The notes under the pieces are model-generated. The model saw only the letters and a program-made list of their open reading frames with translations. It did no database searches and was not told the origin of the DNA. A program made the translations under genes and the position numbers. A stretch of 64,000 nucleotides of DNA, taken from Bacteroides ndongoniae. Lineage in GTDB: Bacteria > Bacteroidota > Bacteroidia > Bacteroidales > Bacteroidaceae. Positions 1-64,000 of this stretch are shown in pieces. Every line of letters begins with the position of its first letter. Positions within the stretch are counted from its first letter, which is position 1. The stretch is taken from assembly GCF_900108345.1 (NCBI RefSeq), contig NZ_FNVV01000013.1, positions 718,944 through 782,943 on the forward strand, written 5' to 3'.

Positions 1-1
1 G

Positions 2-1519
2 TCGGAGGAAATACAGCACGATCTCGCCTACATGGCCGGCGAGTGGCGCGATACCGTCGTGCTGGAAGTCGGACGCAAGCGTTACGATGAACTGTCGCAG
101 GAATTGGGCTGCGACCTCGCCTACGCCTTCGTGGACTACCGCGTGGAGCAACTGATGATAGACCATCTGGTAAAGGAACGTATGCCCAAGTCCTCGGCGG
201 ACTACATCATCCGCAAAGCGGCTGAATCAAGTCTGTTGGGGTTGCCGCAGGCGTTAAGCCGCTCGCCGCTGGCCGAAGAGATAGAGAAGCGCGGAGAGGC
301 CGCTTATCGTCCGAGCAAGTTGGAGAAAGGCGCAGGTTGGGTGTTGGGGGCTTCAGCCGATACCGTCATGCTGGGCGGTGCAGGTTCATGGGCAAGCTTC
401 GCACGGTTCATCGGAGCGGATACAGCCATCTCGGCCGTTGCCGATCACTTCGGGGCAGAAGAGACACAGACGCTCTCTGCGGAGGAGTGTATCAGCAAGG
501 GGGTGTTCGGCAGCGAAAGCAATGTGTTCGAGGGATTCCGTAAGGAAGCAGCGGCGATTCCACCCAAAGAGAACACACTCTTGTCCGAAGCCAACGGAGA
601 GTTACAGAAAAAGATACCGATTATAACATTCGATTTTATGGATTGGTGGAAAACAGACAGTATAAATATGCCGTGGCGGGAAGAAACTGCCGGGGAAGAA
701 CGGAAGCGGGCGGAACGGTATAAAGATGTGCCGTTGGTGGTCGCTCCCGGACAGGAGGAAGCCTATCTGCAAGACTTGGAAAGAGGGAATACCGAAGCGG
801 AACAAGCCGGTCAGGAATCCGAACAGAGGGAAAAAGAGGCGAAAGAAGTGCAGGTTTCCACAGTCTCCACCGAGAAAACGATACGGGAAGAGCCGTCCGG
901 GCAAGAACCGCAGACCATACAGACCAACGAGAACGGTTGGGATGGGCTGACCCGTTTCCTCGGACTGGAAGGTTTCAGCGAAGTCATGAGTAATCCGGGC
1001 AGTGTGTTGGCCATGCTGCCAGACATGCTATTGGGTATATTCACAGGCAAGACGCAATCGCTGGGACTGAAAGAAAACCTGCTGCCGATAGCGAGTATCG
1101 TGGCGGGCATATTCGTCAAGAATCCGATGCTGAAGATGTTGCTTATCGGCTTGGGTGGTGCGAACCTGCTGAACAAGGCGGGACATGAGGCACTGGGAAA
1201 AGAAAGGACGGAGAGAAACGGAAATGTGGCCACGACCGACAAAAAGGTGCAGTACAGACGCTATCCCGATGAGCCGCTCAATCCACGTATTGTGAATCCG
1301 GTACTGCAAGGCAATACCCTTATTGCCACGATAGACCACGTGCCCTGCACGGTGCAGCTTAATTCCACGGTGGCGGACGCCTACCGTGCCGGTGCCTTGC
1401 CGCTGAACACGCTGGCCAATGCCGTGCTCGTCCAAAGCGACCGTCTCCGCCAGATGGCTTCGCAGAATTACGACAACGGACAACAGGAGACCATCGTGCG
1501 GACGCGAGGCATCCAGTAA
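2..1519 (+). CDS. Transfer-region hypothetical protein, 5' end cut by window edge
   Basis: The frame is open from the first bases of the window, so the first ATG (position 32, giving 495 residues) may be internal. The N-terminal half is mixed alpha-helical; around residues 225-300 is a hydrophilic linker rich in E, Q and K; residues about 310-390 contain hydrophobic stretches ending in a G-rich segment (LLIGLGGANLLNKAG) that could be membrane-associated. The C-terminus resembles no enzyme I know. It is followed by an ArdC-N-like protein and a wall hydrolase on the same strand with short gaps, so it is probably part of a conjugation-associated operon. No function can be given from the sequence. 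Confidence 0.75.
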   Translation, partial: SEEIQHDLAYMAGEWRDTVVLEVGRKRYDELSQELGCDLAYAFVDYRVEQLMIDHLVKERMPKSSADYIIRKAAESSLLGLPQALSRSPLAEEIEKRGEAAYRPSKLEKGAGWVLGASADTVMLGGAGSWASFARFIGADTAISAVADHFGAEETQTLSAEECISKGVFGSESNVFEGFRKEAAAIPPKENTLLSEANGELQKKIPIITFDFMDWWKTDSINMPWREETAGEERKRAERYKDVPLVVAPGQEEAYLQDLERGNTEAEQAGQESEQREKEAKEVQVSTVSTEKTIREEPSGQEPQTIQTNENGWDGLTRFLGLEGFSEVMSNPGSVLAMLPDMLLGIFTGKTQSLGLKENLLPIASIVAGIFVKNPMLKMLLIGLGGANLLNKAGHEALGKERTERNGNVATTDKKVQYRRYPDEPLNPRIVNPVLQGNTLIATIDHVPCTVQLNSTVADAYRAGALPLNTLANAVLVQSDRLRQMASQNYDNGQQETIVRTRGIQ

Positions 1520-1546
1520 TCCCGTAACCGACAAAAAAATTGGAGT

Positions 1547-3883
1547 ATGAAAGAGAAATCGCAAATAGAAAAGAATGCCGAGGAGCGACAGATAGAGTTG
1601 CTTTCCACGGCTTTGAACGAAGCGTCGAATGCCGGAGGACACTGGCTCAACGCCGCAGGCAAGGGCTTTCCGAAATTCTATCCGCGCGGCGTCGCCGTCA
1701 GCCCGTTCAACGGGTTGTTCATGGCACTGCATTCGGACCGGAACGGGTGCAAGACCAACCTGTTCACCCTTTACAGCGATGCCAAGGCACGTGGCACATC
1801 GGTACGCGAGCACGAGCAGGGAGTCCCGTTCCTGTTCTACAACTGGAACAAGTACGTCCATCGCAACAACCCGGAGGACATCATCAGCCGGGATGCCTAT
1901 TTGAAACTGGACGAGGAGGTGCAGAAACAGTACAAGGGCATACATAACCGGGAGATCCGCACGCTCTTCAATATCGACCAAACGACACTGCCTTACGTGG
2001 ATAAGGAGGAATACGATATGGTATTGCTGAAAGACGGCAGTGCCGTGGAACGGGGATATTCCGAGGCCGACGAACGGCGATTGCATATCCGTTTCAACGA
2101 TTTCCTGCTGAAAATGAGGGATAATCTCGTGCCCGTGCGTTCGGACGGAAGCGGAATGCCCCATTACGAGACAGATCGCGATGCGGTCTATATGCCGCGC
2201 CAACGGGATTTCGGACACTACAACGATTATGTACAGGAGGCACTGCGGCAAATCGTAAGTGCCACAGGACACCAGCAACGGCTGGCCCGTGAAGGCATGG
2301 TGATGAAAAACGGCATGGGTCCCTCGGAAGATGCCCTCAAACAGGAACGGCTAATCGTGGAGGTGGCTTCGGGAATCAAAATGCTGGAATTGGGGCTGCC
2401 CGCCCGTCTGTCCGACAAAAGCCTTGAACTGGTGGACTACTGGAACCGGGAACTCAAGGAGAACCCCAACCTGATGGATGCCCTCGAAGGCGACGTGAAC
2501 AACGCCCTCGAAGTAATCCATAAGGCAGAACGGGGCGAGAAAATCGAATATGCCACGATGCGCAACCGCCGGCAGACCTCGGACATGCAGGAGCAGCTAC
2601 CCAAGCATTTCTATGTAGCCGACGAGATCCGGAAACACCCGAACAAGGAGGACAGGACCATTGTCATCGTCATCGACCCGTCCTCGAAATCGGCGGACGT
2701 GATACTCCCTGCCGGTGCGTCGCCGGAAGTGGACAATGAAGTGCCGGGCATGAACAAGGCCCGTATCGGCAGGGCTTTGCGAAGGGAAGGGATCGAAAAC
2801 GTGCGTTTCTTCAATCCTGACGGCACATGGGGGTACAGGCCCGATGATACTTATTTCGCCCAAAAACAGATCTCACTGGCCCGGCTGAAAAACTGGGCGC
2901 TGGAAATGCTCTCCACACTGGACATAACGCCCGCGGTCAAACGGGCGGACGAAATCGGCTTCGACCAAGTACAGATGATTCAGGACGACAAGAACCGCTG
3001 GGCGCTGTATCTGAAGCCCGAACATCAGAGCGGGTACAGTATCTATCCCGACAAGGACGACCTGAACCGCTTCTTCTCCACACTCAAACAGTCGATGGAC
3101 AATATCGAAAATGTACGCATGGAGCTGGCGCACAAGTATTATGCGCTGGCGGAAACACAACCCGACCTGAAAGTGGACCTGTTCAGCAGCGGGGCGCAGG
3201 ACATTGACCTGAACCGGATTCAGCGCGTGTCCGTGTTCAAGACCAAACAAGAAGGGACTCTGTGCGTGGCGACCATTGACGGAAAGAAATTACAACCCCG
3301 AAGCGTCACCCGGCAACAATGGCAACGCATGTGGGTGGCGGAGGACCGTGCCAAATACAAATGCCATCTGGCGGCCACGCTATTTGCCGATGTGCTGCGT
3401 AAAGGACAGACGCAGGAAGTGACTGCCGGAAAGAGACAAGAAGAAGATACCCAACAACAGGATAAAGACAAGAACTCGAAACAAGCCGATGGAGAAGCCC
3501 AAAAAACCGGTTCATCCCTAAAAGAGTTGTCCATAAAAGATATACCGGAACAAATGTATGGTAAGTACGAGCAAATCAAAGAGGAACAACCGGAAGCGGT
3601 TGTCCTTTTCAAACATGGGAACAATTATTACGCTTCCATGTATGATGCGGAGACCATTGCGAACGAACTGAACCTGCCTCCGAGCAAAGAACGCGTTCCG
3701 TATGATGCAAATAAAATCATATTGGTATTCGAGCATGACAATGAGGAAACAAGGCAGCAAATTCATGCGCTACGGGCATACGTGATGGATTGTGACGGTA
3801 TGTCTAAGGCACAGCAAAACGGGCCTGCAGAAACAACCGACGAAGAGAACGAGAACGAACAACGTCCAACCATGAGGAGGTAG
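1547..3883 (+). CDS. ArdC N-terminal-like (ssDNA-binding) domain protein with long C-terminal extension
   Basis: A 778-residue protein. Residues about 25-110 (FPKFYPRGVAVSPFNGLFM and the W-x-KYVHR stretch) resemble the N-terminal ssDNA-binding domain of ArdC-type antirestriction proteins and the large polyvalent proteins of Bacteroides mobile elements. The middle (about 260-560) is a conserved-looking module of unknown role, and the tail is charged and glutamine-rich. No HExxH metallopeptidase motif is visible, unlike the second ArdC-like gene at 6317-10495. It starts 27 nt after the upstream stop and ends 4 nt before the downstream start, so the three genes are probably one transcript. The role (protection of incoming ssDNA or support of transfer) is inferred from the domain only. 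Confidence 0.75.
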   Translation: MKEKSQIEKNAEERQIELLSTALNEASNAGGHWLNAAGKGFPKFYPRGVAVSPFNGLFMALHSDRNGCKTNLFTLYSDAKARGTSVREHEQGVPFLFYNWNKYVHRNNPEDIISRDAYLKLDEEVQKQYKGIHNREIRTLFNIDQTTLPYVDKEEYDMVLLKDGSAVERGYSEADERRLHIRFNDFLLKMRDNLVPVRSDGSGMPHYETDRDAVYMPRQRDFGHYNDYVQEALRQIVSATGHQQRLAREGMVMKNGMGPSEDALKQERLIVEVASGIKMLELGLPARLSDKSLELVDYWNRELKENPNLMDALEGDVNNALEVIHKAERGEKIEYATMRNRRQTSDMQEQLPKHFYVADEIRKHPNKEDRTIVIVIDPSSKSADVILPAGASPEVDNEVPGMNKARIGRALRREGIENVRFFNPDGTWGYRPDDTYFAQKQISLARLKNWALEMLSTLDITPAVKRADEIGFDQVQMIQDDKNRWALYLKPEHQSGYSIYPDKDDLNRFFSTLKQSMDNIENVRMELAHKYYALAETQPDLKVDLFSSGAQDIDLNRIQRVSVFKTKQEGTLCVATIDGKKLQPRSVTRQQWQRMWVAEDRAKYKCHLAATLFADVLRKGQTQEVTAGKRQEEDTQQQDKDKNSKQADGEAQKTGSSLKELSIKDIPEQMYGKYEQIKEEQPEAVVLFKHGNNYYASMYDAETIANELNLPPSKERVPYDANKIILVFEHDNEETRQQIHALRAYVMDCDGMSKAQQNGPAETTDEENENEQRPTMRR

Positions 3884-3887
3884 AAAT

Positions 3888-5435
3888 ATGGCAAACAAGA
3901 ATCAAGAATATACAAGACAATACGCAGACTATGCGATGGAACAGATGCGGCGATACGGCATTCCGGCCTCCGTGACGCTGGCACAGGGCATACTGGAAAG
4001 TTCCAACGGACAGAGCCGTCTGGCGCAGAATGAGAACAACCACTTCGGTATCAAGGCCACGCCCGAATGGATTGCCGGGGGTGGCCGGTACGGCCTGTAT
4101 TCCGATGACAAGCCGAACGAGAAGTTCTGCAGTTATGACAGCGTGGGCGATTCGTATGAGCACCACTCACGCTTCCTGAAAGAGAACAGCCGCTATGCCC
4201 GCTGTTTCTCGCTTTCTCCCGACGACTACAAGGGCTGGACGCAGGGCCTCGAAAAGGCGGGCTATGCCACGGGCGGGCATTATGCCGACAGCCTGCAACG
4301 TATCATCGAGCAGAACGGGCTGCAAAAGTACGACCGTCAGGTCATGCAGGAGATGGAAGCGCAGGGAAAACGGTTCGGTTTGGAAGAGAACCCGCTCCGG
4401 GAAGCCGGAAATGCGGCGGAGTATTCGTTTCCGGTGGAACGGAAAGAATTTCTATTCGTCACCTCACCGTTCGGTATGCGGCAAGATCCGACAGACGGCA
4501 AGGAGCGTATGCACAAGGGTATCGACATCCGGTGCGACGGCGATGCAGTCTTGGCCACGGAGAAAGATGGAAAGGTCATTGCTGTCAATGGCAAAAATAA
4601 TACGCCCGGCGGCAAGTCACTGACAGTGGAATACACCCGTCCGGACGGCAGTAAGGTACAATGTACCTACATGCACCTTGGCGAAATTTCCGTAAAGGCA
4701 GGCGATATGGTACAGGCGGGCCAGAAGCTCGGTCGATCCGGCAACACAGGAACACGAACAACGGGAGAACATCTGCACTTCGGCGTCAAACAGATTTATG
4801 CGGACGGGACACAGCGGGACGTCGATCCGGCGGCTTATCTGGCTGAAATCGCCCAAAAGGGTCACATCAAACAACAGGTGCTGCATAACGGAAACGACCT
4901 GCTCGCCCGATATAAGGGAACAGAAGGAAATGTCGCTGGCAAAGACTTTTCGCCCGACGCATGGATGAAAAAACTGCTCTCCTCGGAGGACAGTGGCGTG
5001 GGACTGTCAGGGTGTAGCGACCCTATCGTGGAGATGGCCATGACCGCTTTTACCTCTCTGATGTTGCTGGCGACGCAAATCGACAGCAAGAACGAGGAAG
5101 AACAAAAGGCGGCCATTTCCGAGGCGATGGACAGCCGGCGTATCGACCTGAAAACGCTGCTGCCGGGCATGAAAACCTGCGACCTCGTGGTCGGGGAAAA
5201 CGGGCGGGCTGTCCTGCAAGTGGACAACGGAAGCGTCCAAGTATCGCGAGAACTGACCTCTGCCGAGTTAAGCCGCCTGTCGGTGACGCTTAATGACGGT
5301 TCTCTTTCGGAAGAAGCCAAACGACTGCGTGTGACCGGAACGCTGAACACGATCATCCTCTCGGAGGCGGTTTCGCAGAACTTTGAACGGGGAATGTCCG
5401 AACAACGGGCACAATCGGAAAACCTGAAAAGATAA
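3888..5435 (+). CDS. Bifunctional peptidoglycan hydrolase: glucosaminidase plus M23 endopeptidase
   Basis: Residues about 10-150 form a glucosaminidase domain of the LYZ2/GH73 type (ASVTLAQGILESSNGQSRLA, then NNHFGIK and the Y-DS-DSYEHHSRFL pattern). Residues about 185-310 form an M23 LytM-type zinc endopeptidase: HKGIDI gives the first zinc ligand pair and HLHFG the final metal/catalytic motif. The C-terminal 200 residues are unassigned. No signal peptide is obvious, as is common for conjugation-associated hydrolases. A strong Shine-Dalgarno (aggaggt) lies 8 nt before the ATG, unusual for Bacteroidales. The likely role is local opening of the cell wall during assembly of the transfer apparatus. 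Confidence 0.9.
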   Translation: MANKNQEYTRQYADYAMEQMRRYGIPASVTLAQGILESSNGQSRLAQNENNHFGIKATPEWIAGGGRYGLYSDDKPNEKFCSYDSVGDSYEHHSRFLKENSRYARCFSLSPDDYKGWTQGLEKAGYATGGHYADSLQRIIEQNGLQKYDRQVMQEMEAQGKRFGLEENPLREAGNAAEYSFPVERKEFLFVTSPFGMRQDPTDGKERMHKGIDIRCDGDAVLATEKDGKVIAVNGKNNTPGGKSLTVEYTRPDGSKVQCTYMHLGEISVKAGDMVQAGQKLGRSGNTGTRTTGEHLHFGVKQIYADGTQRDVDPAAYLAEIAQKGHIKQQVLHNGNDLLARYKGTEGNVAGKDFSPDAWMKKLLSSEDSGVGLSGCSDPIVEMAMTAFTSLMLLATQIDSKNEEEQKAAISEAMDSRRIDLKTLLPGMKTCDLVVGENGRAVLQVDNGSVQVSRELTSAELSRLSVTLNDGSLSEEAKRLRVTGTLNTIILSEAVSQNFERGMSEQRAQSENLKR

Positions 5436-5446
5436 TCCCAAAAGTC

Positions 5447-5623
5447 ATGATAAAACGCGTGATGATACGACTTTGCGGGTATTTGTCCGGGTTGTCCGCC
5501 TGCGCCCTGCATATCCTGTTCTGTTCCCGACTCTTCGGTTGGACGGCGACGTTTGTCATCGTGGGCATTCAACTGGGTATTGCCGGCTGGATTATCTACA
5601 TGAGAATACGTGCACCCGATTAG
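5447..5623 (+). CDS. Small two-helix membrane protein
   Basis: A 58-residue ORF that begins 11 nt after the wall-hydrolase stop. It starts MIKRVMIRLCGYL, has a cysteine-containing hydrophobic helix (about 10-29), a short loop and a second strongly hydrophobic helix (about 34-51), and ends with the basic tail MRIRAPD. The tight spacing and the positively charged N-terminus support translation. The function is unknown; it may be a small accessory subunit or anchor in the same transfer operon. Confidence 0.6.
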   Translation: MIKRVMIRLCGYLSGLSACALHILFCSRLFGWTATFVIVGIQLGIAGWIIYMRIRAPD

Positions 5624-5702
5624 GAAACGGTTTCAGCATGTTCAACTTCAAGATACCTCGCTTTGTCCGGTGGATTATGTATCACTAAAAAGACAAAAGA
5701 AG

Positions 5703-6311
5703 ATGATTAAGTGTAATATTACGGCGTGCGGCACCATCAGCCGCGACGCTTCGATGCGCACAACCAAGGAAGATAAAACATTCCTGACCTTTCCGCTCCG
5801 CATCGTGATCCAAGGTAAGGATGGCCGGAACGAAACGGTCGAGATCAGTGTCAGCAAGGAGGGTGCCCAAAAGAAGGTATCCAGCTATCGAAACGGACTG
5901 CGTGTCGAGGTTGCGGGGACGCTGTTCCTGAAACGCCGGGGCGAAAAGCTCTATTTCAACCTCTTTGCCGACCGTATCGCCACGGCAAAAGACATCGCAG
6001 ATTCCATCAAGGGCGAACTGTCATTCCGCGGCAAGGTGGGCAAAAACATCGAGGAACGGAAAGACAAAAAGGATAAGTCCTATACGATGTTCTCGGCATT
6101 CAGCACCGAGAAGGTCGATGAGAATTTCGAGTACCAGTGGGTGCGCTTCTTCTGCTTCGACAGGCAACGCGAAGAGTGGTTGCAACCGGGTGTCAAGGTA
6201 GAGGCCAAGGGCGAACTGACAGTCTCGGCACATAACGGGAAGCCGGACATCTCCTGCCGGGTGGAAGAATTGACGCAATATGTTCCCGAATCGGATAACT
6301 CCAATCAGTAG
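5703..6311 (+). CDS. Two-OB-fold single-strand-binding-like protein
   Basis: A 202-residue protein. The start at 5703 (MIKCNITACGTI) was preferred to an in-frame ATG 93 nt upstream because it has a purine-rich leader (aaaagaag) and the upstream part lacks OB-fold character. Two similar OB-type modules can be seen: residues 1-90 and 100-195, the latter with SFRGKVGKNIEERKDKKDKS and a WVRFFCFDRQ strand like the core strands of SSB proteins. It is more divergent than the SSB at 49221-49601. It lies 5 nt before the ArdC-like gene, so it is likely co-transcribed. A role in coating ssDNA in transfer is inferred. Confidence 0.65.
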   Translation: MIKCNITACGTISRDASMRTTKEDKTFLTFPLRIVIQGKDGRNETVEISVSKEGAQKKVSSYRNGLRVEVAGTLFLKRRGEKLYFNLFADRIATAKDIADSIKGELSFRGKVGKNIEERKDKKDKSYTMFSAFSTEKVDENFEYQWVRFFCFDRQREEWLQPGVKVEAKGELTVSAHNGKPDISCRVEELTQYVPESDNSNQ

Positions 6312-6316
6312 CAGTC

Positions 6317-6512
6317 ATGGCCGGTTATAGAAAGCGAAATACGGAGGGACCGAACAGCGAGGATAAGGCGCTGGACCTCTTTGCCGAGATGATGATCGAG
6401 AAAATCGAAAGCATCCAGAAAGATTGGCACAAGCCGTGGTTTACCGAGGGTGTACTGCAATGGCCGCGTAACCTGTCAGGGCGCGAGTATAACGGTATGA
6501 ATGCCCTGATGC
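6317..6512 (+). CDS. ArdC-like antirestriction protein, 5' exon (interrupted by group II intron)
   Basis: This encodes the first 65 codons plus one base of an ArdC-type protein (MAGYRKRNTEG, then the W-x-KPW motif and REYNGMNALM). The reading frame is cut at 6512 by an intron beginning GTGCG; without splicing it runs into a TAG 23 nt later. Joining base 6512 to 9006 restores the frame as NGMNALM-LLLHCENEG, with a total of 561 codons. The exon encodes the N-terminal half of the ArdC ssDNA-binding domain. ArdC proteins protect incoming ssDNA from restriction. Confidence 0.85.
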
Positions 6513-9005
6513 GTGCGTCCAGAATGGTCGCATAGTAAATATCTCTGTGGCAAGAGATTAGAATAGGATACAATATGTTCTACTCCCAACTGAATAAGCC
6601 CCGAGCGAAAGCAAAAGGTGAAAACAGCATTTCAGTAAAACGGAATGTGTGGCTAACTGTCATGCGACACAGTTCCGTGAGGGGGAAAGACAGATATAAG
6701 GATGAAGCCTGCATTGGTTCAACGATAGTTCAGCGGCATAAGGCGTGGCGTGGGCGGAAAGGCAGTTATATCTACGCCCTCTCGTGGTACTCAATTCCAA
6801 AGCATTAGGAATATGGGCAAAAGGTATCAACCACGACGCACTTGCGATAAGCAAGAAAAGAACGAAAGTCGCATCCGACAATCTGTCGTGCCAATAGTTA
6901 CTATGCGTGCTAACTGGAGATTGCCTAAATCGGGATGCCAAAAGGCTATGGGTAAAGACTCTGAATACCCGACATGGCAACGGAGCTTCCGTAGTAGTCT
7001 GAGCAAGGGAAAGCCTTGTACATGGCGAAGGGAAGCAGTTGGTAATTTTAATACAAACAACGGATAATGTGAGAGACATTATGAGAAATCCAAAGCAAGT
7101 ATTAAACAATTTATGTGAACACAGCAAAGTTTCGGGCTACAGGTTCGAAAGGCTGTATCGAAATCTATTCAATGAACAGATGTTTTATGTTGCCTATCAA
7201 CGTATTTACACTAAGCAAGGCAATATGACACCTGGTACTGACGGCAAGACCATTGACCAAATGAGCATTCAAAGAATAGAATCTCTTATAGCAAGTCTCA
7301 AAAACGAGACATATCAACCTAATCCGGCAAAGAGGGTATATATTCCCAAGAAGAACGGTAAAATGCGTCCGTTGGGCATACCCTCCTTTGAAGACAAACT
7401 TGTACAGGAGGTGGTAAGAATGATACTTGAAGCCATATATGAAGGGTATTTTGAATACACCTCACATGGGTTTAGACCTTTCAAAAGCTGCCACACCGCA
7501 CTATCAAGCATTCAGAAAAGGTTTGTCGGGGCTAAATGGTTCATCGAGGGAGACATTAAAGGATTCTTCGACAACATAGACCATAGCGTACTGATAAGCA
7601 TACTTGAAGAAAGAATAAACGATGTTCGCTTTATTCGCTTGATTAGAAAGTTCCTTAAAGCCGGATATGTAGAACACTGGCAGTTCAATCATACTTATTC
7701 GGGAACACCTCAAGGTGGAATCATCAGTCCAATACTGGCGAATATCTATCTTGACAAGTTTGATAAGTTCATGAACGAGTATGCCAAGAGGTTCGACAAG
7801 GGTAACAAGAGACGGGTAAATCCAGCCTACAACCGTATTTGCAACAAAAGAAACTCGCTGAAACGTAAACTGAACGCCGAAATTGACGTGGAGAAAAGGA
7901 AAATCCTTATCTCGCAAATCAGAAACATGCGTACAGAAATGCAACAACTCCCGTATGGGAATGACATGGACGAACAGTACAGACGACTAAAATACGTGAG
8001 ATATGCTGACGACTTCCTTATAGGGGTTATCGGCAGTAAAGCCGACTGTGAAGCGATAAAGGCAGACCTCAAAAAGTACATGCAAGAACAACTAAAACTT
8101 GAGCTGTCTGAGGAAAAGACCTTAATCACAAACGCACAGGACAAGGCAAAATTTCTCGGATATGAAATTTATGTACAACGTTCCGAAAGCAAGGTAAAGA
8201 ATAGCCTCGGTAGAACGAATCGAATGTTCAACGGAAATGTAAGGCTACATGTCCCTACTGAAATTGCAAGGGAGAAACTGCTCGCTATGAATGCTATGGC
8301 AATAAAACAAGTCAATGGCAAAGAAATATGGTGGGCTGAATCCAGAGGCTTCCTAACAAGCATGAAAGAGGAGGATATCATAGCCAGATACAACCTTGAA
8401 ATAAGAGGGTTCTATAACTACTATTCGATAGCCAATAACATCTCAGCTGTCGGAGGTACTTTCGGAGGTATCATGAAACGCAGTTGCATTAAAACTCTTG
8501 CACACAAACATAACAGTACCATGCGTAAAGAATGGAAACGTTATCGTGAAGGGCAGGACTTTGTTGTCCGATATATGGACAACAAGGGTCAAGAAAAGTG
8601 CAGGGTATTGTACAATGAGGGGTTCAGAAGAAAAACTGTCAATGATTTTGCAGAATGTGACCACATGCCGAATACATATTTTCTGCCGCAGGCATCGCTT
8701 GTAGAAAGGCTAAATAACGGTGTGTGCGAACTTTGCGGAAATAAAGTGCCACTGATAATGCACCATGTCAGAACACTCTGTAAACTGAAAGCAGATACGG
8801 AGTGGAATAGATTAATGCTGAAGAGAGGACGCAAGACATTGGCAGTATGCGAAAAATGCAATACACTGATTCAAAGCTATGTTTAACAGAAAATTGACAT
8901 TACCAACGGAAAGCCGAATACATGGAGACATGTACGTTCGGTTTGGAGGCAGGTATGGGGAAACCTATCGCCGAAAGACGACAAGGCGTCCCATACCGAG
9001 CCTAC
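6513..9005 (+). mobile_element. Group II intron with maturase, 2493 bp, inserted in an ArdC-like gene
   Basis: The 5' end is the canonical GTGCG. The 3' end is preceded by a domain V hairpin at about 8910-8945 (AGCCG...CGGTT arms, loop around GGAGACATG) and a domain VI hairpin at 8952-8997 (GGTATGGG/CCCATACC), and the intron ends in AC. The boundaries were fixed by two independent criteria: the ribozyme end consensus and restoration of the ArdC reading frame. The intron encodes its own reverse transcriptase (7081-8886) and lies in the sense orientation of the host gene, so splicing could yield functional mRNA. The EBS/IBS pairings could not be assigned by eye. Confidence 0.9.
7081..8886 (+). 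CDS. ltrA: Group II intron reverse transcriptase/maturase with HNH-type domain
   Basis: A 601-residue protein, taking ATG 7081 (MRNPKQVLNNL); the frame also extends to a TTG at 7039. RT motifs are in order: RPLGIPSFEDKLVQ, the SHGFRPFKSCHTAL block, EGDIKGFFDNIDH, SGTPQGGIISPILANIYLD, and the catalytic YADDFLIG. A maturase X domain follows (about 380-480). The C-terminus carries a Cys-rich endonuclease-like domain (CELCGNKVPLIMHHVRTL and CEKCN), as in mobile introns with En activity. All catalytic motifs look intact, so the intron may be active for splicing and retrohoming. The ORF ends 119 nt before the intron 3' end, upstream of domains V and VI. Confidence 0.95.
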   Translation: MRNPKQVLNNLCEHSKVSGYRFERLYRNLFNEQMFYVAYQRIYTKQGNMTPGTDGKTIDQMSIQRIESLIASLKNETYQPNPAKRVYIPKKNGKMRPLGIPSFEDKLVQEVVRMILEAIYEGYFEYTSHGFRPFKSCHTALSSIQKRFVGAKWFIEGDIKGFFDNIDHSVLISILEERINDVRFIRLIRKFLKAGYVEHWQFNHTYSGTPQGGIISPILANIYLDKFDKFMNEYAKRFDKGNKRRVNPAYNRICNKRNSLKRKLNAEIDVEKRKILISQIRNMRTEMQQLPYGNDMDEQYRRLKYVRYADDFLIGVIGSKADCEAIKADLKKYMQEQLKLELSEEKTLITNAQDKAKFLGYEIYVQRSESKVKNSLGRTNRMFNGNVRLHVPTEIAREKLLAMNAMAIKQVNGKEIWWAESRGFLTSMKEEDIIARYNLEIRGFYNYYSIANNISAVGGTFGGIMKRSCIKTLAHKHNSTMRKEWKRYREGQDFVVRYMDNKGQEKCRVLYNEGFRRKTVNDFAECDHMPNTYFLPQASLVERLNNGVCELCGNKVPLIMHHVRTLCKLKADTEWNRLMLKRGRKTLAVCEKCNTLIQSYV

Positions 9006-10495
9006 TGCTCCTGCATTGTGAGAACGAAGGGTACAAGATTCCCCGTTTCTGTACGTTCGACTGTGTGCAGCGGCTCAACAAGCCCGGTAAGGACGGACAA
9101 GAACTGCCAAGGGTATCTGTGCTGAAAGGTGAGAAATCCTTTCCCGTGATGCTGACCACATTCACCTGCATACACAAGGAAACAAAGGAAAAAATCAAGT
9201 ATGACGATTACAAGAAGCTCTCCAACGAGGAGAAGGCGCAATACAATGTTTATCCCCGTATGCAGGTGTTCCGGGTGTTCAATGTCGCCCAGACCAACTT
9301 GCGGGAGGCACGACCGGAGTTGTGGGAGCAGTTGGAGGTAGAGAACGGGAAAAGGGTCGAAAACGGCGAACATTTCAGTTTCGTGCCCGTCGATACGATG
9401 ATTCGGGACAAGCTTTGGATTTGTCCCATCAAACCGAAACATCAGGACGAAGCATACTACTCGATTACGAGAAACGAGATAATCGTGCCCGAAAAAGAAC
9501 AGTTCCAGTCCGGAGAAGCCTTTTACGGAACGCTGTTTCATGAAATGGTCCACTCCACCGGCGCCGAGGGTGTTCTCGACCGTCTCCAGCCGACATCTTT
9601 CGGCTCGAAAGAGTATGCCCGCGAGGAACTGGTGGCCGAACTCGGCAGTGCACTGATCGCACAACGCTATGGCATGACCAAGCATATCAAGGAAGACAGT
9701 TGCGCATACCTCAAAGGGTGGCTCGATGAATTGAAGGAATCGCCACAGTTTATCAAGACGACGCTTCTGGACGTGAAAAGGGCTTCGTCAATCGTTACCC
9801 AAAAGGTGGATAAGATTGCACAGGAGTTGGAACAAAATGTTACTGAAGAGCAAGAGAACAAACACTCGACCAAGGAACGTATCTTTTACGCATCGGTGGC
9901 TTATCTCCAATCTACCGATGACACGACGCAACTGGACGAATTGAAGGACAAAGGCGACTACAAGGGATTGCTGGCACTCGCCAAGGAGTATTACGACGGC
10001 AACGGTATGGACGAGCAGCATACATTCGCTTCTCCCCTCCAGAACCGGGGAGATGATCTGCTAATCGAGGATAAAGACTTTGCCGTAGTGTACAACGGAA
10101 GTGTCGGGGGCACTTACGACATCATGCTGAAGTACACGGAGCAGGAGGTACGAGACCATATCCGGCGTTACGGAACCGACCACGCCAGCGATGATGTGAA
10201 AGAGGTGGCCAAGGATATGGCGGCGGAAGAGTTCGATGTCCTGAAACATCAGAAACTCCCGATGTTCGAGATGCCGAACGGAAAACATCTGTTCGTCTGG
10301 TATAACAGGGAAACCGACACGCTCGATGCCGGACCGTTTACCGGTACGGATATACCCGACAGACACCGCTTCGCTTACGACCATTGTCAGTCGATGGAGG
10401 CCAACCTGCAAAGCGTGAACGAGAAACTGGGCGAAATGGAGGAGTATCAGGGTGAAGTGCAAGAGGAAAGCTACATCAGCGGTCTGCACCGATAA
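9006..10495 (+). CDS. ArdC-like antirestriction protein, 3' exon with zincin metallopeptidase domain
   Basis: This continues the ArdC-like gene after the intron. It completes the N-terminal ssDNA-binding domain (HCENEGYKIPRFCTFDCVQ, FRVFNVAQTN) and contains the C-terminal zincin domain with FHEMVHSTG (HExxH-type zinc site) and the downstream glutamate in EELVAELGSALIA. After about residue 380 of the spliced protein there is a Bacteroides-specific tail (EEYQGEVQEESYISGLHR end). Without splicing, the open frame runs back into the intron and would lack the N-terminal domain. The role is protection of transferred ssDNA from host restriction, as known for ArdC. The zinc-site residues are intact. 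Confidence 0.9.
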
Positions 10496-10503
10496 CGGAA
10501 ACG

Positions 10504-10545
10504 AATGTGAGGTGGCTTCACTTCAACGCTACCTCACATTCTTAT
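10504..10545. terminator. Bidirectional terminator between convergent genes
   Basis: An inverted repeat AATGTGAGGT (10504-10513) and ACCTCACATT (10531-10540), with a further G-C pair in the loop, lies between the ArdC-like stop and the stop of the convergent gene at 10554. Confidence 0.75.
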
Positions 10546-10553
10546 ACATTACA

Positions 10554-10922
10554 TTAAGACAACAGTTTGTCAATCATTGACTGTAGCTGTGACATATCGC
10601 AATATTGATTGATACCACCGGTATAATCCTTTGCGTGCCGGGCGGTCCGTATCAGGAACGAATCAAGTTCTATTTTTACCCCACCGTCCATCCGCGCATC
10701 CGAAGAATGGCTTATGTACACGAATTTACCGTTACGCTCAATAAAGCAACTTGTAAGGTAATGCCCCTTGCTCTCGGCTACAACTGCCGCATCCACGGCT
10801 TTTGCATATTTGGATATTTCACTCAACAACGCCGTTTGGAAGTTATTGTATTCCTTTGATACATAACCCCCTGCATCTGCAAGGACAGAAAATTGCCATT
10901 TGGTATAAAAAGTCTGTGTCAT
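10554..10922 (-). CDS. Hypothetical 122-residue protein
   Basis: Starts MTQTFYTKWQFSVLADAG. It is soluble, with no signal peptide or membrane segment. The C-terminal half has alternating strands (KFVYISHSSDARMDGG) and ends in a short helix. I do not recognise a family. It lies in the leftward cluster preceded by the hairpin block at 12130-12356, but is separated from the nearer gene (11266) by an insertion-sequence remnant, so it may have been separated from its original promoter. Confidence 0.6.
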   Translation of the reverse strand: MTQTFYTKWQFSVLADAGGYVSKEYNNFQTALLSEISKYAKAVDAAVVAESKGHYLTSCFIERNGKFVYISHSSDARMDGGVKIELDSFLIRTARHAKDYTGGINQYCDMSQLQSMIDKLLS

Positions 10923-11016
10923 ATTCTTTCAATTCTAATTCTGTAAATAAATTAGGCACATAGCAATAAAAGCATTGAATTTATAGTATTCAATTAACGA
11001 CATTTAAGCAATTACC

Positions 11017-11184
11017 ATGATATTTTCAGAGACCAAAGTTACGGAGATTTATCGTATGGCAGATGATTTTTGCAAAGAAATTGCTCAATTTCGGGGAAAA
11101 TATATGGTTGAAGATAAAGATATTGAATATTCTATGCCCCGCTCCTTTAATATAACTTTATTTTCAACTCCCTTTCTACCATAA
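11017..11184 (+). pseudogene. N-terminal remnant of an IS982-like transposase
   Basis: The 55-codon reading frame begins MIFSETKVTEIYRMADDFCK, the N-terminal pattern I associate with IS982-family transposases of Bacteroidetes (KVTEI-ADDFCK). The similarity ends after about 38 codons and the frame stops at 11184; no DDE domain and no second end are present. It is probably debris of an old insertion that split the small-gene cluster. Confidence 0.5.
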
Positions 11185-11265
11185 CAACATACTGTTTTTT
11201 GAAAGAAGCCCGCCATTGATGTATGTTTTTCAAAGACGGGCAACTGGCTATATTTTGAATTATAC

Positions 11266-11550
11266 TCACGTTAAATAGCTTTCCCAGTTCTCTTTGTCGA
11301 TAGTTAATTTGTTCATTTCCCAATCATATTCCACTTCCGGCATATCAGCATAAGGGAAATACACGGTATAGCCTATCTGTCCATAGGAGCAATGTAGCGG
11401 TATGACGCAAATTTCCTGACCACAATAAGGTTGTGGGCAACAATATTTCTTCCAATCGAAACGGCCTGCAACTATATTGCAGCAAAGTAATTTTAGAGCC
11501 ATTATACCTTTCCAACTCTGAAAATCTGTCTTACAACTTGTCCTTTCCAT
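11266..11550 (-). CDS. Hypothetical cysteine-rich 94-residue protein
   Basis: Starts MERTSCKTDFQSWKG. It contains six cysteines, including the close groups LLCCN and YCCPQPYCGQ, followed by a strand-rich part (IGYTVYFPYADMPEVEYDW). The CC/C spacing could bind a metal, but no known zinc-finger pattern fits. It lies downstream of two other small genes in the same orientation (11563 and 11759), with gaps of 12 and 1 nt, so the three form one short operon. Confidence 0.65.
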   Translation of the reverse strand: MERTSCKTDFQSWKGIMALKLLCCNIVAGRFDWKKYCCPQPYCGQEICVIPLHCSYGQIGYTVYFPYADMPEVEYDWEMNKLTIDKENWESYLT

Positions 11551-11562
11551 AATGAATATTAT

Positions 11563-11757
11563 TTAATGTGCTATGTTATAATAAATTTCGGGTTCACTCG
11601 ATACATTGTAGATGTAATTGCCGCAACGTACCAAAAGGGCGTTTTTGCCATAATACAGTTCTTTCATTCCGGCGATGCTTCCTGTCCTGTGGAAATTTGG
11701 AAAGCGGCTTATTCCTGCCCTTTCCGCATCTTTTGTGTAAAGTGTTTTCATTCTCAT
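11563..11757 (-). CDS. Hypothetical 64-residue protein
   Basis: The sequence MRMKTLYTKDAERAGISRF and the following G-x-NALLVRCGNYIYNVSS look conserved and compact, with a YIYNVSSEPEIYYNI strand-like end. Its start is 1 nt from the stop of the upstream gene, which indicates translational coupling. I recognise the type as a recurrent small unknown of Bacteroides mobile elements but know no function. Confidence 0.65.
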   Translation of the reverse strand: MRMKTLYTKDAERAGISRFPNFHRTGSIAGMKELYYGKNALLVRCGNYIYNVSSEPEIYYNIAH

Positions 11758-11758
11758 G

Positions 11759-12103
11759 CTATTGCTTTTTTAATGTTTCATACAGGGTTTCTATCATTTT
11801 CTCGGCTTCTTCCATATCGGTTACGATGTCTTTGATGTAGTAGGGTGCACCGTTTTTGCCGTGCCCGTCATTGCCTATCCACAGGTAGGCTTCATAGTCG
11901 GGGTCGAAACCTTCGTAGAAATTTTCCAGTCCGCACAGAAACCCGTCGAAATCCCCGTCTTTCATTTCAACAGAGACGTTGAAGTCCTGCCCTTTGGGCG
12001 TATATTGCTGAAAATCGAACACCACGCTATTTTCGTGCTTCGTTGTCGATACTTGCCAGCCCAATCCTGTGGCTACTGCGATAATTTGTTCTGTTGTTGT
12101 CAT
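11759..12103 (-). CDS. Hypothetical acidic 114-residue protein, first gene after hairpin block 1
   Basis: Starts MTTTEQIIAVATGLGWQV. It is strongly acidic (DPDYEAYLWIGNDGHGKNG), with a C-terminal amphipathic helix (DMEEAEKMIETLYETLKKQ). Acidic small proteins are common among DNA mimics and anti-defence factors, but no specific match is claimed. It begins 27 nt left of the hairpin block at 12130-12356, which I infer to be its single-strand promoter. Confidence 0.65.
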   Translation of the reverse strand: MTTTEQIIAVATGLGWQVSTTKHENSVVFDFQQYTPKGQDFNVSVEMKDGDFDGFLCGLENFYEGFDPDYEAYLWIGNDGHGKNGAPYYIKDIVTDMEEAEKMIETLYETLKKQ

Positions 12104-12129
12104 CGTTTCGTTTTTTTATTTCCCTTTGT

Positions 12130-12356
12130 TCCGAGCTTTTCAGCCTGCCGCAGGGTCGGTTTTTATGTGCGATACCCGACGGCGGAAGCAAGAACCGCGA
12201 ACAAGGAACCGCCGATGAAATTTTATGAAATACCGAAATCTGTGATTCCGGAAAGTTTTCGTCAAATTTCAGCAAGGTAGCTCTGCGATACTTGGTCTGC
12301 CGTTCGTCCGCCGTACCTTTGCACGGTAAAAACAGTCTGTGGCGGTGACGAGCTTC
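12130..12356. promoter_or_regulatory. Hairpin block 1: candidate single-stranded-DNA promoter (Frpo-like)
   Basis: A large imperfect inverted repeat. The left arm (about 12132-12235) and the reverse complement of the right arm (about 12243-12355) share, in the same order, GCC-CAG, GTTTTTA, GTGC, CGGCGGA, TGAAATTT and GAAA. The right arm holds TTG (12292-12294), 19 nt, then TACCTTTG (12314-12321), a perfect Bacteroidales promoter that points away from the gene at 11759-12103 in duplex DNA. In a folded + strand the same box would drive leftward transcription into that gene. The TACCTTT segment falls in the main mismatch of the stem. Confidence 0.75.
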
Positions 12357-12489
12357 GAGGAAATGATAATCCGACGGTATAAAAGGGAGAAGCAAACTAT
12401 AAACGTCCTGCCTGCTCATGGCATATAAATGGCTGATTCAATGTAGTTCGCTACCTACAAAAGTATGCGGCAACGGCCGGAATATAAAC

Positions 12490-12517
12490 AACCACCTGTC
12501 CCGATTGGCAGGTGGTT
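12490..12517 (-). terminator. Terminator of the PcfJ operon
   Basis: An inverted repeat AACCACCTG (12490-12498) and CAGGTGGTT (12509-12517), followed on the minus strand by a T-rich stretch. It lies 19 nt after the pcfJ stop. Confidence 0.7.
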
Positions 12518-12535
12518 GACCGACAGCAGCCGGTA

Positions 12536-13801
12536 TCAGGCGGCCATACGCTTTCGGACAAGTGCGATGTTCTTATGCACAAGGTTCATAATCCGTTTAT
12601 GGTATTTCGTATTTTTGTTACACAGCCCTCTCGACTGCAGCACCTTGAATGTTTCGAGGCTCAACTCAACGGTCTCGACCCTCTTGTTTTCTATCCGTGC
12701 GGAGAATACCAGCGTATCCGGTTTGAGGTAATATTCGCACTGTCCTACGCAGTGATGTAATGCATTGCCCTCGTCGTAGTAGGCTTCCACGCTGTCCAGT
12801 ACACGGACGACTATCGTCCCATCCGTGAACTCCAGACCGAAGAACTTGCCTTTCAACTCCCTGAAACGTGCCTCGTTTTCCCTCGCCCGTTTCATCTGCT
12901 CCATGCGTTTTTCCTGTTCTTGGAGAATACGCACCTTGTTCTGGTACTTGTCGTGTTCGGCTTTCAAATCGACAGGGCAGACATAGTGGGCGTTGTGCAA
13001 GTCTTTGCCGCACCTGTCGAGCATACGGAGATAATCTGCCCATATTCCCATGCCCTTTATCCGATACTTCTGGCGTAACACGATTTTGTAGGATGACCAA
13101 CATAAATCCAAATCCTGTGCGTGGTCTATAAAATACTTGAGGTCGCGTTTGCGTCCGCTTTTGAGTATCGTTTCCACACGGCTGTCCGACAGCAGGGCTT
13201 TCATCAGTTTTTGCGGGGCGATGTCTGAAAACGAACCTTTCAAGCCGTTACGCCGTAACTTCGGAATAACCGTGTATTTCGGATAGACATAGCAGTCGGC
13301 AATGTGGCGATACACATAGTTATCATTCCGCAGTTCCAGCCCCGACCCGTATAGAAAACAATCCAAGTAACGTCCCATTGCCCGTTGTAAGGCCGTCAGA
13401 GCGGTTTTCCCGTTCTCGTCCATCCAATACCTCGCCACTTCGCACACGTCCGTCCGAGCTTTCCGGCTTTTGTGATAATAAACGGTCATTCTGAAAATCC
13501 GCTGTACCTGAAATCCGTCCTGCGTGGTGATGACGGAAAAATAACTTTTCTCGTCCGTCTTGCGGCAAAGCGTGTCTTTGAGCGTCAGTTTGGCATGGCA
13601 GTTCGGACAATGGCAATGTTTAGTTTTCGTCTCGTTCCACCGATATCCGCAATCAAGGCAGGTCGTCCGTCCGCTGGGGGTACGAAAAGCATAATGTCTG
13701 ACGGTATGCCGGAACGCCCATTCTGTCTGCTTCTCTGTGATAGGCAGCAACCGCCCATTGGCGGCTGCTACCCGTTGTTGGAATTTCGTCCGTGCTTTCA
13801 T
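12536..13801 (-). CDS. PcfJ-like protein
   Basis: A 421-residue protein matching the PcfJ-like family found in conjugative elements of Firmicutes and Bacteroidetes. An N-terminal zinc-ribbon-like module (CLDCGYRW and CPNCHAKL, residues about 49-75) is followed by the family core, including NALHHCVGQCEYYLK (residues about 355-370), the most recognisable PcfJ block, and a C-terminal helical tail. The molecular role is not established. It follows PcfK by 2 nt and both follow the gene at 14247, so the three form an operon read from hairpin block 2. Confidence 0.85.
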   Translation of the reverse strand: MKARTKFQQRVAAANGRLLPITEKQTEWAFRHTVRHYAFRTPSGRTTCLDCGYRWNETKTKHCHCPNCHAKLTLKDTLCRKTDEKSYFSVITTQDGFQVQRIFRMTVYYHKSRKARTDVCEVARYWMDENGKTALTALQRAMGRYLDCFLYGSGLELRNDNYVYRHIADCYVYPKYTVIPKLRRNGLKGSFSDIAPQKLMKALLSDSRVETILKSGRKRDLKYFIDHAQDLDLCWSSYKIVLRQKYRIKGMGIWADYLRMLDRCGKDLHNAHYVCPVDLKAEHDKYQNKVRILQEQEKRMEQMKRARENEARFRELKGKFFGLEFTDGTIVVRVLDSVEAYYDEGNALHHCVGQCEYYLKPDTLVFSARIENKRVETVELSLETFKVLQSRGLCNKNTKYHKRIMNLVHKNIALVRKRMAA

Positions 13802-13803
13802 GG

Positions 13804-14229
13804 TCAGAAATCAAAAAGTGAAAGTTCTGTTTGGTTGCTCTGTGCAGCTTTGGCAGTCGGCTTCGGCTTGCTGTGGCGTTGCTGTATCTTGCGCATTTCT
13901 TCCTCCTGATAGGCTTTCAGCGCGTCTTTTCGAGCCTGTGCCTTTTCTTCTTCGGTCAGTTCTACCTTGTGATTGACCACGACACCGCAGCTAATGGGGT
14001 TTCCCACGTCGATGTTGTCTTCATCATAGTAGTGAATGGCGAGCGACCACACTTCGTCGTCAGTCATTCCGCAACAGCCGCTTGCCTTGACTTGGTTGAG
14101 AATGAACGTGATACAATCGTCCAAGTTCTTGCTCTCTTTGGCATACGACGCGGCAAAAAGTTTGTCCGTCCGTGCCTTTTCGTCCAAGTATTCCTTGATA
14201 GTCTGTTTGAAATGTTCCGTACCTTTCAT
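13804..14229 (-). CDS. PcfK-like protein
   Basis: A 141-residue protein. The sequence HFKQTIKEYLDEKARTDKL, the GCCGMTDDEVWSLAIHYYDE block and the E/K-rich C-terminal helix with the terminal LSLFDF motif match the PcfK-like family, which is normally encoded directly upstream of PcfJ. The terminal hydrophobic LSLFDF resembles short clamp- or partner-binding tails; this is inference. It is co-directional with and 2 nt from pcfJ. Confidence 0.85.
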   Translation of the reverse strand: MKGTEHFKQTIKEYLDEKARTDKLFAASYAKESKNLDDCITFILNQVKASGCCGMTDDEVWSLAIHYYDEDNIDVGNPISCGVVVNHKVELTEEEKAQARKDALKAYQEEEMRKIQQRHSKPKPTAKAAQSNQTELSLFDF

Positions 14230-14246
14230 CGTTCTGCATTTTGAGG

Positions 14247-14732
14247 TTAAAAATGATAGTCGATAACACCGCCGATATAGAGTAGCGTGCCGGGTTCAAA
14301 TTCGCATACCTGTCGCAGGAACTCGTAGGATTGCTCGGCGTGGGATTGCAATCCCTCTTCGTCCATGTAGAACCAGTAGGCGGTATCGAGCGGGTTTTTC
14401 AGAAATTTCTCGAGCTGATAGACCGGGCCAATCCATTCTTGCACGCTTTCGGGGGTAACGGCTTCCGCCCTGCTTCGAATGTCTGCGACAAAATCTTCTC
14501 TCCATTGTGCCGCACCACCATTGTATCGTATGGTATCGTCGGAAACAAACTCGAACATGCCTTTGGGCAGAATATTGTTTACCAAGTTGTCGATATGGTA
14601 CTGGCGTTCTTCGTCGTCAATCTCGGCGCAATAATCGAAAAAGCTGTCATCGCCTTGCATGAGGGTGTCCTCGTTCAGGTAGTTGTCCTTGTCCACTCGG
14701 GTTCGAGTAATTTGAAAAATCTTGCTGTGCAT
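14247..14732 (-). CDS. Hypothetical 161-residue protein, first gene after hairpin block 2
   Basis: The start at 14732 (MHSKIFQITRTRVDKDNYL) is chosen because the frame upstream of it runs through the non-coding hairpin block. The protein is acidic with E/D-rich segments (NEDTLMQGDDSFFDY, AEIDDEERQYH), lacks membrane segments, and ends YIGGVIDYHF. I do not recognise a family. It leads the operon with PcfK and PcfJ. The AT-rich leader before its ATG (AATTAAAATTCAAGG) resembles that of several genes in the 46-53 kb cluster. Confidence 0.7.
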   Translation of the reverse strand: MHSKIFQITRTRVDKDNYLNEDTLMQGDDSFFDYCAEIDDEERQYHIDNLVNNILPKGMFEFVSDDTIRYNGGAAQWREDFVADIRSRAEAVTPESVQEWIGPVYQLEKFLKNPLDTAYWFYMDEEGLQSHAEQSYEFLRQVCEFEPGTLLYIGGVIDYHF

Positions 14733-14794
14733 AACCTTGAATTTTAATTTGTTGAACTTGCTTTTCTTTTCCCTCCCTTCGGAAGCCTTTCGGC

Positions 14795-15036
14795 TTTCCT
14801 TGCCGGGAGAGATTTTACATGCAAGCCAGACAGCGGGAAAAGGACGGAAAGGCAAGCAAACGGCCGAGAATTTCACGGAATACCCAACCCGACATGCCCG
14901 TGCCTGTCGGGGAACTGAAAGGCCATCTTTGATTTGCGGAAGGCTGCCGGGCAAATTCAAGAGCCGTTAGCACAGTGGTGCTTGACGCCGGACGACCGCT
15001 GTACCTTTGCATGGGAAAATCTAACCGGCGAGGGAG
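14795..15036. promoter_or_regulatory. Hairpin block 2: candidate single-stranded-DNA promoter (Frpo-like)
   Basis: The left arm (14795-14875) and the reverse complement of the right arm (14948-15034) share GCCGG, AGATTTT, ATGCAA, ACAGCGG, AACGGC and GAATTT in the same order and similar spacing. The apex has its own hairpin (CCCGAC/GTCGGG). The right arm contains TTG (14982-14984), 17 nt, TACCTTTG (15002-15009), pointing right in duplex DNA. Only the TACCT part of the box is poorly paired within an otherwise well-paired stretch. Folding of single-stranded + strand would create a promoter reading left into the PcfK/PcfJ operon. A tight hairpin GGAAGCC-TTTC-GGCTTTCC (14781-14799) follows in the leader. 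Confidence 0.85.
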
Positions 15037-15186
15037 CGACGACAAGATAGTAAGAGGAATGTAATATGGTTAGAATAACCACATAAAAAAGTGGCAAATT
15101 GTTTGTGAATTGATATAGCCCTGTTATTGTTAAATTCAGCGTACCATTTTGTTGTATGGTAATAAAGTAGTATTTGCATAAAATTA

Positions 15187-15360
15187 ATGATTATGGTTAT
15201 AACGATTAAGAATATTCCGGTTTTGGAAGGTGCTACGGCAGAAGATTTCGTGCGTAATGCAGAAAAGAATGCCGTAAAGGTAACTCCACAGTTGTCCGTG
15301 GCGGCCAAGAAACGGCTACAAAAGGTATTGGAGAAATCCCGTTCATTCCGATTCAACTAA
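15187..15360 (+). CDS. Small protein upstream of GNAT gene, possible antitoxin
   Basis: A 57-residue ORF starting MIMVITIKNIPVLEGATAED (an alternative start is the second Met). It has a short N-terminal strand and a long basic C-terminal helix (VAAKKRLQKVLEKSRSFRF). It ends 2 nt before the ATG of a decayed GNAT acetyltransferase gene. The pair geometry resembles toxin-antitoxin modules in which a small DNA-binding protein precedes a GNAT toxin, but the sequence does not show a clear ribbon-helix-helix motif, so this assignment is tentative. Confidence 0.6.
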   Translation: MIMVITIKNIPVLEGATAEDFVRNAEKNAVKVTPQLSVAAKKRLQKVLEKSRSFRFN

Positions 15361-15362
15361 CA

Positions 15363-15955
15363 ATGAACGGGATTTCTTTATACGATGATTGCGTCATGCT
15401 TGCCTATACAGGGAAGTGCGGGAAAAGTGTCTCCCTTTCACTTGCGGCGAGGATGATCTTGATGATTTTTTCCTTCATGATGCCGATTTATATGCGGATG
15501 AACTTTTAGGGAAAACTTAATGTTGGGTGACGACTGAATTTCCGCACCGTATTGTAGCGTTGTTTACCTTGGCTAATGACAGCATCAAGACCAAATTAAT
15601 CTCTTCCAATGACAAAAATCGTTTGTAACGTAATATCGTAAACCCAAAACGTGGGCGTAGCTACCCGGCTGTACTGATAGGAAGACTGGGGGTAAACCGG
15701 GAATATCAGGGCACACCGAGCCATGTAGGACAGCAACTGATGACCTTTATAAAAGACTGGTTCCGTCACGAGGACAATAAAACGGGATGCCGCTTTATCG
15801 TAGTGGATGCGTACAACGAGGAAAGGGTGCTTAAGTATTACGACAAAAACGGCTTTCTTCCTCTATACAAGACAGAAGAGATAGAAAAGCAATATTATGA
15901 CATTCCACAAGACGCACCTTTGAAAACGCGCTTGCCATATAAAGGACTGATATAA
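15363..15955 (+). pseudogene. Decayed GNAT-family acetyltransferase
   Basis: Reading across three lesions restores a GNAT-type protein: MNGISLYDDCVMLA, a frameshift near 15430 (after GKSVS), then CGEDDLDDFF, a TAA stop near 15519, WVTTEFPHRIVALFTLAND, another TAA near 15627, then the acetyl-CoA-binding region (VLIGRLGVNREYQGTPSHVG) and GCRFIVVDAYNEERVLKYY. The last 71 codons (from 15740) are still open. At least one frameshift and two stops mean no active enzyme. Homologues with this EDDLDDFF opening are often toxins acetylating tRNA or amino acids; that function is lost here. Confidence 0.75.
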
Positions 15956-15970
15956 CTTGAATTTGACAGA

Positions 15971-16006
15971 AACGGTCTCGGAATAATCATTCGAGGCCGT
16001 TTTTTA
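15971..16006 (+). terminator. Rho-independent terminator after the GNAT pseudogene
   Basis: AACGG-t-CTCG (15971-15980) pairs with CGAG-g-CCGTT (15992-16001), followed by TTTTTT. Confidence 0.85.
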
Positions 16007-16115
16007 TGTGCATATTATGCAGTCGCCAAATGCGGTCATAAGGTTCAAGTTATATAATTTACTGAATAGCAATTTCTTTTCTAATCAGGAAAAGAGTTTA
16101 TTGATAGTTTTTTCG

Positions 16116-16123
16116 TATATTTG
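16116..16123 (+). promoter_or_regulatory. Promoter -7 box of the BatD-like operon
   Basis: TATATTTG matches the Bacteroidales -7 consensus TAnnTTTG. The -33 element is weak; a TTG at 16101 is only 12 nt upstream. Transcription from here would include the structured leader at 16171-16335 before the gene at 16389. Confidence 0.6.
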
Positions 16124-16170
16124 CAATCGGATTGAGGCAACTCTATCCAAGACATATTTAGAAAAGAAAG

Positions 16171-16335
16171 AAGCGTTATGCTTATCTTGTAAATCGAAAA
16201 CGTAGGAAATTTTCAGATGTAGTACAAGGAAGGCATAGTGGTTCTCACGCTATAGCGTGGGCTGCTATATCCATATCTGTACTACAGGTTTCCTACGACC
16301 TTCGATTTAAGACGTGGCATTTGCAGTTCACGCTT
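16171..16335 (+). ncRNA. Long hairpin leader or small RNA upstream of the BatD-like operon
   Basis: Nested perfect arms fold into one rod: AAGCG (16171) with CGCTT (about 16330); AAATCGAA (16191-16198) with TTCGATTT (16301-16308); GTAGGAAA (16202-16209) with TTTCCTAC (16289-16296); TGTAGTACA (16218-16226) with TGTACTACA (16278-16286); and an apical palindrome CACGCTATAGCGTG (16246-16259). Internal loops separate the stems. It lies between a good promoter and the first gene, so it is either a 5' leader or a free RNA. A rod of this length with internal loops is also reminiscent of 6S RNA, but I cannot assign the family. Confidence 0.65.
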
Positions 16336-16388
16336 TTATTATTTAATAACAGCCTTCTAAGGACTGGGAAGACATAAAAGAACTTAGG

Positions 16389-17285
16389 ATGATGGATAAA
16401 TTATCGGTTCACGCAAAAAAGACATTTCTTTCCCAACGACTTATTGCATGGGTATGTTGCTTATGCGCTATCGGAACAGCGGCAAAAGCATACGCAAATA
16501 ATGATCCTACGTTTACAGTTTCTGCTCCGGAGAATATCGAAATTAATAAACAGTTCCGGCTAACATTTATTGTATCTTTCCCGGAGAAACCTGCTACTGT
16601 TGAAATACAGAATCTTGCTGTGCCCGAATTGAAAGGCTTTAAGGTGTTACTTGGCCCCACCAAAAGCAGTGCCACCAATGTGGAAAAAGTAGATGGAGAA
16701 ATAAACCGGAAATATCAAGAGTCTTATACTTATGTGTTGCAGGCATTACAGGTGGGCAGGTGTTCCATTCCCTCTGCAAGTATTGTGGTGAACGGGCATC
16801 AGCTACATTCGCAGCAACTCGCAGTGAATGTCGTACCTGACGGGAAATTACCTCCTTCTTCCGACCCACAACCAAAACCGGATGTCTTTATGACAATGAA
16901 CGTATCAGAACGCTCTCCTCGTATAAATGAACCCGTCGTGTTGGAATGCAAGTTATATACCACATCCCTTGCAGATAGCCTCGCCAATATGGAACAACTC
17001 ATCTCTTCGGACGATTTCAAAATAGAACCGATAGATTTGCGGGGCAGCGCATGGCAAATAGAGCATCGGAATGGAAAGAATTATCAGGTGGCGGTGTTCC
17101 GGAAGTTATTACTCTATCCCCTACGGGCGGGAGAACTTCGTATAGGAGACCTGTACATGGATGTTTATATCAGGCGGTACAATCTTTCTTCAGACCCGTT
17201 TGAAGCATTTTTTGAGGACGGCAACCACCAATTCGTAAAACAACGGGTGAACTGTCAGGGCATCACTCTCCATGCACACGAATAA
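16389..17285 (+). CDS. BatD-like periplasmic protein
   Basis: A 298-residue protein with a signal peptide (helix at residues 15-35, LIAWVCCLCAIGTAAKAYA). The mature part has two beta-sandwich repeats (DPTFTVSAPENIEINKQF at about 40 and PDVFMTMNVSERSPRINEP at about 165), the layout of BatD/oxygen-tolerance family proteins of Bacteroidetes. It is shorter than full-length BatD (about 580 residues) and lacks the C-terminal membrane segment. It overlaps the next gene by 14 nt. The function of the family is not firmly known; association with MoxR/VWA systems is common elsewhere but no MoxR is present here. Confidence 0.8.
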   Translation: MMDKLSVHAKKTFLSQRLIAWVCCLCAIGTAAKAYANNDPTFTVSAPENIEINKQFRLTFIVSFPEKPATVEIQNLAVPELKGFKVLLGPTKSSATNVEKVDGEINRKYQESYTYVLQALQVGRCSIPSASIVVNGHQLHSQQLAVNVVPDGKLPPSSDPQPKPDVFMTMNVSERSPRINEPVVLECKLYTTSLADSLANMEQLISSDDFKIEPIDLRGSAWQIEHRNGKNYQVAVFRKLLLYPLRAGELRIGDLYMDVYIRRYNLSSDPFEAFFEDGNHQFVKQRVNCQGITLHAHE

Positions 17286-18018
17286 ACAGCTAAAACTTAT
17301 GGATATGAAAACGAAAATAATTATAACCGCAATGCTGCTGACTACGGCGTATGTGCTGTTAGTCAATCTGATGTTCCTGTCCGGTTTCGGTAAGGATGAA
17401 ATGGTAAAGGTTGGTTGGTATAGTGAGTTCGGAGGAAACAGCACGACTACCCTATATCCTCTTTATGTGTGGCTTAACTTTCCTTACACAGTTTGCTTTT
17501 ATTTCTTCACGACGCTTTTCTTCGCCAAAGTGAAAGTACACGTAAACAAGTGGCTGGGCGAAACGGCTTTTGTGCTGTGGTGTGTCAGTCTCGTTCCGAT
17601 TTTGGTGAATACCGTTTACGACTTGTATATGGTATCCAGTTTTGACGGAGATGAAATGTACCGTTCTTTGGAGAATTATTGGGAAACGGAAGGCAAGTCT
17701 GATTATCCTTTTATGTGGCTTCTGCTTTCGTCCCGTGTAGGGAATAATTGGAATTGGATGAACGATTTGAATTATTACGGTAATTGGGCGCTTTGGGCAG
17801 CTTTCTTGGCATTTGCCATTGTCTTTGCCTTACTGTTTAAGAAAGACAAAGTATTAGGCATTGCGGGTGCGACAGTTATGGTGGTATCTATCCTGCTGAA
17901 CATGTTTCCGCTGCCATGCGGGTATATTGCCATCGACCTGTGTTGGATTGCATTATGTGCGGCAGTCTTATGGAGATTGCGCCAGTCGTCATTTGATAAA
18001 CCGTTCGTTTTGCCATGA
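17272..18018 (+). CDS. Hypothetical multi-pass membrane protein
   Basis: A 248-residue protein if the start at 17272 is used; the alternative at 17299 (MDMKTKIIITAMLL) avoids the overlap with the BatD-like gene and begins directly at the first helix. About five to six transmembrane segments are visible, two of them in the last 75 residues. The protein contains a conserved-looking N-x-W-N-W-M-N-D-L-N-Y-Y-G-N-W block near residue 165. The stop overlaps the next start (ATGA), so it is translationally coupled to the SH3b-domain protein. Confidence 0.75.
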   Translation: MHTNKQLKLMDMKTKIIITAMLLTTAYVLLVNLMFLSGFGKDEMVKVGWYSEFGGNSTTTLYPLYVWLNFPYTVCFYFFTTLFFAKVKVHVNKWLGETAFVLWCVSLVPILVNTVYDLYMVSSFDGDEMYRSLENYWETEGKSDYPFMWLLLSSRVGNNWNWMNDLNYYGNWALWAAFLAFAIVFALLFKKDKVLGIAGATVMVVSILLNMFPLPCGYIAIDLCWIALCAAVLWRLRQSSFDKPFVLP

Positions 18019-19070
18019 GAAGATTTTTATTAATGCTGGCGGTAGTCCTTTTTGCGATGACCGCTTTTGCCGCCATTGCTCCCGGTCTATATCGGGTAAA
18101 CGTTAACTCCACGCTCAATGTGCGCAATGCACCGGGTGGGGCTAAAATCGGGTCGTTGTCCAATGGAGATCTCGTGCAGGTGACGGCGTGCGAAGATGAT
18201 TGGGCACAAGTGTCTTTGAATGACGGTCGCACGGGCTATGTGCATGAACAATACCTTGAGCCTTTCTCCACTCTGGCTGCTCCGGCTGGAACATCTTACT
18301 CCACAGTCGGTCTTTCCGAACTCCGGCATTATACCCCTTTTGCCATATTGCTGTTTGCCGTCATTGCCTTCATCGGACTACGTACAGATACCAGATCGTT
18401 GTTCCACGCAGGTTGCCTTTTATGGGGCGGGGCTGAACTGTTCATGTTCGGAGCTGGGAGTGACAGCGCACTCGTCTGGTTCTGCGACCCTTCGGATGTA
18501 GGATGGATATTTACTATTATCAATTTTTTTGTAGCTATTGGCATCCTGTTCTTCCAGTACACTATTTACCGGGAGTTTACGGGCAGTCTTTTCGATGGCT
18601 TTTGGAGAAAACTTCTGTTTGGTATCTTTATCATTGTAGGAGTAATCCTGTTCTTAGGTATTTTTAATTACAATAGATACGACAGTATCACCCCTGATTC
18701 GCCAGGAGCTCCGTTCTTTAACGAGACTTGGCATTTCGTACTTGCTTTCGTTGCCTATATGGCAGTATTGCTCTATTTGTTAAGAGATTGTGGTATTTGG
18801 ATGAGCCTTTCGTTCACGATGTTTGCTTTTGGTTTGGGAATTTCTTTTCTTGGAATGTTGAGCACCTTGATACTTGGAGCTTTACTGTGGCTGGGGCTGG
18901 CAGCATTCTCCGGCAGTGGAGGGAGCAATGGAAGTCGCGGAAATATCATAATTGAAGATTATGACGGTACGTATGAAGCCTACGAACATGGCTTTGGAAT
19001 CTACAAAGATGTAACAGGTTCAGGCAAGACGTGGCGAAAGGAGGGTTCTCAATATATCAGAATAAATTAA
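18015..19070 (+). CDS. SH3b-domain membrane protein
   Basis: A 351-residue protein. A signal peptide or first helix (LLMLAVVLFAMTAFAAIA) is followed by a bacterial SH3 domain at about 25-85 (LNVRNAPGGAKIGSLSNGD, VQVTACEDDWAQV, TGYVHEQYL), which typically contacts peptidoglycan. Six or so transmembrane segments follow (residues 105-300), then a cytoplasmic or periplasmic tail starting GSGGSNGSRG. Together with the preceding membrane protein and BatD-like protein it suggests an envelope-sensing cluster. The partner and the signal are unknown. Confidence 0.8.
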   Translation: MRRFLLMLAVVLFAMTAFAAIAPGLYRVNVNSTLNVRNAPGGAKIGSLSNGDLVQVTACEDDWAQVSLNDGRTGYVHEQYLEPFSTLAAPAGTSYSTVGLSELRHYTPFAILLFAVIAFIGLRTDTRSLFHAGCLLWGGAELFMFGAGSDSALVWFCDPSDVGWIFTIINFFVAIGILFFQYTIYREFTGSLFDGFWRKLLFGIFIIVGVILFLGIFNYNRYDSITPDSPGAPFFNETWHFVLAFVAYMAVLLYLLRDCGIWMSLSFTMFAFGLGISFLGMLSTLILGALLWLGLAAFSGSGGSNGSRGNIIIEDYDGTYEAYEHGFGIYKDVTGSGKTWRKEGSQYIRIN

Positions 19071-19095
19071 ACATCGTCCAACCTAATTTAGATTT

Positions 19096-20460
19096 ATGAA
19101 AACGATCAGAAGTATGCTCAAACATTTATTCTTGGCTGTTCCGCTTATGCTCATAGTGTCATGTAACAGTCAACCACCATCTACCCTTATACCGCACCGT
19201 TGCGAAAACGGGAAATTCGGCTATGTCGATGAAAAAGGCAAGGAATGGATAGAAGGCAAATACGATTATGCCGAAGAATTTTCCGAAGATTTGGCAGTAG
19301 TGCAAGTGGGCAGGTACTTTGGGTACATAGACCGTAAAGGAGAAATCGTCATCCCGCTGCAATATACTCAGGCTGCTTACTTCCACCAAGGCAGGGCATT
19401 GGTGGCAAAAGAGGAGCTGTATGGTTTCATCGACAAGGAAAACCGGGAAATCATTCCCTGCATTTATGAACGTATCACGCCGTTTGCCTCACACGAAGCC
19501 TATGCGGTAAAGAACGGAAAGACAGGCATCATCGATACGGAGGGTAAAGTGCTCGTGCCGTTTGAATACGATAAAATAGAACAACTGAAAAGCGGGCTAT
19601 TCGTTGTTAACCAAGCCGGCAGGGAGGGTTTCCTCAATGCGCAGAAACAAATGATTCTGCCCTGCCAATACGGTTACTATACCATAGAGGATAAAGAAGG
19701 CAAGCCCCTGATAGTGCTGCGCACGAAAGACGACACTCCCTATTACCGCATCTCGTATAATTCCAGATACGGTCTGATGGACTTTGAAGGCAATGTACTG
19801 GCACCATGCAAATACGAGAAAATAGGTGCGTTTGCAGACGGAAACCTTGCCCATGTCATTCTCAACGACAAGGTTGGCTACATTGACTCGAACGGAAAAG
19901 AGGTCATTCCGCCCATATACGACTATTCGAGAACACTGCCGGGAAACAGGTATGCGCTTTATAAAGACGGTCTTTGTTATCTGGTGGATAACCGGACAGG
20001 CAAGCAAGTCACATCCCAAGTTTATAACAAAATAGAGCAATATAGGGACAACCTGCTCAAAGTTTCCCTTGATGGGAAATATGGCATGATAGACCCGGAC
20101 GGAAATATTGTGCTCGAGCCAATCTATGATGAAATGTATGTATATGACGATTGGCTGAAACTTTATATCAAAGGAAGCGGAAAGGATGGTTTTGCCGGAC
20201 GTGCTACCGTAGAAGAAGCCAAGTTGGTTATTCCTTGTGACAGATATGTCCGCATTGAAAGCTTCAACTTGGGTGGCGGCCAGTATGCCGAAGCGGTCAA
20301 AGCTGTCGCCAAATACACGTACCGGAACGGTGTTGTCAACCGGCAGGGGAAAGAGGTTGTCCCCTGCCAATATGCCCACATTTACATGATAGAAAACGGA
20401 AAATGTCTTGTCATGGAGTCTGGTACTAACCAACGAAAGTGGGTAAAATTGAATGAATAG
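19096..20460 (+). CDS. WG-repeat lipoprotein
   Basis: A 454-residue protein with a lipoprotein signal (FLAVPLMLIVSCNSQ, Cys at about 23). The remainder consists of at least nine WG-type repeats of the pattern G-[KR]-x-G-[YF]-[IVM]-D-x-x-G-[KN]-x-[IV]-[IV]-P-x-x-Y, for example KFGYVDEKGKEWI, YFGYIDRKGEIVIP, YGFIDKENREIIP, KVGYIDSNGKEVIPPIY and YGMIDPDGNIVLEPIY. Such proteins form beta-solenoid or propeller-like surfaces and are usually envelope-located. It follows the SH3b gene by 25 nt and closes the cluster. Confidence 0.88.
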   Translation: MKTIRSMLKHLFLAVPLMLIVSCNSQPPSTLIPHRCENGKFGYVDEKGKEWIEGKYDYAEEFSEDLAVVQVGRYFGYIDRKGEIVIPLQYTQAAYFHQGRALVAKEELYGFIDKENREIIPCIYERITPFASHEAYAVKNGKTGIIDTEGKVLVPFEYDKIEQLKSGLFVVNQAGREGFLNAQKQMILPCQYGYYTIEDKEGKPLIVLRTKDDTPYYRISYNSRYGLMDFEGNVLAPCKYEKIGAFADGNLAHVILNDKVGYIDSNGKEVIPPIYDYSRTLPGNRYALYKDGLCYLVDNRTGKQVTSQVYNKIEQYRDNLLKVSLDGKYGMIDPDGNIVLEPIYDEMYVYDDWLKLYIKGSGKDGFAGRATVEEAKLVIPCDRYVRIESFNLGGGQYAEAVKAVAKYTYRNGVVNRQGKEVVPCQYAHIYMIENGKCLVMESGTNQRKWVKLNE

Positions 20461-20602
20461 TAACATTAAAGTATACACAATTATAATAAAAATCATAGAA
20501 TAAAAAATAATTCGGCTGAATATAAGAGGAATAGAGTACCGGCTTAAACAAGGAAGCTGCCGACATAGAAAGACAACCGGAGAAATGACCGTGCAGAATA
20601 AA

Positions 20603-20634
20603 GTCTCCGAAACCTGTTTTACAGGATCGGAGAC
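20603..20634 (-). terminator. Hairpin left behind next to orphan block 3
   Basis: GTCTCCGA (20603-20610) pairs with TCGGAGAC (20627-20634), extended by CCTGT/ACAGG inside. On the minus strand it is followed by TTTATT. With the hairpin block immediately to the right and no gene between, it looks like a transcription unit that has lost its gene. The 840 nt between 20461 and 21298 contain no supported coding region. Confidence 0.6.
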
Positions 20635-20654
20635 TTGTACTGCAAGACAATCCT

Positions 20655-20965
20655 CTGCCGGGGATTAGCGTTTGCCATGTGTATGTCTGCAAAAATAGTT
20701 TTGCAGGGATTGGTAACGGTTCGGAATGACCGCATTCTCATTGAAACCGTTCAGGCAATGAAGCAATGCTTTTTCGAGCGTGATGTATCGGCGACTGAAA
20801 GTCTGTACATTATCCAAGCAACAGGCTTCCAAAGCGTATTTGAACGGTGCAAGATTTTCAGGTTCTTTCCGAATCCGTACATGCCACAGGAAGAACAACT
20901 GAAGCGTGAAACTGTCGGATTTACCTGCTGTACCTTTGCATGGAAAAATCCAGCCGGAAGGGAGT
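20655..20965. promoter_or_regulatory. Hairpin block 3 (eroded): orphan single-strand-promoter-like element
   Basis: The right end (20905-20965) has the same signature as the other blocks: CTGCTG-TACCTTTG (20931-20938)-CATGGAAAAATCCAGCCGG. The left arm is only partly complementary (CCGG, GATT, CCATG near 20659-20678) and includes a separate hairpin CTGCAAAA/TTTTGCAG. No leftward gene follows; only the terminator-like hairpin at 20603 does. I read it as a decayed copy. Confidence 0.45.
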
Positions 20966-21097
20966 ATCAGAAACGAGATAAGGGAAAGAATAAGATAAGA
21001 TACAACAGTGAAATAAAGGGGAAAGCCCGATGATATAAAGGATACGGACAACGGCTAAAACAGAAAATTGTCTCGTGGAAACAGATGATATAGAAAG

Positions 21098-21166
21098 CCC
21101 CTCGAATCAACAGAACTGCACTCCAAAAGTTTTTGTCTAACTTTCGGGGTGCAGTTTACTCGGGGC
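21098..21166. repeat. Long inverted repeat, possible insertion-sequence end remnant
   Basis: ACTGCACTCCAAAAGT (21115-21130) is nearly complementary to ACTTTCGGGGTGCAGT (21140-21155), with outer arms CCCCTCGA and TCGGGG. The TGCACYCC-AAAAGT pattern resembles terminal repeats of Bacteroidetes IS elements placed end to end. A terminator role for the hexosaminidase is the alternative. Confidence 0.45.
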
Positions 21167-21298
21167 CATGACAAGGCTCTTAATAATAAGGCATTAACTT
21201 ACTGTTTATAAGCTCATCCTTATGAAATTTGACTTTTGAGTTACCCCTTTTATGTAATGATACGGTCGATGGCTTATTCCGGTGATCGTCTGTTAAAT

Positions 21299-21754
21299 TT
21301 AGTCGATAGTAATCTCATCAAGGAATAGATAAGTTCGTTTACCTGCACCCGGATGCCATTTCGGAAGTACCGGAGTGTTTTTTCCGATAATGCGTACATA
21401 GCGTGCTTTGGTCTTTCCGAAACTTACCGTATCACGTTTCAGTACATTGTTCTTGCTGCCTTTTTCCAGTACCGGTATGGTCTTCGAGGCAATCTTGCTG
21501 TATGCGCTTCCGTCGTTAGAACCATATATTTCCAAACCGGTCAGACCGAAGATATAGTCTCCCGGAACAAGGTATGTGCCGAGTGAGACCGAAGATATTT
21601 CTTTCGTTTCCTGCAAGTCGATAATTGCATCGAAGTTCTGTCCGTAAAGACCGATATAGCGTCCCGAACGATAATTATCGTCACCCTGCAAGCCGTCTAC
21701 CAGCAAGTTTGCTCCCTGATAGGTATATTTTTCGTCGGGTTCGCATTTCAGGGG
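21299..21754 (-). pseudogene. Beta-N-acetylhexosaminidase, 3' fragment with F5/8 type C domain
   Basis: This is the C-terminal part of the gene that begins at 24781, separated by an IS30-family insertion. Reading starts LKCEPDEKYTYQGANLLVDG and continues with a discoidin-like carbohydrate-binding domain (NYRSGRYIGLYGQNFDAIIDL, SVSLGTYLVPGDYIFG, VRIIGKNTPVLPKWHPG, FLDEITID end). If the IS and a 2-bp target duplication are removed, the frame joins as HSITP-LKCEP and the protein is 775 residues. In the present state it is not translated as part of the enzyme. Confidence 0.85.
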
Positions 21755-22907
21755 CTGAATTCAACTTGCAAATGCAACAGAATTCTGATTAATAATTTGT
21801 TTAAATTTTTCGTTTGGCGTGAGGTATCCAAGTCTTTTACGAGGTCGATTATTGAGTTTATTTTCAATCCACTTAATCTGTTTGTTGGTTACTTCACTAA
21901 AGTCCTTACCCTTTGGGATATACTGCCTGATAAGCCCGTTGGTGTTTTCATTGGCACCACGTTCCCATGAGTGGTATGGTTTGCAAAAATAGAATTTTAT
22001 TTCCAATTTTTGCGCAATTTCCTCGTGCTTTGCAAACTCCTTTCCATTGTCAGCCGTAATTGTGTGTATTAAGTTTTTCACTTTCCGCAGTGCCCATACT
22101 GCAATCTTAGCTACCGGGATGGCTTCTTTTCCCGACAACTTGCGTATCCAGACCCTGCTTGTTGCTCTGTCGTTAATGGTAAGAATGGCACCTTTGTGGT
22201 TCTTACCAATAATTGTATCTATCTCTAAATCACCAAATCTCTCCTTCAGTTCCACTATCTCGGGACGCTCATCAATATCCACCCTGCCTGGGATAAATCC
22301 TCGCCCTGCATTTTTAGAACCACGTTTGGCATACCTGCGACCTTGTCTGCGAAGATATTTGTGCAGTTTGCCACCCCGCCGCTTATCCTCCCAAATCCAG
22401 CGATATATCGTTTCGTGAGATACCATCGCAATTCCCTCCAAGCGGCTCCTGCCGACAATCTGCTCCGGGCTGAATCCTTTCTTCAACAGCTTTATTATCC
22501 GTTTTCTCATTGCCGGTGTAAGCACTTCCTTGCGATGTTTTTGCTGCTTGCGCCTGTCTGCTTTTCGCTGGGCAAGCTCCATGCTATAGCTACCACTTCG
22601 GGCGTCGCAATTGCGCTTTATCTCCCTGTAAACAGTGCTTTTATCTACTCCGATAGCTTCCGCTATTGCTTTTTTGCTCATCGGTATTTGCAACATCATA
22701 GAAATTGCATACCTTTGTTCCTCGGTTATATGTTTGCTCATCTGCAACTTTTTTTTCTTTGGACGGACAATTAAAGCAAAGATAGCAAACTTTATCCATT
22801 CAGAGTGAGAGAAAGGGGGACATTGTCTCTCTTTCCTCTCTGAAAAATAAATGTTTTTATTGCTTATTATCCGCACCCAAAAAGTTGCATTTATAAGTTG
22901 AACTCAA
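21755..22907 (-). mobile_element. IS30-family insertion sequence, 1153 bp, in hexosaminidase gene
   Basis: Imperfect 24-bp terminal inverted repeats: CTGAATTCAACTTGCAAATG at the left and, in reverse complement, TTGAGTTCAACTTATAAATG at the right, both continuing into CAAC. Flanking GGGG tracts (21751-21754 and 22908-22911) are consistent with a 2-bp duplication: removing 2 bp restores the hexosaminidase reading frame exactly. One transposase gene fills the element. Confidence 0.88.
21761..22741 (-). CDS. IS30-family transposase
   Basis: A 326-residue protein from MSKHITEEQRYAISM (start 22741; the longer open frame upstream is not typical). An N-terminal helix-turn-helix (MSKKAIAEAIGVDKSTVYREI) recognises the ends, and the DDE catalytic core is complete: D in FGDLEIDTIIG, D in HTITADNGKEFAKHEEI and E in WERGANENTNGLIRQYIP. 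The stop codon lies inside the terminal repeat, as in compact IS30 elements. All catalytic residues are present, so the element may still move. Confidence 0.95.
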   Translation of the reverse strand: MSKHITEEQRYAISMMLQIPMSKKAIAEAIGVDKSTVYREIKRNCDARSGSYSMELAQRKADRRKQQKHRKEVLTPAMRKRIIKLLKKGFSPEQIVGRSRLEGIAMVSHETIYRWIWEDKRRGGKLHKYLRRQGRRYAKRGSKNAGRGFIPGRVDIDERPEIVELKERFGDLEIDTIIGKNHKGAILTINDRATSRVWIRKLSGKEAIPVAKIAVWALRKVKNLIHTITADNGKEFAKHEEIAQKLEIKFYFCKPYHSWERGANENTNGLIRQYIPKGKDFSEVTNKQIKWIENKLNNRPRKRLGYLTPNEKFKQIINQNSVAFAS

Positions 22908-24781
22908 GGGGTGATGGAATGCATGGTAGCCAGATTATACGTCAGAGTTTCTTCGGTTACATTGCTTTCACGCCCGTTGCGGATAGCTCGTGCCTTGATG
23001 GTCGTTGTCCGATTTATCATGAATGGTTCCGTATACCGGAGCGATTCGCTTGTCGGCTCGGAACCGTCCAGTGTGTAGTAGACCGATGCATTGTCGAATG
23101 TATTCAGTTCGACAACCGCAATGCCGTCCTGTCCTTTAGGCTTGACACTTATTGTCACATCCTCTATGTCTTCTTTGTAATGATAGCCGTACAATTCGTA
23201 TAAATCCATCTGGTGACGGAGGCGTTTCAGAAATCCGTTCAAGTCCTTCCTTTCCGGATTGCACCACTGCAACTCACTCAGCGCGGCGATACGCGGCATC
23301 ATCTGCCATTCCATTTTCACGCTGTCCTTTGTCCATTCCGTCCAGATGCATCCTTGCACTCCGATGATATTCTTCTTTTCTTCCGGGGTCAGCTTCTCCG
23401 ACTGAGGCTCGAACATATATACGCGTTCTACGCTGCTGATGCCTTTCAGGCGGTTATAACCCGGATTGCTGAAATACAGGTGGCTGATTGGGCAGACGAT
23501 AGTGGAATGTCCCAGTTGTGCGGCTTTGACGGATGCCTTTATGCCTGTCCATGCCATGACGGTCGTGGTTTCCGGATTAGGATTGCCTTCCAGAATCTCA
23601 TCCCATGCCAGCATTTTCTTGCCTCGTTTGGCAATTTCCTTTTCCACTTCGTTCATGAAGTACACCTGAAGCTGGTTCTCCTTGCTGTGTTCTTCAGTGT
23701 CGTGCAGTCCCAGTTCCTTAATCTTGGCCTGACATTTCGGACATTTCATCCATTCCGCTTTCGGGCATTCATCTCCTCCGATGTGAATATAAGGTGCATC
23801 CGGGAATATATCCATCAGTTCGTTTACCACGTCTTTGGCAAATTGCAGTGTTTGAGGGTTTCCTCCGCAAAGCACTTCCTTGAAAACACCGAATTTTGTA
23901 GCCGTTTCATACGGACCGCCTGTACATCCCAGTTCCGGATAAGAAGCCAGTGCTGCCAACATATGTCCCGGCATGTCTATTTCCGGAATGACCGTAATGA
24001 AACGTTCTGCCGCGTATGCTACAATTTCTTTGGCGTCTTCCTGTGTGTAGTAACCACTGACCGGTGTACCGTCGAATTTCCCGGACCCCGGCGCAGTAAT
24101 TGTTTCCTTACGGTAAGAGCCGACTTCAGTCAGTTTTGGATATTTCTTGATTTCAATACGCCAGCCTTGGTCTTCGGTCAGATGCCAGTGGAAGTAGTTG
24201 ATGTTGTGCAGTGCCATGACATCTATCAGCTCCTTTAGGTATTCCTTCGGGAAGAAATGACGGCCTACATCTATCATAAAGCCGCGATAGTTGTACTGCG
24301 GAAAGTCTTTCACTGTTCCTGCGGGCAGTGAGGCAAGCGCCTTTCCATCCGTTATGGGGAGTGCCTTGTGTATGGTCTGGCAGCCATAGAAGACACCTGC
24401 TTCTGTAGCACCTGTCAAGGTGATGACATCGACCGAAACATTCAGTTCGTAGCCTTCTTTGTGTGTAATGGACGGATCGACCTTTAGGATAATACAGTTC
24501 TTTCCAGCCTTAGTTCCTATTTTGACTTCCGTTCCTGTCACTTCCTTGATATAACCTGCAAGCATACGGGCTGTGCCTGCCAGTTTCTCGTTGCCCTCTT
24601 CGTAACAAATTGTGGTGGAAGAGTTGATGACAAAGGGTGCCGCCGACGGGGTTTCTACAATTTCCTGCGGCAACGGGATGACATTCAGGTTTCCGGTCTG
24701 AATGTCTTGTGTTCCACATGCCATCAGACTTCCTGCGGCTAAAAGGTAAATAGCCCATATTTTTACTGAGTTCTTTTTCAT
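22908..24781 (-). pseudogene. Beta-N-acetylhexosaminidase (GH20), 5' fragment truncated by IS30 insertion
   Basis: A lipoprotein signal (AIYLLAAGSLMACG) is followed by a GH20b N-terminal domain (about 30-150), the GH20 TIM barrel (about 155-505) with the catalytic pair in YIHIGGDECPKAEW and substrate-side HWHLTEDQGWRIE, and a chitobiase C-terminal Ig-like domain (VYYTLDGSEPTSES). The open frame stops 625 codons in, just inside the IS. The catalytic domain is complete, so a truncated enzyme lacking the F5/8 carbohydrate-binding domain might still be made and active on beta-linked GlcNAc/GalNAc at the cell surface. Confidence 0.9.
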
Positions 24782-24807
24782 GGTAAAGTCTATTTAATAA
24801 TTTGTCA

Positions 24808-24815
24808 CAAAAATA
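24808..24815 (-). promoter_or_regulatory. Promoter -7 box of the hexosaminidase gene
   Basis: The minus strand reads TATTTTTG, fitting TAnnTTTG, 27 nt upstream of the ATG in a very AT-rich leader. No clear -33 element is seen. Confidence 0.5.
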
Positions 24816-24931
24816 ACAATTTACGTTTATTTCATTCTTCAACTTTACATAAATATTAATCCAGTATTAATAATTATGATCTCTGCAGGTGCTTTATTAA
24901 GGTAGGACCAATTAAAATCTGGGCAAAATGT

Positions 24932-25175
24932 ATGGATAGGTGGCGGCATTATCTTCTGCCCGGTGTGGAAATCGGTGAAGGTAAGACTATCGGGGATGCA
25001 CGGGAGAAGACGCATTCACGTTATTTCAGGGAAAACACCTTCAAGCGCCTGAAAGGCGGCAACAAGGAGCTGCTGATCGTATCCGGCGCACCATACCGAC
25101 TTGTACTACAACCTAAGCGTGATTCCTTTCGACAAGATAGAAACGTTCTTCCGAAAGGCTTTCAATGCGGAATAG
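24932..25175 (+). pseudogene. C-terminal fragment of an unidentified gene with a frameshift
   Basis: A coding-like stretch starts MDRWRHYLLPGVEIGEGK and runs through RENTFKRLKGGNKELLIVSG; a one-base shift near 25105 changes the frame to YYNLSVIPFDKIETFFRKAF, which ends at TAG 25173. The two parts read like one continuous protein tail. No start or upstream domain is present. It is convergent with the MATE tail and shares its terminator, so it was probably the chromosomal neighbour of that transporter. Family not recognised. Confidence 0.5.
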
Positions 25176-25191
25176 CTTGTTAAATAGCTTT

Positions 25192-25226
25192 AATAGCCCA
25201 TTTGCCTCTCAGGCTTTTGGGCTATT
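25192..25226. terminator. Bidirectional terminator
   Basis: AATAGCCCA (25192-25200) pairs with TGGGCTATT (25218-25226), flanked by T-rich and A-rich tracts, between the convergent gene remnant and the chimeric MATE-tail gene. Confidence 0.8.
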
Positions 25227-25229
25227 ATT

Positions 25230-25868
25230 CTATTTCATACGGTACTGCCAAAGGAAGACGAGCAATAAGGTCGTTATTTCAGTAAGCGGCATGGAAAGCC
25301 AGATTCCCTTTACTCCCAGCCATCCGGGAAGCAGGAGGAAGGCAGGAACGAGCAATCCCAGTCCGTGTAAAAACACCAATGCTGTATAGCTTATTTCAAC
25401 CTTGAACTGCTCCGAGTACAGACGGGTATTGAAGTAACCCGTGGCCAACATGCCTTGCTCGGCGAAACGCACGGCTTCCTCCTTGTATTTTTTCATGGCA
25501 GATGCCACAGAGATTTCATCACGGTTATCCCCTACAAACGATGCAGACAGGACTCTGTTTCTGTAACACAGTTTGAATGTTCCGATTTCCTCCTGCACCA
25601 CGGGCAGGTCGATAGCCTCGTATTCCTCTTTCGTGACCGTGACGAATTGCGTATGCTCTTGGTCGAGATAGAGGCGGAAAGCGGGTTTTACCCGCTCCCG
25701 CTTCTCTTCATATTCCGCCTGTTCCCGCGCACTCATACAGTTATATACGTGTCGGGAAACTCTCCGCACCGCATTGACAAAAGTCTGACTTTTGCATACT
25801 CCGAGATGTCGGGCAAAGTCGGGCACTGTCCCGATGAAACCGTACTCTTTCCAATGATAGGTTTTCAT
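25230..25868 (-). CDS. Chimeric gene: mobile-element hypothetical fused to MATE transporter C-terminus
   Basis: A 212-residue ORF starting at 25868 (MKTYHWKEYGFIGTVPDFAR). Residues 1 to about 155 are hydrophilic, of the type found in small mobile-element genes (EQAEYEEKRERVKPAFRLYL). From about residue 160 it changes abruptly to two hydrophobic helices (VFLHGLGLLVPAFLLLPGWL and IWLSMPLTEITTLLLVFLW) with the G-x-x-G-[IV]-W pattern that ends MATE-family efflux pumps. The join, near 25390, is in frame. It most likely marks a recombination junction between the mobile element and a chromosomal MATE gene; the product is unlikely to be a transporter. Confidence 0.7.
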   Translation of the reverse strand: MKTYHWKEYGFIGTVPDFARHLGVCKSQTFVNAVRRVSRHVYNCMSAREQAEYEEKRERVKPAFRLYLDQEHTQFVTVTKEEYEAIDLPVVQEEIGTFKLCYRNRVLSASFVGDNRDEISVASAMKKYKEEAVRFAEQGMLATGYFNTRLYSEQFKVEISYTALVFLHGLGLLVPAFLLLPGWLGVKGIWLSMPLTEITTLLLVFLWQYRMK

Positions 25869-25881
25869 GTCGTCTCGAATT

Positions 25882-26463
25882 TTATTCCACAATTTCGTAC
25901 TTGACCACGCTGCAATAAACCTGCTCATTTTTTTCCTTCCATTGCTCCATGATACGCTCCACATCCGTTTCGGAGGTTACGGGTTGCCCGAAGATTTCTT
26001 CCAGCCACTCGAACATGGCTTCCCGATTGGTAAAGTATTCGCTATAATACTCATCTTCGAGAGTATATACCTCGGCACGGAACTTGTCTGGGAAATATCT
26101 GCTTTCGCTGTCATTGGTCTCGTAAATGCCCATGCCCGGCTCTTCCGTCTGGTAATAGTAACGGAGCGACGGGAATTTCTCGCATACGAGGTCGAGTGTC
26201 TCATTGCACGGTCCCCATGCCGTCTCTGTCGTAAAGCGGAGGGTTTCGTCCTCTATTTCGAGGTTCGCCCAGTCTCCCCGACAGCTCACCTTGTTCCAGT
26301 CTTCGCCCAAGGCATCCACGAGGCAGCCCAGCCACGATGTACCGAAGCCGTTTTCTACGGACGGCTCTTTCCGTTCCTGCAAATTTTTCATCAACTCGTA
26401 AAGTTTTTTGATTTCCTGTGCGTCGCCTTCGATGGCATACGCTGTACTGCACCAGTTTGGCAT
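25882..26463 (-). CDS. Api92/YubB-like ferredoxin-fold domain protein
   Basis: A 193-residue protein beginning MPNWCSTAYAIEGDAQEIKK, the signature opening (MPNWCxN) of the Api92/DUF1281 family carried by phages and plasmids. It is acidic, with W-G-P-C-N-E-T in the middle and a C-terminal extension unlike that of the second family member at 47199. The function of the family is unknown. It directly follows hairpin block 4 and precedes the chimeric gene by 13 nt. Confidence 0.8.
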   Translation of the reverse strand: MPNWCSTAYAIEGDAQEIKKLYELMKNLQERKEPSVENGFGTSWLGCLVDALGEDWNKVSCRGDWANLEIEDETLRFTTETAWGPCNETLDLVCEKFPSLRYYYQTEEPGMGIYETNDSESRYFPDKFRAEVYTLEDEYYSEYFTNREAMFEWLEEIFGQPVTSETDVERIMEQWKEKNEQVYCSVVKYEIVE

Positions 26464-26529
26464 AATCGTAATTTTTTATTGGTTCGTTAAATATTGTTTT
26501 TCTTTTCCCTCCTCTCGGAAGCCTTTCGG

Positions 26530-26770
26530 CTTTCCTTGTCGGGAGAGATTTTACATGCAGGTCAGACAGCGGGGAAAGGACGGGAAGGCAAGCAAACAGC
26601 CGGGGATTTCACGGAATACCCAACCCGACAGGCAAAGCATGGCGGGGGACTGAAAGGACATCTCTGATTTGGGAAGGCTTCCGGGCAATCCACGAGCCGT
26701 TAGCACGGCGGTGCTTGATGCCGGACGACCGCTGTACCTTTGCATAGGAAAATCCAACCGACAAGGGAGT
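26530..26770. promoter_or_regulatory. Hairpin block 4: candidate single-stranded-DNA promoter (Frpo-like)
   Basis: The left arm (26534-26612) and the reverse complement of the right arm (26685-26768) share CCTTGTCGG, GATTTT, ATGCA, AGCGG and GGATT in order. The right arm holds TTG (26715-26717), 17 nt, TACCTTTG (26735-26742). The sequence is related to block 2, but the basal stem differs by compensating changes: GCCGG/CCGGC in block 2, GTCGG/CCGAC here. In duplex DNA the same box points right towards the invertase gene at 26934 and might serve it too; in folded + strand DNA it would drive the Api92-like gene. Confidence 0.85.
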
Positions 26771-26896
26771 GCTGACGAAAAGAGAAGAGGAAAGAAATAA
26801 CGGAAAGATATTAAAACAGGTGTAAAATAAGATGTTATATCTACAATTACGCACAAAATCCTTTCATTTCGAACCATCATGCCTTATTTATATCAG

Positions 26897-26918
26897 ACGG
26901 GAGCAATGTCGCTCCCGT
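26897..26918 (+). promoter_or_regulatory. Hairpin in the invertase leader
   Basis: ACGGGAGC (26897-26904) and GCTCCCGT (26911-26918) form a perfect 8-bp stem ending 15 nt before the ATG. It has no T-run, so it is more likely to act on translation or mRNA stability, or to bind protein, than to terminate. Confidence 0.5.
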
Positions 26919-26933
26919 AAAATAATTAAGGAT

Positions 26934-27593
26934 ATGATAATAGGTTATTTAAGGGTCAGTACGGGCAAACAGAACCCGGCTAATCAACAAGATGAAATCC
27001 GGCGTTTCGCCGACAGTAGAAATCTTTCCATTAACCAGTGGGTAACGGAGGTCGCCAGCGGCAAAAAGAAGGGGTGCGACCGTAAATTAGGGGGGCTGAT
27101 ACGGCGCATGAAACATGGCGATACGCTGATTGTAACGGAAGTGTCGCGTCTAAGCCGCACGCTGACGGACCTCATGGCCATCATGGGCAAATGTCTGGAG
27201 AAAGGAATCAACCTTTACACCACCAAAGAGGGGTATTCGTTCGACAACTCCATCAATAGCAAGGTACTCTGTTTCGCTTTCGGGCTGGTGGCGGAGATTG
27301 AGCGCAACCTGATTTCGATGCGCACCAAGGAGGCGCTTGCCTTGCGGAAAGCCGAGGGTGTCGTTCTCGGCAGGAAAAAAGGCAGTTACACGAAAATGAA
27401 CGTGTTGATTGAAAACCGGAAGGTCGTCGTCGGCATGTTGAAGCAAGACTGTACGATTACCGATATATGCAGGCGTTTCGACATCTCGCGGGATACGTTC
27501 TTGAAATTCCGCAGCCGCTATAAGGAAATAGACAAGGCCATGAAAGAAAAAGAGACAAGACGGAAAGGAAAGTCGCAAAAACGGACGGTATGA
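26934..27593 (+). CDS. Mpi-like serine site-specific recombinase (DNA invertase)
   Basis: A 219-residue protein from MIIGYLRVSTGKQNPANQQD. The resolvase domain is intact: catalytic Ser in YLRVSTGKQ, the VTEVSRLSRTLTDLMAIM arginine motif, and the E-helix region (INSKVLCFAFGLVAEIERNL). A C-terminal helix-turn-helix follows (TDICRRFDISRDTFLKF). The sequence closely resembles the master DNA invertase Mpi of Bacteroides fragilis, which flips promoters of surface-polysaccharide loci. Its position directly upstream of a fimbrial operon suggests that operon as its target. Confidence 0.92.
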   Translation: MIIGYLRVSTGKQNPANQQDEIRRFADSRNLSINQWVTEVASGKKKGCDRKLGGLIRRMKHGDTLIVTEVSRLSRTLTDLMAIMGKCLEKGINLYTTKEGYSFDNSINSKVLCFAFGLVAEIERNLISMRTKEALALRKAEGVVLGRKKGSYTKMNVLIENRKVVVGMLKQDCTITDICRRFDISRDTFLKFRSRYKEIDKAMKEKETRRKGKSQKRTV

Positions 27594-27595
27594 TT

Positions 27596-27869
27596 TTACG
27601 TTCGTTTTCAGCCACAAAGCTACAAAAATAGAAATTATCCACAAAGAAAATCTGCAAGAATTTGCGTTTCAACTCTTTGAGCAGGACAAATTTTCCCGGA
27701 GTGTCCGAATAATACGACCTTTTTTCCGATAGCTTTTTTAATGAACGATTAAACCAACGATTTAACCAACAAATAAACCGGCACAACTGACAGTTATCCG
27801 GCTGATTATTTGTTGGTTTGGTGCTTTTTATCCTTTTAAAGGGGAAGAACGGCACGGATAAACGTACAG
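27596..27869. promoter_or_regulatory. Candidate invertible promoter of the fimbrial operon, drawn in the OFF orientation
   Basis: On the minus strand a textbook promoter TTTG (27642-27645), 19 nt, TAGCTTTG (27615-27622) points left, away from the fimbrial genes. Just outside it is TTACGTTCGT (27596-27605), 8 of 10 bases of the ARACGTWCGT core I recall for Mpi-type inversion sites, and near the operon start is AAACGTACAG (27860-27869), also 8 of 10. If the segment flips, the promoter would point at the gene at 27912. The flanking repeats beyond the core are poorly matched, so this remains a hypothesis. Confidence 0.45.
27764..27830 (+). terminator. Terminator-like inverted repeat before the fimbrial operon
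   Basis: AACCAACAAATAA (27764-27776) pairs with TTATTTGTTGGTT (27806-27818), with an inner CCGG/CCGG pair, followed by GCTTTTTATCC. It would stop rightward read-through from the invertase. The left arm is the second of three related 12-nt repeats (ATTAAACCAACG, ATTTAACCAACA, AATAAACCGG). Confidence 0.65.
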
Positions 27870-27911
27870 GGAATTGAATAAATAGCTGATATAAATTGGC
27901 ATAGACGGAAT

Positions 27912-29159
27912 ATGACAATGAAACGAATACTATTATTATTTCTTTTATTCTGTGGCGGGTATGTTCATGCGCAGGAGCTGGACTCGGCCCGTATCCATTA
28001 CCGGCAGGGGCACAGGAACGTGGACGTGCTCTTCCGGGACAACCGCACGGAATTGGAGCGTTTTATCCGCATTCTGCGCGAAGAACACGGGACGGGGCGT
28101 CTCGAAAACGTCGTGATACGCTCGTGGGCATCACCCGACGGTGCGAACCGTCTTAACGAGGTGCTGTCGAAGCGCAGGGCCGACTCCCTGAAAGCTTATC
28201 TCGTGCGCCATGCCGGAATCCCCGACAGTATCGTCAGTATGCATGGCGAAGGTATCGCGTGGGACATGTTGCGCCGGATGGTCGCTGCCTCAGATATGCT
28301 TTATAAAAAAGAGGTACTGCACATCCTCGATCACACGCCGGTATGGGTGTTCGATGAATCCGGACGCGTGGTGGACGGACGAAAGAAACAGCTCATGGAG
28401 CTGCGCGGCGGACGGCCTTACGTGTACATGCAGGAGAACTTCTTCCCGGATTTGCGTTCCAGTCTCTCGGTGGCCTGCTACCGGAAATCGGAATCGCCCG
28501 TGACTATTTCCCGAAAAGAGGCGGAAGTGAAAGAGCCGGAACCGGCCCTGCAACCCGATAGCGTGGCGGAAACGACCTCCGAGCCAGCAACGGTGCGGCA
28601 GGAAGCGACCGTGCAACCGCAAAGACCGACGGTGCAGCGGCTGGCCGTCAAGACCAACCTGCTCTACGACGCGATACTGATGCCCTCGCTCGAAGTCGAA
28701 TACCGCATTGCCGACCGCTGGACGGTGAACCTCGAAGGCGAGATAGCGTGGTGGAAGAACGATGGCAGGCACAAGTATTACCAAGTGGCCACGATCAGCC
28801 CGGAGGGACGCTGGTGGTTCGGGCAGAAGCAAGGCAACCCGTGGCACGGCCACTACCTCGGCGTGTTCGGGGGCTTCACGTGGTACGACCTCGAAAACGG
28901 CAAGGAGGGCTATCAGGGCGAGGCCGAAATGGTGGGTGTCAGCTACGGCTACATGTTCCCCATCGGACGGCGGTTCTCCTTAGAGGCCGGTATCGGGGTG
29001 GGCTACATGCACAGCAAGTACGAGGAATACCTTCCCATCGACGGACACTACGTGTACCAGCAGACAAACCGGATGAACTACTTCGGCCCGTTGAAACTGA
29101 AGTTTGCCCTCGTGTGGCGGTTGTGGGATACCGGTAAAAAGAAAGGAGGCGCACGATGA
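27912..29159 (+). CDS. DUF3575-type outer-membrane protein of the fimbrial operon
   Basis: A 415-residue protein with a signal peptide (ILLLFLLFCGGYVHAQ). Residues about 25-150 resemble an OmpA-like domain with a DSLKAYL-type helix (SKRRADSLKAYLVRHAGIPD). A Glu/Pro/Thr-rich linker (about 195-245) leads to a C-terminal eight-strand barrel of the DUF3575 type (VKTNLLYDAILMPSLEVEY, WWFGQK, MNYFGPLKLKF). Such a gene commonly heads Bacteroidales fimbrillin loci. The stop overlaps the next start by 4 nt. Likely role: outer-membrane anchor or assembly factor for the fimbria. Confidence 0.85.
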   Translation: MTMKRILLLFLLFCGGYVHAQELDSARIHYRQGHRNVDVLFRDNRTELERFIRILREEHGTGRLENVVIRSWASPDGANRLNEVLSKRRADSLKAYLVRHAGIPDSIVSMHGEGIAWDMLRRMVAASDMLYKKEVLHILDHTPVWVFDESGRVVDGRKKQLMELRGGRPYVYMQENFFPDLRSSLSVACYRKSESPVTISRKEAEVKEPEPALQPDSVAETTSEPATVRQEATVQPQRPTVQRLAVKTNLLYDAILMPSLEVEYRIADRWTVNLEGEIAWWKNDGRHKYYQVATISPEGRWWFGQKQGNPWHGHYLGVFGGFTWYDLENGKEGYQGEAEMVGVSYGYMFPIGRRFSLEAGIGVGYMHSKYEEYLPIDGHYVYQQTNRMNYFGPLKLKFALVWRLWDTGKKKGGAR

Positions 29160-30184
29160 AAACAACGCTACGATATACCCTCATGGGACTCACGCTCGCC
29201 GGATTGACATTCCTTTCCACGAGCTGCCGGAAGGACCTGTGTTACGATCATGACGAACATGGCTTGTCCGTGAAGGTGAATCTCTCTTCCGACTGGGAAC
29301 AGGAATGGGAACGTGCTTATACCTATGACTGGGAAGAATTGTGGGAAGAGGACTGGAAGCATGACTATGACGATTTGCGCCCTGCTCCGGCCGACGGAAT
29401 ACGCGTCCAAGTCTATACCAGCGACGGACAACGTATGGAGAGCAACCTGCCCGATGAAGGAGGACGGGTTGCCATGCCGGAAGGCACGCACGAGCTGCTG
29501 TTCTACAACAATGATACGGAATATATCGTGTTCGACGGTGTGGCCGCCTCGGAATCCGCCACTGCCACCACACGAGGCGTGACCCGGAGTTCTTACCGGG
29601 AACTGCACGCGGGGGAACGTACCGTGAACCAGCCCGACATGCTTTACGGGGCATACATGGAAGAATACACGGCGGAAAAGACACTTGTCCCGACGGAGCT
29701 GCCGGTTACCTTGCGTCCGTTGGTTTACACCTATATGATACGCTACGAGTTCGAAAGCGGACAACAATACGTGGCCTTGGCACGCGGAGCCTTGGCGGGC
29801 ATGGCCGAAACGGTCTACCTGAACGACGGGCATACCGGGGAAAACGCGGCCACGGTACTGTTCGACTGTACACTGGAAGATTATGGAGCGGAAGCTCTGG
29901 TACAGTCGTTCGGCGTGCCCGACTACCCGGGAGAACATTACGGGCGAGGCGATACGGACGGGCGGCGGTACAGCCTGAACTTGGAGGTGAGAATGGTGAA
30001 CGGCAAGTTCAAGACCTTCGAGTTCGATGTCACCGACCAAGTAAAAGGTCAACCACGGGGCGGCGTTATCGTCGTGAGCGGGCTGTCGATTTCCGATGAC
30101 GAGGGTCTGGAAGGCGGAGGCAGCTTTGACGTGGATGTGGACGGCTGGGGAGAATGGGTGGACATACCGCTGCCCCTCGACTGA
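29156..30184 (+). CDS. DUF5119 fimbrial anchor lipoprotein (FimB/Mfa2-like)
   Basis: A 342-residue lipoprotein (lipobox LTFLSTSC, Cys at about 23). The N-terminal SWEQEWER..YDWEELWEEDW region and the two beta-sandwich domains match the DUF5119 family, which occupies the anchor position in Bacteroidales fimbrial operons. It contains an RGVTRSS stretch at about residue 140, resembling a gingipain-type arginine cleavage site. The start overlaps the DUF3575 stop, indicating coupling. Likely role: base subunit limiting fimbria length and anchoring it to the outer membrane. Confidence 0.82.
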   Translation: MKTTLRYTLMGLTLAGLTFLSTSCRKDLCYDHDEHGLSVKVNLSSDWEQEWERAYTYDWEELWEEDWKHDYDDLRPAPADGIRVQVYTSDGQRMESNLPDEGGRVAMPEGTHELLFYNNDTEYIVFDGVAASESATATTRGVTRSSYRELHAGERTVNQPDMLYGAYMEEYTAEKTLVPTELPVTLRPLVYTYMIRYEFESGQQYVALARGALAGMAETVYLNDGHTGENAATVLFDCTLEDYGAEALVQSFGVPDYPGEHYGRGDTDGRRYSLNLEVRMVNGKFKTFEFDVTDQVKGQPRGGVIVVSGLSISDDEGLEGGGSFDVDVDGWGEWVDIPLPLD

Positions 30185-30240
30185 AACGAATAAAATAACA
30201 GGTACTGGAATAACCATTTTTAATTTAATTTTTACATCTT

Positions 30241-31269
30241 ATGAAGAAAAGTTTTTTGATGCTTGGCGTGGCTGTAGCAGCACTGGCAAGCTGTTCGAAT
30301 GAAGAAGTCGTGGATATGCCGCAGAGCCGGGCAATCCAGTTCGAGACTTTCGTGAACCATTCAACGAGAAGTAGTGTGACCGAAACAACGGAAGAAAATC
30401 TTAACAAGTTCTTCGTTTTCGGAAACTATGGAGAGGGCACGTGGACTCCCGTGTATACCAATGTCGAGGTAACAGGAGGAAATGTGGGAGATCAATCAGG
30501 TTGGAATCCTGTACAGACCGCTTATTGGCAATCGGGCGAGAAGTATCGTTTCGGAGCTTATTCTGATGGGAATAGCAAAATCGAGAACGAGAACGTGGAT
30601 TTCATCGAGGGTGAGCAGAAACTGACGTTCACAGATTACACGGCAAACAATGCCAAAGACCTGATCGTGGCCATACCCGATGAAAAGACCGCACAAGCTT
30701 CTGATAATACTCCGGTAGGCTTATCTTTCTACCACATGCTGTCTCAGGTGAAGTTCACCTTCACGAACACGGACTCCCATGACTACATCATGAAAATCGA
30801 AAACATCAAGGTGAACGCGGTACAAACCGCTACGGGTACAGCGACTTATAAGGTGGAGAAACCGACTATCGCTTGGGAGACTGCAAGTGTCCCAAAGGCG
30901 GACTATGATTTCGAAACAATAGAGGATATTGCGGAGCCGGTGAAAGACGATTCTCACTCGACGACCTGCTTCGTCATTCCGCAAGACAACACAGAGTTGT
31001 CGGTTAGCTTTACCGCGATATTCTCTGATAAATCAGGGAAAATAGCAGAAAATAATTTCACCGGAAAGTTGAACTATCAAGGAGATAAAGAAGGTACAGA
31101 AAAAGGCAAATGGACTCCGGGCTTCAGGTACAACTATACGGTTGAAATCAACGGCAGCAAGATTGACCCGGATTTGAAACAACAGGTAATTGAGTTCAAG
31201 GTCGATGCTGTGGAAGACTGGACAGACGTGGACCAAACTCCAGTAACTCCGAATGAGGTCGGAGAATGA
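30241..31269 (+). CDS. Fimbrillin family protein (probable major subunit)
   Basis: A 342-residue lipoprotein precursor (FLMLGVAVAALASCSNE). It has the fimbrillin two-domain beta-sandwich layout: an N-terminal prodomain with an arginine cleavage-type site (FVNHSTRSSV), the YWQSGEKYRFGAY motif, LSFYHMLSQVKFTFTN, and a C-terminal donor-strand region (QQVIEFKVDAVEDWTDVD). It is followed by a stable mRNA hairpin (31305-31328), often seen after an abundant subunit, which supports its being the main shaft protein. Codon use is more AT-rich than in the next three genes. Confidence 0.88.
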   Translation: MKKSFLMLGVAVAALASCSNEEVVDMPQSRAIQFETFVNHSTRSSVTETTEENLNKFFVFGNYGEGTWTPVYTNVEVTGGNVGDQSGWNPVQTAYWQSGEKYRFGAYSDGNSKIENENVDFIEGEQKLTFTDYTANNAKDLIVAIPDEKTAQASDNTPVGLSFYHMLSQVKFTFTNTDSHDYIMKIENIKVNAVQTATGTATYKVEKPTIAWETASVPKADYDFETIEDIAEPVKDDSHSTTCFVIPQDNTELSVSFTAIFSDKSGKIAENNFTGKLNYQGDKEGTEKGKWTPGFRYNYTVEINGSKIDPDLKQQVIEFKVDAVEDWTDVDQTPVTPNEVGE

Positions 31270-31304
31270 TTGCTTGCAAATAGCTAAAGACATCACATCA
31301 GGTT

Positions 31305-31328
31305 ATGAGGGGTTGAATGTCCCCTCAT
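31305..31328 (+). terminator. Intra-operon hairpin after the major fimbrillin
   Basis: ATGAGGGG (31305-31312) and CCCCTCAT (31321-31328) form a perfect 8-bp stem, with no T-run. It probably limits read-through or stabilises the upstream mRNA, setting the ratio of shaft to tip subunits. Confidence 0.6.
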
Positions 31329-31406
31329 GGCCACTAACGGGAGTATCACTCCTTAATTTTACGCTGCCGGTAGCATCAGAAATGACCGGATATAAAGAAA
31401 CAATGT

Positions 31407-32375
31407 ATGATTATGAATAACAACCTATTCAAGACCTTGTTCATACCGGCTGTAGCCTGCCTGCTGGGAGCCTGTACGGAAAGCACGGGTCCGGACATGG
31501 AGGCAGGCGATGACAGTCTGGCGATCCGTTTCGCCGGTCCTGCCGTGACACGAGCCGCCATCGACGACGCAGACGACATGCAGACCGACGGGAACTCGTT
31601 CAGCGTTTGGGGCAGCTATACCGCCGTGACGGGCGGTACGGCCACGAGCGTGTTTGACGCCGAGAAGGTGACATGCCTTTCCGGCATGTGGGGTTACGAG
31701 GGCACGAGATACTGGCTCCCCGGTAACACCTACGACTTCTACGCCCTCTACCCATCCGCGGAGACGCTGGGCGATGCCGTGTCCTCTGTCGCCTGCACGG
31801 ACGGCACTTTTACCGTCAACGGCTTCGACGCCACGAAAGGGTACGACCTGATGACGGCGAAAAAGACGGGTATTTCCGTCGTGGCAGGCCAGACTCCCGG
31901 TGCGGTAGCCCTCAAATTCCAACATCTGCTGGCACGCCTCACCTTCGTGGCACGCAGCGAGGGAGGCAACGCCACGGTACGTTCCATCTCCCTTGAGGGG
32001 CTGGCTGTCAAGGGCGACTACGACGACAACGCAGAAACTGCGTGGAACAACACGACAACGGGGAAGGTCAGCGTGAAGAAAGAGACCAACGTAACCCCTG
32101 CCGGAAACGCGAACGTGTCGGGCGACCTGCTGCTCATTCCGCAATCGCTTGCGGGCGGGGTGAAGCTGACCGTCATCTACGACACCGATGCCGAGACAGA
32201 AAAGTCCGCTTCCTACACCTTGCCTGCCACCACCGTGAGCATGTGGGAGGCGGCGAACCATTACCGTTACTCGTTCACCCTCACCGGCGGAGGCTACATC
32301 GTGTTCGACCCGCCCACGGTCAACGCATGGAGCGACGCCATAGGCGGGAACGTAACCATCGACGTGACCCAATAA
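31407..32375 (+). CDS. Fimbrillin family protein (minor subunit)
   Basis: A 322-residue lipoprotein (LFIPAVACLLGACTEST; the start may be at 31413, MNNNLFK). It shows the fimbrillin pattern: RFAGPAVTRAAI cleavage region, YWLPGNTYDFYALYPSAE, the VALKFQHLLARLTFVAR motif and a terminal V-N-A-W-S-D strand. It is more GC-rich than the preceding subunit. The downstream genes follow with gaps of about 30 nt. Likely a minor or adaptor pilin. Confidence 0.85.
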   Translation: MIMNNNLFKTLFIPAVACLLGACTESTGPDMEAGDDSLAIRFAGPAVTRAAIDDADDMQTDGNSFSVWGSYTAVTGGTATSVFDAEKVTCLSGMWGYEGTRYWLPGNTYDFYALYPSAETLGDAVSSVACTDGTFTVNGFDATKGYDLMTAKKTGISVVAGQTPGAVALKFQHLLARLTFVARSEGGNATVRSISLEGLAVKGDYDDNAETAWNNTTTGKVSVKKETNVTPAGNANVSGDLLLIPQSLAGGVKLTVIYDTDAETEKSASYTLPATTVSMWEAANHYRYSFTLTGGGYIVFDPPTVNAWSDAIGGNVTIDVTQ

Positions 32376-32409
32376 CCTTATTATAAGCTATCTGTAACCT
32401 GACGATAAA

Positions 32410-33561
32410 ATGAACATCCAAATGAAGCAACGATACATACTTCCGGCCCTCCTGCTCCTCTGCGCCGCCTGCCAGCAGGAGGAATGGGCGCAGCCCGAAG
32501 CCGACAGTTCCGACGCCATCCGCTTTGCCGCCCCGACCATTACCGTGGAGGAACTCACCCGGAGCACGTTCCACGACGCATTTCCTACCGGCGGCACATT
32601 CGGTGTATTGGGCTACTGCGTGCCCTACCAGCGCGGTAGCGACACCGAAATGGACTGGGCATCGGGCAGCGCGAACTGGGGCAACAAGAGCGGCAACGCC
32701 TTCCCCGACGTGTTCTTCAATCAAGCCGTCACCTACAACGGCTCGGCCTGCACTTATGACTATAATAACAGTGGCGGCCCACGAAAATGGTACAACACGA
32801 CGCAGAATCAGGAGGCGATCTCCCCCGACAACTACCGGTACACCTTCTTCGCCTATTACCCGATGGACGATTTTACAGTGGAAAGTCCTACCAATGCCAC
32901 CACACGGGGCGTGCCGAAACTGACGTTCACCATGCCGTTCGCCGAGACGGGCGATGTAGCGACTACCACGTTGGACGACAAGGAGACGCCCGACGCGATG
33001 GTCTCCGTCGTCTATAACCACCTGCGCACCACGGGAAACGTGCGCTTCAATTTCAGCCATATCATGACGGGCTTGGGCTTCGCCGTGAACAACTACAATT
33101 ACGGGGGAGATGATGAAACTGTTACCGTCAAGCGCGTTACCTTGTCGGGCAACTTCACTCGCTCGATTACCATAGATTTCAGCAAGAACACCAACGAAGA
33201 CGGATTCTACACCTACAGCGGCACCTATCCCGGCACATACGTGATATATAACAACGAGGAAGGGTTTGCAATAGCTCCCAACAGTTCCGTCCCCCTGATA
33301 GGCGACAAACACCTGCTTCTGTTGAGCAACGCCACGGACGGCACTTATTTCGGCGAGAACGTGAAGGTCCATGTCGAATACACCTACAGGGGGGAAGCAA
33401 AGAACGCCTCTGCCGAACGTCCGACGCAGTTCCAGCCCCGTGCGGGCGTCCGCTATACGGCGCAGCTTAACTTCGTGGGCGAAACCTTCGCGCTGAACTT
33501 CATCGCCGCCGAGGACGAGTTCTGGGAAGACGGGGGCGACAGCGACGTCTCAATCCAATAA
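32410..33561 (+). CDS. Fimbrillin family protein (minor subunit)
   Basis: A 383-residue lipoprotein (LLLLCAACQQE; in-frame Met codons at 32410 and 32422 are both possible). Fimbrillin features include IRFAAPTITVEELTRS, the YRYTFFAYYPMD block, FNFSHIMTGLGFAVNN and the C-terminal RPTQFQPRAGVRYTAQLNFV. A charged insertion (GGDDETVTVKR) sits between the domains. It probably acts as an adaptor between shaft and tip. Confidence 0.85.
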   Translation: MNIQMKQRYILPALLLLCAACQQEEWAQPEADSSDAIRFAAPTITVEELTRSTFHDAFPTGGTFGVLGYCVPYQRGSDTEMDWASGSANWGNKSGNAFPDVFFNQAVTYNGSACTYDYNNSGGPRKWYNTTQNQEAISPDNYRYTFFAYYPMDDFTVESPTNATTRGVPKLTFTMPFAETGDVATTTLDDKETPDAMVSVVYNHLRTTGNVRFNFSHIMTGLGFAVNNYNYGGDDETVTVKRVTLSGNFTRSITIDFSKNTNEDGFYTYSGTYPGTYVIYNNEEGFAIAPNSSVPLIGDKHLLLLSNATDGTYFGENVKVHVEYTYRGEAKNASAERPTQFQPRAGVRYTAQLNFVGETFALNFIAAEDEFWEDGGDSDVSIQ

Positions 33562-33586
33562 AGCAACAACTGAAAACAGCATAAAG

Positions 33587-35959
33587 ATGAAAAAGATATT
33601 TTATTACTTCCTGCCGGTGGCCGCCATGCTTTTGCCGACAGCCTGCACCACGGAGGAGGACTTTGGCGGCGGTACCGTTCCGCCCGGCGACGGATTCACC
33701 ATCGAGGCCGTCTGCCAAAACATGCTGCCGCAACAAGTCGTCACCCGCTCGGCCATCGCCAAGGACGACAAGGAGAAGCGTATCAACCAGCTCTACCTGT
33801 TCTTCTTCGACGAAAACGACGACTATCTGCAATCGAGCAACACGAAAGTATTCTCGCCGTATATGGCTCCGTCGGCGAATACGAGCAATGTCAGCATTCC
33901 TACGGACGTGTTTGTAGATCAAACGCTCGCCCAAAAAACCACCATCTACGCCTTGGCCAACGTGACTCCGGAAGTGGTAGCCGATGCCGACGGTGACGGT
34001 TATCCCGACAACTTCCCCCAAGGGGGCAAAGACGGGAAAACTCCCAAGGAGCTGCTCGAAGCGTTCGTGTACGACCCTGCCAATTACACCCCTGATACCC
34101 ACGATGCCATCACGACCCTGCCCAGCACGGGAATGCCGATGGCAGGCAAAAGCGCGACTACCGTGGACCTCACCAAGAAGGGAAGCCTCACGATGCAACT
34201 CAAGGCACTGATGGCCCGTATCGACATCAACATCAGTATCGATTCCGACCACTCGGACGAGAGCGGACAACTGCCCCGTCTCTCCATTGCGGAATGGGGC
34301 GTGTACAACATGCCTACCGCCGTGCCCCTGACAGAGCCTGCCGATGGCCAGACCAAGCTGAATACCGATGAACCATACCGCAATGTAGAAAACATACCGA
34401 GCGATGCCGTCGTTTACAACCACGGCGGGGCCGCCTCCCTTACCTTCTACATGTTCGAGAACATGATTGCCCCGGACGAAGATCCGGAGAGCTATAAGTA
34501 TCCGGCCGGAGTGGTAGACGATGTTGACAAACAGCGATGGAAGCCGAAGTTAGTGAATGAAAACAGCAAGGCCACCTATTTCAAGATGAGAGCCTACTAC
34601 ACCACCTATAACGGCGACCCCTCCCTGCCTGCAGGACAGGATAACACCACCATCGAGGCCGAATACACCTTCTATCTCGGAGGTGACCCGGTGAAGGACT
34701 TCAAGGTGATACGCAACAGGCACTATGCCAATAACATCGTCATCAGCGGGCTGACCCATGTGGGTAACAACCCGGACCACATCACCTTCGATGCCCGTGT
34801 CAACATCACCGAGCAGAACAACCCGTTCTACCTGTCCATGCTGCGCGAACGCGAGCACGATGCCCACTACTGTGTCACGCCTTTGGACGTGTACCTTTTC
34901 AAGAAGGAGGCAAATCCGCAGATGACCGTCAGCATAGCCGACCCGGAAAGTCACACTTGGATACGCATGGAACGTGTGCCCGCCGAAAATATGGAGTATG
35001 GAACACTCTCTGACGACATGAGTGCAGATACCCATTTGGCGACCGGACAGGCATGGACTGCGGGAAACGGCAAACGCAAATACTTCACCACGGACTTGGT
35101 GACCAAAACCCTTGCGAATAATACCGAATATACCATTAAGACGAACCGTGACCGTATTTATTTCTACTTGGACGAAAACCTAAGCACGAAAGACCGCACC
35201 GCCACCGTAAACATCTCGTACACCGACGACAAGACGCAAACGCCACGCATCCGTACCATTGAAATCGTACAGCACGGTCTGTTGCCGGTAACCGTGCCGG
35301 GAGACGACGACAATCCCACGCAGCAAATCTATGTAGAAGCCTACGAAGAGTATATTTCCCATTACGACCCCCTGAACGAGTTTGAAGGGAATTATATCTA
35401 TGACGGATTGGAATGGGGGTTGAATGGAGAATACTTGGGTTGGAATTTGGTCATACAAGGAAAAGATGAAACTTGGTGCAATATCTATTACAACGGGGCT
35501 GAAGCTACCCAGCATATTATTTCGAAAGCAGGACAATCAACAATGAACCTGAACGAAAAGCCCCGTTCTGCTGCGGAGTATTGCTACAACAAGAACAAGC
35601 GCAATGACAACGGAGTCGTACAGGGCATGACCAATTCTTCCGGTTGGTTCTTGCCCGGCATTCGCCAATTAGAGGCCATACTAACCTCCTATTACAATAC
35701 ATATCCGGAGTTTCAAAACAATTTTTATTGGTCATCGGCGGCGGGGAAAAGACGGGTTGGTATTTGGCCATATGATTACTATGAGGACAACAGTTATGCC
35801 CGTGCCACCAAGGCCCTGCCAGACGGTGGTTATGCAGAAAGTGACTGGGACGATACGTACACGAGTGAGAACGGCACCACCGGCAAAGCCCCCCGTACCG
35901 GCACCTACCTCCGCATCCGTGCGGCCTATGTACCGCCCAGCGGCGTTACCATCGAATGA
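33587..35959 (+). CDS. Large fimbrillin-like tip protein (DUF4906-type)
   Basis: A 790-residue lipoprotein (YFLPVAAMLLPTACTTE). The N-terminal half is fimbrillin-like (QVVTRSAIAKDDKEKRINQLYLFFFDENDDYL), typical of Mfa3-5 or DUF4906 tip proteins. The C-terminal 200 residues form an additional domain with a GWFLPGIRQLEAIL..FYWSS motif resembling FISUMP/fibrobacter-type lectin-like folds (SGWFLP-W-SS). That domain is the likely ligand-binding adhesin. It is the last gene of the operon and is followed by a terminator. Confidence 0.82.
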   Translation: MKKIFYYFLPVAAMLLPTACTTEEDFGGGTVPPGDGFTIEAVCQNMLPQQVVTRSAIAKDDKEKRINQLYLFFFDENDDYLQSSNTKVFSPYMAPSANTSNVSIPTDVFVDQTLAQKTTIYALANVTPEVVADADGDGYPDNFPQGGKDGKTPKELLEAFVYDPANYTPDTHDAITTLPSTGMPMAGKSATTVDLTKKGSLTMQLKALMARIDINISIDSDHSDESGQLPRLSIAEWGVYNMPTAVPLTEPADGQTKLNTDEPYRNVENIPSDAVVYNHGGAASLTFYMFENMIAPDEDPESYKYPAGVVDDVDKQRWKPKLVNENSKATYFKMRAYYTTYNGDPSLPAGQDNTTIEAEYTFYLGGDPVKDFKVIRNRHYANNIVISGLTHVGNNPDHITFDARVNITEQNNPFYLSMLREREHDAHYCVTPLDVYLFKKEANPQMTVSIADPESHTWIRMERVPAENMEYGTLSDDMSADTHLATGQAWTAGNGKRKYFTTDLVTKTLANNTEYTIKTNRDRIYFYLDENLSTKDRTATVNISYTDDKTQTPRIRTIEIVQHGLLPVTVPGDDDNPTQQIYVEAYEEYISHYDPLNEFEGNYIYDGLEWGLNGEYLGWNLVIQGKDETWCNIYYNGAEATQHIISKAGQSTMNLNEKPRSAAEYCYNKNKRNDNGVVQGMTNSSGWFLPGIRQLEAILTSYYNTYPEFQNNFYWSSAAGKRRVGIWPYDYYEDNSYARATKALPDGGYAESDWDDTYTSENGTTGKAPRTGTYLRIRAAYVPPSGVTIE

Positions 35960-35990
35960 CAACCGCCGGCTTTAAGGCCGACTTTACTCG

Positions 35991-36040
35991 CTGCCCGTCT
36001 GTAGGAAACCCCTTTACAGGCGGGCAGTGCTGTTTTTATT
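35991..36040 (+). terminator. Terminator of the fimbrial operon
   Basis: CTGCCCG-t-CTGTA (35991-36003) pairs with TACAG-g-CGGGCAG (36015-36027), followed by GCTGTTTTTATT. Confidence 0.9.
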
Positions 36041-36166
36041 CCCCCGGTATGTCTTTGGCCTGTACAACCGACATGCACACGCACGTTTTATACGTCGGTC
36101 GGGATAGAAAAAGGTGTGACAATATCGAAAGAACCTATTCAACAAAAAGAGGTTTGCAGCCACCCC

Positions 36167-36214
36167 AAAAGCCCCTCGAACCTATGGCAAGCAAAGGCAT
36201 CAAGGGGCTTTTCT
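36167..36214. terminator. Second, bidirectional terminator
   Basis: AAAAGCCCCT (36167-36176) pairs with AGGGGCTTTT (36203-36212). The A/T flanks suit both the fimbrial operon and the convergent acyltransferase. The 390 nt between the two genes hold nothing else that I can support. Confidence 0.75.
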
Positions 36215-36350
36215 TCTATCAGCGAAACGGTAATAGACATTTGGGTACGCGTTATCCGATTGTGTCGTCCGCGAAACACCATCGGCGCCGGAACTTTATC
36301 TGTCATCCGATAGAAATACGATAATAAATGTAGGATTTCTTTACCGCTTT

Positions 36351-37487
36351 TTATTTCTTCTTCAAGAAACGTTCCGTGAGCCATTTGCGCACCGGGAGAT
36401 CATAGCACTTCAGGCAGGCATAGGCAAGAGCGAAAGCCCCCATGAAAGTGAGCAGCATGTAAGGAAGCCCTTCGGCAAGCGTCGCCTGACGGTTGAACGC
36501 CCATGCCGTATAAATATAGACCAACGGATAGTGGGTGATATAGACGGGATAGGATATGTCGCCCAAAAACTTGCATACGGCAGCGGAGCGTTTGCCCGTT
36601 ATCCTGCCTCCCGCCCCCATCGAGACGATGACCGGGAAAATGCAGATGATGCAGAAAGCCTCGTAAAGCCCGTTCATCCAATAACCCTCCTCCCCGCCGA
36701 TACGAGGCACGGAAAGCACGACGATTATCATCAGGCTGCACCACCGGAAAGCGTTCTTGCGGGTGCGTATCAGCCAGCCGAGCCGAGACAAGAGCAACCC
36801 GCCGAAGAAGGGATACATCAGCCGGATCAGTCCCACGTACTGCTGTTCCCAGTTCAAAGCCCATCCGCCCACGATGTCACCGGCAGGCGCTGTGAGGCAA
36901 CGGTGTACCGTAAAGCACGCTGCTATCGCCACGAGGACGGTCAGCGCCGTCTTGCTAAACTTGCGGATAAACAAGGCGTACAGTATGTTGCCGATGTATT
37001 CGTAATAAAGCGACCATGCCGGTCCGTTCAGCGGATGCATTTCCATCCATCCCCGGATGTCCCATTTTAGAGGCAGAGGCAGCAGTGTACAGCCCAACAG
37101 CATGACCAGCAGTACCGTGCCGACGGACACGCCCTCCATTGCCGGATAGCAGGGAGCTTCCTGAAACCAAAAGAGCGCGGCTCCCACAATGCTTCCCATG
37201 ACCACCATAGGTTGCAGCCGGATAAGACGGCGCTTGAAGAAGGTTCCCGTGCTCATCTTGTTCCAACGGTCATCGTATGCGTAGCCGATGACGAACCCCG
37301 AAAGCATGAAGAAGAAATCGACAGCCAGATAGCCATGATTGATAATCTGGTTCAGATGATTGCCGCCGGAATGCGCTTCCAGCAGATGAAAGGCAACTAC
37401 CATGGCAGCCGCAACACCGCGCAGTCCGTCCAGAATCTCGTAGTGCGGCTTCGAGGTCAGATAAGAGTCTTGCATATTCATTGGCAC
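36351..37487 (-). CDS. Acyltransferase family 3 (OafA/NodX-like) membrane protein
   Basis: A 378-residue protein with about ten transmembrane helices. The N-terminal YEILDGLRGVAAAMVVAFHL (GLRG and the catalytic-type His) and YLAVDFFFMLSGFVIGYAYD are the hallmark motifs of the family, which O-acylates polysaccharides, lipid A or peptidoglycan. The RRLIRLQPM motif follows. An alternative start lies 6 nt downstream (MNMQDS). It is monocistronic and convergent with the fimbrial operon. The acceptor cannot be told from sequence; surface polysaccharide is likely. Confidence 0.9.
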   Translation of the reverse strand: MPMNMQDSYLTSKPHYEILDGLRGVAAAMVVAFHLLEAHSGGNHLNQIINHGYLAVDFFFMLSGFVIGYAYDDRWNKMSTGTFFKRRLIRLQPMVVMGSIVGAALFWFQEAPCYPAMEGVSVGTVLLVMLLGCTLLPLPLKWDIRGWMEMHPLNGPAWSLYYEYIGNILYALFIRKFSKTALTVLVAIAACFTVHRCLTAPAGDIVGGWALNWEQQYVGLIRLMYPFFGGLLLSRLGWLIRTRKNAFRWCSLMIIVVLSVPRIGGEEGYWMNGLYEAFCIICIFPVIVSMGAGGRITGKRSAAVCKFLGDISYPVYITHYPLVYIYTAWAFNRQATLAEGLPYMLLTFMGAFALAYACLKCYDLPVRKWLTERFLKKK

Positions 37488-37746
37488 GTAAAAAATTATG
37501 ATTCAACATGATGGAATACAAAAGTACAAAAAAAAGGAATAACAAACACTCTTGCAGAAGATTATATCCGTTTATGGAATTAAAGTCACTCATACGATTA
37601 GGCTTGTTACGATGACAAGTATTCTTGTCTTCAAGCATATATTTTTCTTGCTGCAATACAAATTCTTATAAAATTCGTTGATCATAGAATAAATCTCCGT
37701 AATTTTATACCCTGAGAATATAGTGATAATCGTTAAATGTAAAAAT

Positions 37747-37881
37747 ATGCCAAAATATACTCCGACAATACATTATTGCGGAAAAGGTGAATATAAAGAA
37801 GCTATTGGGGCTATTTCCGTAATATTTGAAAACCACCCTTCTCCTCATAACGTGGCAGAATTATGTTATATGCTTGAATAA
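37747..37881 (+). CDS. Possible 44-residue protein or gene fragment
   Basis: Reads MPKYTPTIHYCGKGEYKEAI through HNVAELCYMLE. The helix-turn-helix spacing (KEAIGAISVIFENHP) looks like a tetratricopeptide half-repeat. No promoter or Shine-Dalgarno is obvious, and it may be a fragment. The rest of 37488-38005 is AT-rich with no supported gene. Confidence 0.35.
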   Translation: MPKYTPTIHYCGKGEYKEAIGAISVIFENHPSPHNVAELCYMLE

Positions 37882-38005
37882 AGCAAAAACGACCAATTTT
37901 ACTTTATTAGGTGTAAAATCGGGTGCTTATTTTTTTATTTACCGACAATCAGTGTTTATTGCGGTGCGTTCGGCCACCTAAAGCAATCCGCTCATGCAGG
38001 GCGAA

Positions 38006-38040
38006 CAAAAAAAGAGCCGATCTTCGCAGACCGGCTCTCC
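38006..38040 (-). terminator. Terminator of the OmpA-like gene
   Basis: AGAGCCG (38013-38019) pairs with CGGCTCT (38032-38038); on the minus strand it is followed by a run of T. Confidence 0.88.
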
Positions 38041-38082
38041 ATAAACGAATAAATTGTTTGCACATCGTATGAACAAAAAGTA

Positions 38083-39537
38083 TTATTTGAAATACAGCAT
38101 AACCTTTGTATGTCGGTTGGCCTCATTGGGCGTATAATCGGAGATACCGCCTTGGTGAGTTTGGACTATCTTGTCGCCCAGCACTCCTCGTTTGATTAAT
38201 TCCTCGGCGATATAACCGGCTCTCGATACGCTCAAGGCATTGTTTACGGATACTGTCCCGGTCATGCTGTCAGCCGCACCAATGACGCTTACCGATAACC
38301 CGTACTTCTTCGCCACTCTCGCCAGTTCGTCGAGATTGACCAATTGGGAGGGGTCTGTCAGGTGCGACGTGCCGAGTTCGAAGAAAAAGAAGATGGGAGC
38401 ACCGATGCATTCCCGTCCGGACTGCATCCGAACGGCATAGTCTGCCAAAGTGCTGTCGGGAAGATTCTCGAACTGTCCTGTTCCGAGACCAGGCACGCTA
38501 TCCGGCCAGTGCTGCAGGCTGTCTGCCCGGCCATTTCCATTCGGGGCTTGTCCTTCCAATGGTGATTTTCCGTTCCAATGCTTGTTCTTCAACCTTGCCC
38601 GCAGGGAGTTCAGCCCGCTGTAATTGTTCCTCGGATAACCTTTGCGCTCGATAGCATCGTCATCATCGAAGAAATGGCTGTACGTGTCGAGCAATCCTTC
38701 GATTTCCAGTATCTTCTTCAGCTCGGCCAGCGTCCGGCTATCCTTGTCATGCTGTCCCGCGTAGCGGCTGTTCTGTTCCGACAGTACATTGATATAATCG
38801 ACGAGCTGCCGATCGCGGCGGATATAGGGGCTTGGGTCTATGGCCCGTTTCCAGCCGACCTTGCCGATATGGAAAGAGAATCCGGCAGTGAGTGAAAGCA
38901 TGTGGTCGCCTAACCGATTCGCCTTGCCATACCCGTCGAAGTCTTGGAAGGTGGTCGTACCGGAGAGTTCCATGAGGGCGCTTACCCTTTTGGAAATGCG
39001 ATACTGCCCTTGTATGCCGTAGGAGATTGCAAACGGGTTATGCCCGTTGGTCGCATGGTGCAGCAGTCCGATACCCGCAAAGGGTGCCAGATGCCAGCGC
39101 ACCAGTTTCTGCCGGACATAGCTGCCGCCAAGCACATTCCACAGCAGATCCGCATGGAGATAATGGTACTCCTGCACGGCCAGCGTGCCGTCCTTGAACT
39201 GCAACCCGTTGTAATTTATGCGTGCACCTACCCACGGGGTAAACCACTTGCCGAGGGCAAGGCTGTACGAGGGTTTCAACCTCCCGAACAGGTCTTCGCA
39301 ACCGAGCGGCGTGCCGAGAAAAGCTGTCGCACCTCCGGCGATACTGACAAACCAATTGCCGTTTCCCCGTGCCGGAACGACCACTCCGTCAAGGTATAAG
39401 GGCTGTAACGGCTGCAGCAGTTCTGTGTCATCGTAACGGTACGTGCGGTGTACAGTATCCCTTTCCGTGGGTTGTACATCCGCACGGGCTTGCAGCGAAC
39501 AAAGCGCCGCAATAATGAAAATGATATTTTTCGTCAT
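38083..39537 (-). CDS. OmpA-like outer-membrane protein
   Basis: A 484-residue protein with a signal peptide (IIFIIAALCSLQARA). An N-terminal beta-barrel (about 60-225: GNWFVSIAGGATAFLGT, LHADLLWNVLGG, MLSLTAGFSFHIGK) is followed by a long linker (about 230-370) and a C-terminal OmpA/MotB peptidoglycan-binding domain (FFFELGTSHLTDPSQLVNL, VIGAADSMTGTVSVNNALS, SRAGYIAEELIKRG). The barrel-linker-OmpA order resembles the fimbrial-operon protein family. It lies beside the mobilisation genes and has its own terminator. Confidence 0.88.
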   Translation of the reverse strand: MTKNIIFIIAALCSLQARADVQPTERDTVHRTYRYDDTELLQPLQPLYLDGVVVPARGNGNWFVSIAGGATAFLGTPLGCEDLFGRLKPSYSLALGKWFTPWVGARINYNGLQFKDGTLAVQEYHYLHADLLWNVLGGSYVRQKLVRWHLAPFAGIGLLHHATNGHNPFAISYGIQGQYRISKRVSALMELSGTTTFQDFDGYGKANRLGDHMLSLTAGFSFHIGKVGWKRAIDPSPYIRRDRQLVDYINVLSEQNSRYAGQHDKDSRTLAELKKILEIEGLLDTYSHFFDDDDAIERKGYPRNNYSGLNSLRARLKNKHWNGKSPLEGQAPNGNGRADSLQHWPDSVPGLGTGQFENLPDSTLADYAVRMQSGRECIGAPIFFFFELGTSHLTDPSQLVNLDELARVAKKYGLSVSVIGAADSMTGTVSVNNALSVSRAGYIAEELIKRGVLGDKIVQTHQGGISDYTPNEANRHTKVMLYFK

Positions 39538-39592
39538 ATTCTTATATCCTTAATTTGTTGTTTATCCGATTCTTTATTATAAACCTTGCCAT

Positions 39593-41050
39593 TCAACGCT
39601 TGGGCTTCTTGCCGATGGAAGGGCGCATCATGCGGCTCGCCATCCTCATGCAGCGAAGCGCCCATGCCCGGTTGTCCTCGTCTTCATCACGTCCCCATTT
39701 GAGGTCGCTTCCGCCACCTCCTCCGCCACGTGTTTCGGCAAACGTAGTGGCATCATCGACCATACCGAGAAAGAGCATCGTGGCGCAGCGCATGACTTCC
39801 GCTCCCCGTTCCGCCACGGAACGCACGAGCGTGTCGTCGAAAAGTTGCCGTTCGGAAGGCTTCATCCGCGCCGACAGTTCCCTCCACTCATCGACCATAT
39901 TTTCCAGCATGGCGTCCTTGAGTAGGCTGTCCACTTTGGAGTGGACATCACGGGAGTATTCGTAGGCTTCCTCCTTGAGCTGTTCCGTGCGTTCCTCAAT
40001 GGCATCCATGTTTGCCTTGAAGTCGGAAAGCTGTCGGTCGGCGGTTTGTAGCTTCTCCTGTTTGTCTGCCAGTTTCCCTTGGATAGCAGTCAGCTCTTTT
40101 TCGAGCTTTTCTTTCTCGGCAGATAGGGTCAAAGCATCATCTTTCCGGGTATCCATATCATTTTCGAGTGCCGACAGTTGAGCCTCTTTTTCGCTCTTCT
40201 CCCTTTTCAAGTTTTCCACCATCGAGGTCAAACCTTTGACTCTGCGCTCTGCCAGCCGAATGTCCGAATGGAGGGCGGACAGGACTTCCTGATGTCGGCC
40301 AATCTGTTGCTCAATGGTGGTACATTCTTCCGAGAGCATACGGCGGTATTCTTCCGTCGTCCTGTGCCGTGCGCCGGTCTCGGCGACGCTCCGGCCTCTC
40401 TCCATTCCCCACTTCGTGTTGACCTCGGCGAAAAAGTCCGTATGGAGCTGTTTCATCCTCGCGCTATATTCGAACTTGTCCTTTCCGGCGAATATCTCCT
40501 TGTACGCAAACCTCCCGTCTTTGATTGGCAGAAGCGTACAATGCACGTGCGGATTTAATTCGTCGAGGTGTACAATGAAGGCGGCTATATTCTGCTCGCC
40601 GTATCTGCCGCAAACGAATGCATAGACATCCTTCGCCCAACGTTCGATGTCGCTCTTCCTTTTGATGCGGGTATTGTCCGCACCTTTTTCAAAATCCACC
40701 TTCTGCGTGCCGAAAGCGAGTTCGTGCATCCGCTCCCGCGAACCGCCGAAAATGATGTTTACCACCGTGCGGTATTTCGGTTCAACCAATCCCTCGTTGG
40801 GGTCTTTGATCCCGCGACGGCCCAATATGTCCGCTATCCGTTCCGGGATATTGCGGCTCGTGTCGATGGGGCGAACCTTGCCTCCGGGCACAATCTCGAA
40901 GTTCAGATGTTTGCGGGTGGGGTCGTAGTTGCCCTTGCTCATGGCGTACTTCTCCGCCTCTTCGCTGCGATTACGCAGGTGTTCGTTGCCTTGGGCGGCG
41001 GTGATCCCTTTCGATACCTGAACATCGAGAACCTGTTTTGCATTTGCCAT
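39593..41050 (-). CDS. MobV-family relaxase (Pre/Mob)
   Basis: A 485-residue protein from MANAKQVLDVQVSKGITAAQ; the longer open frame (to 41110) runs into the oriT region and is not preferred. The relaxase domain (1-215) contains the MobV histidine-rich metal motif in HLDELNPHVHCTLLPI and the N-terminal HLRNRSEEAEKY region. Residues about 225-400 are a long coiled coil, and the C-terminus is glycine-rich then basic (ETRGGGGGGSDLKWG). It nicks at oriT and leads the T-strand. It is the only relaxase in the window. Confidence 0.93.
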   Translation of the reverse strand: MANAKQVLDVQVSKGITAAQGNEHLRNRSEEAEKYAMSKGNYDPTRKHLNFEIVPGGKVRPIDTSRNIPERIADILGRRGIKDPNEGLVEPKYRTVVNIIFGGSRERMHELAFGTQKVDFEKGADNTRIKRKSDIERWAKDVYAFVCGRYGEQNIAAFIVHLDELNPHVHCTLLPIKDGRFAYKEIFAGKDKFEYSARMKQLHTDFFAEVNTKWGMERGRSVAETGARHRTTEEYRRMLSEECTTIEQQIGRHQEVLSALHSDIRLAERRVKGLTSMVENLKREKSEKEAQLSALENDMDTRKDDALTLSAEKEKLEKELTAIQGKLADKQEKLQTADRQLSDFKANMDAIEERTEQLKEEAYEYSRDVHSKVDSLLKDAMLENMVDEWRELSARMKPSERQLFDDTLVRSVAERGAEVMRCATMLFLGMVDDATTFAETRGGGGGGSDLKWGRDEDEDNRAWALRCMRMASRMMRPSIGKKPKR

Positions 41051-41081
41051 ACTGTTTTCGTGTTGTTTCGGACAATTCCCC

Positions 41082-41139
41082 GTGTCCCAGCTTGCTGCTT
41101 GCTTGGACACTTCTCCCTGCGACGTCAGTCAGCAGGGGT
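41082..41139. other. Candidate oriT: tandem hairpins beside the relaxase gene
   Basis: GTGTCC (41082-41087) with GGACAC (41105-41110) and CCCTGC (41115-41120) with GCAGGG (41132-41137) form two adjacent stems 32 nt upstream of the MobV start, the usual place for MobV origins. The nic site cannot be fixed by eye. The region 41051-41271 contains no gene. Confidence 0.5.
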
Positions 41140-41271
41140 ATTAGGCTCCCCCTTCCCTTTGTTCAGTGGCAGACGGGCAAGCCCGGATGCCTGCTATAAC
41201 TGGAAGGATATTTGAACCTGAACCGGGGAGAATTGCCCGTGGTTATACAATCTCTGTCCGCGAATCCCCGT

Positions 41272-42114
41272 TCAGCTTTCCTCTTGTGCCTTCGCCAGAA
41301 GCGATAAAAAGGGCTTGCGAAGCGATTCAAGGCGTTTTGTCTCTTCGTCCGTACCGAACTCTGTCCCGTCCGGCTTTCCTTCGATAACAAGCTCTGCAAG
41401 CTCTTTCGAGGCTTCGATGAACGCCGCCAATTCTCCGCCGAGGTCGAGCCGGAAGAACTGCACGAGCGGCGAGCCGTCGTCGAACCTCGATTTACGCAGT
41501 ACCCGTCGCAGGGCGGCATGGGCGATACATTCCAAGACGATCCCACGCAGTCGTTCTTCTGACCGGACAGTCTGTGCCGATGTCGTGCCGGAAGGATTGT
41601 CCGGATAGATACGGCTGTCCCGTCCGGCTATCTCCGTCAAGGTCTGGTGAATGATTTGTCCGCATGATTTGCCTACATCGAAAGAGGTTGCCCTGCCGAT
41701 AATCCAGTCGTACAGTGTTTCCTGTATCCTTGTGGCAAAGTCCGCTTCTTCTTGTCCGCTGTCCGGCATGGCAGGCGTGCCGGTCCGCAGGGGCATGGTA
41801 ATGACGACGCTTTTTGCCAACCGGGTGCGTTCCAACTGCCCGAGCGCTTCGAGCGTGTCCAAAAAAGAGCGGACAGTAGCCCGATGCCAATGCCACTCCG
41901 AGGCAAGGTCGGAAACGGTTACATGGCACTGGCAGGGAGAGAGGTCGTAGTCCTGCCTTCTTAAAAACGGGGAGACGAAACCTGCCAGCGATTTATCCAA
42001 CAAATCGTAGTAGGCTTCCGTCCTCGTCTTCCGCTCGCCGACTTTTTCTTTCAGGTAGTCGAACACTTCCACGTTCGCCAGTATGGCGGCGGGCGCTTCA
42101 TTTCTATTTCTCAT
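41272..42114 (-). CDS. Winged-helix-type hypothetical protein of the mobilisation region
   Basis: A 280-residue protein. Residues about 60-110 (HVTVSDLASEWHWHRATVRSFLDTLEALG) form a helix-turn-helix of the GntR/winged-helix type, with the following strands in LERTRLAKSVVITMPL. The rest is helical with no recognised domain. Its stop lies beyond the oriT region and its start overlaps the stop of 42111 by 4 nt. It may be a transfer or replication regulator; this rests on the winged helix only. Confidence 0.65.
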   Translation of the reverse strand: MRNRNEAPAAILANVEVFDYLKEKVGERKTRTEAYYDLLDKSLAGFVSPFLRRQDYDLSPCQCHVTVSDLASEWHWHRATVRSFLDTLEALGQLERTRLAKSVVITMPLRTGTPAMPDSGQEEADFATRIQETLYDWIIGRATSFDVGKSCGQIIHQTLTEIAGRDSRIYPDNPSGTTSAQTVRSEERLRGIVLECIAHAALRRVLRKSRFDDGSPLVQFFRLDLGGELAAFIEASKELAELVIEGKPDGTEFGTDEETKRLESLRKPFLSLLAKAQEES

Positions 42115-42695
42115 TTTCGTTCTGTTTTTGATGATTCATAATGTGCGGATAGTTTCAGGTTGCCATTATCCGCATTATCGTGGCAGCCTCGCGTGATGAT
42201 ATTATGATAACTGTCGGCTAATGCTCCGGGATATTCCAGCCATTCGAGGAATTTGCGCATGTCTGTCCTTTCGGACATGACTCTTGCAGACGGGTAGAAC
42301 AGGGCAGCCAAAAGAACAAAGGAGATGGTTACGGACATCGTGTACAGATGTGGCACGAAGCCGATGACCAATGCCAAGAGCGCAAACCAGACGAAACGTT
42401 TCGGCCGGTCGAGCAGACCGCGCATCCATCGGTCCGCCCGCCGGAAAGAGGCCCATGCGGCACACACGATGGTAGATGGCACGACACCGAACTCACCGGG
42501 GTGTCCGCTCGTATAGACATAATGAAAGAGGAGCAGTACGATAAGCAACACATGGGCGTACAGCCTGCGGGCTTTTTCGCTCCACACCATCTTATCGTAG
42601 AATCTTGCCATGAAGTAACGCCTGCTTCTGTACAATAATGCCGGAAGGACGACAGGCATTGCAAGAAATACAAATTGTAATATAATCCAGGTCAT
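42111..42695 (-). CDS. Hypothetical membrane protein
   Basis: A 194-residue protein with four to five hydrophobic helices (ILQFVFLAMPVVLPALLY, LYAHVLLIVLLLFHYVYTSG, RFVWFALLALVIGFVPHLYT, ISFVLLAALFYPSARV) and a hydrophilic C-terminal tail of about 50 residues. No family is recognised. The start and stop each overlap the neighbouring gene by 4 nt, so four genes (43090 to 41272) are translationally coupled. Confidence 0.7.
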   Translation of the reverse strand: MTWIILQFVFLAMPVVLPALLYRSRRYFMARFYDKMVWSEKARRLYAHVLLIVLLLFHYVYTSGHPGEFGVVPSTIVCAAWASFRRADRWMRGLLDRPKRFVWFALLALVIGFVPHLYTMSVTISFVLLAALFYPSARVMSERTDMRKFLEWLEYPGALADSYHNIITRGCHDNADNGNLKLSAHYESSKTERK

Positions 42696-43090
42696 AACAG
42701 GTAATAGGGTTTTGAAGGTATGTGAACGGACCGTACCACGAGTTCCAAGTGGACAACCCCGTGAGTGGCCAAGCGGATAATGGTCTCGGCGTCTTCGGCT
42801 GTCAGGGACGACGCGCCTTTCTTCATCCGGGCCTTGAATGTACCGTTCTGCTTACGATATGTAGCCAGTGCCGTGTCCAGATCATGCTCCGGAATCGTCC
42901 ACGTCATGCCCCGGTTGTATGTGCCGTGCGGTTTGCAGGCACGCAGTACCAGTGTGCGGGACACCAGAAAGTCAGTCCGGTTGTTTCTCGGAATGACGTG
43001 CTCCTTGTAGAGGTTGTCATCGGCCACCTCTATCCACGTGCGATACGTGTTGATGCAGAAAACCATTTGGCGGTATATCGTGTTTCGCAT
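42692..43090 (-). CDS. Hypothetical 132-residue protein
   Basis: Starts MRNTIYRQMVFCINTYRTWI. It is basic and strand-rich in the first half (DFLVSRTLVLRACKPHGTYN), with a helical C-terminal part. It has no membrane segment and no recognised family. It belongs to the coupled block between the relaxase and the lipoprotein gene. Confidence 0.65.
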   Translation of the reverse strand: MRNTIYRQMVFCINTYRTWIEVADDNLYKEHVIPRNNRTDFLVSRTLVLRACKPHGTYNRGMTWTIPEHDLDTALATYRKQNGTFKARMKKGASSLTAEDAETIIRLATHGVVHLELVVRSVHIPSKPYYLL

Positions 43091-43100
43091 AGTGCCTGTT

Positions 43101-43553
43101 TTACATGAAGTCCAACAGCACGTCCTCCTGATTCTTTTTGTACTTGAAGCTGCCGTTCCCGGCGTGGAGTTTCAGGTCGAGACACAGGTCGCCGTACATC
43201 AGCTCCAGCGAATCGTAGATCGTTGCGATGATACGGTTTACCTTGCCGTCCGCGTCTGTCCGGGCGTTCATCTTGAACATCTGTCCGAAAGCGGGATTGG
43301 AGTAGGCACAGGTGCTATGGCCGGATTTCTCCAGTCCGACCGGCACATGGTGGTAGAGCGTAATCAGTTCCATGTCGTCCTCGAATATGTCCATGACTTC
43401 CTCCAGATCATAGGAGTCCCGTAGCGGGAACGTGAGCAGAACGTAGTCGCCGTAAAATTGCGGCTCCTCCATCGTTGCCACATTGAGAAGCTGCGGCATT
43501 TGCAGGGGCACGAACGACATGAAGTCATCCAGAAAGTGTCGTAACATAATCAT
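43101..43553 (-). CDS. Hypothetical 150-residue protein
   Basis: Starts MIMLRHFLDDFMSFVPLQMP; an acidic region (DLEEVMDIFEDDMELITL) is followed by strands around DADGKVNRIIATIYDSLEL. It is soluble, with no recognised family, and lies 10 nt upstream of the 42692-43090 gene in the same direction. Confidence 0.65.
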   Translation of the reverse strand: MIMLRHFLDDFMSFVPLQMPQLLNVATMEEPQFYGDYVLLTFPLRDSYDLEEVMDIFEDDMELITLYHHVPVGLEKSGHSTCAYSNPAFGQMFKMNARTDADGKVNRIIATIYDSLELMYGDLCLDLKLHAGNGSFKYKKNQEDVLLDFM

Positions 43554-43579
43554 ATATCGTTTATTTTGTGAATAGGCTT

Positions 43580-44620
43580 TTACAATGAGGCGATGAATAT
43601 TTCCATGAGCATACCGGGCAGCTCGTCCAACCGGTCGCCTTCCGACGGCAGGATTCTGCGCAGTTTCTCGAACGCGGCAGGCGTTTCTGCGGCCATACTG
43701 TAAAGGGTTTCCTTATCTTCCGGGGACAATAGCGTCATGCAGAGGCCGTCCAAGGAAGCATAAGGTTGTAGAATCATCCAGACATAGGCTTGTGCCTGTT
43801 CGGGCGTTGTGACCTTCCCACGGCGTATGTTGTCAAGACAGGCACGCACGTTCTGAATCAGCCGACGGTCGGTACGTAAGGCCATGTATATCGTGGCGTC
43901 CTTGTAAGTGATTTCCTTGCGTCCGGCGGCGAAAAACACCTCGGAGCAGCATTTCTCCGTGTCACGGGTGATGTCGGCCATATTCGCTTCGCCAAGCTCG
44001 TACAACCCGGACAGGAAAGCCCGAAAAGCGGCATCCTCTTTTTCGATGAATCTTTTGAGGTCTCCGTTCCCGTGTATTCCGCTGTTCAGGGTTTCGGCAA
44101 GCACGTTACGATATGCTGACAGAATTTGCTCCTTGCTACCCCGACAGGCCGGACGTTTATCCAGTTCTGCGAAAAACGGACGGATCTCTTCGGCGGAACG
44201 GCACAATTCCACGTCCCCGGCATAAGGTGAGAAGCGTTCTTTCAAAACCAGCACTTCTTTGTAGGTGCGAGGTTTCGACATCGCCAGCCGGGAAAGTTCT
44301 GAACGGACGGAATCGTGCAGCAGAATGCACTCCTCTCGTATGTCGGAATGTGTCCGATAAGCCGTGTCCCGGTGCATGGCTGCGGTCACGGAGTCTTTCA
44401 AGGTCCGCCACTTTCCGATATAAGCGGTCAAGTCCTCAAAGGAAAGTTCTTTTTGCCCGCGTACTTCGGACAGATACTTCCGGTACAGATTGGCTGGAGT
44501 GGACTGGGCTTCGACCAGTGATTTGCCGTTCGTACTGTCGCATGATGTGAGCGTGAAAACGGCAGTAGAAACGGCAGAAAGTCCAGCAATGGAGAGTATG
44601 ATTTTTAAGTATGATTTCAT
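43580..44620 (-). CDS. Hypothetical lipoprotein
   Basis: A 346-residue protein with a lipoprotein signal (ILSIAGLSAVSTAVFTLTSC, Cys at 27) and an otherwise all-helical body with many short charged helices. No enzyme motif is visible. It is the first gene of the leftward mobilisation operon and has a near-perfect promoter (44654-44683). An envelope role in transfer, such as entry exclusion, would fit its place, but the sequence does not prove it. Confidence 0.7.
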   Translation of the reverse strand: MKSYLKIILSIAGLSAVSTAVFTLTSCDSTNGKSLVEAQSTPANLYRKYLSEVRGQKELSFEDLTAYIGKWRTLKDSVTAAMHRDTAYRTHSDIREECILLHDSVRSELSRLAMSKPRTYKEVLVLKERFSPYAGDVELCRSAEEIRPFFAELDKRPACRGSKEQILSAYRNVLAETLNSGIHGNGDLKRFIEKEDAAFRAFLSGLYELGEANMADITRDTEKCCSEVFFAAGRKEITYKDATIYMALRTDRRLIQNVRACLDNIRRGKVTTPEQAQAYVWMILQPYASLDGLCMTLLSPEDKETLYSMAAETPAAFEKLRRILPSEGDRLDELPGMLMEIFIASL

Positions 44621-44653
44621 ATGATTTATAGTTTGATTTTGTATTTATCACCG

Positions 44654-44683
44654 CAAATCTAAGTATAAATTTCAAGATGTCAA
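44654..44683 (-). promoter_or_regulatory. Promoter of the leftward mobilisation operon
   Basis: On the minus strand TTG (44681-44683), 19 nt, TAGATTTG (44654-44661), an exact match to the Bacteroidales consensus, 34 nt before the lipoprotein start. Unlike the hairpin blocks it points towards its gene in duplex DNA and has no matching inverted arm. Confidence 0.8.
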
Positions 44684-44828
44684 CCGCCGAAATTTATTTT
44701 ATAAGCTATTTTTAACATTGTACTTAATAGTTTGATTTTCAATGAAAACAAGTGAAGATAACGGGATATTCAGAGGGTTTCTCATACTATTTTTGCTCAA
44801 AGTATGGTTTAGTTTAAAATAAAACTCT

Positions 44829-44836
44829 TACATTTG
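44829..44836 (+). promoter_or_regulatory. Promoter -7 box of the recombinase-like gene
   Basis: TACATTTG fits TAnnTTTG, 29 nt before the start at 44866. The upstream region is AT-rich; the -33 element is uncertain. Confidence 0.6.
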
Positions 44837-44865
44837 TACTTATTATCATAGAAACGCACAGTGAT

Positions 44866-45498
44866 ATGGCAAAAGTAGGTTACATATTCAAGGCGGACCG
44901 TTACGACGGACTCGAGGCTGACAAAGAGTGGATGGAGAAGTACGGTTGTGTACAAGTGATAGAGGAATCGGTCGATAACGAAGCACTGCGTCCCAAATGG
45001 AAACAGCTTGTAGCGAATCTCGAAAGAGGCGACGAAATCGTGGTGGCCAAATTCAGCAACGCTCTCCGTGGGTCGCGCGAATTGTCCGCGTTCATCGAGT
45101 TGTGCCGAATCAAGGTGGTGCGTATCATATCCATCCATGACCGGATCGACTCGCGGGGAAAACTGTTCCCCGAAACGACGGCTGCCGATGTGCTGGAGAT
45201 GTTCGGGGCGCTTCCCGAAGAGGTGGCGGTATTGCGGTATTCGTCCGCGCATGTCATGAACCTGCAACAGAAAGCGAAAGTCCCGAAAAAAACGATGAAG
45301 GCGATGGATAAGGCCGACCGGGAGAATACCATCGTTGATATGTATGTCAACGGTCATTCTTTCGAGGACATCATGGCGGTAAGCGGGTACAACAGCCGGA
45401 GTTCGGTGTTCAGCGTGCTCAACAAGCATGGTGTCGAACTGAACCGGGGAAAATTCAAAGGGCCGTTGGGCAAACGTAAACCGAAAGACGGGCAATAA
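44866..45498 (+). CDS. Serine-recombinase-like protein lacking the catalytic serine
   Basis: A 210-residue protein with the resolvase N-terminal fold: MAKVGYIFKADRYDGLEADK, a RGDEIVVAKFSNALRGSREL helix matching the GDxLVVxxLDRLxR region, and IIS-IHDRIDS. At the place of the nucleophilic serine (Y-x-R-V-S in true recombinases) it has IFKAD, and the DRLxR arginines are only partly kept (SNALRGS). A C-terminal helix-turn-helix (SFEDIMAVSGYNSRSSVFSV) is present. It is therefore probably a DNA-binding regulator or structural partner rather than an active recombinase. It is divergent from the mobilisation operon. Confidence 0.75.
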   Translation: MAKVGYIFKADRYDGLEADKEWMEKYGCVQVIEESVDNEALRPKWKQLVANLERGDEIVVAKFSNALRGSRELSAFIELCRIKVVRIISIHDRIDSRGKLFPETTAADVLEMFGALPEEVAVLRYSSAHVMNLQQKAKVPKKTMKAMDKADRENTIVDMYVNGHSFEDIMAVSGYNSRSSVFSVLNKHGVELNRGKFKGPLGKRKPKDGQ

Positions 45499-45609
45499 GC
45501 CTTTATTCTCGCCGGATTAAAATGAAATATTTTTTGAGAATTAGGGCTATATGCTTTCTATTCTCGCTGATTTTTAGTATCTTTATATTAACTTTAAACA
45601 TTGTAGAAT

Positions 45610-45714
45610 ATGGGAGAACTTATCGTTTTTATAGTGGTTTTCTATGTTATCGGAAAGATTCTGAAAGCTATTTTCGCTGGTTTCAGCAAGAGTGATTACC
45701 ATCATGACCGGTAA
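45610..45714 (+). CDS. Small 34-residue membrane peptide
   Basis: Reads MGELIVFIVVFYVIGKILKA, then a short hydrophilic tail ending YHHDR. One transmembrane helix. A weak promoter (TATCTTTA) lies about 30 nt upstream. Small single-helix peptides can be type I toxins or membrane adaptors; neither can be shown here. Confidence 0.45.
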   Translation: MGELIVFIVVFYVIGKILKAIFAGFSKSDYHHDR

Positions 45715-45915
45715 ACGGTGGCCGGGGCTTGCCTGTCCTGACTGCAGGATACGGACTTGCATGCTTTTGATGTCCCTTTCCTCTTATCGGCGGCTTTCCG
45801 CTTGTCTGCGGGAATAGAACGGTTCGTGCCGAAGGAACATCGTGAGGTAAAAGGGGGTTATCGTTTCCGTAATATTATCAGGCCGGCAATTCAGGCGACA
45901 AAGAGATATGTTATT

Positions 45916-45923
45916 ATCTTTGC
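45916..45923 (+). promoter_or_regulatory. Promoter -7 box of the HU gene
   Basis: TATCTTTG matches the Bacteroidales -7 consensus, 24 nt before the ATG of the HU-family gene. No convincing -33 element. Confidence 0.65.
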
Positions 45924-45946
45924 GACGGATTTTATAATAAAACAGT

Positions 45947-46228
45947 ATGACAAAAGCGGATATTATTGCCCGGATCGCACAGGATACCGGAATAGAAAAG
46001 TCGGTAGCGACAACTGTAGTAGAGGCATTCATGGAGAGTGTCAGGGAGTCGATGATCGCCGGGAACGAGGTGTTCCTGCGAGGGTTCGGAAGTTTCATCC
46101 TCAAACAGAAGGCGGAGAAAAAGGCTCGTAACTTTTCAAAGAACACGACTATCGTGATCCCGGCTCACCATGTTCCTGCGTTCAAGCCCGCAAAGACATT
46201 CTTGGATGCGGTAAAAGAGGGAAAATAA
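45947..46228 (+). CDS. HU-family DNA-binding protein
   Basis: A 93-residue protein of normal HU/IHF length. MTKADIIARIAQDTGIEKS gives the N-terminal dimerisation helices, FLRGFGSFILKQKAEKKARN is the HU signature (G-F-G-x-F), and the beta-arm and C-terminal helix follow (PAHHVPAFKPAKTFLDAVKE). It is a nucleoid-type DNA-bending protein; mobile-element copies assist recombination and excision. It has its own promoter and a strong terminator. Confidence 0.95.
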   Translation: MTKADIIARIAQDTGIEKSVATTVVEAFMESVRESMIAGNEVFLRGFGSFILKQKAEKKARNFSKNTTIVIPAHHVPAFKPAKTFLDAVKEGK

Positions 46229-46367
46229 AGAAAGTATAAACGGTTTTCTTCATAAGTGTGTCGGGAGACCGCTGTGCAATGGTTACACAGGATAACAGGA
46301 CGCCGCGACTGTCTTTTGTGGACGGTTGCGGTATTTATTTTGCCGTATGTTATAAAAAAGGAGCTGG

Positions 46368-46402
46368 CACAAAGAGCCGGCTTTCATCGGCGGCTCTTTG
46401 TG
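46368..46402. terminator. Strong bidirectional terminator between HU and the leftward gene cluster
   Basis: CACAAAGAGCCG (46368-46379) pairs perfectly with CGGCTCTTTGTG (46391-46402). It serves the HU gene on the + strand and the gene at 46412 on the - strand. Confidence 0.85.
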
Positions 46403-46411
46403 TTTCCTTGC

Positions 46412-46726
46412 TTAATCCGTCACCTCGTAATAATAACTTAACTCGTCATCTTTCAGGTTCTCTACCGCATATTGACCTGCCTGCTCCCAAAGGGTGTTGT
46501 AAAGTGTCGCAAATTCCGGTTTCGTTTCATAATACTGCCAGATTTTATGATTGAGTACCAATATCAGTTCTGTGAGGTATTTATAGTTATCTTTCCATCC
46601 CTCGAAAGCACGTTTGAAAGTGTCTTTTATAGCTGACAGACCGAATCGGTCCGCTATTGAGAAGTCCTCCCAAAAAGTTGTCTGTAACTCGTAACCGTTT
46701 TCTCGCATAAATTCTCTAAATGTCAT
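46412..46726 (-). CDS. Hypothetical 104-residue helical protein
   Basis: Starts MTFREFMRENGYELQTTFWE. It is all-helical and acidic (DDELSYYYEVTD end), with aromatic-rich segments (NHKIWQYYETKPEFATLYN). No family is recognised. Single-gene unit: its terminator lies to the left and hairpin block 5 to the right. The leader has the AAACTTAAAATTTAAAG motif shared with neighbouring units. Confidence 0.7.
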   Translation of the reverse strand: MTFREFMRENGYELQTTFWEDFSIADRFGLSAIKDTFKRAFEGWKDNYKYLTELILVLNHKIWQYYETKPEFATLYNTLWEQAGQYAVENLKDDELSYYYEVTD

Positions 46727-46783
46727 ACGCTTTAAATTTTAAGTTTGAACTGTTTTTTGTTTTTCCCTTTGGTACAATCCCGT

Positions 46784-46967
46784 ACCGAAAGGCTGATTAT
46801 TTTTCTGCCCACGGGATTGGCGGCAAGTGCGGGCAAGGAGGCAACGGTAAATACGCTCTCCAACGAAGGCGGAGAGGAAGATTTTCCGGCTGCAAGCGCC
46901 AGCGGTCCTTGTCGGGACTGGTAGCCGACAATCGAACTTTGCAGAAACAATAACCGGGCTTTCGGCA
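46784..46967. promoter_or_regulatory. Hairpin block 5: candidate single-stranded-DNA promoter (Frpo-like)
   Basis: The left arm (46784-46845) and the reverse complement of the right arm (46900-46967) share CCGAAAG, TTATT, TTCTGC, GATTG, CGGC and CAAGGA in order. The right arm carries GAACTTTG (46934-46941), one base off TAnnTTTG, followed by CAG; a TTG lies 22 nt upstream. The GAACTTT segment is unpaired (the left arm reads CCACGGG). A small extra stem GGTAC/GTACC (46771-46786) sits in the leader. Confidence 0.78.
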
Positions 46968-47198
46968 TGGAGTGTGTCTGGGAAACGGCTGTAAAGAGTA
47001 AAACGGAGAGGCTAAGGTGTTATAAGAGGATTGCTTTCCGGCTGGATAGCCGGAGTACAAGGGGGGGGGACGGACCGCACTTCGATAAAAGGGAAAAGGT
47101 TATGAAGATATAAAGGGGTAATTCCGGCAAAAGGATTCAGGACACATCTATTGCCAATGTATCCCGAACCCGTACCGGTCATTATCTGTACCGAATGT

Positions 47199-47888
47199 TT
47201 AGGAAACCCATTTGTAACCTTCGTCCGTCAGTTCAAAATATTCGTCCATTCCCGGTTTCACAAAAAACATGATTTCAAAGGCTTCGTTGCTTCCACCTTC
47301 GGGTATCGTCATGTCGATTTCTCCATTGCGGGCTGTTCCTCTTCCCGTATTGAAACCTAAGTCTTCGTCTGCATAGGCGTAATGAAATTCCACATCCGGA
47401 AATATTTCGGAAAGTTTTTGGATAAGCTGTGGCACGCCGTTCCATGCCGTATCGAACCAAAGTATGTTCGGCTCTTCAAAACTCTGGTTATAGGCATTCC
47501 ATTTTGTACCCCATGTGGCGATAGACCACTCAAACCAAGTGGGATAACCGTACTTTTTCCGGTTTTCCAGATACGTTTCTCCAAGTTGCAGCGCTTCTTG
47601 TCTGTCTTTTTCCGCCAATCCTCTCATCCATTGAACGGCTCTCAAATCGTCATCGTCCAATAAAAAATAGAATGGCTGCCGCTGCATTGCTTCGAGACAT
47701 CTCATACCGAAATCTCCACTACTGTTTTTTTCTATCAACAGTTCTTCGGGCATAGGAATGATGTTGTTGAAGTCGATGTAACAAGGCGTATTGTCATCAT
47801 CGGTTTTACCTTTTAAGAAATTCATTACTTTTTGTACTGTTTCCCGGTCTGCGTTTATTTCTAAACGGTTTGTCACATGATTAGGCAT
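47199..47888 (-). CDS. Api92/YubB-like ferredoxin-fold domain protein
   Basis: A 229-residue protein. MPNHVTNRLEINADRETVQK, then YIDFNNIIPMPEEL, and W-S-I-A-T-W-G-T-K-W-N-A-Y in the middle are the classic features of the Api92/DUF1281 family, found in phages and plasmids. The W-G-T-K-W-N block is the strongest signature. The second member in this window (25882) shares the opening but not the C-terminal region. The family function is unknown; a place in an entry-expressed region suggests an establishment or anti-defence role, which is inference. Confidence 0.9.
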   Translation of the reverse strand: MPNHVTNRLEINADRETVQKVMNFLKGKTDDDNTPCYIDFNNIIPMPEELLIEKNSSGDFGMRCLEAMQRQPFYFLLDDDDLRAVQWMRGLAEKDRQEALQLGETYLENRKKYGYPTWFEWSIATWGTKWNAYNQSFEEPNILWFDTAWNGVPQLIQKLSEIFPDVEFHYAYADEDLGFNTGRGTARNGEIDMTIPEGGSNEAFEIMFFVKPGMDEYFELTDEGYKWVS

Positions 47889-47935
47889 AATCTTAGTTTT
47901 TTGAAATTGTTAATACTTATTTCCCCTCTTGTCGG

Positions 47936-48137
47936 CTCTTTCTTCCTGAACCGCTTTTGGGTTTTACGGATGCGGTACATGGCTGTCGGGAAAACTTCAT
48001 ACGGTGGCTTTTCTTGCCAAATTACTCTTACCCCTGTAAGGAAGAATTTTGCAAGAAATGCACTTCAAGCCACCGGATCAAGTGCGACGGCCTACCTTTG
48101 CATCTGGTAAAACCAAACCGGTGATGGAAAGAAGAAA
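47936..48137. promoter_or_regulatory. Hairpin block 6: candidate single-stranded-DNA promoter (Frpo-like)
   Basis: The left arm (47937-48027) and the reverse complement of the right arm (48040-48137) share TTTCTTC, CCG, GTTTTA, ATGC, GTCG, GGTGGCTT and AAATT in order. The right arm holds TACCTTTG (48093-48100); there is no clear TTG at -33. The box is opposite GCGGTACATGG and largely unpaired. In folded + strand DNA it would drive the Api92-like gene to the left. Confidence 0.8.
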
Positions 48138-48263
48138 AGACGGGAGATATGCGAAAGACCGGGGTCGGTATAAAGGGTGGATATTGCTCCGTGAGTGATT
48201 ATAAAAAAGGAATAGGGCTGATTATAAAAGGTGACGGTTCTGCGTTCGGCCATTCGATAAAGG

Positions 48264-48299
48264 ATACCGCAACCACCTCTGGCGGGTGCATTGCGGTAT
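48264..48299 (-). terminator. Terminator of the 48314 gene
   Basis: ATACCGCAA (48264-48272) pairs with TTGCGGTAT (48291-48299), with a second CACC/GGTG stem inside. It lies 15 nt after the stop. Confidence 0.7.
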
Positions 48300-48313
48300 T
48301 TGTGGACAGCATT

Positions 48314-48841
48314 TTATGCTGCTTTGTCCGGCTTGCGCTGCCTTGTTTTCCAGCCGTACACGGCGGCTACATACGGATAGAGGGAACGTGTTCTCCGGCG
48401 GAAACCTTCTTCGTCGATTTCACGGTTGTAAATCTTATCGGCGATACGTTCCGCTTCGTCACGGTCTTTGGCGATACGATATAAGGCGTAGTTCGTACCG
48501 TCATGATGGCCCATCCGTCCGCGAATGTTGTAGCCGTCGCCGTACCATTCTGCATCGTCGCACTGGGATTTCAAAATATCGGCAATGGTGCTGCCCAATA
48601 TTTGATAGCCTTGTCTCCGGCCTTTCCATAATCCCAAGTTGCCGAACACGACAATAATGCCGTCCACTTCTTTATTTAGGTTGCTCCGTTCATCATCCAA
48701 CCAGCGATATACTTCTTCAGCCCATTCTTCGTCGCTGACCTCGTAACTGTCATCGTCCAATATTTCCCTCTGGGAATTTTGATAGTATTCTTTTGCCTTT
48801 TCGTCCAACAGGTCATAGCTTGACCAAATTATCTGTTTCAT
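48314..48841 (-). CDS. Hypothetical 175-residue protein
   Basis: Starts MKQIIWSSYDLLDEKAKEYY. It is acidic in the first half (DDDSYEVSDEEWAEEVYRWL) and basic in the tail (RRRTRSLYPYVAAVYGWKTR). The middle contains GDGYNIRGRMGHHDGTNYAL, a compact-looking region. I know this kind of protein only as an unknown of Bacteroides conjugative elements. Single-gene unit between its terminator and hairpin block 7. Confidence 0.7.
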   Translation of the reverse strand: MKQIIWSSYDLLDEKAKEYYQNSQREILDDDSYEVSDEEWAEEVYRWLDDERSNLNKEVDGIIVVFGNLGLWKGRRQGYQILGSTIADILKSQCDDAEWYGDGYNIRGRMGHHDGTNYALYRIAKDRDEAERIADKIYNREIDEEGFRRRTRSLYPYVAAVYGWKTRQRKPDKAA

Positions 48842-48898
48842 ACGCTTTGAATTTTAAGTTTGACTTTCATTTTTTATCCCTGCCTTCGGAGGGTTTCC

Positions 48899-49112
48899 CT
48901 CGTCCGGCGGAATTTGATTTTACGTGCGGACCACAAGGCGGACAGAAGGGAAATAAGGCAAGGAGGAAGCGGATAGTCCCGTGGACGGTTTCATTTGTGT
49001 TGAACAAGTATTGACGAGCTTGCGAGTTGATGGTTGTTAACCACAAATGAATCCGCGCCTTGCCGATTCCCGACCGCCTTAACTTTGCACGGGAAAATCA
49101 ATGGACGACGGC
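48899..49112. promoter_or_regulatory. Hairpin block 7: candidate single-stranded-DNA promoter (Frpo-like)
   Basis: The clearest case. The left arm (48900-49006) and the reverse complement of the right arm (49027-49111) share TCGTCC, TTTGATTTT, GTGC, AAGGCGG, GGAA, GGCAAGG, GCGGAT and TTCATTTGTG in order. The right arm holds TTG (49060-49062), 17 nt, TAACTTTG (49080-49087). The stem is paired on both sides of the box, which faces GGACCAC and is melted. The gene driven would be the one at 48314-48841. Confidence 0.88.
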
Positions 49113-49180
49113 GGACTCTTCGTGTGGAGTATGAAGGAGTATAAAAGTGGGGACGTTCCGGAACGGTAACGAGCAAAACA

Positions 49181-49202
49181 AAAGCGGCTTCCAAGCCGCT
49201 TT
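49181..49202 (-). terminator. Terminator of the ssb gene
   Basis: AAAGCGGCTT (49181-49190) pairs with AAGCCGCTTT (49193-49202); on the minus strand it is followed by TGTTTTG. It lies 19 nt after the stop. Confidence 0.85.
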
Positions 49203-49220
49203 GTCCGGATAAGGCAGAGG

Positions 49221-49601
49221 TTATTTCTTGCCTTTTCCCGGTTTCTTTTCCGGCTCGGCGGGAGTTTCCTCCTTTTCGACGGCCGGATAGAACTTGGTGG
49301 TGACCATCACGATACGGCTGTGCTTTACGCCGTCCTTGTCGGACCACTCTTCGGGTTTGAAATAGCCCTCCACGGTCAGGAGCGTACCTTTGGTCAGTTG
49401 GTCGAACGAACCGGCATTCTCTTTTTTGCGCCATGCTTCCATGCTCATTAGAGCTGATATGCGGCTGGTTTCATCGCCGTTCTTCTCCTGACGGCTGATT
49501 GCCAATGGGAAACGTGCTACACTGGTGTTGGTGAACTGGCGGATTTCAGCGTCCTTTGCTACGAATCCGGTTACTACGAAACTGTTCTCGATCTTTTTCA
49601 T
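49221..49601 (-). CDS. ssb: Single-stranded DNA-binding protein
   Basis: A 126-residue SSB-type OB-fold protein: VVTGFVAKDAEIRQFTNTSV, RFPLAISRQEKNGDE, SMEAWRKKE and TVEGYFKPEEWSDKDGVKHS correspond to the usual SSB strands. The C-terminus is Lys/Pro-rich (EPEKKPGKGKK) and lacks the acidic DDDIPF-type tip that recruits host partners, so it may simply coat entering ssDNA. The gene is led by hairpin block 8, whose left arm begins only 13 nt before the ATG. Element-borne ssb in a leading region is well known from F-type plasmids. Confidence 0.92.
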   Translation of the reverse strand: MKKIENSFVVTGFVAKDAEIRQFTNTSVARFPLAISRQEKNGDETSRISALMSMEAWRKKENAGSFDQLTKGTLLTVEGYFKPEEWSDKDGVKHSRIVMVTTKFYPAVEKEETPAEPEKKPGKGKK

Positions 49602-49613
49602 TGCGATTGTTTT

Positions 49614-49829
49614 TTGAAGTTAATAAATCATTTTTACGGTGCGGAAAAAGTAGGTGCAGTCAAGGGGATGCACCAAGGATAGCGCATAAATACTCTTTAT
49701 TTTGGAGCGCAGCCCCAAACCGAAGGCCCGATAAAGGAAGATTTATGCGGTACGCCATTGGTCAAGGCCGCATGGCCGTTCCCGTCTGCATACTAACTTT
49801 GCAACGGAATAATGATGATGACTTCGATA
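49614..49829. promoter_or_regulatory. Hairpin block 8: candidate single-stranded-DNA promoter of ssb (Frpo-like)
   Basis: The left arm (49614-49702) and the reverse complement of the right arm (49729-49828) share GAAGT, ATCATT, CG-TGC, AGT-G-TGCAG, ATGC-CC and GCGCATAAAT. The apex is a strong hairpin (CGCATAAAT/ATTTATGCG with CTTTAT/ATAAAG inside). The right arm carries TAACTTTG (49794-49801), opposite a mismatched stretch. Here the leader would be only about 15-40 nt, so the transcript starts almost at the ssb ATG. Confidence 0.8.
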
Positions 49830-50322
49830 GAAAACGGTCGCGAAAAAGACGAGGCAAGACAGATCGTGGCGGATTTTGGTTCGAAAGGACTTGTCCGCCT
49901 GACAACACAAGGGACGGCTTATTCCGGCATGAAGCCGGGAAGAATACCAGGGATAGGAAACATGCCGTTCACTGGCAAGATGGAAACGGCACAAGCGGGT
50001 ATGCCGTCCGACCAACCCATAGGGCTGCTTTTGCGGTGGATTTCAACGGATGGAGAGCCGACAATCGGCGTGTACGGTGTATCAGTGTGGGGCTGTCCTG
50101 CCTGTTCCCGGTCGAAGGAATGGAGAAACGGCAAAGGGAAAAAGGCAGGACGCTGCCTTGTGTGTAAAGCGGCGAGGTAGCGTTCGTGCGAGTGAACGTT
50201 CGATATAAAAGGATATGGCGTAGCCAGAAGGTATAAAGGGGTATTTCCGAAGGAAACGGTATGAGCGTATGTTCGAAAATAAAAGAGGGTATCGCACCGG
50301 CATATCTGTCTTAGCCGGTGTA
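49830..50322. other. Non-coding interval right of hairpin block 8
   Basis: No coding frame is supported. It contains a CCGGC-ATGAA-GCCGG stem near 49926-49941 and two copies of the TATAAA-GG motif (50204-50212 and 50232-50241) that recur to the right of other blocks. Confidence 0.5.
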
Positions 50323-50352
50323 AACGGGCTGAAACTGATACTACAGCCCGTT
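50323..50352 (-). terminator. Terminator of the 50360-50889 unit
   Basis: AACGGGCTG (50323-50331) pairs with CAGCCCGTT (50344-50352), preceded on the left by another stem (GCACCGGC/GCCGGTG). Confidence 0.75.
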
Positions 50353-50359
50353 ACTGTAT

Positions 50360-50565
50360 TTACCTTTTTTCTGTTTCGGTCTGTAATTCTACCGGCTCGT
50401 CATCCCATGTCAGTTCTTTGCCGAGAAGTTTGTAAACAGTCCCTTTGGGGAGTTCTATCTCGATTGGTATGTTGTACACTTCTTCCAAATACTCCCAATG
50501 CCCACAACGGGCTTTTCGGGCATAATCCATTCTGTTCCGTCTTTATTTACTGCCAACCATGCCAT
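50360..50565 (-). pseudogene. Frameshifted small gene after the LPD11 gene
   Basis: The first half reads MAWLAVNKDGTEWIMPEKP and the second, one base out of frame, RCGHWEYLEEVYNIPIEIEL then PKGTVYKLLGKELTWDDEPV, ending at TAA 50360-50362. The 206-nt length is not a multiple of three. The two halves read as one 68-residue protein of the MAWLAVNKDG type carried by related elements. Either a true frameshift mutation or a sequencing error near 50515. Confidence 0.65.
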
Positions 50566-50601
50566 AATATTACATTTTTAATCTGTTTCTTTGTGATAAT
50601 T

Positions 50602-50889
50602 TTATTCTTCTTGTGTTATCATTCTCTTGCTGTATTCCAAAATTTTATCCATCGTAAGCCACTCCGGTTTTTCGTCCTCTTTGAAACTATCATGCAGTTT
50701 TATCATAAACTCAATTTGCAATTTTTCGTCACCAGCCCATAAGGATTTGGGGTGTCTGTTACCGTAATTAAGGTAATACTCACAATCTGACTGTAAGCGT
50801 CCTAATAACTGGTATCTGAAAACTGAATCTCTGTGTATTACTTCGTCTACCGTTACTCTTCCATTTGAATTTGTTACATCGTTTGCCAT
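50602..50889 (-). CDS. LPD11-domain protein
   Basis: A 95-residue protein. RYQLLGRLQSDCEYYLNYGN, K-S-LWAGDEKLQIEFMIKLHD and the P-E-W-L-T end-block match the large-polyvalent-protein-associated domain 11 (LPD11), otherwise found fused into giant mobile-element polyproteins. It is free-standing here. The role is unknown; the domain is found in proteins injected or expressed on element entry. It is the first gene left of hairpin block 9. Confidence 0.82.
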   Translation of the reverse strand: MANDVTNSNGRVTVDEVIHRDSVFRYQLLGRLQSDCEYYLNYGNRHPKSLWAGDEKLQIEFMIKLHDSFKEDEKPEWLTMDKILEYSKRMITQEE

Positions 50890-51140
50890 AATCTATAAAA
50901 TTTTAAGTTTTCTTTTTTTCCCTCTTGTAGCACCAACTACTTTCGGGCCTGATTTAATTATGTCGCCTCGAAAGGTGTCATGGCTCTTTATGCAAGGTTT
51001 TACGATTAAATACTACCCGTGCGAAGCGGAGGGTGGAGATTTTGTCGTGAACCGTCAGGCTTGACCTTGCATACAAGAAAGACATGACAAGTACCTTTGC
51101 GACACAATTCATATCAGGCAGCCCGAAAGCGATGTGCGAA
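50881..51140. repeat. Long direct repeat, copy 1 (block 9 leader)
   Basis: From the start codon leader to about 40 nt past the -7 box this segment is nearly identical to 52772-53020; I count only scattered single-base differences and short indels. The genes to the left differ completely, so only the promoter cassette has been copied. Confidence 0.85.
50956..51112. promoter_or_regulatory. Hairpin block 9: candidate single-stranded-DNA promoter (Frpo-like)
   Basis: The left arm (50956-51018) and the reverse complement of the right arm (51035-51112) share GTCGC, AAAGGT, TCATG, TATGCAAGGT, and GGTT-ACGA-AAAT further in, closed by CTACCC/GGGTGG. The right arm holds TACCTTTG (51092-51099) and TTG 22 nt upstream. 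In folded + strand DNA it would drive the LPD11 gene. It is nearly identical to block 10. Confidence 0.82.
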
Positions 51141-51298
51141 TACAGGGAAGAGAAGGTCTCTTGCAAAAGGTCCGATAGTTTATATAAAAGGGTTGCAGCG
51201 AAAAGAAAAATATAAATGGATATTCCAGGCTGTATAAGAATTTTGATTGTGAGGATAAAAAAAGGTATTGAGCCAGCATGTTTATCGTGAGAAAAGAA

Positions 51299-51332
51299 AC
51301 GGGCTGCAACTGGCAGTTCCAGTTCAGCCCGT
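51299..51332 (-). terminator. Terminator of the five-gene unit 51366-52771
   Basis: ACGGGCTG-c-AACTGG (51299-51313) pairs with CCAGTT-c-AGCCCGT (51319-51332), followed on the minus strand by TTCTTTTCTC. Confidence 0.85.
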
Positions 51333-51365
51333 AAAAGTACATCGGAGGTCTCTTGCCTGTTCCCG

Positions 51366-51623
51366 TCAGAAATGGGCTACCATAATCCGATGTTTGAAAA
51401 TTCTGTTTTTATTGCTCGGTCGCCGTTGGTTTATCCAGATATGGTGTGCTCCGTATCCGAATATGAAATACTCATCGAGCGGGGTTTCGTTCTTCAAGCG
51501 TTCCATACTTGCACGAAGTTCGGTTTCATCGACTGAAAGAAGAATCGTGTTCATGATTCGGAAATAGATTTCTTCCGCTTCATCGCTATAGCGGCAAAAG
51601 ACGTGTTCGATTGTTACATTCAT
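51366..51623 (-). CDS. Hypothetical 85-residue protein
   Basis: The start at 51623 (MNVTIEHVFCRYSDEAEEIY) is preferred to an upstream Met, because it follows the previous stop by 4 nt. It has helices with many acidic residues and ends basic (RPSNKNRIFKHRIMVAHF). No family is recognised. It is the last gene of a five-gene unit led by hairpin block 10. Confidence 0.65.
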   Translation of the reverse strand: MNVTIEHVFCRYSDEAEEIYFRIMNTILLSVDETELRASMERLKNETPLDEYFIFGYGAHHIWINQRRPSNKNRIFKHRIMVAHF

Positions 51624-51627
51624 AGTT

Positions 51628-51924
51628 CTATTGGTTTGATTGAGGTGTTTCGGGTACATTAGTCATTATTGATTCTCCGTCTTGATTGAAAATCTCTATT
51701 GTCGGGTTGCCGTCGTTTTCTTCGGGGAGCATGAATTCCGATGTATCGGTCAATGCTTGCCACTCTTCATAGCAAAGACGGTTGTCAATGATGTTCGACA
51801 CGTCCTCACAGTTCCATGAGCGGACGATTGCCTCGGCTTCTTCGTAACTATTTGCTTTCACACTGAAATAATCCCGTTCCCAACTTGTAACCTTACGGTC
51901 TTGATAAAATTTGTATTTTCCCAT
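51628..51924 (-). CDS. Hypothetical acidic 98-residue protein
   Basis: Starts MGKYKFYQDRKVTSWERDYF. Residues 15-45 (FSVKANSYEEAEAIVRSWNC) form a compact strand-helix resembling the N-terminus of small antirestriction or PRTRC-like proteins, without a clear match. The second half is acidic (LPEENDGNPTIEIFNQDGE). It may be an anti-defence protein by context only. Confidence 0.65.
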   Translation of the reverse strand: MGKYKFYQDRKVTSWERDYFSVKANSYEEAEAIVRSWNCEDVSNIIDNRLCYEEWQALTDTSEFMLPEENDGNPTIEIFNQDGESIMTNVPETPQSNQ

Positions 51925-51936
51925 TATCCTTGTTTT

Positions 51937-52269
51937 TTAACTGTTTACTTCTACAATATCCTCGATTCTGCCATATAGTATCGAGCGTAATGCTGTTTTG
52001 TCAGTAGCATAATACTCGTGAATACTTCCGTACTGTTTGACGAAATACCGTTTGAGAACGTCGGAAAAGTCAAAGTGATAACCGCTCAAGGCAATTCCAC
52101 GTTTGAAATAAATGCTCTCTCGCACGTTACGGGTAATCCAGTTTTTTTCTTCCCGGTTTAACTTGCCTCCGTTATTCAGGTGTACCCGCAATTTGTAAAC
52201 CTTGCTGTCCTGTAATATCTCCAGTTCGGGAATGTCCCATTTGACGAATTTTGTTGCTATCTGTATCAT
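51937..52269 (-). CDS. Hypothetical 110-residue protein
   Basis: Starts MIQIATKFVKWDIPELEILQ. The mid part (LNREEKNWITRNVRESIYFK) is helical, followed by aromatic strands (SGYHFDFSDVLKRYFVKQYG). It resembles small polyvalent-protein-associated domains of Bacteroides mobile elements, with no defined function. Middle gene of the unit led by hairpin block 10. Confidence 0.65.
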   Translation of the reverse strand: MIQIATKFVKWDIPELEILQDSKVYKLRVHLNNGGKLNREEKNWITRNVRESIYFKRGIALSGYHFDFSDVLKRYFVKQYGSIHEYYATDKTALRSILYGRIEDIVEVNS

Positions 52270-52283
52270 ACGTTTGCTATCGT

Positions 52284-52460
52284 TTAATCATGGATAACCA
52301 CTTCATCACGGTATTCTGAAATTTCCTTGCCGCTTTCAAGGCAGACAACTATGGTATTGCCATAGTCGCCCACAATTGTGCCTTCCGTGTAACCTTTATA
52401 TGGATCGTGTAGCGTGCAGGATAAGCCGATAATATCGCTGTCTTCTTCGTATTCGTACAT
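52284..52460 (-). CDS. Hypothetical acidic 58-residue protein
   Basis: Reads MYEYEEDSDIIGLSCTLHDP then YKGYTEGTIVGDYGNTIVVC and ends EVVIHD. It is rich in acidic residues and beta-strand pattern, and may fold as a small barrel. It lies 14 nt upstream of the 51937 gene and 17 nt downstream of the 52478 gene, in the same orientation, which supports coding. Confidence 0.65.
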   Translation of the reverse strand: MYEYEEDSDIIGLSCTLHDPYKGYTEGTIVGDYGNTIVVCLESGKEISEYRDEVVIHD

Positions 52461-52477
52461 AGTGAATGTGTTTTAGG

Positions 52478-52771
52478 TTACAGTTTGATGTTCCATTTGC
52501 CTTGCGAGAATATCCGAAAGCTCACGTATTCGTCCTCTAACTCGTATGTCAGTATGCGGATATAGATTTTGTCTTTGGCTGCCAAAGAGGCTACCAGTTC
52601 ATCAATTTCTTTTTCCGGGTATTCCCAACGGGAAGAAAATTCGGCATCTACCGTGTCGCCATACCGGTTGACAAGGCCGTTGAAATTATCGTCCAGAAAT
52701 GCCTCTATCTTATCGAGGTCCTGTTTGTTTTCCGTACTTGCGTGGAAAATGTTTGTTGCATAGTTTGCCAT
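52478..52771 (-). CDS. Hypothetical 97-residue protein, first gene after hairpin block 10
   Basis: The start at 52771 (MANYATNIFHASTENKQDLD) is chosen because the longer frame extends into the non-coding block. Conserved-looking W-E-Y-P and D-N-F-N-G-L-V-N-R segments are followed by a strand-rich half (KIYIRILTYELEDEYVSFRI) with a FSQGKW end. It is acidic. It heads a five-gene leftward unit and has the AAACTTAAAATTCAGAG leader shared with other units. Confidence 0.7.
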   Translation of the reverse strand: MANYATNIFHASTENKQDLDKIEAFLDDNFNGLVNRYGDTVDAEFSSRWEYPEKEIDELVASLAAKDKIYIRILTYELEDEYVSFRIFSQGKWNIKL

Positions 52772-53020
52772 AACTCTGAATTTTAAGTTTTCTTTTTTCC
52801 CTCTTGTAGCATCTGCTACTTTCGGGTTTGATTTAATTATGTCGCCTCGAAAGGTGTCATGGCTCTTTATGCAAGGTTTCACGATTAAATACTACCCGCG
52901 CGAAGCGGAGGGTGGAGATTTTGTCGTGAACCGTCAGGCTTTGACCTTGCATACAAGAAAGACATGACAAGTACCTTTGCGACACAATTCATATCAGGCA
53001 GCCCGAAAGCGGATGTGCGA
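52772..53020. repeat. Long direct repeat, copy 2 (block 10 leader)
   Basis: Partner of 50881-51140; see that entry for the comparison. The matched region ends just right of the -7 box, after the GGCAGCCCGAAAGC stretch. Confidence 0.85.
52834..52992. promoter_or_regulatory. Hairpin block 10: candidate single-stranded-DNA promoter (Frpo-like)
   Basis: Nearly identical to block 9 over more than 200 nt. The right arm holds TACCTTTG (52972-52979), and the arms pair over about 60 nt: GTCGC, AAAGGT, TCATG, TATGCAAGGT, then GGTTTCACGA/TCGTGAACC. One left-arm change relative to block 9 (GGTTTTACG to GGTTTCACG) improves pairing with the unchanged right arm. It would drive the five genes 52771-51366. 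Confidence 0.85.
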
Positions 53021-53295
53021 ACACAGGGAAGGGAAGAACTCGTATAAAAGGTTGATGGCTTATAAAAAGGGGGTGCAGCGAAAAGAAAAATATACCGTAG
53101 AATGTTTTCTCTTTGTGCTGTACAATAGGGAACGGAGTATTTTAATGAAGTCTGGGAGAAGGTTTAGTTTAGTCCGTTAGCCTATATATATGCTAAATCA
53201 AAGTAAACTATATTTAGGCAGACAAATTTGCCTGCCTATAAGTTTTTCCTTACCTTTGTATGAACTAAAGAAGACTTGTTTTTCTTTTGGCTGCA

Positions 53296-53466
53296 ATGGC
53301 TCTTGGAAGCTCAAATGTAACTGTCGAACGAGGAAAAAAATTCTGGAAGGAAGCTGTTCAAGAAGTCCCGATTATAAGCAAGTGCAAGGAAAGAAACAGA
53401 GTGAAAACAAAAAATCGGGAAATGACTTTAATTAGCAATTTTGTTTCTTATTTGTTCCTCAATTAA
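53296..53466 (+). CDS. Possible 56-residue protein or degraded signal-peptide gene
   Basis: ATG 53296 gives MALGSSNVTVERGKKFWKEA, then a basic region ending SYLFLN. Immediately upstream and in frame, but past a stop, the codons read RRLVFLLAA, so the original gene probably began further left with a signal peptide (RRLVFLLAAMALGSS). A good promoter (TACCTTTG at 53251-53258) precedes it. It looks like a decayed exported-protein gene. Confidence 0.35.
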   Translation: MALGSSNVTVERGKKFWKEAVQEVPIISKCKERNRVKTKNREMTLISNFVSYLFLN

Positions 53467-53469
53467 AAT

Positions 53470-53800
53470 CATAAAATTTTCAATAATTTGATTTTCAGAC
53501 TATTACATGTAGTATTTTTGAGGAATTAAATTTATTGCCAATAATGTTATACCATCAACGGAATCCGCCATCGTCCTCTCCGGCCGTCCATTCTCCCTGC
53601 CCACTCGCCTTCACAAGTTGAGACCCGTTTTGCCCGGTTGCCCGAGCCACGACTTCGGGCCGCTTGAGTTGCGGGAACAGGGCAGTTTATCGGCAATGGC
53701 GGCATTGCATACAATAAATTCAAATATACAAAAATATTCGGGAGGCGCAGGCTTCCGCTCCGGATTTAACATTTCGAACGGTGCGGAAGAGAAAACAAGA
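53470..53800. other. Non-coding interval before the excision operon
   Basis: AT-rich left half with no frame supported; the right half is GC-rich and contains a CCCGA/TCGGG stem near 53642-53660. It may contain a junction between two elements, since base composition changes at about 53560. Confidence 0.4.
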
Positions 53801-53844
53801 GCGGCTTCGCCCGTGCTTGAATGCCGGGCAGAGCCGCCTTTTTT
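53801..53844 (+). terminator. Rho-independent terminator upstream of the excision operon
   Basis: GCGGC with an inner GCCCG pairs with CGGGC and GCCGC, then TTTTTT (53839-53844). It would insulate the operon from upstream transcription. Confidence 0.85.
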
Positions 53845-53895
53845 GCGCCCGTATGCGGGGAAAACAAGGGGCGGCGGGAGGAAAACGGAAAAAAT

Positions 53896-53925
53896 CATTC
53901 CATACCCTTCCCATACTATGGAATG
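53896..53925 (+). promoter_or_regulatory. Candidate operator of the excision operon
   Basis: A perfect inverted repeat CATTCCATA (53896-53904) and TATGGAATG (53917-53925), 12-nt spacer, lies about 20 nt upstream of the weak -7-like GACCTTTG (53942-53949) and 54 nt before the first gene. In CTnDOT the excision operon is switched on by RteC binding an inverted repeat just upstream of its promoter; this site is in the equivalent place. No rteC gene is in the window. Confidence 0.5.
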
Positions 53926-53978
53926 CGGCTGCGGCGGATTGCAGACCTTTGCACCGTAATCATTAAGAAATAACAGTT

Positions 53979-54467
53979 ATGGACACAATGACAATGGAAC
54001 AAGCCCGTGGCAGGACGGGTGCGGGAAACGGCGGCAAGACCGGGCGGAAAACCGTCAGGGGGAAAGACCCGGAGACCGTGGCGCAGGAGCAGTTCGAGGC
54101 ATGGATGCAACGCATCATGGAGCGGTTTGACCGTCAGGACAAAATCATCTCGGTGCTGATAAACAAGGATGCCGCCGGGGTGAAGTACATGGACGGGGAA
54201 CGGCTGTATGACAACCAGGACCTGTGCGAGATGCTGCGCACCAGCAAGCGGTCGCTGCAACGCTTCCGCAGCGAGTACGGGCTGCGCTACCGGAAAATCA
54301 GCCGCAAGAGCTACTACAAGGAGTCGGACGTGCTGGAGTTCATCAGCCGGAACATGGAGGAGGTTGTGCAGGACGGCGAGAAGGTGCTGAAGATGAAGGA
54401 GGAGGCGAAGAGGAAACCGGACAAGGCGAAGAGAAAAGGCGGGAAGCGTGTGGCGGGACACCGCTGA
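53979..54467 (+). CDS. HTH excisionase-type protein (Xis-like) of a CTnDOT-type element
   Basis: A 162-residue protein. A low-complexity basic N-terminus is followed by a coiled segment (QEQFEAWMQRIMERFDRQDK) and a MerR-like winged helix (GERLYDNQDLCEMLRTSKRS, SEYGLRYRKISRKSYYKESD), typical of small DNA-bending excisionases in Bacteroides conjugative transposons. The tail is KR-rich. It is the first gene before the DUF4099/DUF3945 protein and topoisomerase III, the gene order of the CTnDOT excision region (xis2c-xis2d-orf3-exc). A second Xis gene is not seen. Confidence 0.8.
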   Translation: MDTMTMEQARGRTGAGNGGKTGRKTVRGKDPETVAQEQFEAWMQRIMERFDRQDKIISVLINKDAAGVKYMDGERLYDNQDLCEMLRTSKRSLQRFRSEYGLRYRKISRKSYYKESDVLEFISRNMEEVVQDGEKVLKMKEEAKRKPDKAKRKGGKRVAGHR

Positions 54468-54650
54468 GAGTATATCGCAAAGGCGAAAAGAAGGAAAAAA
54501 GGGATGCATGGGCAGAGTCCCGGCAGTCCCGGCATCCCGCCCCGCCCAATGTTTGCGGACATGGGCAAAGGGAAAGCGATACGACAAGAAAACGGATAAG
54601 CGGCGCAAGCCGTAGTGTTAATAATCAATTAAAATTAAAAAACATCGAAA

Positions 54651-56363
54651 ATGGAACAGAAAAAGAAAAACGAGAAAGACGTGCTGGTCGTCCGCGACGA
54701 GAAGACGGGCGAAATCAGCGTAGTAGCCGGGCTGGACAGCAAGGGTTATCCGAAGACGGCTCCAGCAAAGGCAGAACACTCGCAGGACTTCCTGCGCTTC
54801 GACCGCCACGGCGACATGGTGGATAACTTCTTCAGGAACTTCTACCGCCAGTGCAAGGAGCCGACACGCTTCGGCTTCTACCGGGTGGCGGCGGACATGG
54901 CAGATGCGGTGCTGCCGGTCATCAAGGATTTGCTGAAAGACCCTGCGGCAAATGCGGAAATGCTCGCGGCGCACAAGGTGGACACTTCTGAATACCAGCG
55001 ACAGGCGGCGGAAACGCTTGCCGGAGGACAGACCCCGGAAACGGAGGAGGCGAAAAGAGAAAATGCCGAGACGGAGGCTGTGGAACAGCTGGCTGCGGAG
55101 GAGGCGAAAAAAGAGAATACTGACGAAAATAGTGTACAACAAAAAACAGATGAGACAATGGAAGAACTGAAACAAGAACAGGGCGTACAGCCGTCCCAAG
55201 AGGGCGGAACGCCGACGGAACAGGTACAGGAACCGGCACAGGAGCAACAGCAACAGAAGCCGGAGAAGCAGAACCTGATAGCGGATGACCAAGTGGACTG
55301 GGAAGAGCTGCGCAAGTGCGGCATTGACAGGGAAAAGCTTTCAGAAAAGGATTTGAAAGCCCTGATGAATTACGGCAAGACGGGGCTGGTGACGGTGAAG
55401 CCGACCTTCGGCTACGAGAGCTACGAGCTGCAAGCCCGCCTCTCATTCCAAAAAACGGAGGACGGCAAGCTGAAACTCACTCCGCATTTCATCCGTGACG
55501 CGCCAAGGCTGGATGTTCCCTATAAGGGCTATTCCTTTACAGATGAGGACAGGAACAACCTGAAACACACGGGAAATCTGGGCAAGATGGTGAGCGTGGC
55601 GGATGAGAGGACCGGCGAGTTCCGCCCCTCGTACATCAGCATCGACCGCCTGACGAATGAAATCGTGGATGTTCCGGCGAACAAGGTGCGCATCCCGGAC
55701 AAAATCGGGCTGACCCCCGTGTCATCGGCGGAGAAGGACATCCTGCGTGCCGGGCTTGCCTTGCCCAAGGAAGTGACGCTCAAGAACGGGCGTAAGTTCC
55801 ATGCCCTGCTCCAAGTGAACGCCGACAAGCGCGATGTGGAGTTCGTGCCGGGACAGAAAAATCAGAATCAGGCACAACGGCTGGCGGACAGCAGGCGGGG
55901 GCAAAACAATGACCCGTCCGACACGCAGCAGAACCAAGGGAACGAAAGCGACGGGAAGCGGCAACGCCGCAACCGCTCGTGGACGAATGAGGACGGCAGC
56001 ATCCGTCCCATCAAAAAATGGAAAGACGACACATTTACCGAACAGCAAATCAAGGATTACGTGGCGGGCAAGACGGTGGTGCTTGCCAACGCGAAGGACG
56101 ACCAAGGGCAGCCCTGCACGAAGTACCTGAAGTTCAGCTTCGAGAAAGGGCGTCCGCTGACCTACTCGCAGAATCCCGACCTTGCGCAGACCGTCACCCC
56201 GTCGAACGAGAGCAGGACGCAGCTTGCCGTGAACAACGAGGGCAAGACCAACGAGGCCACCAAGCACGTGAAGGAGCCGTTGCAGCAGGGTCAGACCGCA
56301 CCAAAGGACGAAACCCAGCAGAAACGGCAGACAAGAAAATCCAAAGGTGTGAAGGTGTCCTGA
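54651..56363 (+). CDS. DUF4099/DUF3945 protein (orf3-type) of the excision operon
   Basis: A 570-residue protein. Residues about 35-125 (DFLRFDRHGDMVDNFFRNFY, RVAADMADAVLPVIKDLLKD) form a Bacteroides element domain; 125-205 is a low-complexity E/Q linker containing EEAKRENAE and EEAKKENTD repeats; residues about 205-290 are DUF4099-like (KCGIDREKLSEKDLKALMNY) and 290-540 carry two DUF3945-like modules (LNEV-type VDVPANKVRIPDKIGLTPVS, KEVTLKNGRKFHALLQV). It corresponds in place to orf3 of the CTnDOT excision operon, whose molecular role is not known. Confidence 0.85.
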   Translation: MEQKKKNEKDVLVVRDEKTGEISVVAGLDSKGYPKTAPAKAEHSQDFLRFDRHGDMVDNFFRNFYRQCKEPTRFGFYRVAADMADAVLPVIKDLLKDPAANAEMLAAHKVDTSEYQRQAAETLAGGQTPETEEAKRENAETEAVEQLAAEEAKKENTDENSVQQKTDETMEELKQEQGVQPSQEGGTPTEQVQEPAQEQQQQKPEKQNLIADDQVDWEELRKCGIDREKLSEKDLKALMNYGKTGLVTVKPTFGYESYELQARLSFQKTEDGKLKLTPHFIRDAPRLDVPYKGYSFTDEDRNNLKHTGNLGKMVSVADERTGEFRPSYISIDRLTNEIVDVPANKVRIPDKIGLTPVSSAEKDILRAGLALPKEVTLKNGRKFHALLQVNADKRDVEFVPGQKNQNQAQRLADSRRGQNNDPSDTQQNQGNESDGKRQRRNRSWTNEDGSIRPIKKWKDDTFTEQQIKDYVAGKTVVLANAKDDQGQPCTKYLKFSFEKGRPLTYSQNPDLAQTVTPSNESRTQLAVNNEGKTNEATKHVKEPLQQGQTAPKDETQQKRQTRKSKGVKVS

Positions 56364-56514
56364 TTGCCGCCACTAAATCCATCCGACAATAATCAACGGA
56401 TTGAAACGGGGAGCATACACCGCCCTGTACCGCATATCCCACGGACAAGGCCGTGCCCCGTTTCATTCCCACCCGAAGAAACAAGAGTATCAACAAAATT
56501 AAATAGAAAAAGAC

Positions 56515-58617
56515 ATGATTACCATATTGGCAGAAAAACCGAGCGTCGCCCGTGAGATAGCACGGATTGTCGGCGCGATGAAGAAAGAAGAAGGGTATTT
56601 CACCGGAAACGGCTACCACGTGACATGGGCATTGGGACATCTGGTACAGCTCGCCATGCCCGACGGGTACGGAATCAAGGGCTTCCGGCGCGACAGCCTG
56701 CCCGTCATCCCCGAAAGGTTCGAGCTTGTTCCCCGTCAGGAGAAGACGGACAAGGGCTACAAGGCGGACGCTGCGGCGGTGAAACAGATTAAAGTGGTAA
56801 CCAAGCTGTGGAACGAGAGCGACAGTATTATCGTGGCAACTGACTGCGCCCGTGAAGGAGAATTGATATTCAGGTACCTGTATGCCTATACTGGCTGTAC
56901 CTTGCCCTTTCAAAGACTGTGGATAAGCTCGCTGACCGATGCCGCCATCCGCAAGGGATTGAAGGAACTGAAGGACGGTCACGAGTACGACAACCTCTAC
57001 CAAGCCGCCAAAGCCCGGAGCGAAGCCGACTGGCTGGTGGGCATCAACGGCACGCAGGCATTGACCGTCGCCGCCGGACGGGGCACGTATTCCGTAGGGC
57101 GTGTGCAGACACCCACGCTGGCGATGGTCTGCAAGCGTTTCTGGGAGAACAAGCGTTTCACGCCCGAACCGGTACACCAACTGCATTTCTCCACCCCGTC
57201 GGTGAGCGTGAATGAGATTGTAAAGTTCGCCTCGGTGGAGAAATGGAAAGACAAGGAGGAAGCCGTCGCATTATATAATAAGGTAAAGGCACAAATGGCG
57301 GCAACCGTTGTCAAAGTCGAAAAGAAAGAGAAGGTGGAGAACCCTCCATTATTATATGACTTAACTACACTTCAAAAGGAGGCGAACACGAAGCACGGCT
57401 TCACGGCGGAACAGACGCTCGACCTCGTGCAGAAGCTCTATGAGGCGAAGCTCGTCACCTATCCGAGAACGTCGAGCCGCTACATCCCTGAGGATGTGTT
57501 TGCCGAAGTACCCCTGCTGTTCGACAGGCTTTCCTCTCATTCATCGTTTGCAGATAAAATCGAAAGCATGGGTGAATTGAACCGCCGCAGCGTGGACGCC
57601 TCGAAAGTGACCGACCACCATGCGCTGTTGGTTACACCCAACCGTCCGATGGCACTCTACAAGAACGAGCAGCTCATCTACGACATGATTGTGGGGCGCA
57701 TGATTGAGGCATTTTCCCCGGAGTGCGTCAAGGACACGACCACCGTCCGTGCGGAGTGCGAAGGCGTGGCGTTTGAAACCAAAGGGTGCATCGTCCGCAA
57801 GGCGGGCTGGCGTTCGGTCTATGGCGAGGACAGGGAGGACACCGTACTGCCCGACTGGAAGGAGGGCGACACGCTGTCGATGAACGGCTGCACGATGAGT
57901 TCGGGCATGACCCGTCCGAAGCCGCTGCACACGGAAAGCACCCTGCTGGCGGCAATGGAGACCGCCGGACGCGAGGGCATGGAGGACGAGGAAGCGCGGC
58001 AGGCGTTGAAGGACTGCGGCATCGGCACGCCCGCCACCCGTGCCGCCATCATCGAGACCCTGCTCCGGCGCGAATACATGGTGCGCGTGAAGAAATCGCT
58101 CGTGCCGACGGAGAAAGGGCTTGCCTTGTATTCCATCGTGAAAGGCATGGACATCGCCGACGTGGAAATGACCGGGCGCTGGGAGTCGGAACTGGCGGAG
58201 ATAGAAAAAGGCAGGACACCGCACGAGGCTTTCCTGCGTGACATCGAGGGCTACACCCGCAAGATAACCACGGAACTGCTCGCCTGCGACAAAATCTTTG
58301 GTCACAAGGCATCGGGCTGCGCCTGCCCCAAGTGCGGCACGGGCACGATGCAGTTCTACGGCAAGGTGGTGCGCTGCGACAACCCGGACTGCGCCCTGCC
58401 GGTGTTCCGCCAGATAGCGGGCAGGACGCTCACCGACACGGAAATGACCGACCTGCTGGCAAAAGGGAGGACGGGTGTCCTCAGCGGCTTCAAGAGCAAA
58501 CAGGGCAAGCCGTTCAGCGCGGCGGTCGCCTTCGATGCGGATTTCAACACCGTGTTCGAGTTTCCGGAGGCGAAAAGAACAAGAAAAGGGACAAACATGA
58601 AAGGAAGAAGAAAATAA
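56515..58617 (+). CDS. topB: DNA topoisomerase III (Exc-type) of the excision operon
   Basis: A 700-residue type IA topoisomerase. The Toprim domain opens MITIILAEKPSVAREIARIV-like (TILAEKPSVAREIARIVG) and includes ATDCAREGELIFRY; the active-site tyrosine is in VTYPRTSSRYIPED. A C-terminal zinc module (CPKCGTGTMQFYGKVVRCDNP) and a basic tail (RTRKGTNMKGRRK) follow. In CTnDOT the equivalent Exc has topoisomerase activity and is needed for excision in vivo although its activity is dispensable in vitro. It lies 151 nt after orf3; an AAACGGGG/CCCCGTTT inverted repeat spans that gap. Confidence 0.93.
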   Translation: MITILAEKPSVAREIARIVGAMKKEEGYFTGNGYHVTWALGHLVQLAMPDGYGIKGFRRDSLPVIPERFELVPRQEKTDKGYKADAAAVKQIKVVTKLWNESDSIIVATDCAREGELIFRYLYAYTGCTLPFQRLWISSLTDAAIRKGLKELKDGHEYDNLYQAAKARSEADWLVGINGTQALTVAAGRGTYSVGRVQTPTLAMVCKRFWENKRFTPEPVHQLHFSTPSVSVNEIVKFASVEKWKDKEEAVALYNKVKAQMAATVVKVEKKEKVENPPLLYDLTTLQKEANTKHGFTAEQTLDLVQKLYEAKLVTYPRTSSRYIPEDVFAEVPLLFDRLSSHSSFADKIESMGELNRRSVDASKVTDHHALLVTPNRPMALYKNEQLIYDMIVGRMIEAFSPECVKDTTTVRAECEGVAFETKGCIVRKAGWRSVYGEDREDTVLPDWKEGDTLSMNGCTMSSGMTRPKPLHTESTLLAAMETAGREGMEDEEARQALKDCGIGTPATRAAIIETLLRREYMVRVKKSLVPTEKGLALYSIVKGMDIADVEMTGRWESELAEIEKGRTPHEAFLRDIEGYTRKITTELLACDKIFGHKASGCACPKCGTGTMQFYGKVVRCDNPDCALPVFRQIAGRTLTDTEMTDLLAKGRTGVLSGFKSKQGKPFSAAVAFDADFNTVFEFPEAKRTRKGTNMKGRRK

Positions 58618-58674
58618 ATGACTACTTTTTGATAAAGTAAGCAGCATCTCGGAATAAAAATAAGCGAACTTATT

Positions 58675-58704
58675 TTGTTCTCCCCTCGATTTGCATTACT
58701 TTTG
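58675..58704 (+). promoter_or_regulatory. Promoter of the DUF1896/methylase-helicase operon
   Basis: TTG (58675-58677), 19 nt, TACTTTTG (58697-58704), an excellent match to the Bacteroidales consensus. The leader to the first gene is about 220 nt and contains a terminator hairpin. Confidence 0.8.
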
Positions 58705-58755
58705 CCACTGATTCATGGAATAATCTGTTTCAATTCGTTGATACTGTTTATTTAC

Positions 58756-58926
58756 ATGGATTTAGTGGCGGCACTCGGAGGGATACCGGGTGCCTTTTTT
58801 CTTCCTTTCCGGCAAATGCCGGACAAGCCGGCGAAAAGAGAGGTACAGGTCGGCGGGCTCAGCCTCACACAGCCGGTGAAAAGAGTAACGGACATATCTA
58901 TAATCATTTATCCACTAAATCCATAA
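58756..58926 (+). CDS. Possible leader peptide overlapping the attenuator
   Basis: A 56-codon frame MDLVAALGGIPGAFFLPFRQ ... IIIYPLNP that spans the terminator hairpin and ends 4 nt before the DUF1896 start. Ribosome position on this frame could decide whether the hairpin forms, as in leader-peptide attenuation. Coding is not proven. Confidence 0.4.
   Translation: MDLVAALGGIPGAFFLPFRQMPDKPAKREVQVGGLSLTQPVKRVTDISIIIYPLNP
58770..58800 (+). terminator. Attenuator in the leader of the DUF1896 operon
   Basis: GGCAC-t-CGG (58770-58778) pairs with CCG-g-GTGCC (58786-58794), followed by TTTTTT. It lies 66 nt downstream of the promoter and 130 nt upstream of the first gene, so unless bypassed it would abort transcription. 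Confidence 0.75.
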
Positions 58927-58930
58927 AAAG

Positions 58931-59383
58931 ATGAAACAGAACAAGAAAACCGTTCCGACGGAACTGTCCTATTACGGGCTGTACCTGCTGGACTACCTGA
59001 GAAAATACCATCCCGACAAAGCATCGGATACCGGTTTCATTGCCGGACGCGAGGAAGCAGCCACCGCCACCTTCGAGAAGGAAAGGCTGGCGGGCGGCAC
59101 GGTGGAGGACGCCCACGAGGAAGCCATGCGCGTGCTGCTCGCAGGGCTGCACTTCTCTCCCTACGCCCTGCTGACGGAGGTCGTGGAGAGGGAGTTTGCC
59201 GACGAGGTGGCGGAACAGGAGCGTGAACCGTTCTGCCGCAGGCTCTACCCCCACCTGAACAACCTGTTTGCCGGTTACGACACGTCGGATGACACCTTCG
59301 CCCTGTCACCCGCGCATGACCTGCTTTACACGGAGCTGGTCGGAACCGTCATGCTTTATCTGGAGTCCTATGGCGTTCAATAG
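58931..59383 (+). CDS. DUF1896 protein
   Basis: A 150-residue protein: [40 protein letters not shown] and the [20 protein letters not shown] block match DUF1896, regularly encoded between topoisomerase III and the methylase-helicase in Bacteroides conjugative elements. It is all-helical and acidic. It overlaps the next gene by 14 nt. Function unknown. Confidence 0.9.
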
Positions 59384-62300
59384 GAAACAGAAACTGAGGG
59401 ACAACATCGAGGCGGTACGCACGGCGTTCACGCTTGACCGGGAACGGCGCACCCCGACGGAAAGGGAACGTGCGCTGCTGGAGCGGTACTGCGGCTTCGG
59501 AGGGCTGAAGTGCATCCTGAACCCGGCAAAGGAACTGGCGGATGCCGTGCATTGGGTGAAGTCCGACCTTGAACTGTTCGCCCCGACGGTGGAACTGCAC
59601 CGTATCATCAGGGAGAACAGCCGGGACGAAACGGAGTACAAGCGGTATGTGGACTCGCTGAAAGCCTCGGTGCTGACGGCGTTCTACACGCCGCAAGCCA
59701 TCACGGACACCATCGTGGACGTGCTCCACGACAAGAAGGTGCGCCCGAAGCTCGTGCTGGAGCCGTCGGCGGGCATGGGCGCGTTCATCGCCCCGGTACT
59801 GTCGGACAATCCGCAGGCGGAGGTCATGGCTTTCGAGAAAGACCTGCTGACGGGCAAGATGCTCGGACACCTGTACCCGCAGCAGAAGATACGCACGGAA
59901 GGCTTCGAGAAGATAGAAAAGCCGTTCCTGAACCGGTTTGACCTTGCGGTTTCCAACATCCCTTTCGGGGATATAGCGGTGTTCGACCCGGAATACACCA
60001 ATGGCTCGGTATTCAAAAAGATAGCGGCAAGGAAGGTACATACCTATTTCTTTCTGAAAGGGCTGGACGCGGTGCGTGACGGCGGCATCGTGGCATTCAT
60101 CACCTCGCAGGGCGTACTGGACACGGAGGGTAACGGCGGCACACGCTACATGATGATGAGAAAGGCGGATTTGGTGTCCGCCATCCGCCTGCCGAACAAC
60201 CTGTTCACGGACAATGCCAACACGGAGGTGGGGTGCGACCTGATTATCCTGCAAAAGAACGAAGGCAAGGAGGAACTTTCCGAAGAGGACAAGAGGTTGG
60301 GCGATGTCGTAAAGAACAACCATACGGGAATTTCCACCAACGGGTATTTTTTCGACCACCCGGAATACATCATCCACACCGACGCGAAAAGGGATACCGA
60401 CCCCTACGGCAAGCCGGCTATGGTATATACGCACAGCGGCGGCGTGGAGGGCATCGCCACGGACTTGTACCGGATATTGTCGGCGGACCTGTCGGCACGG
60501 CTGGACTTGGAACGCTACAACGGTGTCAAGGGGGAAAGGCAGGAACCCCGGCAGGCAATTGTCGTGCAGCCTGCACAGGCGGAGGCGAAAAAAGGAAATG
60601 ACATCAGGCAGGTTGCCGGGCAAGAAGCGGAGGTGAAAAGAGAAAATGACATCAAAACTGCTGCCGGGCAGGGTACAGAGGTGAAAAAAGGAAATGCCCT
60701 GACGGATACGGGTGAACAGACGGAGACGAAAAGAGAAGGGAATCCGGTACAGCCGATGAGAGCCGTAGCGCAGGGAGCGGAAACGAAGCGGTCCGAGGCT
60801 CCTGTAATGGACCTGTACGACCTGTTCGGCTACACGCAGGAGGAGCGCAGATTGGCGGAACGGGGACTGAAACCGGACAGGAAGAAAGGAACCAAGTCCA
60901 AACGCCGGAAGCCGGTGCAACCGTCATTGTTCCCGATGCCTGCTGACGGGCAGAGGGTAACGGCGGAAAAAGAAAATGAAGCGGCAAGAGGCAGAAGCGC
61001 GGAAACGGCTCCTGCCATCAGCCCCGAAGAGGTACGGGAGATGGAGGAAATCATCCGTCAAGAGGCGAGCGGAATGCCGGAAAGCCGGCACGAAGAGCCA
61101 ATACCCATGCACGGAAAGCCCGAAGGCGCTACCGCCCCAGCCGAAGACGATGACCCGGAGGATGCCGTTTACCGCAGTCTGGACTGGGAAACCAACCCGC
61201 CCATCAACGGATTCTATGAGATGATGATGTCACTCACACCCGAAAGGCGTGCCGAACTGCGCCGGATGGGAAAGGAAAAAATGGATGCCAATGCCGCCAA
61301 GCAAACGACAGGGCTGTCGGAGACGAAAAAAGAAAAGGTACAGGCGAGGGAAACGGAACAATCCTCGTCCGTGCGCCCGGTCTATCCGGTAGAGAACGGC
61401 TTTGAGGCAGAGGGAAGAAGACGGATTGAGCGTGTGGAAAGGGAGATGCGGGAGGAGGAAGCAGCCCTGACACCGGAAGAGCGGCAGCGCAGGAAGGAGG
61501 AAACGATGATGCCCCGTCCGTTCAAGGGCATTATGGAGCCGCACCTGAAGGAAGGCTCGCTGGTATGGGAACATACCGGCGGCGTCCGTTTCCAAATCGG
61601 GGTGCTGAAGGATGTCACCAAGTACGGGGCGACCTTCCAGCCGCTCGACATGGAGGGGATGCAGGCGCAGAAGGCACAGCTCTACATCGACCTGCGCAAC
61701 ACCTACGAGCGGCTCTACACCCACGAAGCGGAAAACCACGAGGAGAACGCCCTGCTGCGCCGCAACCTGAACACCTACTATGACGAGTTTGTCATGCGCT
61801 ACGGCAACCTGAACGCCAAGCACAACGCCAAGCTCATCCTGATGGACGCTTCGGGGCGCAACATGCTCTCGCTGGAGCGCGGCGAGAACGGGCAGTTCGT
61901 CAAGGCGGACATCTTCGACCATCCCGTCGCCTTCTCGCAGGAAACACTTGCCGGAGTGGAGTCGCCCGAAGAAGCCCTGTCCGCCTCGCTGAACCGGTAC
62001 GGCGGCGTGAACCTGCCCTACATGGAGTCGCTTTGTGATTTGCCGCAGGCGGAGATACTCGAAGCCCTGAAAGGACGAGTGTTCTACAATCCGCTGGAGA
62101 ATAGCTATGAGATTGCCGACCGCTTCATCGCCGGAAACGTGGTGCAGAAAGTCGCCGACGTGGAAAATTGGGTGAATAGTCATGAGGGACACGAAATGCT
62201 GCCGCAGGCGAAAGAGGCGCTTGAAACCCTGAAAGATGCCGTGCCCGAACAAATCCCCTTCGAGGACTTGGACTTCAACTTCGGGGAGCGTTGGATACCC

Positions 62301-64000
62301 ACGGGAGTGTATGCCGCCTACATGAGCCGCCTGTTCGATACGGAGGTGCGGATAACCTATTCGGAAAACATCGACGAGTATGCGGTGGCGTGCAGCCACA
62401 AGACGATGAAAATCACGGACGAGTTTCTGGTGAAAGGCTATTACCGCCACTACGACGGCATGAACCTCCTGAAGCACGCCCTGCACAACACCTGCCCGGA
62501 CATGATGAAAAGCATCGGCAAGGACGAGCACGGCAATGACATCAAGGTGCGCGACAGCGAGGGCATACAGCTTGCCAATGCGAAGATTGATGAAATTCGC
62601 AACGGCTTCACCGAATGGCTGGAGGAACAGTCGCCGGAGTTCAAGAAACGGCTGACGGACATGTACAACAACAAGTTCAACTGCTTCGTGCGCCCGAAGT
62701 ACGACGGCTCGCACCAGAAGTTCCCGGACTTGGACCTGAAAGGCTTGGGGATAAAGGACTTGTATCCTTCGCAGAAGGACTGCGTATGGATGCTGAAATT
62801 GAACATCGGCGGTATCGCCGACCAGGAAGTGGGCGGCGGCAAGACGCTGATAATGTGTGTCGCATCCTATGAGATGAAGCGTCTGGGGCTGGTTCACAAG
62901 CCGATGATTATCGGGCTGAAAGCCAACGTGCGCGAGATTGCCGAGACCTACCGCAAGGCTTATCCCAACGCGAAAATACTCTATGCCTCGGAAAAAGACT
63001 TTACGGCAGCCAACCGTGTGCGCTTCTTCAACGACATCAAGAACAACGACTGGGATTGCATCATCATGTCGCACGACCAGTTCTGCAAGATACCGCAGTC
63101 GCCGGAGTTGCAGCAGCGCATCTTGCAGGAAGAGCTGGACTCGGTGGAGGAAAACCTCGAAGTGCTGCGCAATCAGGGCAAGGACGTGTCACGCGCCATG
63201 CTGAGGGGGCTGGAGAAAAGAAAAATCAACCTTCAGGCGAAGCTCGAAAAGGTGGAACACGCCATCAAGTCACGCACGGACGATGTGGTGGACTTCAAGC
63301 AGATGGGCATCGACCACCTCTTTGTCGATGAGAGCCACCAGTTCAAGAACCTGACGTTCAACACGCGCCATGACCGTGTGGCGGGGCTGGGCAACTCCGA
63401 AGGAAGCCAGAAGGCGTTGAACCTGCTGTTCGCCATCCGCACCATACAGGAGAGGACGGGCAGGGACTTGGGGGCGACGTTCCTGTCTGGCACGACCATC
63501 AGCAACTCGCTGACGGAACTGTACCTGCTGTTCAAATACCTGCGCCCGAAGGCGCTGGAGAAACAGGACATCCGCTGCTTCGACGCATGGGCGGCGATAT
63601 TCGCCAAAAAGACCACCGACTTCGAGTTCAACGTGACGAACAACATCGTGCAGAAGGAACGCTTCCGCTATTTCATCAAGGTGCCGGAGCTGGCGGCGTT
63701 CTACAACGAGATAACCGACTACCGCACGGCGGAGGACATTGGCGTGGACCGTCCGAAGAAGAACGAGATACTGCACCACATACCGCCCACCCCGGACCAA
63801 GAGGTGTTTATCGGGAAGCTGATGCAGTTCGCCAAGTCGGGAGATGCGACGATATTGGGCAGACCGCCGCTCTCGGAAACGGAGGAGAAGGCGAAGATGC
63901 TCATCGCCACGGACTACGCACGGAAGATGGCGCTGGATATGCGCATGATTGACCCGAATTACGAAGACCACCCCGACAACAAGGCAAGCCATTGCGCCAA
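59370..64000 (+). CDS. Giant N6-DNA methylase-like/SNF2 helicase protein, 3' end cut by window edge
   Basis: At least 1543 codons are open. The N-terminal module is a methylase-like domain: [50 protein letters not shown] (SAM site) and [11 protein letters not shown] (N-[IP]-P-[FY] motif). A long linker (about 400-700) holds repeated E-x-K-[RK]-E-N stretches. The SNF2-type helicase then follows, with [14 protein letters not shown] (Walker A), [14 protein letters not shown] and [15 protein letters not shown] (DExH-box); the later motifs are partly beyond the window. The NPPY-like motif is NIPFG, as in BREX/Dnd-type element homologues. It may modify or remodel element DNA, or act in defence or anti-defence. 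Confidence 0.9.

Follow-up and report, generated by a model that had tools for sequence, protein, structure and literature searches.

Promoters that act on single-stranded DNA are known in detail from enterobacterial plasmids. In Frpo1 and Frpo2 of plasmid F and in ssi of ColIb-P9, a folded single strand forms a stem carrying both promoter elements, and the transferred strand is the template, according to the relevant sections of two publications (PMC9849209, PMC11541004). Sections of the second of these also present candidates named Frpo' and Frpo*, which lie ahead of anti-defence genes in diverse elements and were sought with E. coli consensus elements; the term 'Bacteroid' is absent from its main text, as far as this was accessible (Samuel et al., 2024, PMC11541004). 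The promoter motifs of sigma-ABfr are given as TTG and TAnnTTTG in the part of the source consulted (PMC7366714). In the literature listings consulted we found no description, for CTnDOT-type ICEs or pMMCAT-type plasmids, of the hairpins reported here, which these elements carry.

The hairpin blocks resemble Frpo and ssi, as portrayed in those sections, in being non-coding, in lying upstream of entry genes including ssb, and in having a stem with promoter elements, which here are predicted; with Frpo' and Frpo*, as portrayed there, they share a place as candidate single-strand promoters ahead of anti-defence genes. In contrast to Frpo and ssi, they carry the sigma-ABfr elements TTG/TAnnTTTG and not TTGACA/TATAAT, they occur in several copies per element, and in plasmids and CTnDOT-type elements they lie behind the tra operon and not in a leading-region place next to oriT. 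Models R1 and R2 gave no match (E up to 10) in one IncF ssb upstream region, where the presence of Frpo was assumed from position. In 6 of 7 frames taken upstream of the ssb gene of an E. coli IncF plasmid, the strand opposite to the gene folded more stably.

The window, i.e. the whole 64-kb stretch of Bacteroides ndongoniae DNA that was analysed (contig NZ_FNVV01000013.1), contains the following features.

12157..12341, + strand: hairpin block 1 (class A), box TACCTTTG at 12314, ahead of leftward gene 11762-12103
13807..14229, - strand: PcfK-domain gene (domain of AcrIIA9; Pfam PcfK 1.5e-57), in the gene run behind block 2
14809..15029, + strand: hairpin block 2 (class A), box at 15002, ahead of leftward gene 14250-14732, then PcfK (13807-14229) and PcfJ (12539-13801)
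20852..20958, + strand: degenerate block-like copy, box at 20931, class A model E 1.6e-4
26545..26762, + strand: hairpin block 3 (class A), box at 26735, ahead of leftward gene 25885-26463 (weak DUF1281_C)
39596..41110, - strand: Mob_Pre (MOBV-type) relaxase gene (Pfam Mob_Pre 9.4e-16), presumed relaxase of the window element
46797..46958, + strand: hairpin block 4, box GAACTTTG at about 46935, ahead of leftward gene 46415-46726
47950..48122, + strand: hairpin block 5 (ends taken from the fold), box at 48093, ahead of leftward DUF1281_C gene 47202-47888
48914..49107, + strand: hairpin block 6 (class A), box TAACTTTG at 49080, ahead of leftward gene 48317-48841
49224..49601, - strand: single-strand-binding protein gene (Pfam SSB), behind block 7
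49617..49822, + strand: hairpin block 7, box TAACTTTG at 49794, ahead of the leftward SSB gene
50950..51116, + strand: hairpin block 8 (class B), box at 51092, ahead of leftward LPD11 gene 50605-50889
52829..52996, + strand: hairpin block 9 (class B), near-copy of block 8, box at 52972, ahead of leftward gene 52481-52771

As the preliminary description had it, an imperfect hairpin stands ahead of every one of the nine leftward gene units, with TAnnTTTG (in one case GAACTTTG) on its gene-distal arm, and all nine boxes point away from the leftward gene. Two of the gene starts, 14732 and 52771, are internal ATGs within longer listed ORFs. The suggestion that the blocks pair better than shuffled sequence was borne out: when the + strand was folded from the gene start to 30 nt past the box with DNA parameters and compared with 100 dinucleotide shuffles, z ranged from -2.1 to -7.3 (by gene start, 12103: -2.1; 14732: -2.1; 26463: -4.3; 46726: -2.9; 47888: -6.9; 48841: -4.5; 49601: -4.1; 50889: -6.9; 52771: -7.3). 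Blocks 1 and 2, the weakest folds of the nine, are matched by the class A model at E 2e-34 or better, both being training members; block 4, which was held out of training, is matched at E 1.5e-5, and blocks 5 and 7 score weakly (E 0.55 and 0.38). The whole interval 20700-20961 around the degenerate copy does not fold significantly (z -0.8). Two window boxes on the other strand, 22784 and 27630, have paired arms (z -4.0 and -3.6) and fall outside the pattern. An interval ending at box 45915 (z -2.5) was rejected as a block because its box arm is unpaired.

A scan of 74 sources yielded 941 boxes, 151 of them with paired arms, forming 80 clusters; block 4 is absent from every cluster count, since GAACTTTG is missed by TAnnTTTG scans. 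As a chance control, 309 TAnnTTTG boxes from 18 chromosome stretches (360 kb) of the same genome gave 24 with paired arms and one at z <= -2.7. Among the 28 clusters at or below this value, 25 had a representative box opposite in strand to the leading genes, and antisense polarity was absent in three; in the left flank, a low-z box (L016 16059) has the other polarity. The box strand folded more stably than its complement in 24 of 28 clusters vs 18 of 37 controls, clusters and control clusters alike having been chosen for box-arm pairing on the box strand.

Motif counts were based on clusters at z <= -2.0, a cut that leaves window box 12314 narrowly outside; seven of these 32 clusters did not look block-like and were removed manually (window 22784 and 27630, L028 7979, L047 9306, L071 5135, L081 6962 and L044 4074), so that 25 were kept. 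The TTG said to stand often upstream of the box was found 15-23 nt before it in 16 of the 25 (mean 3.3 and maximum 12 in 1000 shuffles), and a TTG at -33 is absent in 9/25. In class A, both CTTG and TAnCTTTG are invariant. The stem holds sigma-ABfr-type elements, oriented so that the folded strand would be the template for the gene. Ordinary duplex TAnnTTTG sites in sense orientation, which the preliminary description had named as evidence that would speak against it, occurred within 250 nt towards the gene in none of the 25 kept clusters, compared with 49 of 127 ordinary genes in the genome; when the scan was widened to 350 nt and to all 32 clusters, three had such a site, two of the sites lying beyond 250 nt and one belonging to the removed L081 6962.

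Pairing is conserved via compensatory changes in two sequence classes: both bases have changed in 12 of 22 predicted pairs of class A (14 sequences) and in 18 of 38 of class B (25 sequences). Counts of G.T vs A.C in stem pairs found from both strands were 13 to 12 and 3 to 2, favouring neither strand, and alignment-wide consensus folds were weak with DNA parameters (complement vs box strand, -3.9 vs -1.3 in class B and -2.3 vs -4.2 in class A).

The proposed search of other elements with a covariance model was successful: model R2, for which only window and chromosomal blocks were used, recovers blocks in unseen plasmids. In six plasmid stretches it gives 21 matches at E <= 1, all opposite in strand to the leading genes; 20 of them fall on a block (13 at E < 0.05 and 7 at 0.07-0.33), and one lies off any block (L091 9743, E 0.33). 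The class B model adds two plasmid block places, both training members, bringing the number to 22, not all of them independent since L083 and L087 are closely related. An annotated gene starts 40-340 nt beyond the hairpin at 21 of these places, and at the 22nd an SSB is present in the near-identical record L088. In the genome of B. ndongoniae itself, each of the eight class A matches outside training is accompanied by an opposite-strand ORF (155-246 aa) that begins 15-77 nt from the hairpin, and three of the eight have a same-strand ORF too. At 66 PcfK-bearing genome loci, which are partly redundant, 95 arm-paired boxes are opposite to PcfK vs 20 on its strand, and the other boxes at these loci divide into 289 opposite and 236 on the same strand.

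In a phylum sample of 198 genomes, the class A model matched this genome alone at E <= 0.001, and in an order sample of 198 genomes it matched one more genome besides this one; as modelled, class A is therefore narrow at genome-wide thresholds, under the stricter filters used there. The class B model, at E <= 0.001, matched 28 of 198 genomes of the order, this one included, in 24 of 150 genera, some of the matches being short (e.g. model positions 42-119) and possibly due to chance. In other genomes, full-length class B matches have an opposite-strand ATG ORF of at least 60 aa in 8 of 16 cases with room for one, and in 8 of 20 the box is followed by a same-strand ORF; for short matches the figures are 7 of 8 and 1 of 7. 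In other Bacteroidales ICEs and plasmids, too, the block architecture stands ahead of runs of genes that include SSB, PcfK (AcrIIA9 domain), methylase and toxin-antitoxin genes, and one related plasmid PcfK gene is annotated as 'Cas9 inhibitor AcrIIA9 family protein'. The gene content behind the blocks is compatible with entry functions.

All ten elements in which a block and a relaxase could be paired have the box on the strand opposite to their main relaxase gene. Relaxase genes typically enter last, as stated in a section of PMC11541004, and if this rule holds the box strand is the transferred strand; we infer on this ground that it would be the T-strand. A second relaxase-like gene of the other polarity is present in pMMCAT (49604-50551) and also in NZ_CP072340, and we put both down to embedded mobilizable units. 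Plasmid pMV158, whose relaxase is of the MOBV type found in the window, may break the relaxase-last rule. Relaxases elsewhere in the own genome were surveyed with PF03432 alone, Mob_Pre being seen in the window only, and own-genome blocks with no PF03432 match within 50 kb (e.g. C1:1474686-1477781, C1:1570078, C2:13388, C2:40604, C2:860849 and C2:904973-917887) stand outside the ten paired elements. Among the left-flanking genes (L015, L016), neither a T4SS nor a relaxase could be recognised in scans of 20 ORFs.

The presumed oriT gap of plasmids and CTnDOT-type elements is separated from the blocks by the tra operon, and the blocks would enter only after tra; the window blocks at 46.8-53 kb are about 6 kb from Mob_Pre. 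A search for nic with RP4-like motifs gave candidates on both strands of the CTnDOT-type gap and one poor candidate in the pMMCAT gap, and was discarded as unusable. The Frpo-like reading of the preliminary description stands in that most of its sequence-testable predictions came out favourably, and has to be amended in two respects: the blocks are not confined to the window element, and those of plasmids and CTnDOT-type elements are found behind the tra operon, not beside oriT.

Ordinary duplex promoters, with boxes driving rightward small genes or antisense RNAs and hairpins that are incidental or protein-binding repeats, are an unlikely explanation. TTG and box do make a good sigma-ABfr promoter as duplex, and small ORFs are annotated after some plasmid boxes. 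However, these ORFs have no common product beyond close relatives and many start with TTG or GTG, so that we rejected them as true products, and no post-box ORF of at least 35 aa recurs after several boxes. Moreover, the covariation extends over the promoter and the stretch preceding it, parts of the arms that a duplex promoter would leave untranscribed, and the leftward genes would be left without TAnnTTTG. It is also improbable that the blocks are single-strand initiation sites only, where the folded strand recruits primase or polymerase for second-strand priming and gene expression is secondary. The title of the 1997 paper by Masai and Arai reportedly presents Frpo of F as a primer site in addition to a promoter, and the presence of several copies per element would agree with such a role, but neither the location ahead of leftward units nor the conserved promoter motifs are needed for priming.

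The covariation would suit an RNA hairpin equally well, and the G.T and A.C counts show no strand bias, as might be expected of structured leaders (riboswitch-like elements or attenuators) of leftward mRNAs with promoters further upstream. Such leaders would give no reason for the antisense strand to keep TTG-N17-22-TAnnTTTG, the box strand of single sequences folds better than their mRNA strand, and no Rfam family scores above threshold at the blocks, which makes this reading very unlikely. Hardly credible at all are folded single-strand recombination sites, similar to attC cassette sites, that shuffle entry genes: the tandem gene-plus-block units and near-identical copies would fit, as would the similarity of the box to GTAnnTTTGC, the target of IntDOT, but the TTG element and the constant polarity suit a promoter better.

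We therefore consider it probable that the blocks are Frpo-like candidate ssDNA promoters with a Bacteroidales sigma-ABfr signature, predicted to be active only during conjugative entry. With slightly less assurance, we think it likely that they represent a Bacteroidales ssDNA-promoter system of its own, unrelated to Frpo, based on sigma-ABfr, multi-copy per element and distributed across ICEs and plasmids of the order, which is predicted to use the transferred strand for turning on entry genes, those for SSB and anti-CRISPR proteins among them, even though these genes lie behind the tra operon. On entry, folding of the box strand would make the gene-proximal arm the template and the gene-distal arm the non-template; a large part of the box in class A would lie in or next to an internal loop, perhaps easing melting. 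Recipient RNA polymerase would then leave the stem onto the single-stranded template and transcribe through the gene, so that mRNA of entry genes, including those for SSB and anti-CRISPR-like proteins, would be copied from the incoming strand, and protective proteins could be made before the second strand is complete. Once that strand is made, the hairpin would be lost and the box would face away from the gene, so that expression would be very brief and end unaided. The block RNA might serve as a primer for second-strand synthesis as well, a role that the original Frpo paper is said to give in its title for F.

If this is true, an equal logic built on unrelated sequence and another sigma signature would operate in a dominant gut phylum, which would suggest that expression from the transferred strand is a general and repeatedly evolved feature of conjugation. 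Any Bacteroidales gene behind such a block would then be a candidate entry or anti-defence gene.

As the preliminary description had proposed, nine leftward gene units of the window (C2:718944-782943) are each preceded by a + strand hairpin block (an imperfect hairpin), whose gene-distal arm carries the Bacteroidales promoter box TAnnTTTG, in one case GAACTTTG, pointing away from the gene. Compared with dinucleotide shuffles by DNA folding, the check it had suggested, the nine blocks reached z values of -2.1 to -7.3; of 309 boxes in 360 kb of this genome's ordinary chromosome, only 1 attained z ≤ -2.7. The series extends beyond the window into flanking stretches, with arm-paired + strand boxes at L016 5206 and L015 4398 on the left and at L014 4985, within the adjacent CTnDOT-type ICE, on the right; a low-z box at L016 16059 has the opposite polarity. 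To the right of hairpins the box strand carries TATAA(A/G)nGG-like motifs, in the window for example near 12380, 47104, 48168, 49139, 50205-50230, 51180 and 53042-53060. They occur in 8 of 25 clusters (groups of arm-paired boxes from all sources) versus 1.7 in mononucleotide shuffles, and once on the complement.

Among the blocks there are two alignable classes, whose members were preselected for TAnnTTTG. The presence of this box is thus no evidence in itself, and it is the constant C positions and CTTG that count. In class A (14 sequences) CTTG and TAnCTTTG are invariant, the TTG lies 17-19 nt from the box, and the box is largely within or adjoining an internal loop of variable size; in class B it is paired and flanked by offset bulges. 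Near the apex, AATACC is largely conserved in class A and AATACTACC in class B. Of 25 clusters, 16 have a TTG at a distance of 15-23 nt ahead of the box (shuffle mean 3.3). The sigma-ABfr consensus is described as TAnnTTTG at -7 and TTTG near -33 (PMC7366714), which the TTG/CTTG and box of the blocks match. RNAalifold indicated pairs changed on both sides in both classes (18/38 in class B, 12/22 in class A); consensus folds with DNA parameters were weak, the class B box strand being weaker than its complement. Counts of G.T against A.C pairs, used to ask which strand is selected to fold, favoured neither strand.

A protein scan for PcfK (the AcrIIA9 domain of Pfam; PMC6739104) yielded 66 loci, mostly in Bacteroidales genomes, and 35 plasmid records, from which seven stretches around the match were analysed. 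Of the arm-paired boxes, 95 were opposite in strand to PcfK and 20 shared its strand, versus 289 and 236 for boxes without arm pairing. After clustering, polarity was opposite to the leading genes in 25 of the 28 clusters at z ≤ -2.7.

A class A covariance model, trained on window and chromosomal blocks only and searched over 31 sources, recovered the block at 46797-46958 despite its off-consensus box (E 1.5e-5). In six plasmid stretches it also scored 21 matches at E ≤ 1, every one of them opposite in strand to the leading genes; 20 coincide with blocks, and 13 of these 20 have E < 0.05. Two further plasmid places matched by the class B model are both training members. In 18 control stretches the two models produced three matches at E ≤ 1 and none below 0.1. 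For each of eight class A matches elsewhere in the genome that lay outside the training set, an ORF of 155-246 aa adjoins the gene-side arm on the opposite strand; applied to full-length class B matches of other genomes, the same test gave a mixed result (8/16). In a sample of 198 genomes of the order, 28 (this one among them), from 24 of 150 genera, carried class B matches, some short and possibly due to chance. Class A was confined in that sample to this genome (13 matches) and one other, and matched none of the other 197 genomes of a phylum sample.

The window blocks precede genes for SSB, LPD11 and DUF1281_C proteins and the PcfK/PcfJ run, among others; on a plasmid, one related gene bears a Cas9 inhibitor annotation. 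Four class A blocks stand in tandem at C1:1474686-1477781 on another contig, spaced by about 1 kb, each adjoined by an opposite-strand ORF of 161-246 aa. The window also holds a group II intron (8909-9005) with a reverse transcriptase ORF (7039-8883), adjoining ArdC-like genes, and fimbrillin/DUF3575/DUF5119 genes (27912-36321) of a type also present on block-carrying pMMCAT-type plasmids. From about 53200 a second, CTnDOT-type ICE runs into L014, with topoisomerase, hybrid kinase and response regulator, MobB and TraG genes and a class B block of its own.

Box strand and main relaxase gene were opposite in all ten elements where they could be paired, six plasmid records and four elements of this genome, with the relaxases:

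Mob_Pre, in the window
C2:805543, on the contig of the window
C2:1396699, on the same contig
C1:2194182, on another contig

Another five PF03432 relaxases of the genome, with no model match closer than 50 kb, are neutral for this count; two records carry a second relaxase-like gene of opposite polarity. MOBV relaxases may be an exception to relaxase-last entry. Relaxase genes are typically the last to enter (PMC11541004) and oriT is presumed to lie between mob and tra; the box strand would therefore be the transferred strand. It could then serve as template for the genes behind the blocks.

The leftward block genes are without the usual type of duplex promoter: none of the 25 kept clusters shows a sense TAnnTTTG within 250 nt of the box on the side of the gene, versus 49 of 127 ordinary genes of the genome (3 of 32 clusters over 350 nt, before some were removed by hand). 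In 24 of 28 clusters the fold of the box strand was more stable than that of its complement (mean -4.7 kcal/mol, Wilcoxon p 3e-5); among control arm-paired boxes whose fold was not significant, this held for 18 of 37. An E. coli IncF plasmid showed a similar preference upstream of ssb, where the more stable strand was the one opposite to the gene in six of seven frames. Because the usual duplex promoter is lacking, the box strand is favoured in folding and the boxes oppose the relaxase genes, we read the blocks as probable single-strand promoters.

In Frpo, the folded single-stranded DNA promoter of plasmid F, -10 and -35 boxes are restored by the stem-loop, which in vitro recruits RNA polymerase and on which early expression in recipients depends (PMC9849209). 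The listed titles and abstract openings of open-licence papers gave no description of single-stranded DNA, leading-region or zygotic promoters in Bacteroidota, Rfam returned no family at threshold over the window blocks, and neither class model matched the one IncF ssb region searched. The logic predicted for the blocks is that of Frpo, but its sequence is not shared and, unlike in Frpo, the tra operon separates the presumed oriT gap from the block genes in plasmids and CTnDOT-type elements. On these grounds we call the Bacteroidales blocks Frpo-like in function, and not members of Frpo by descent.
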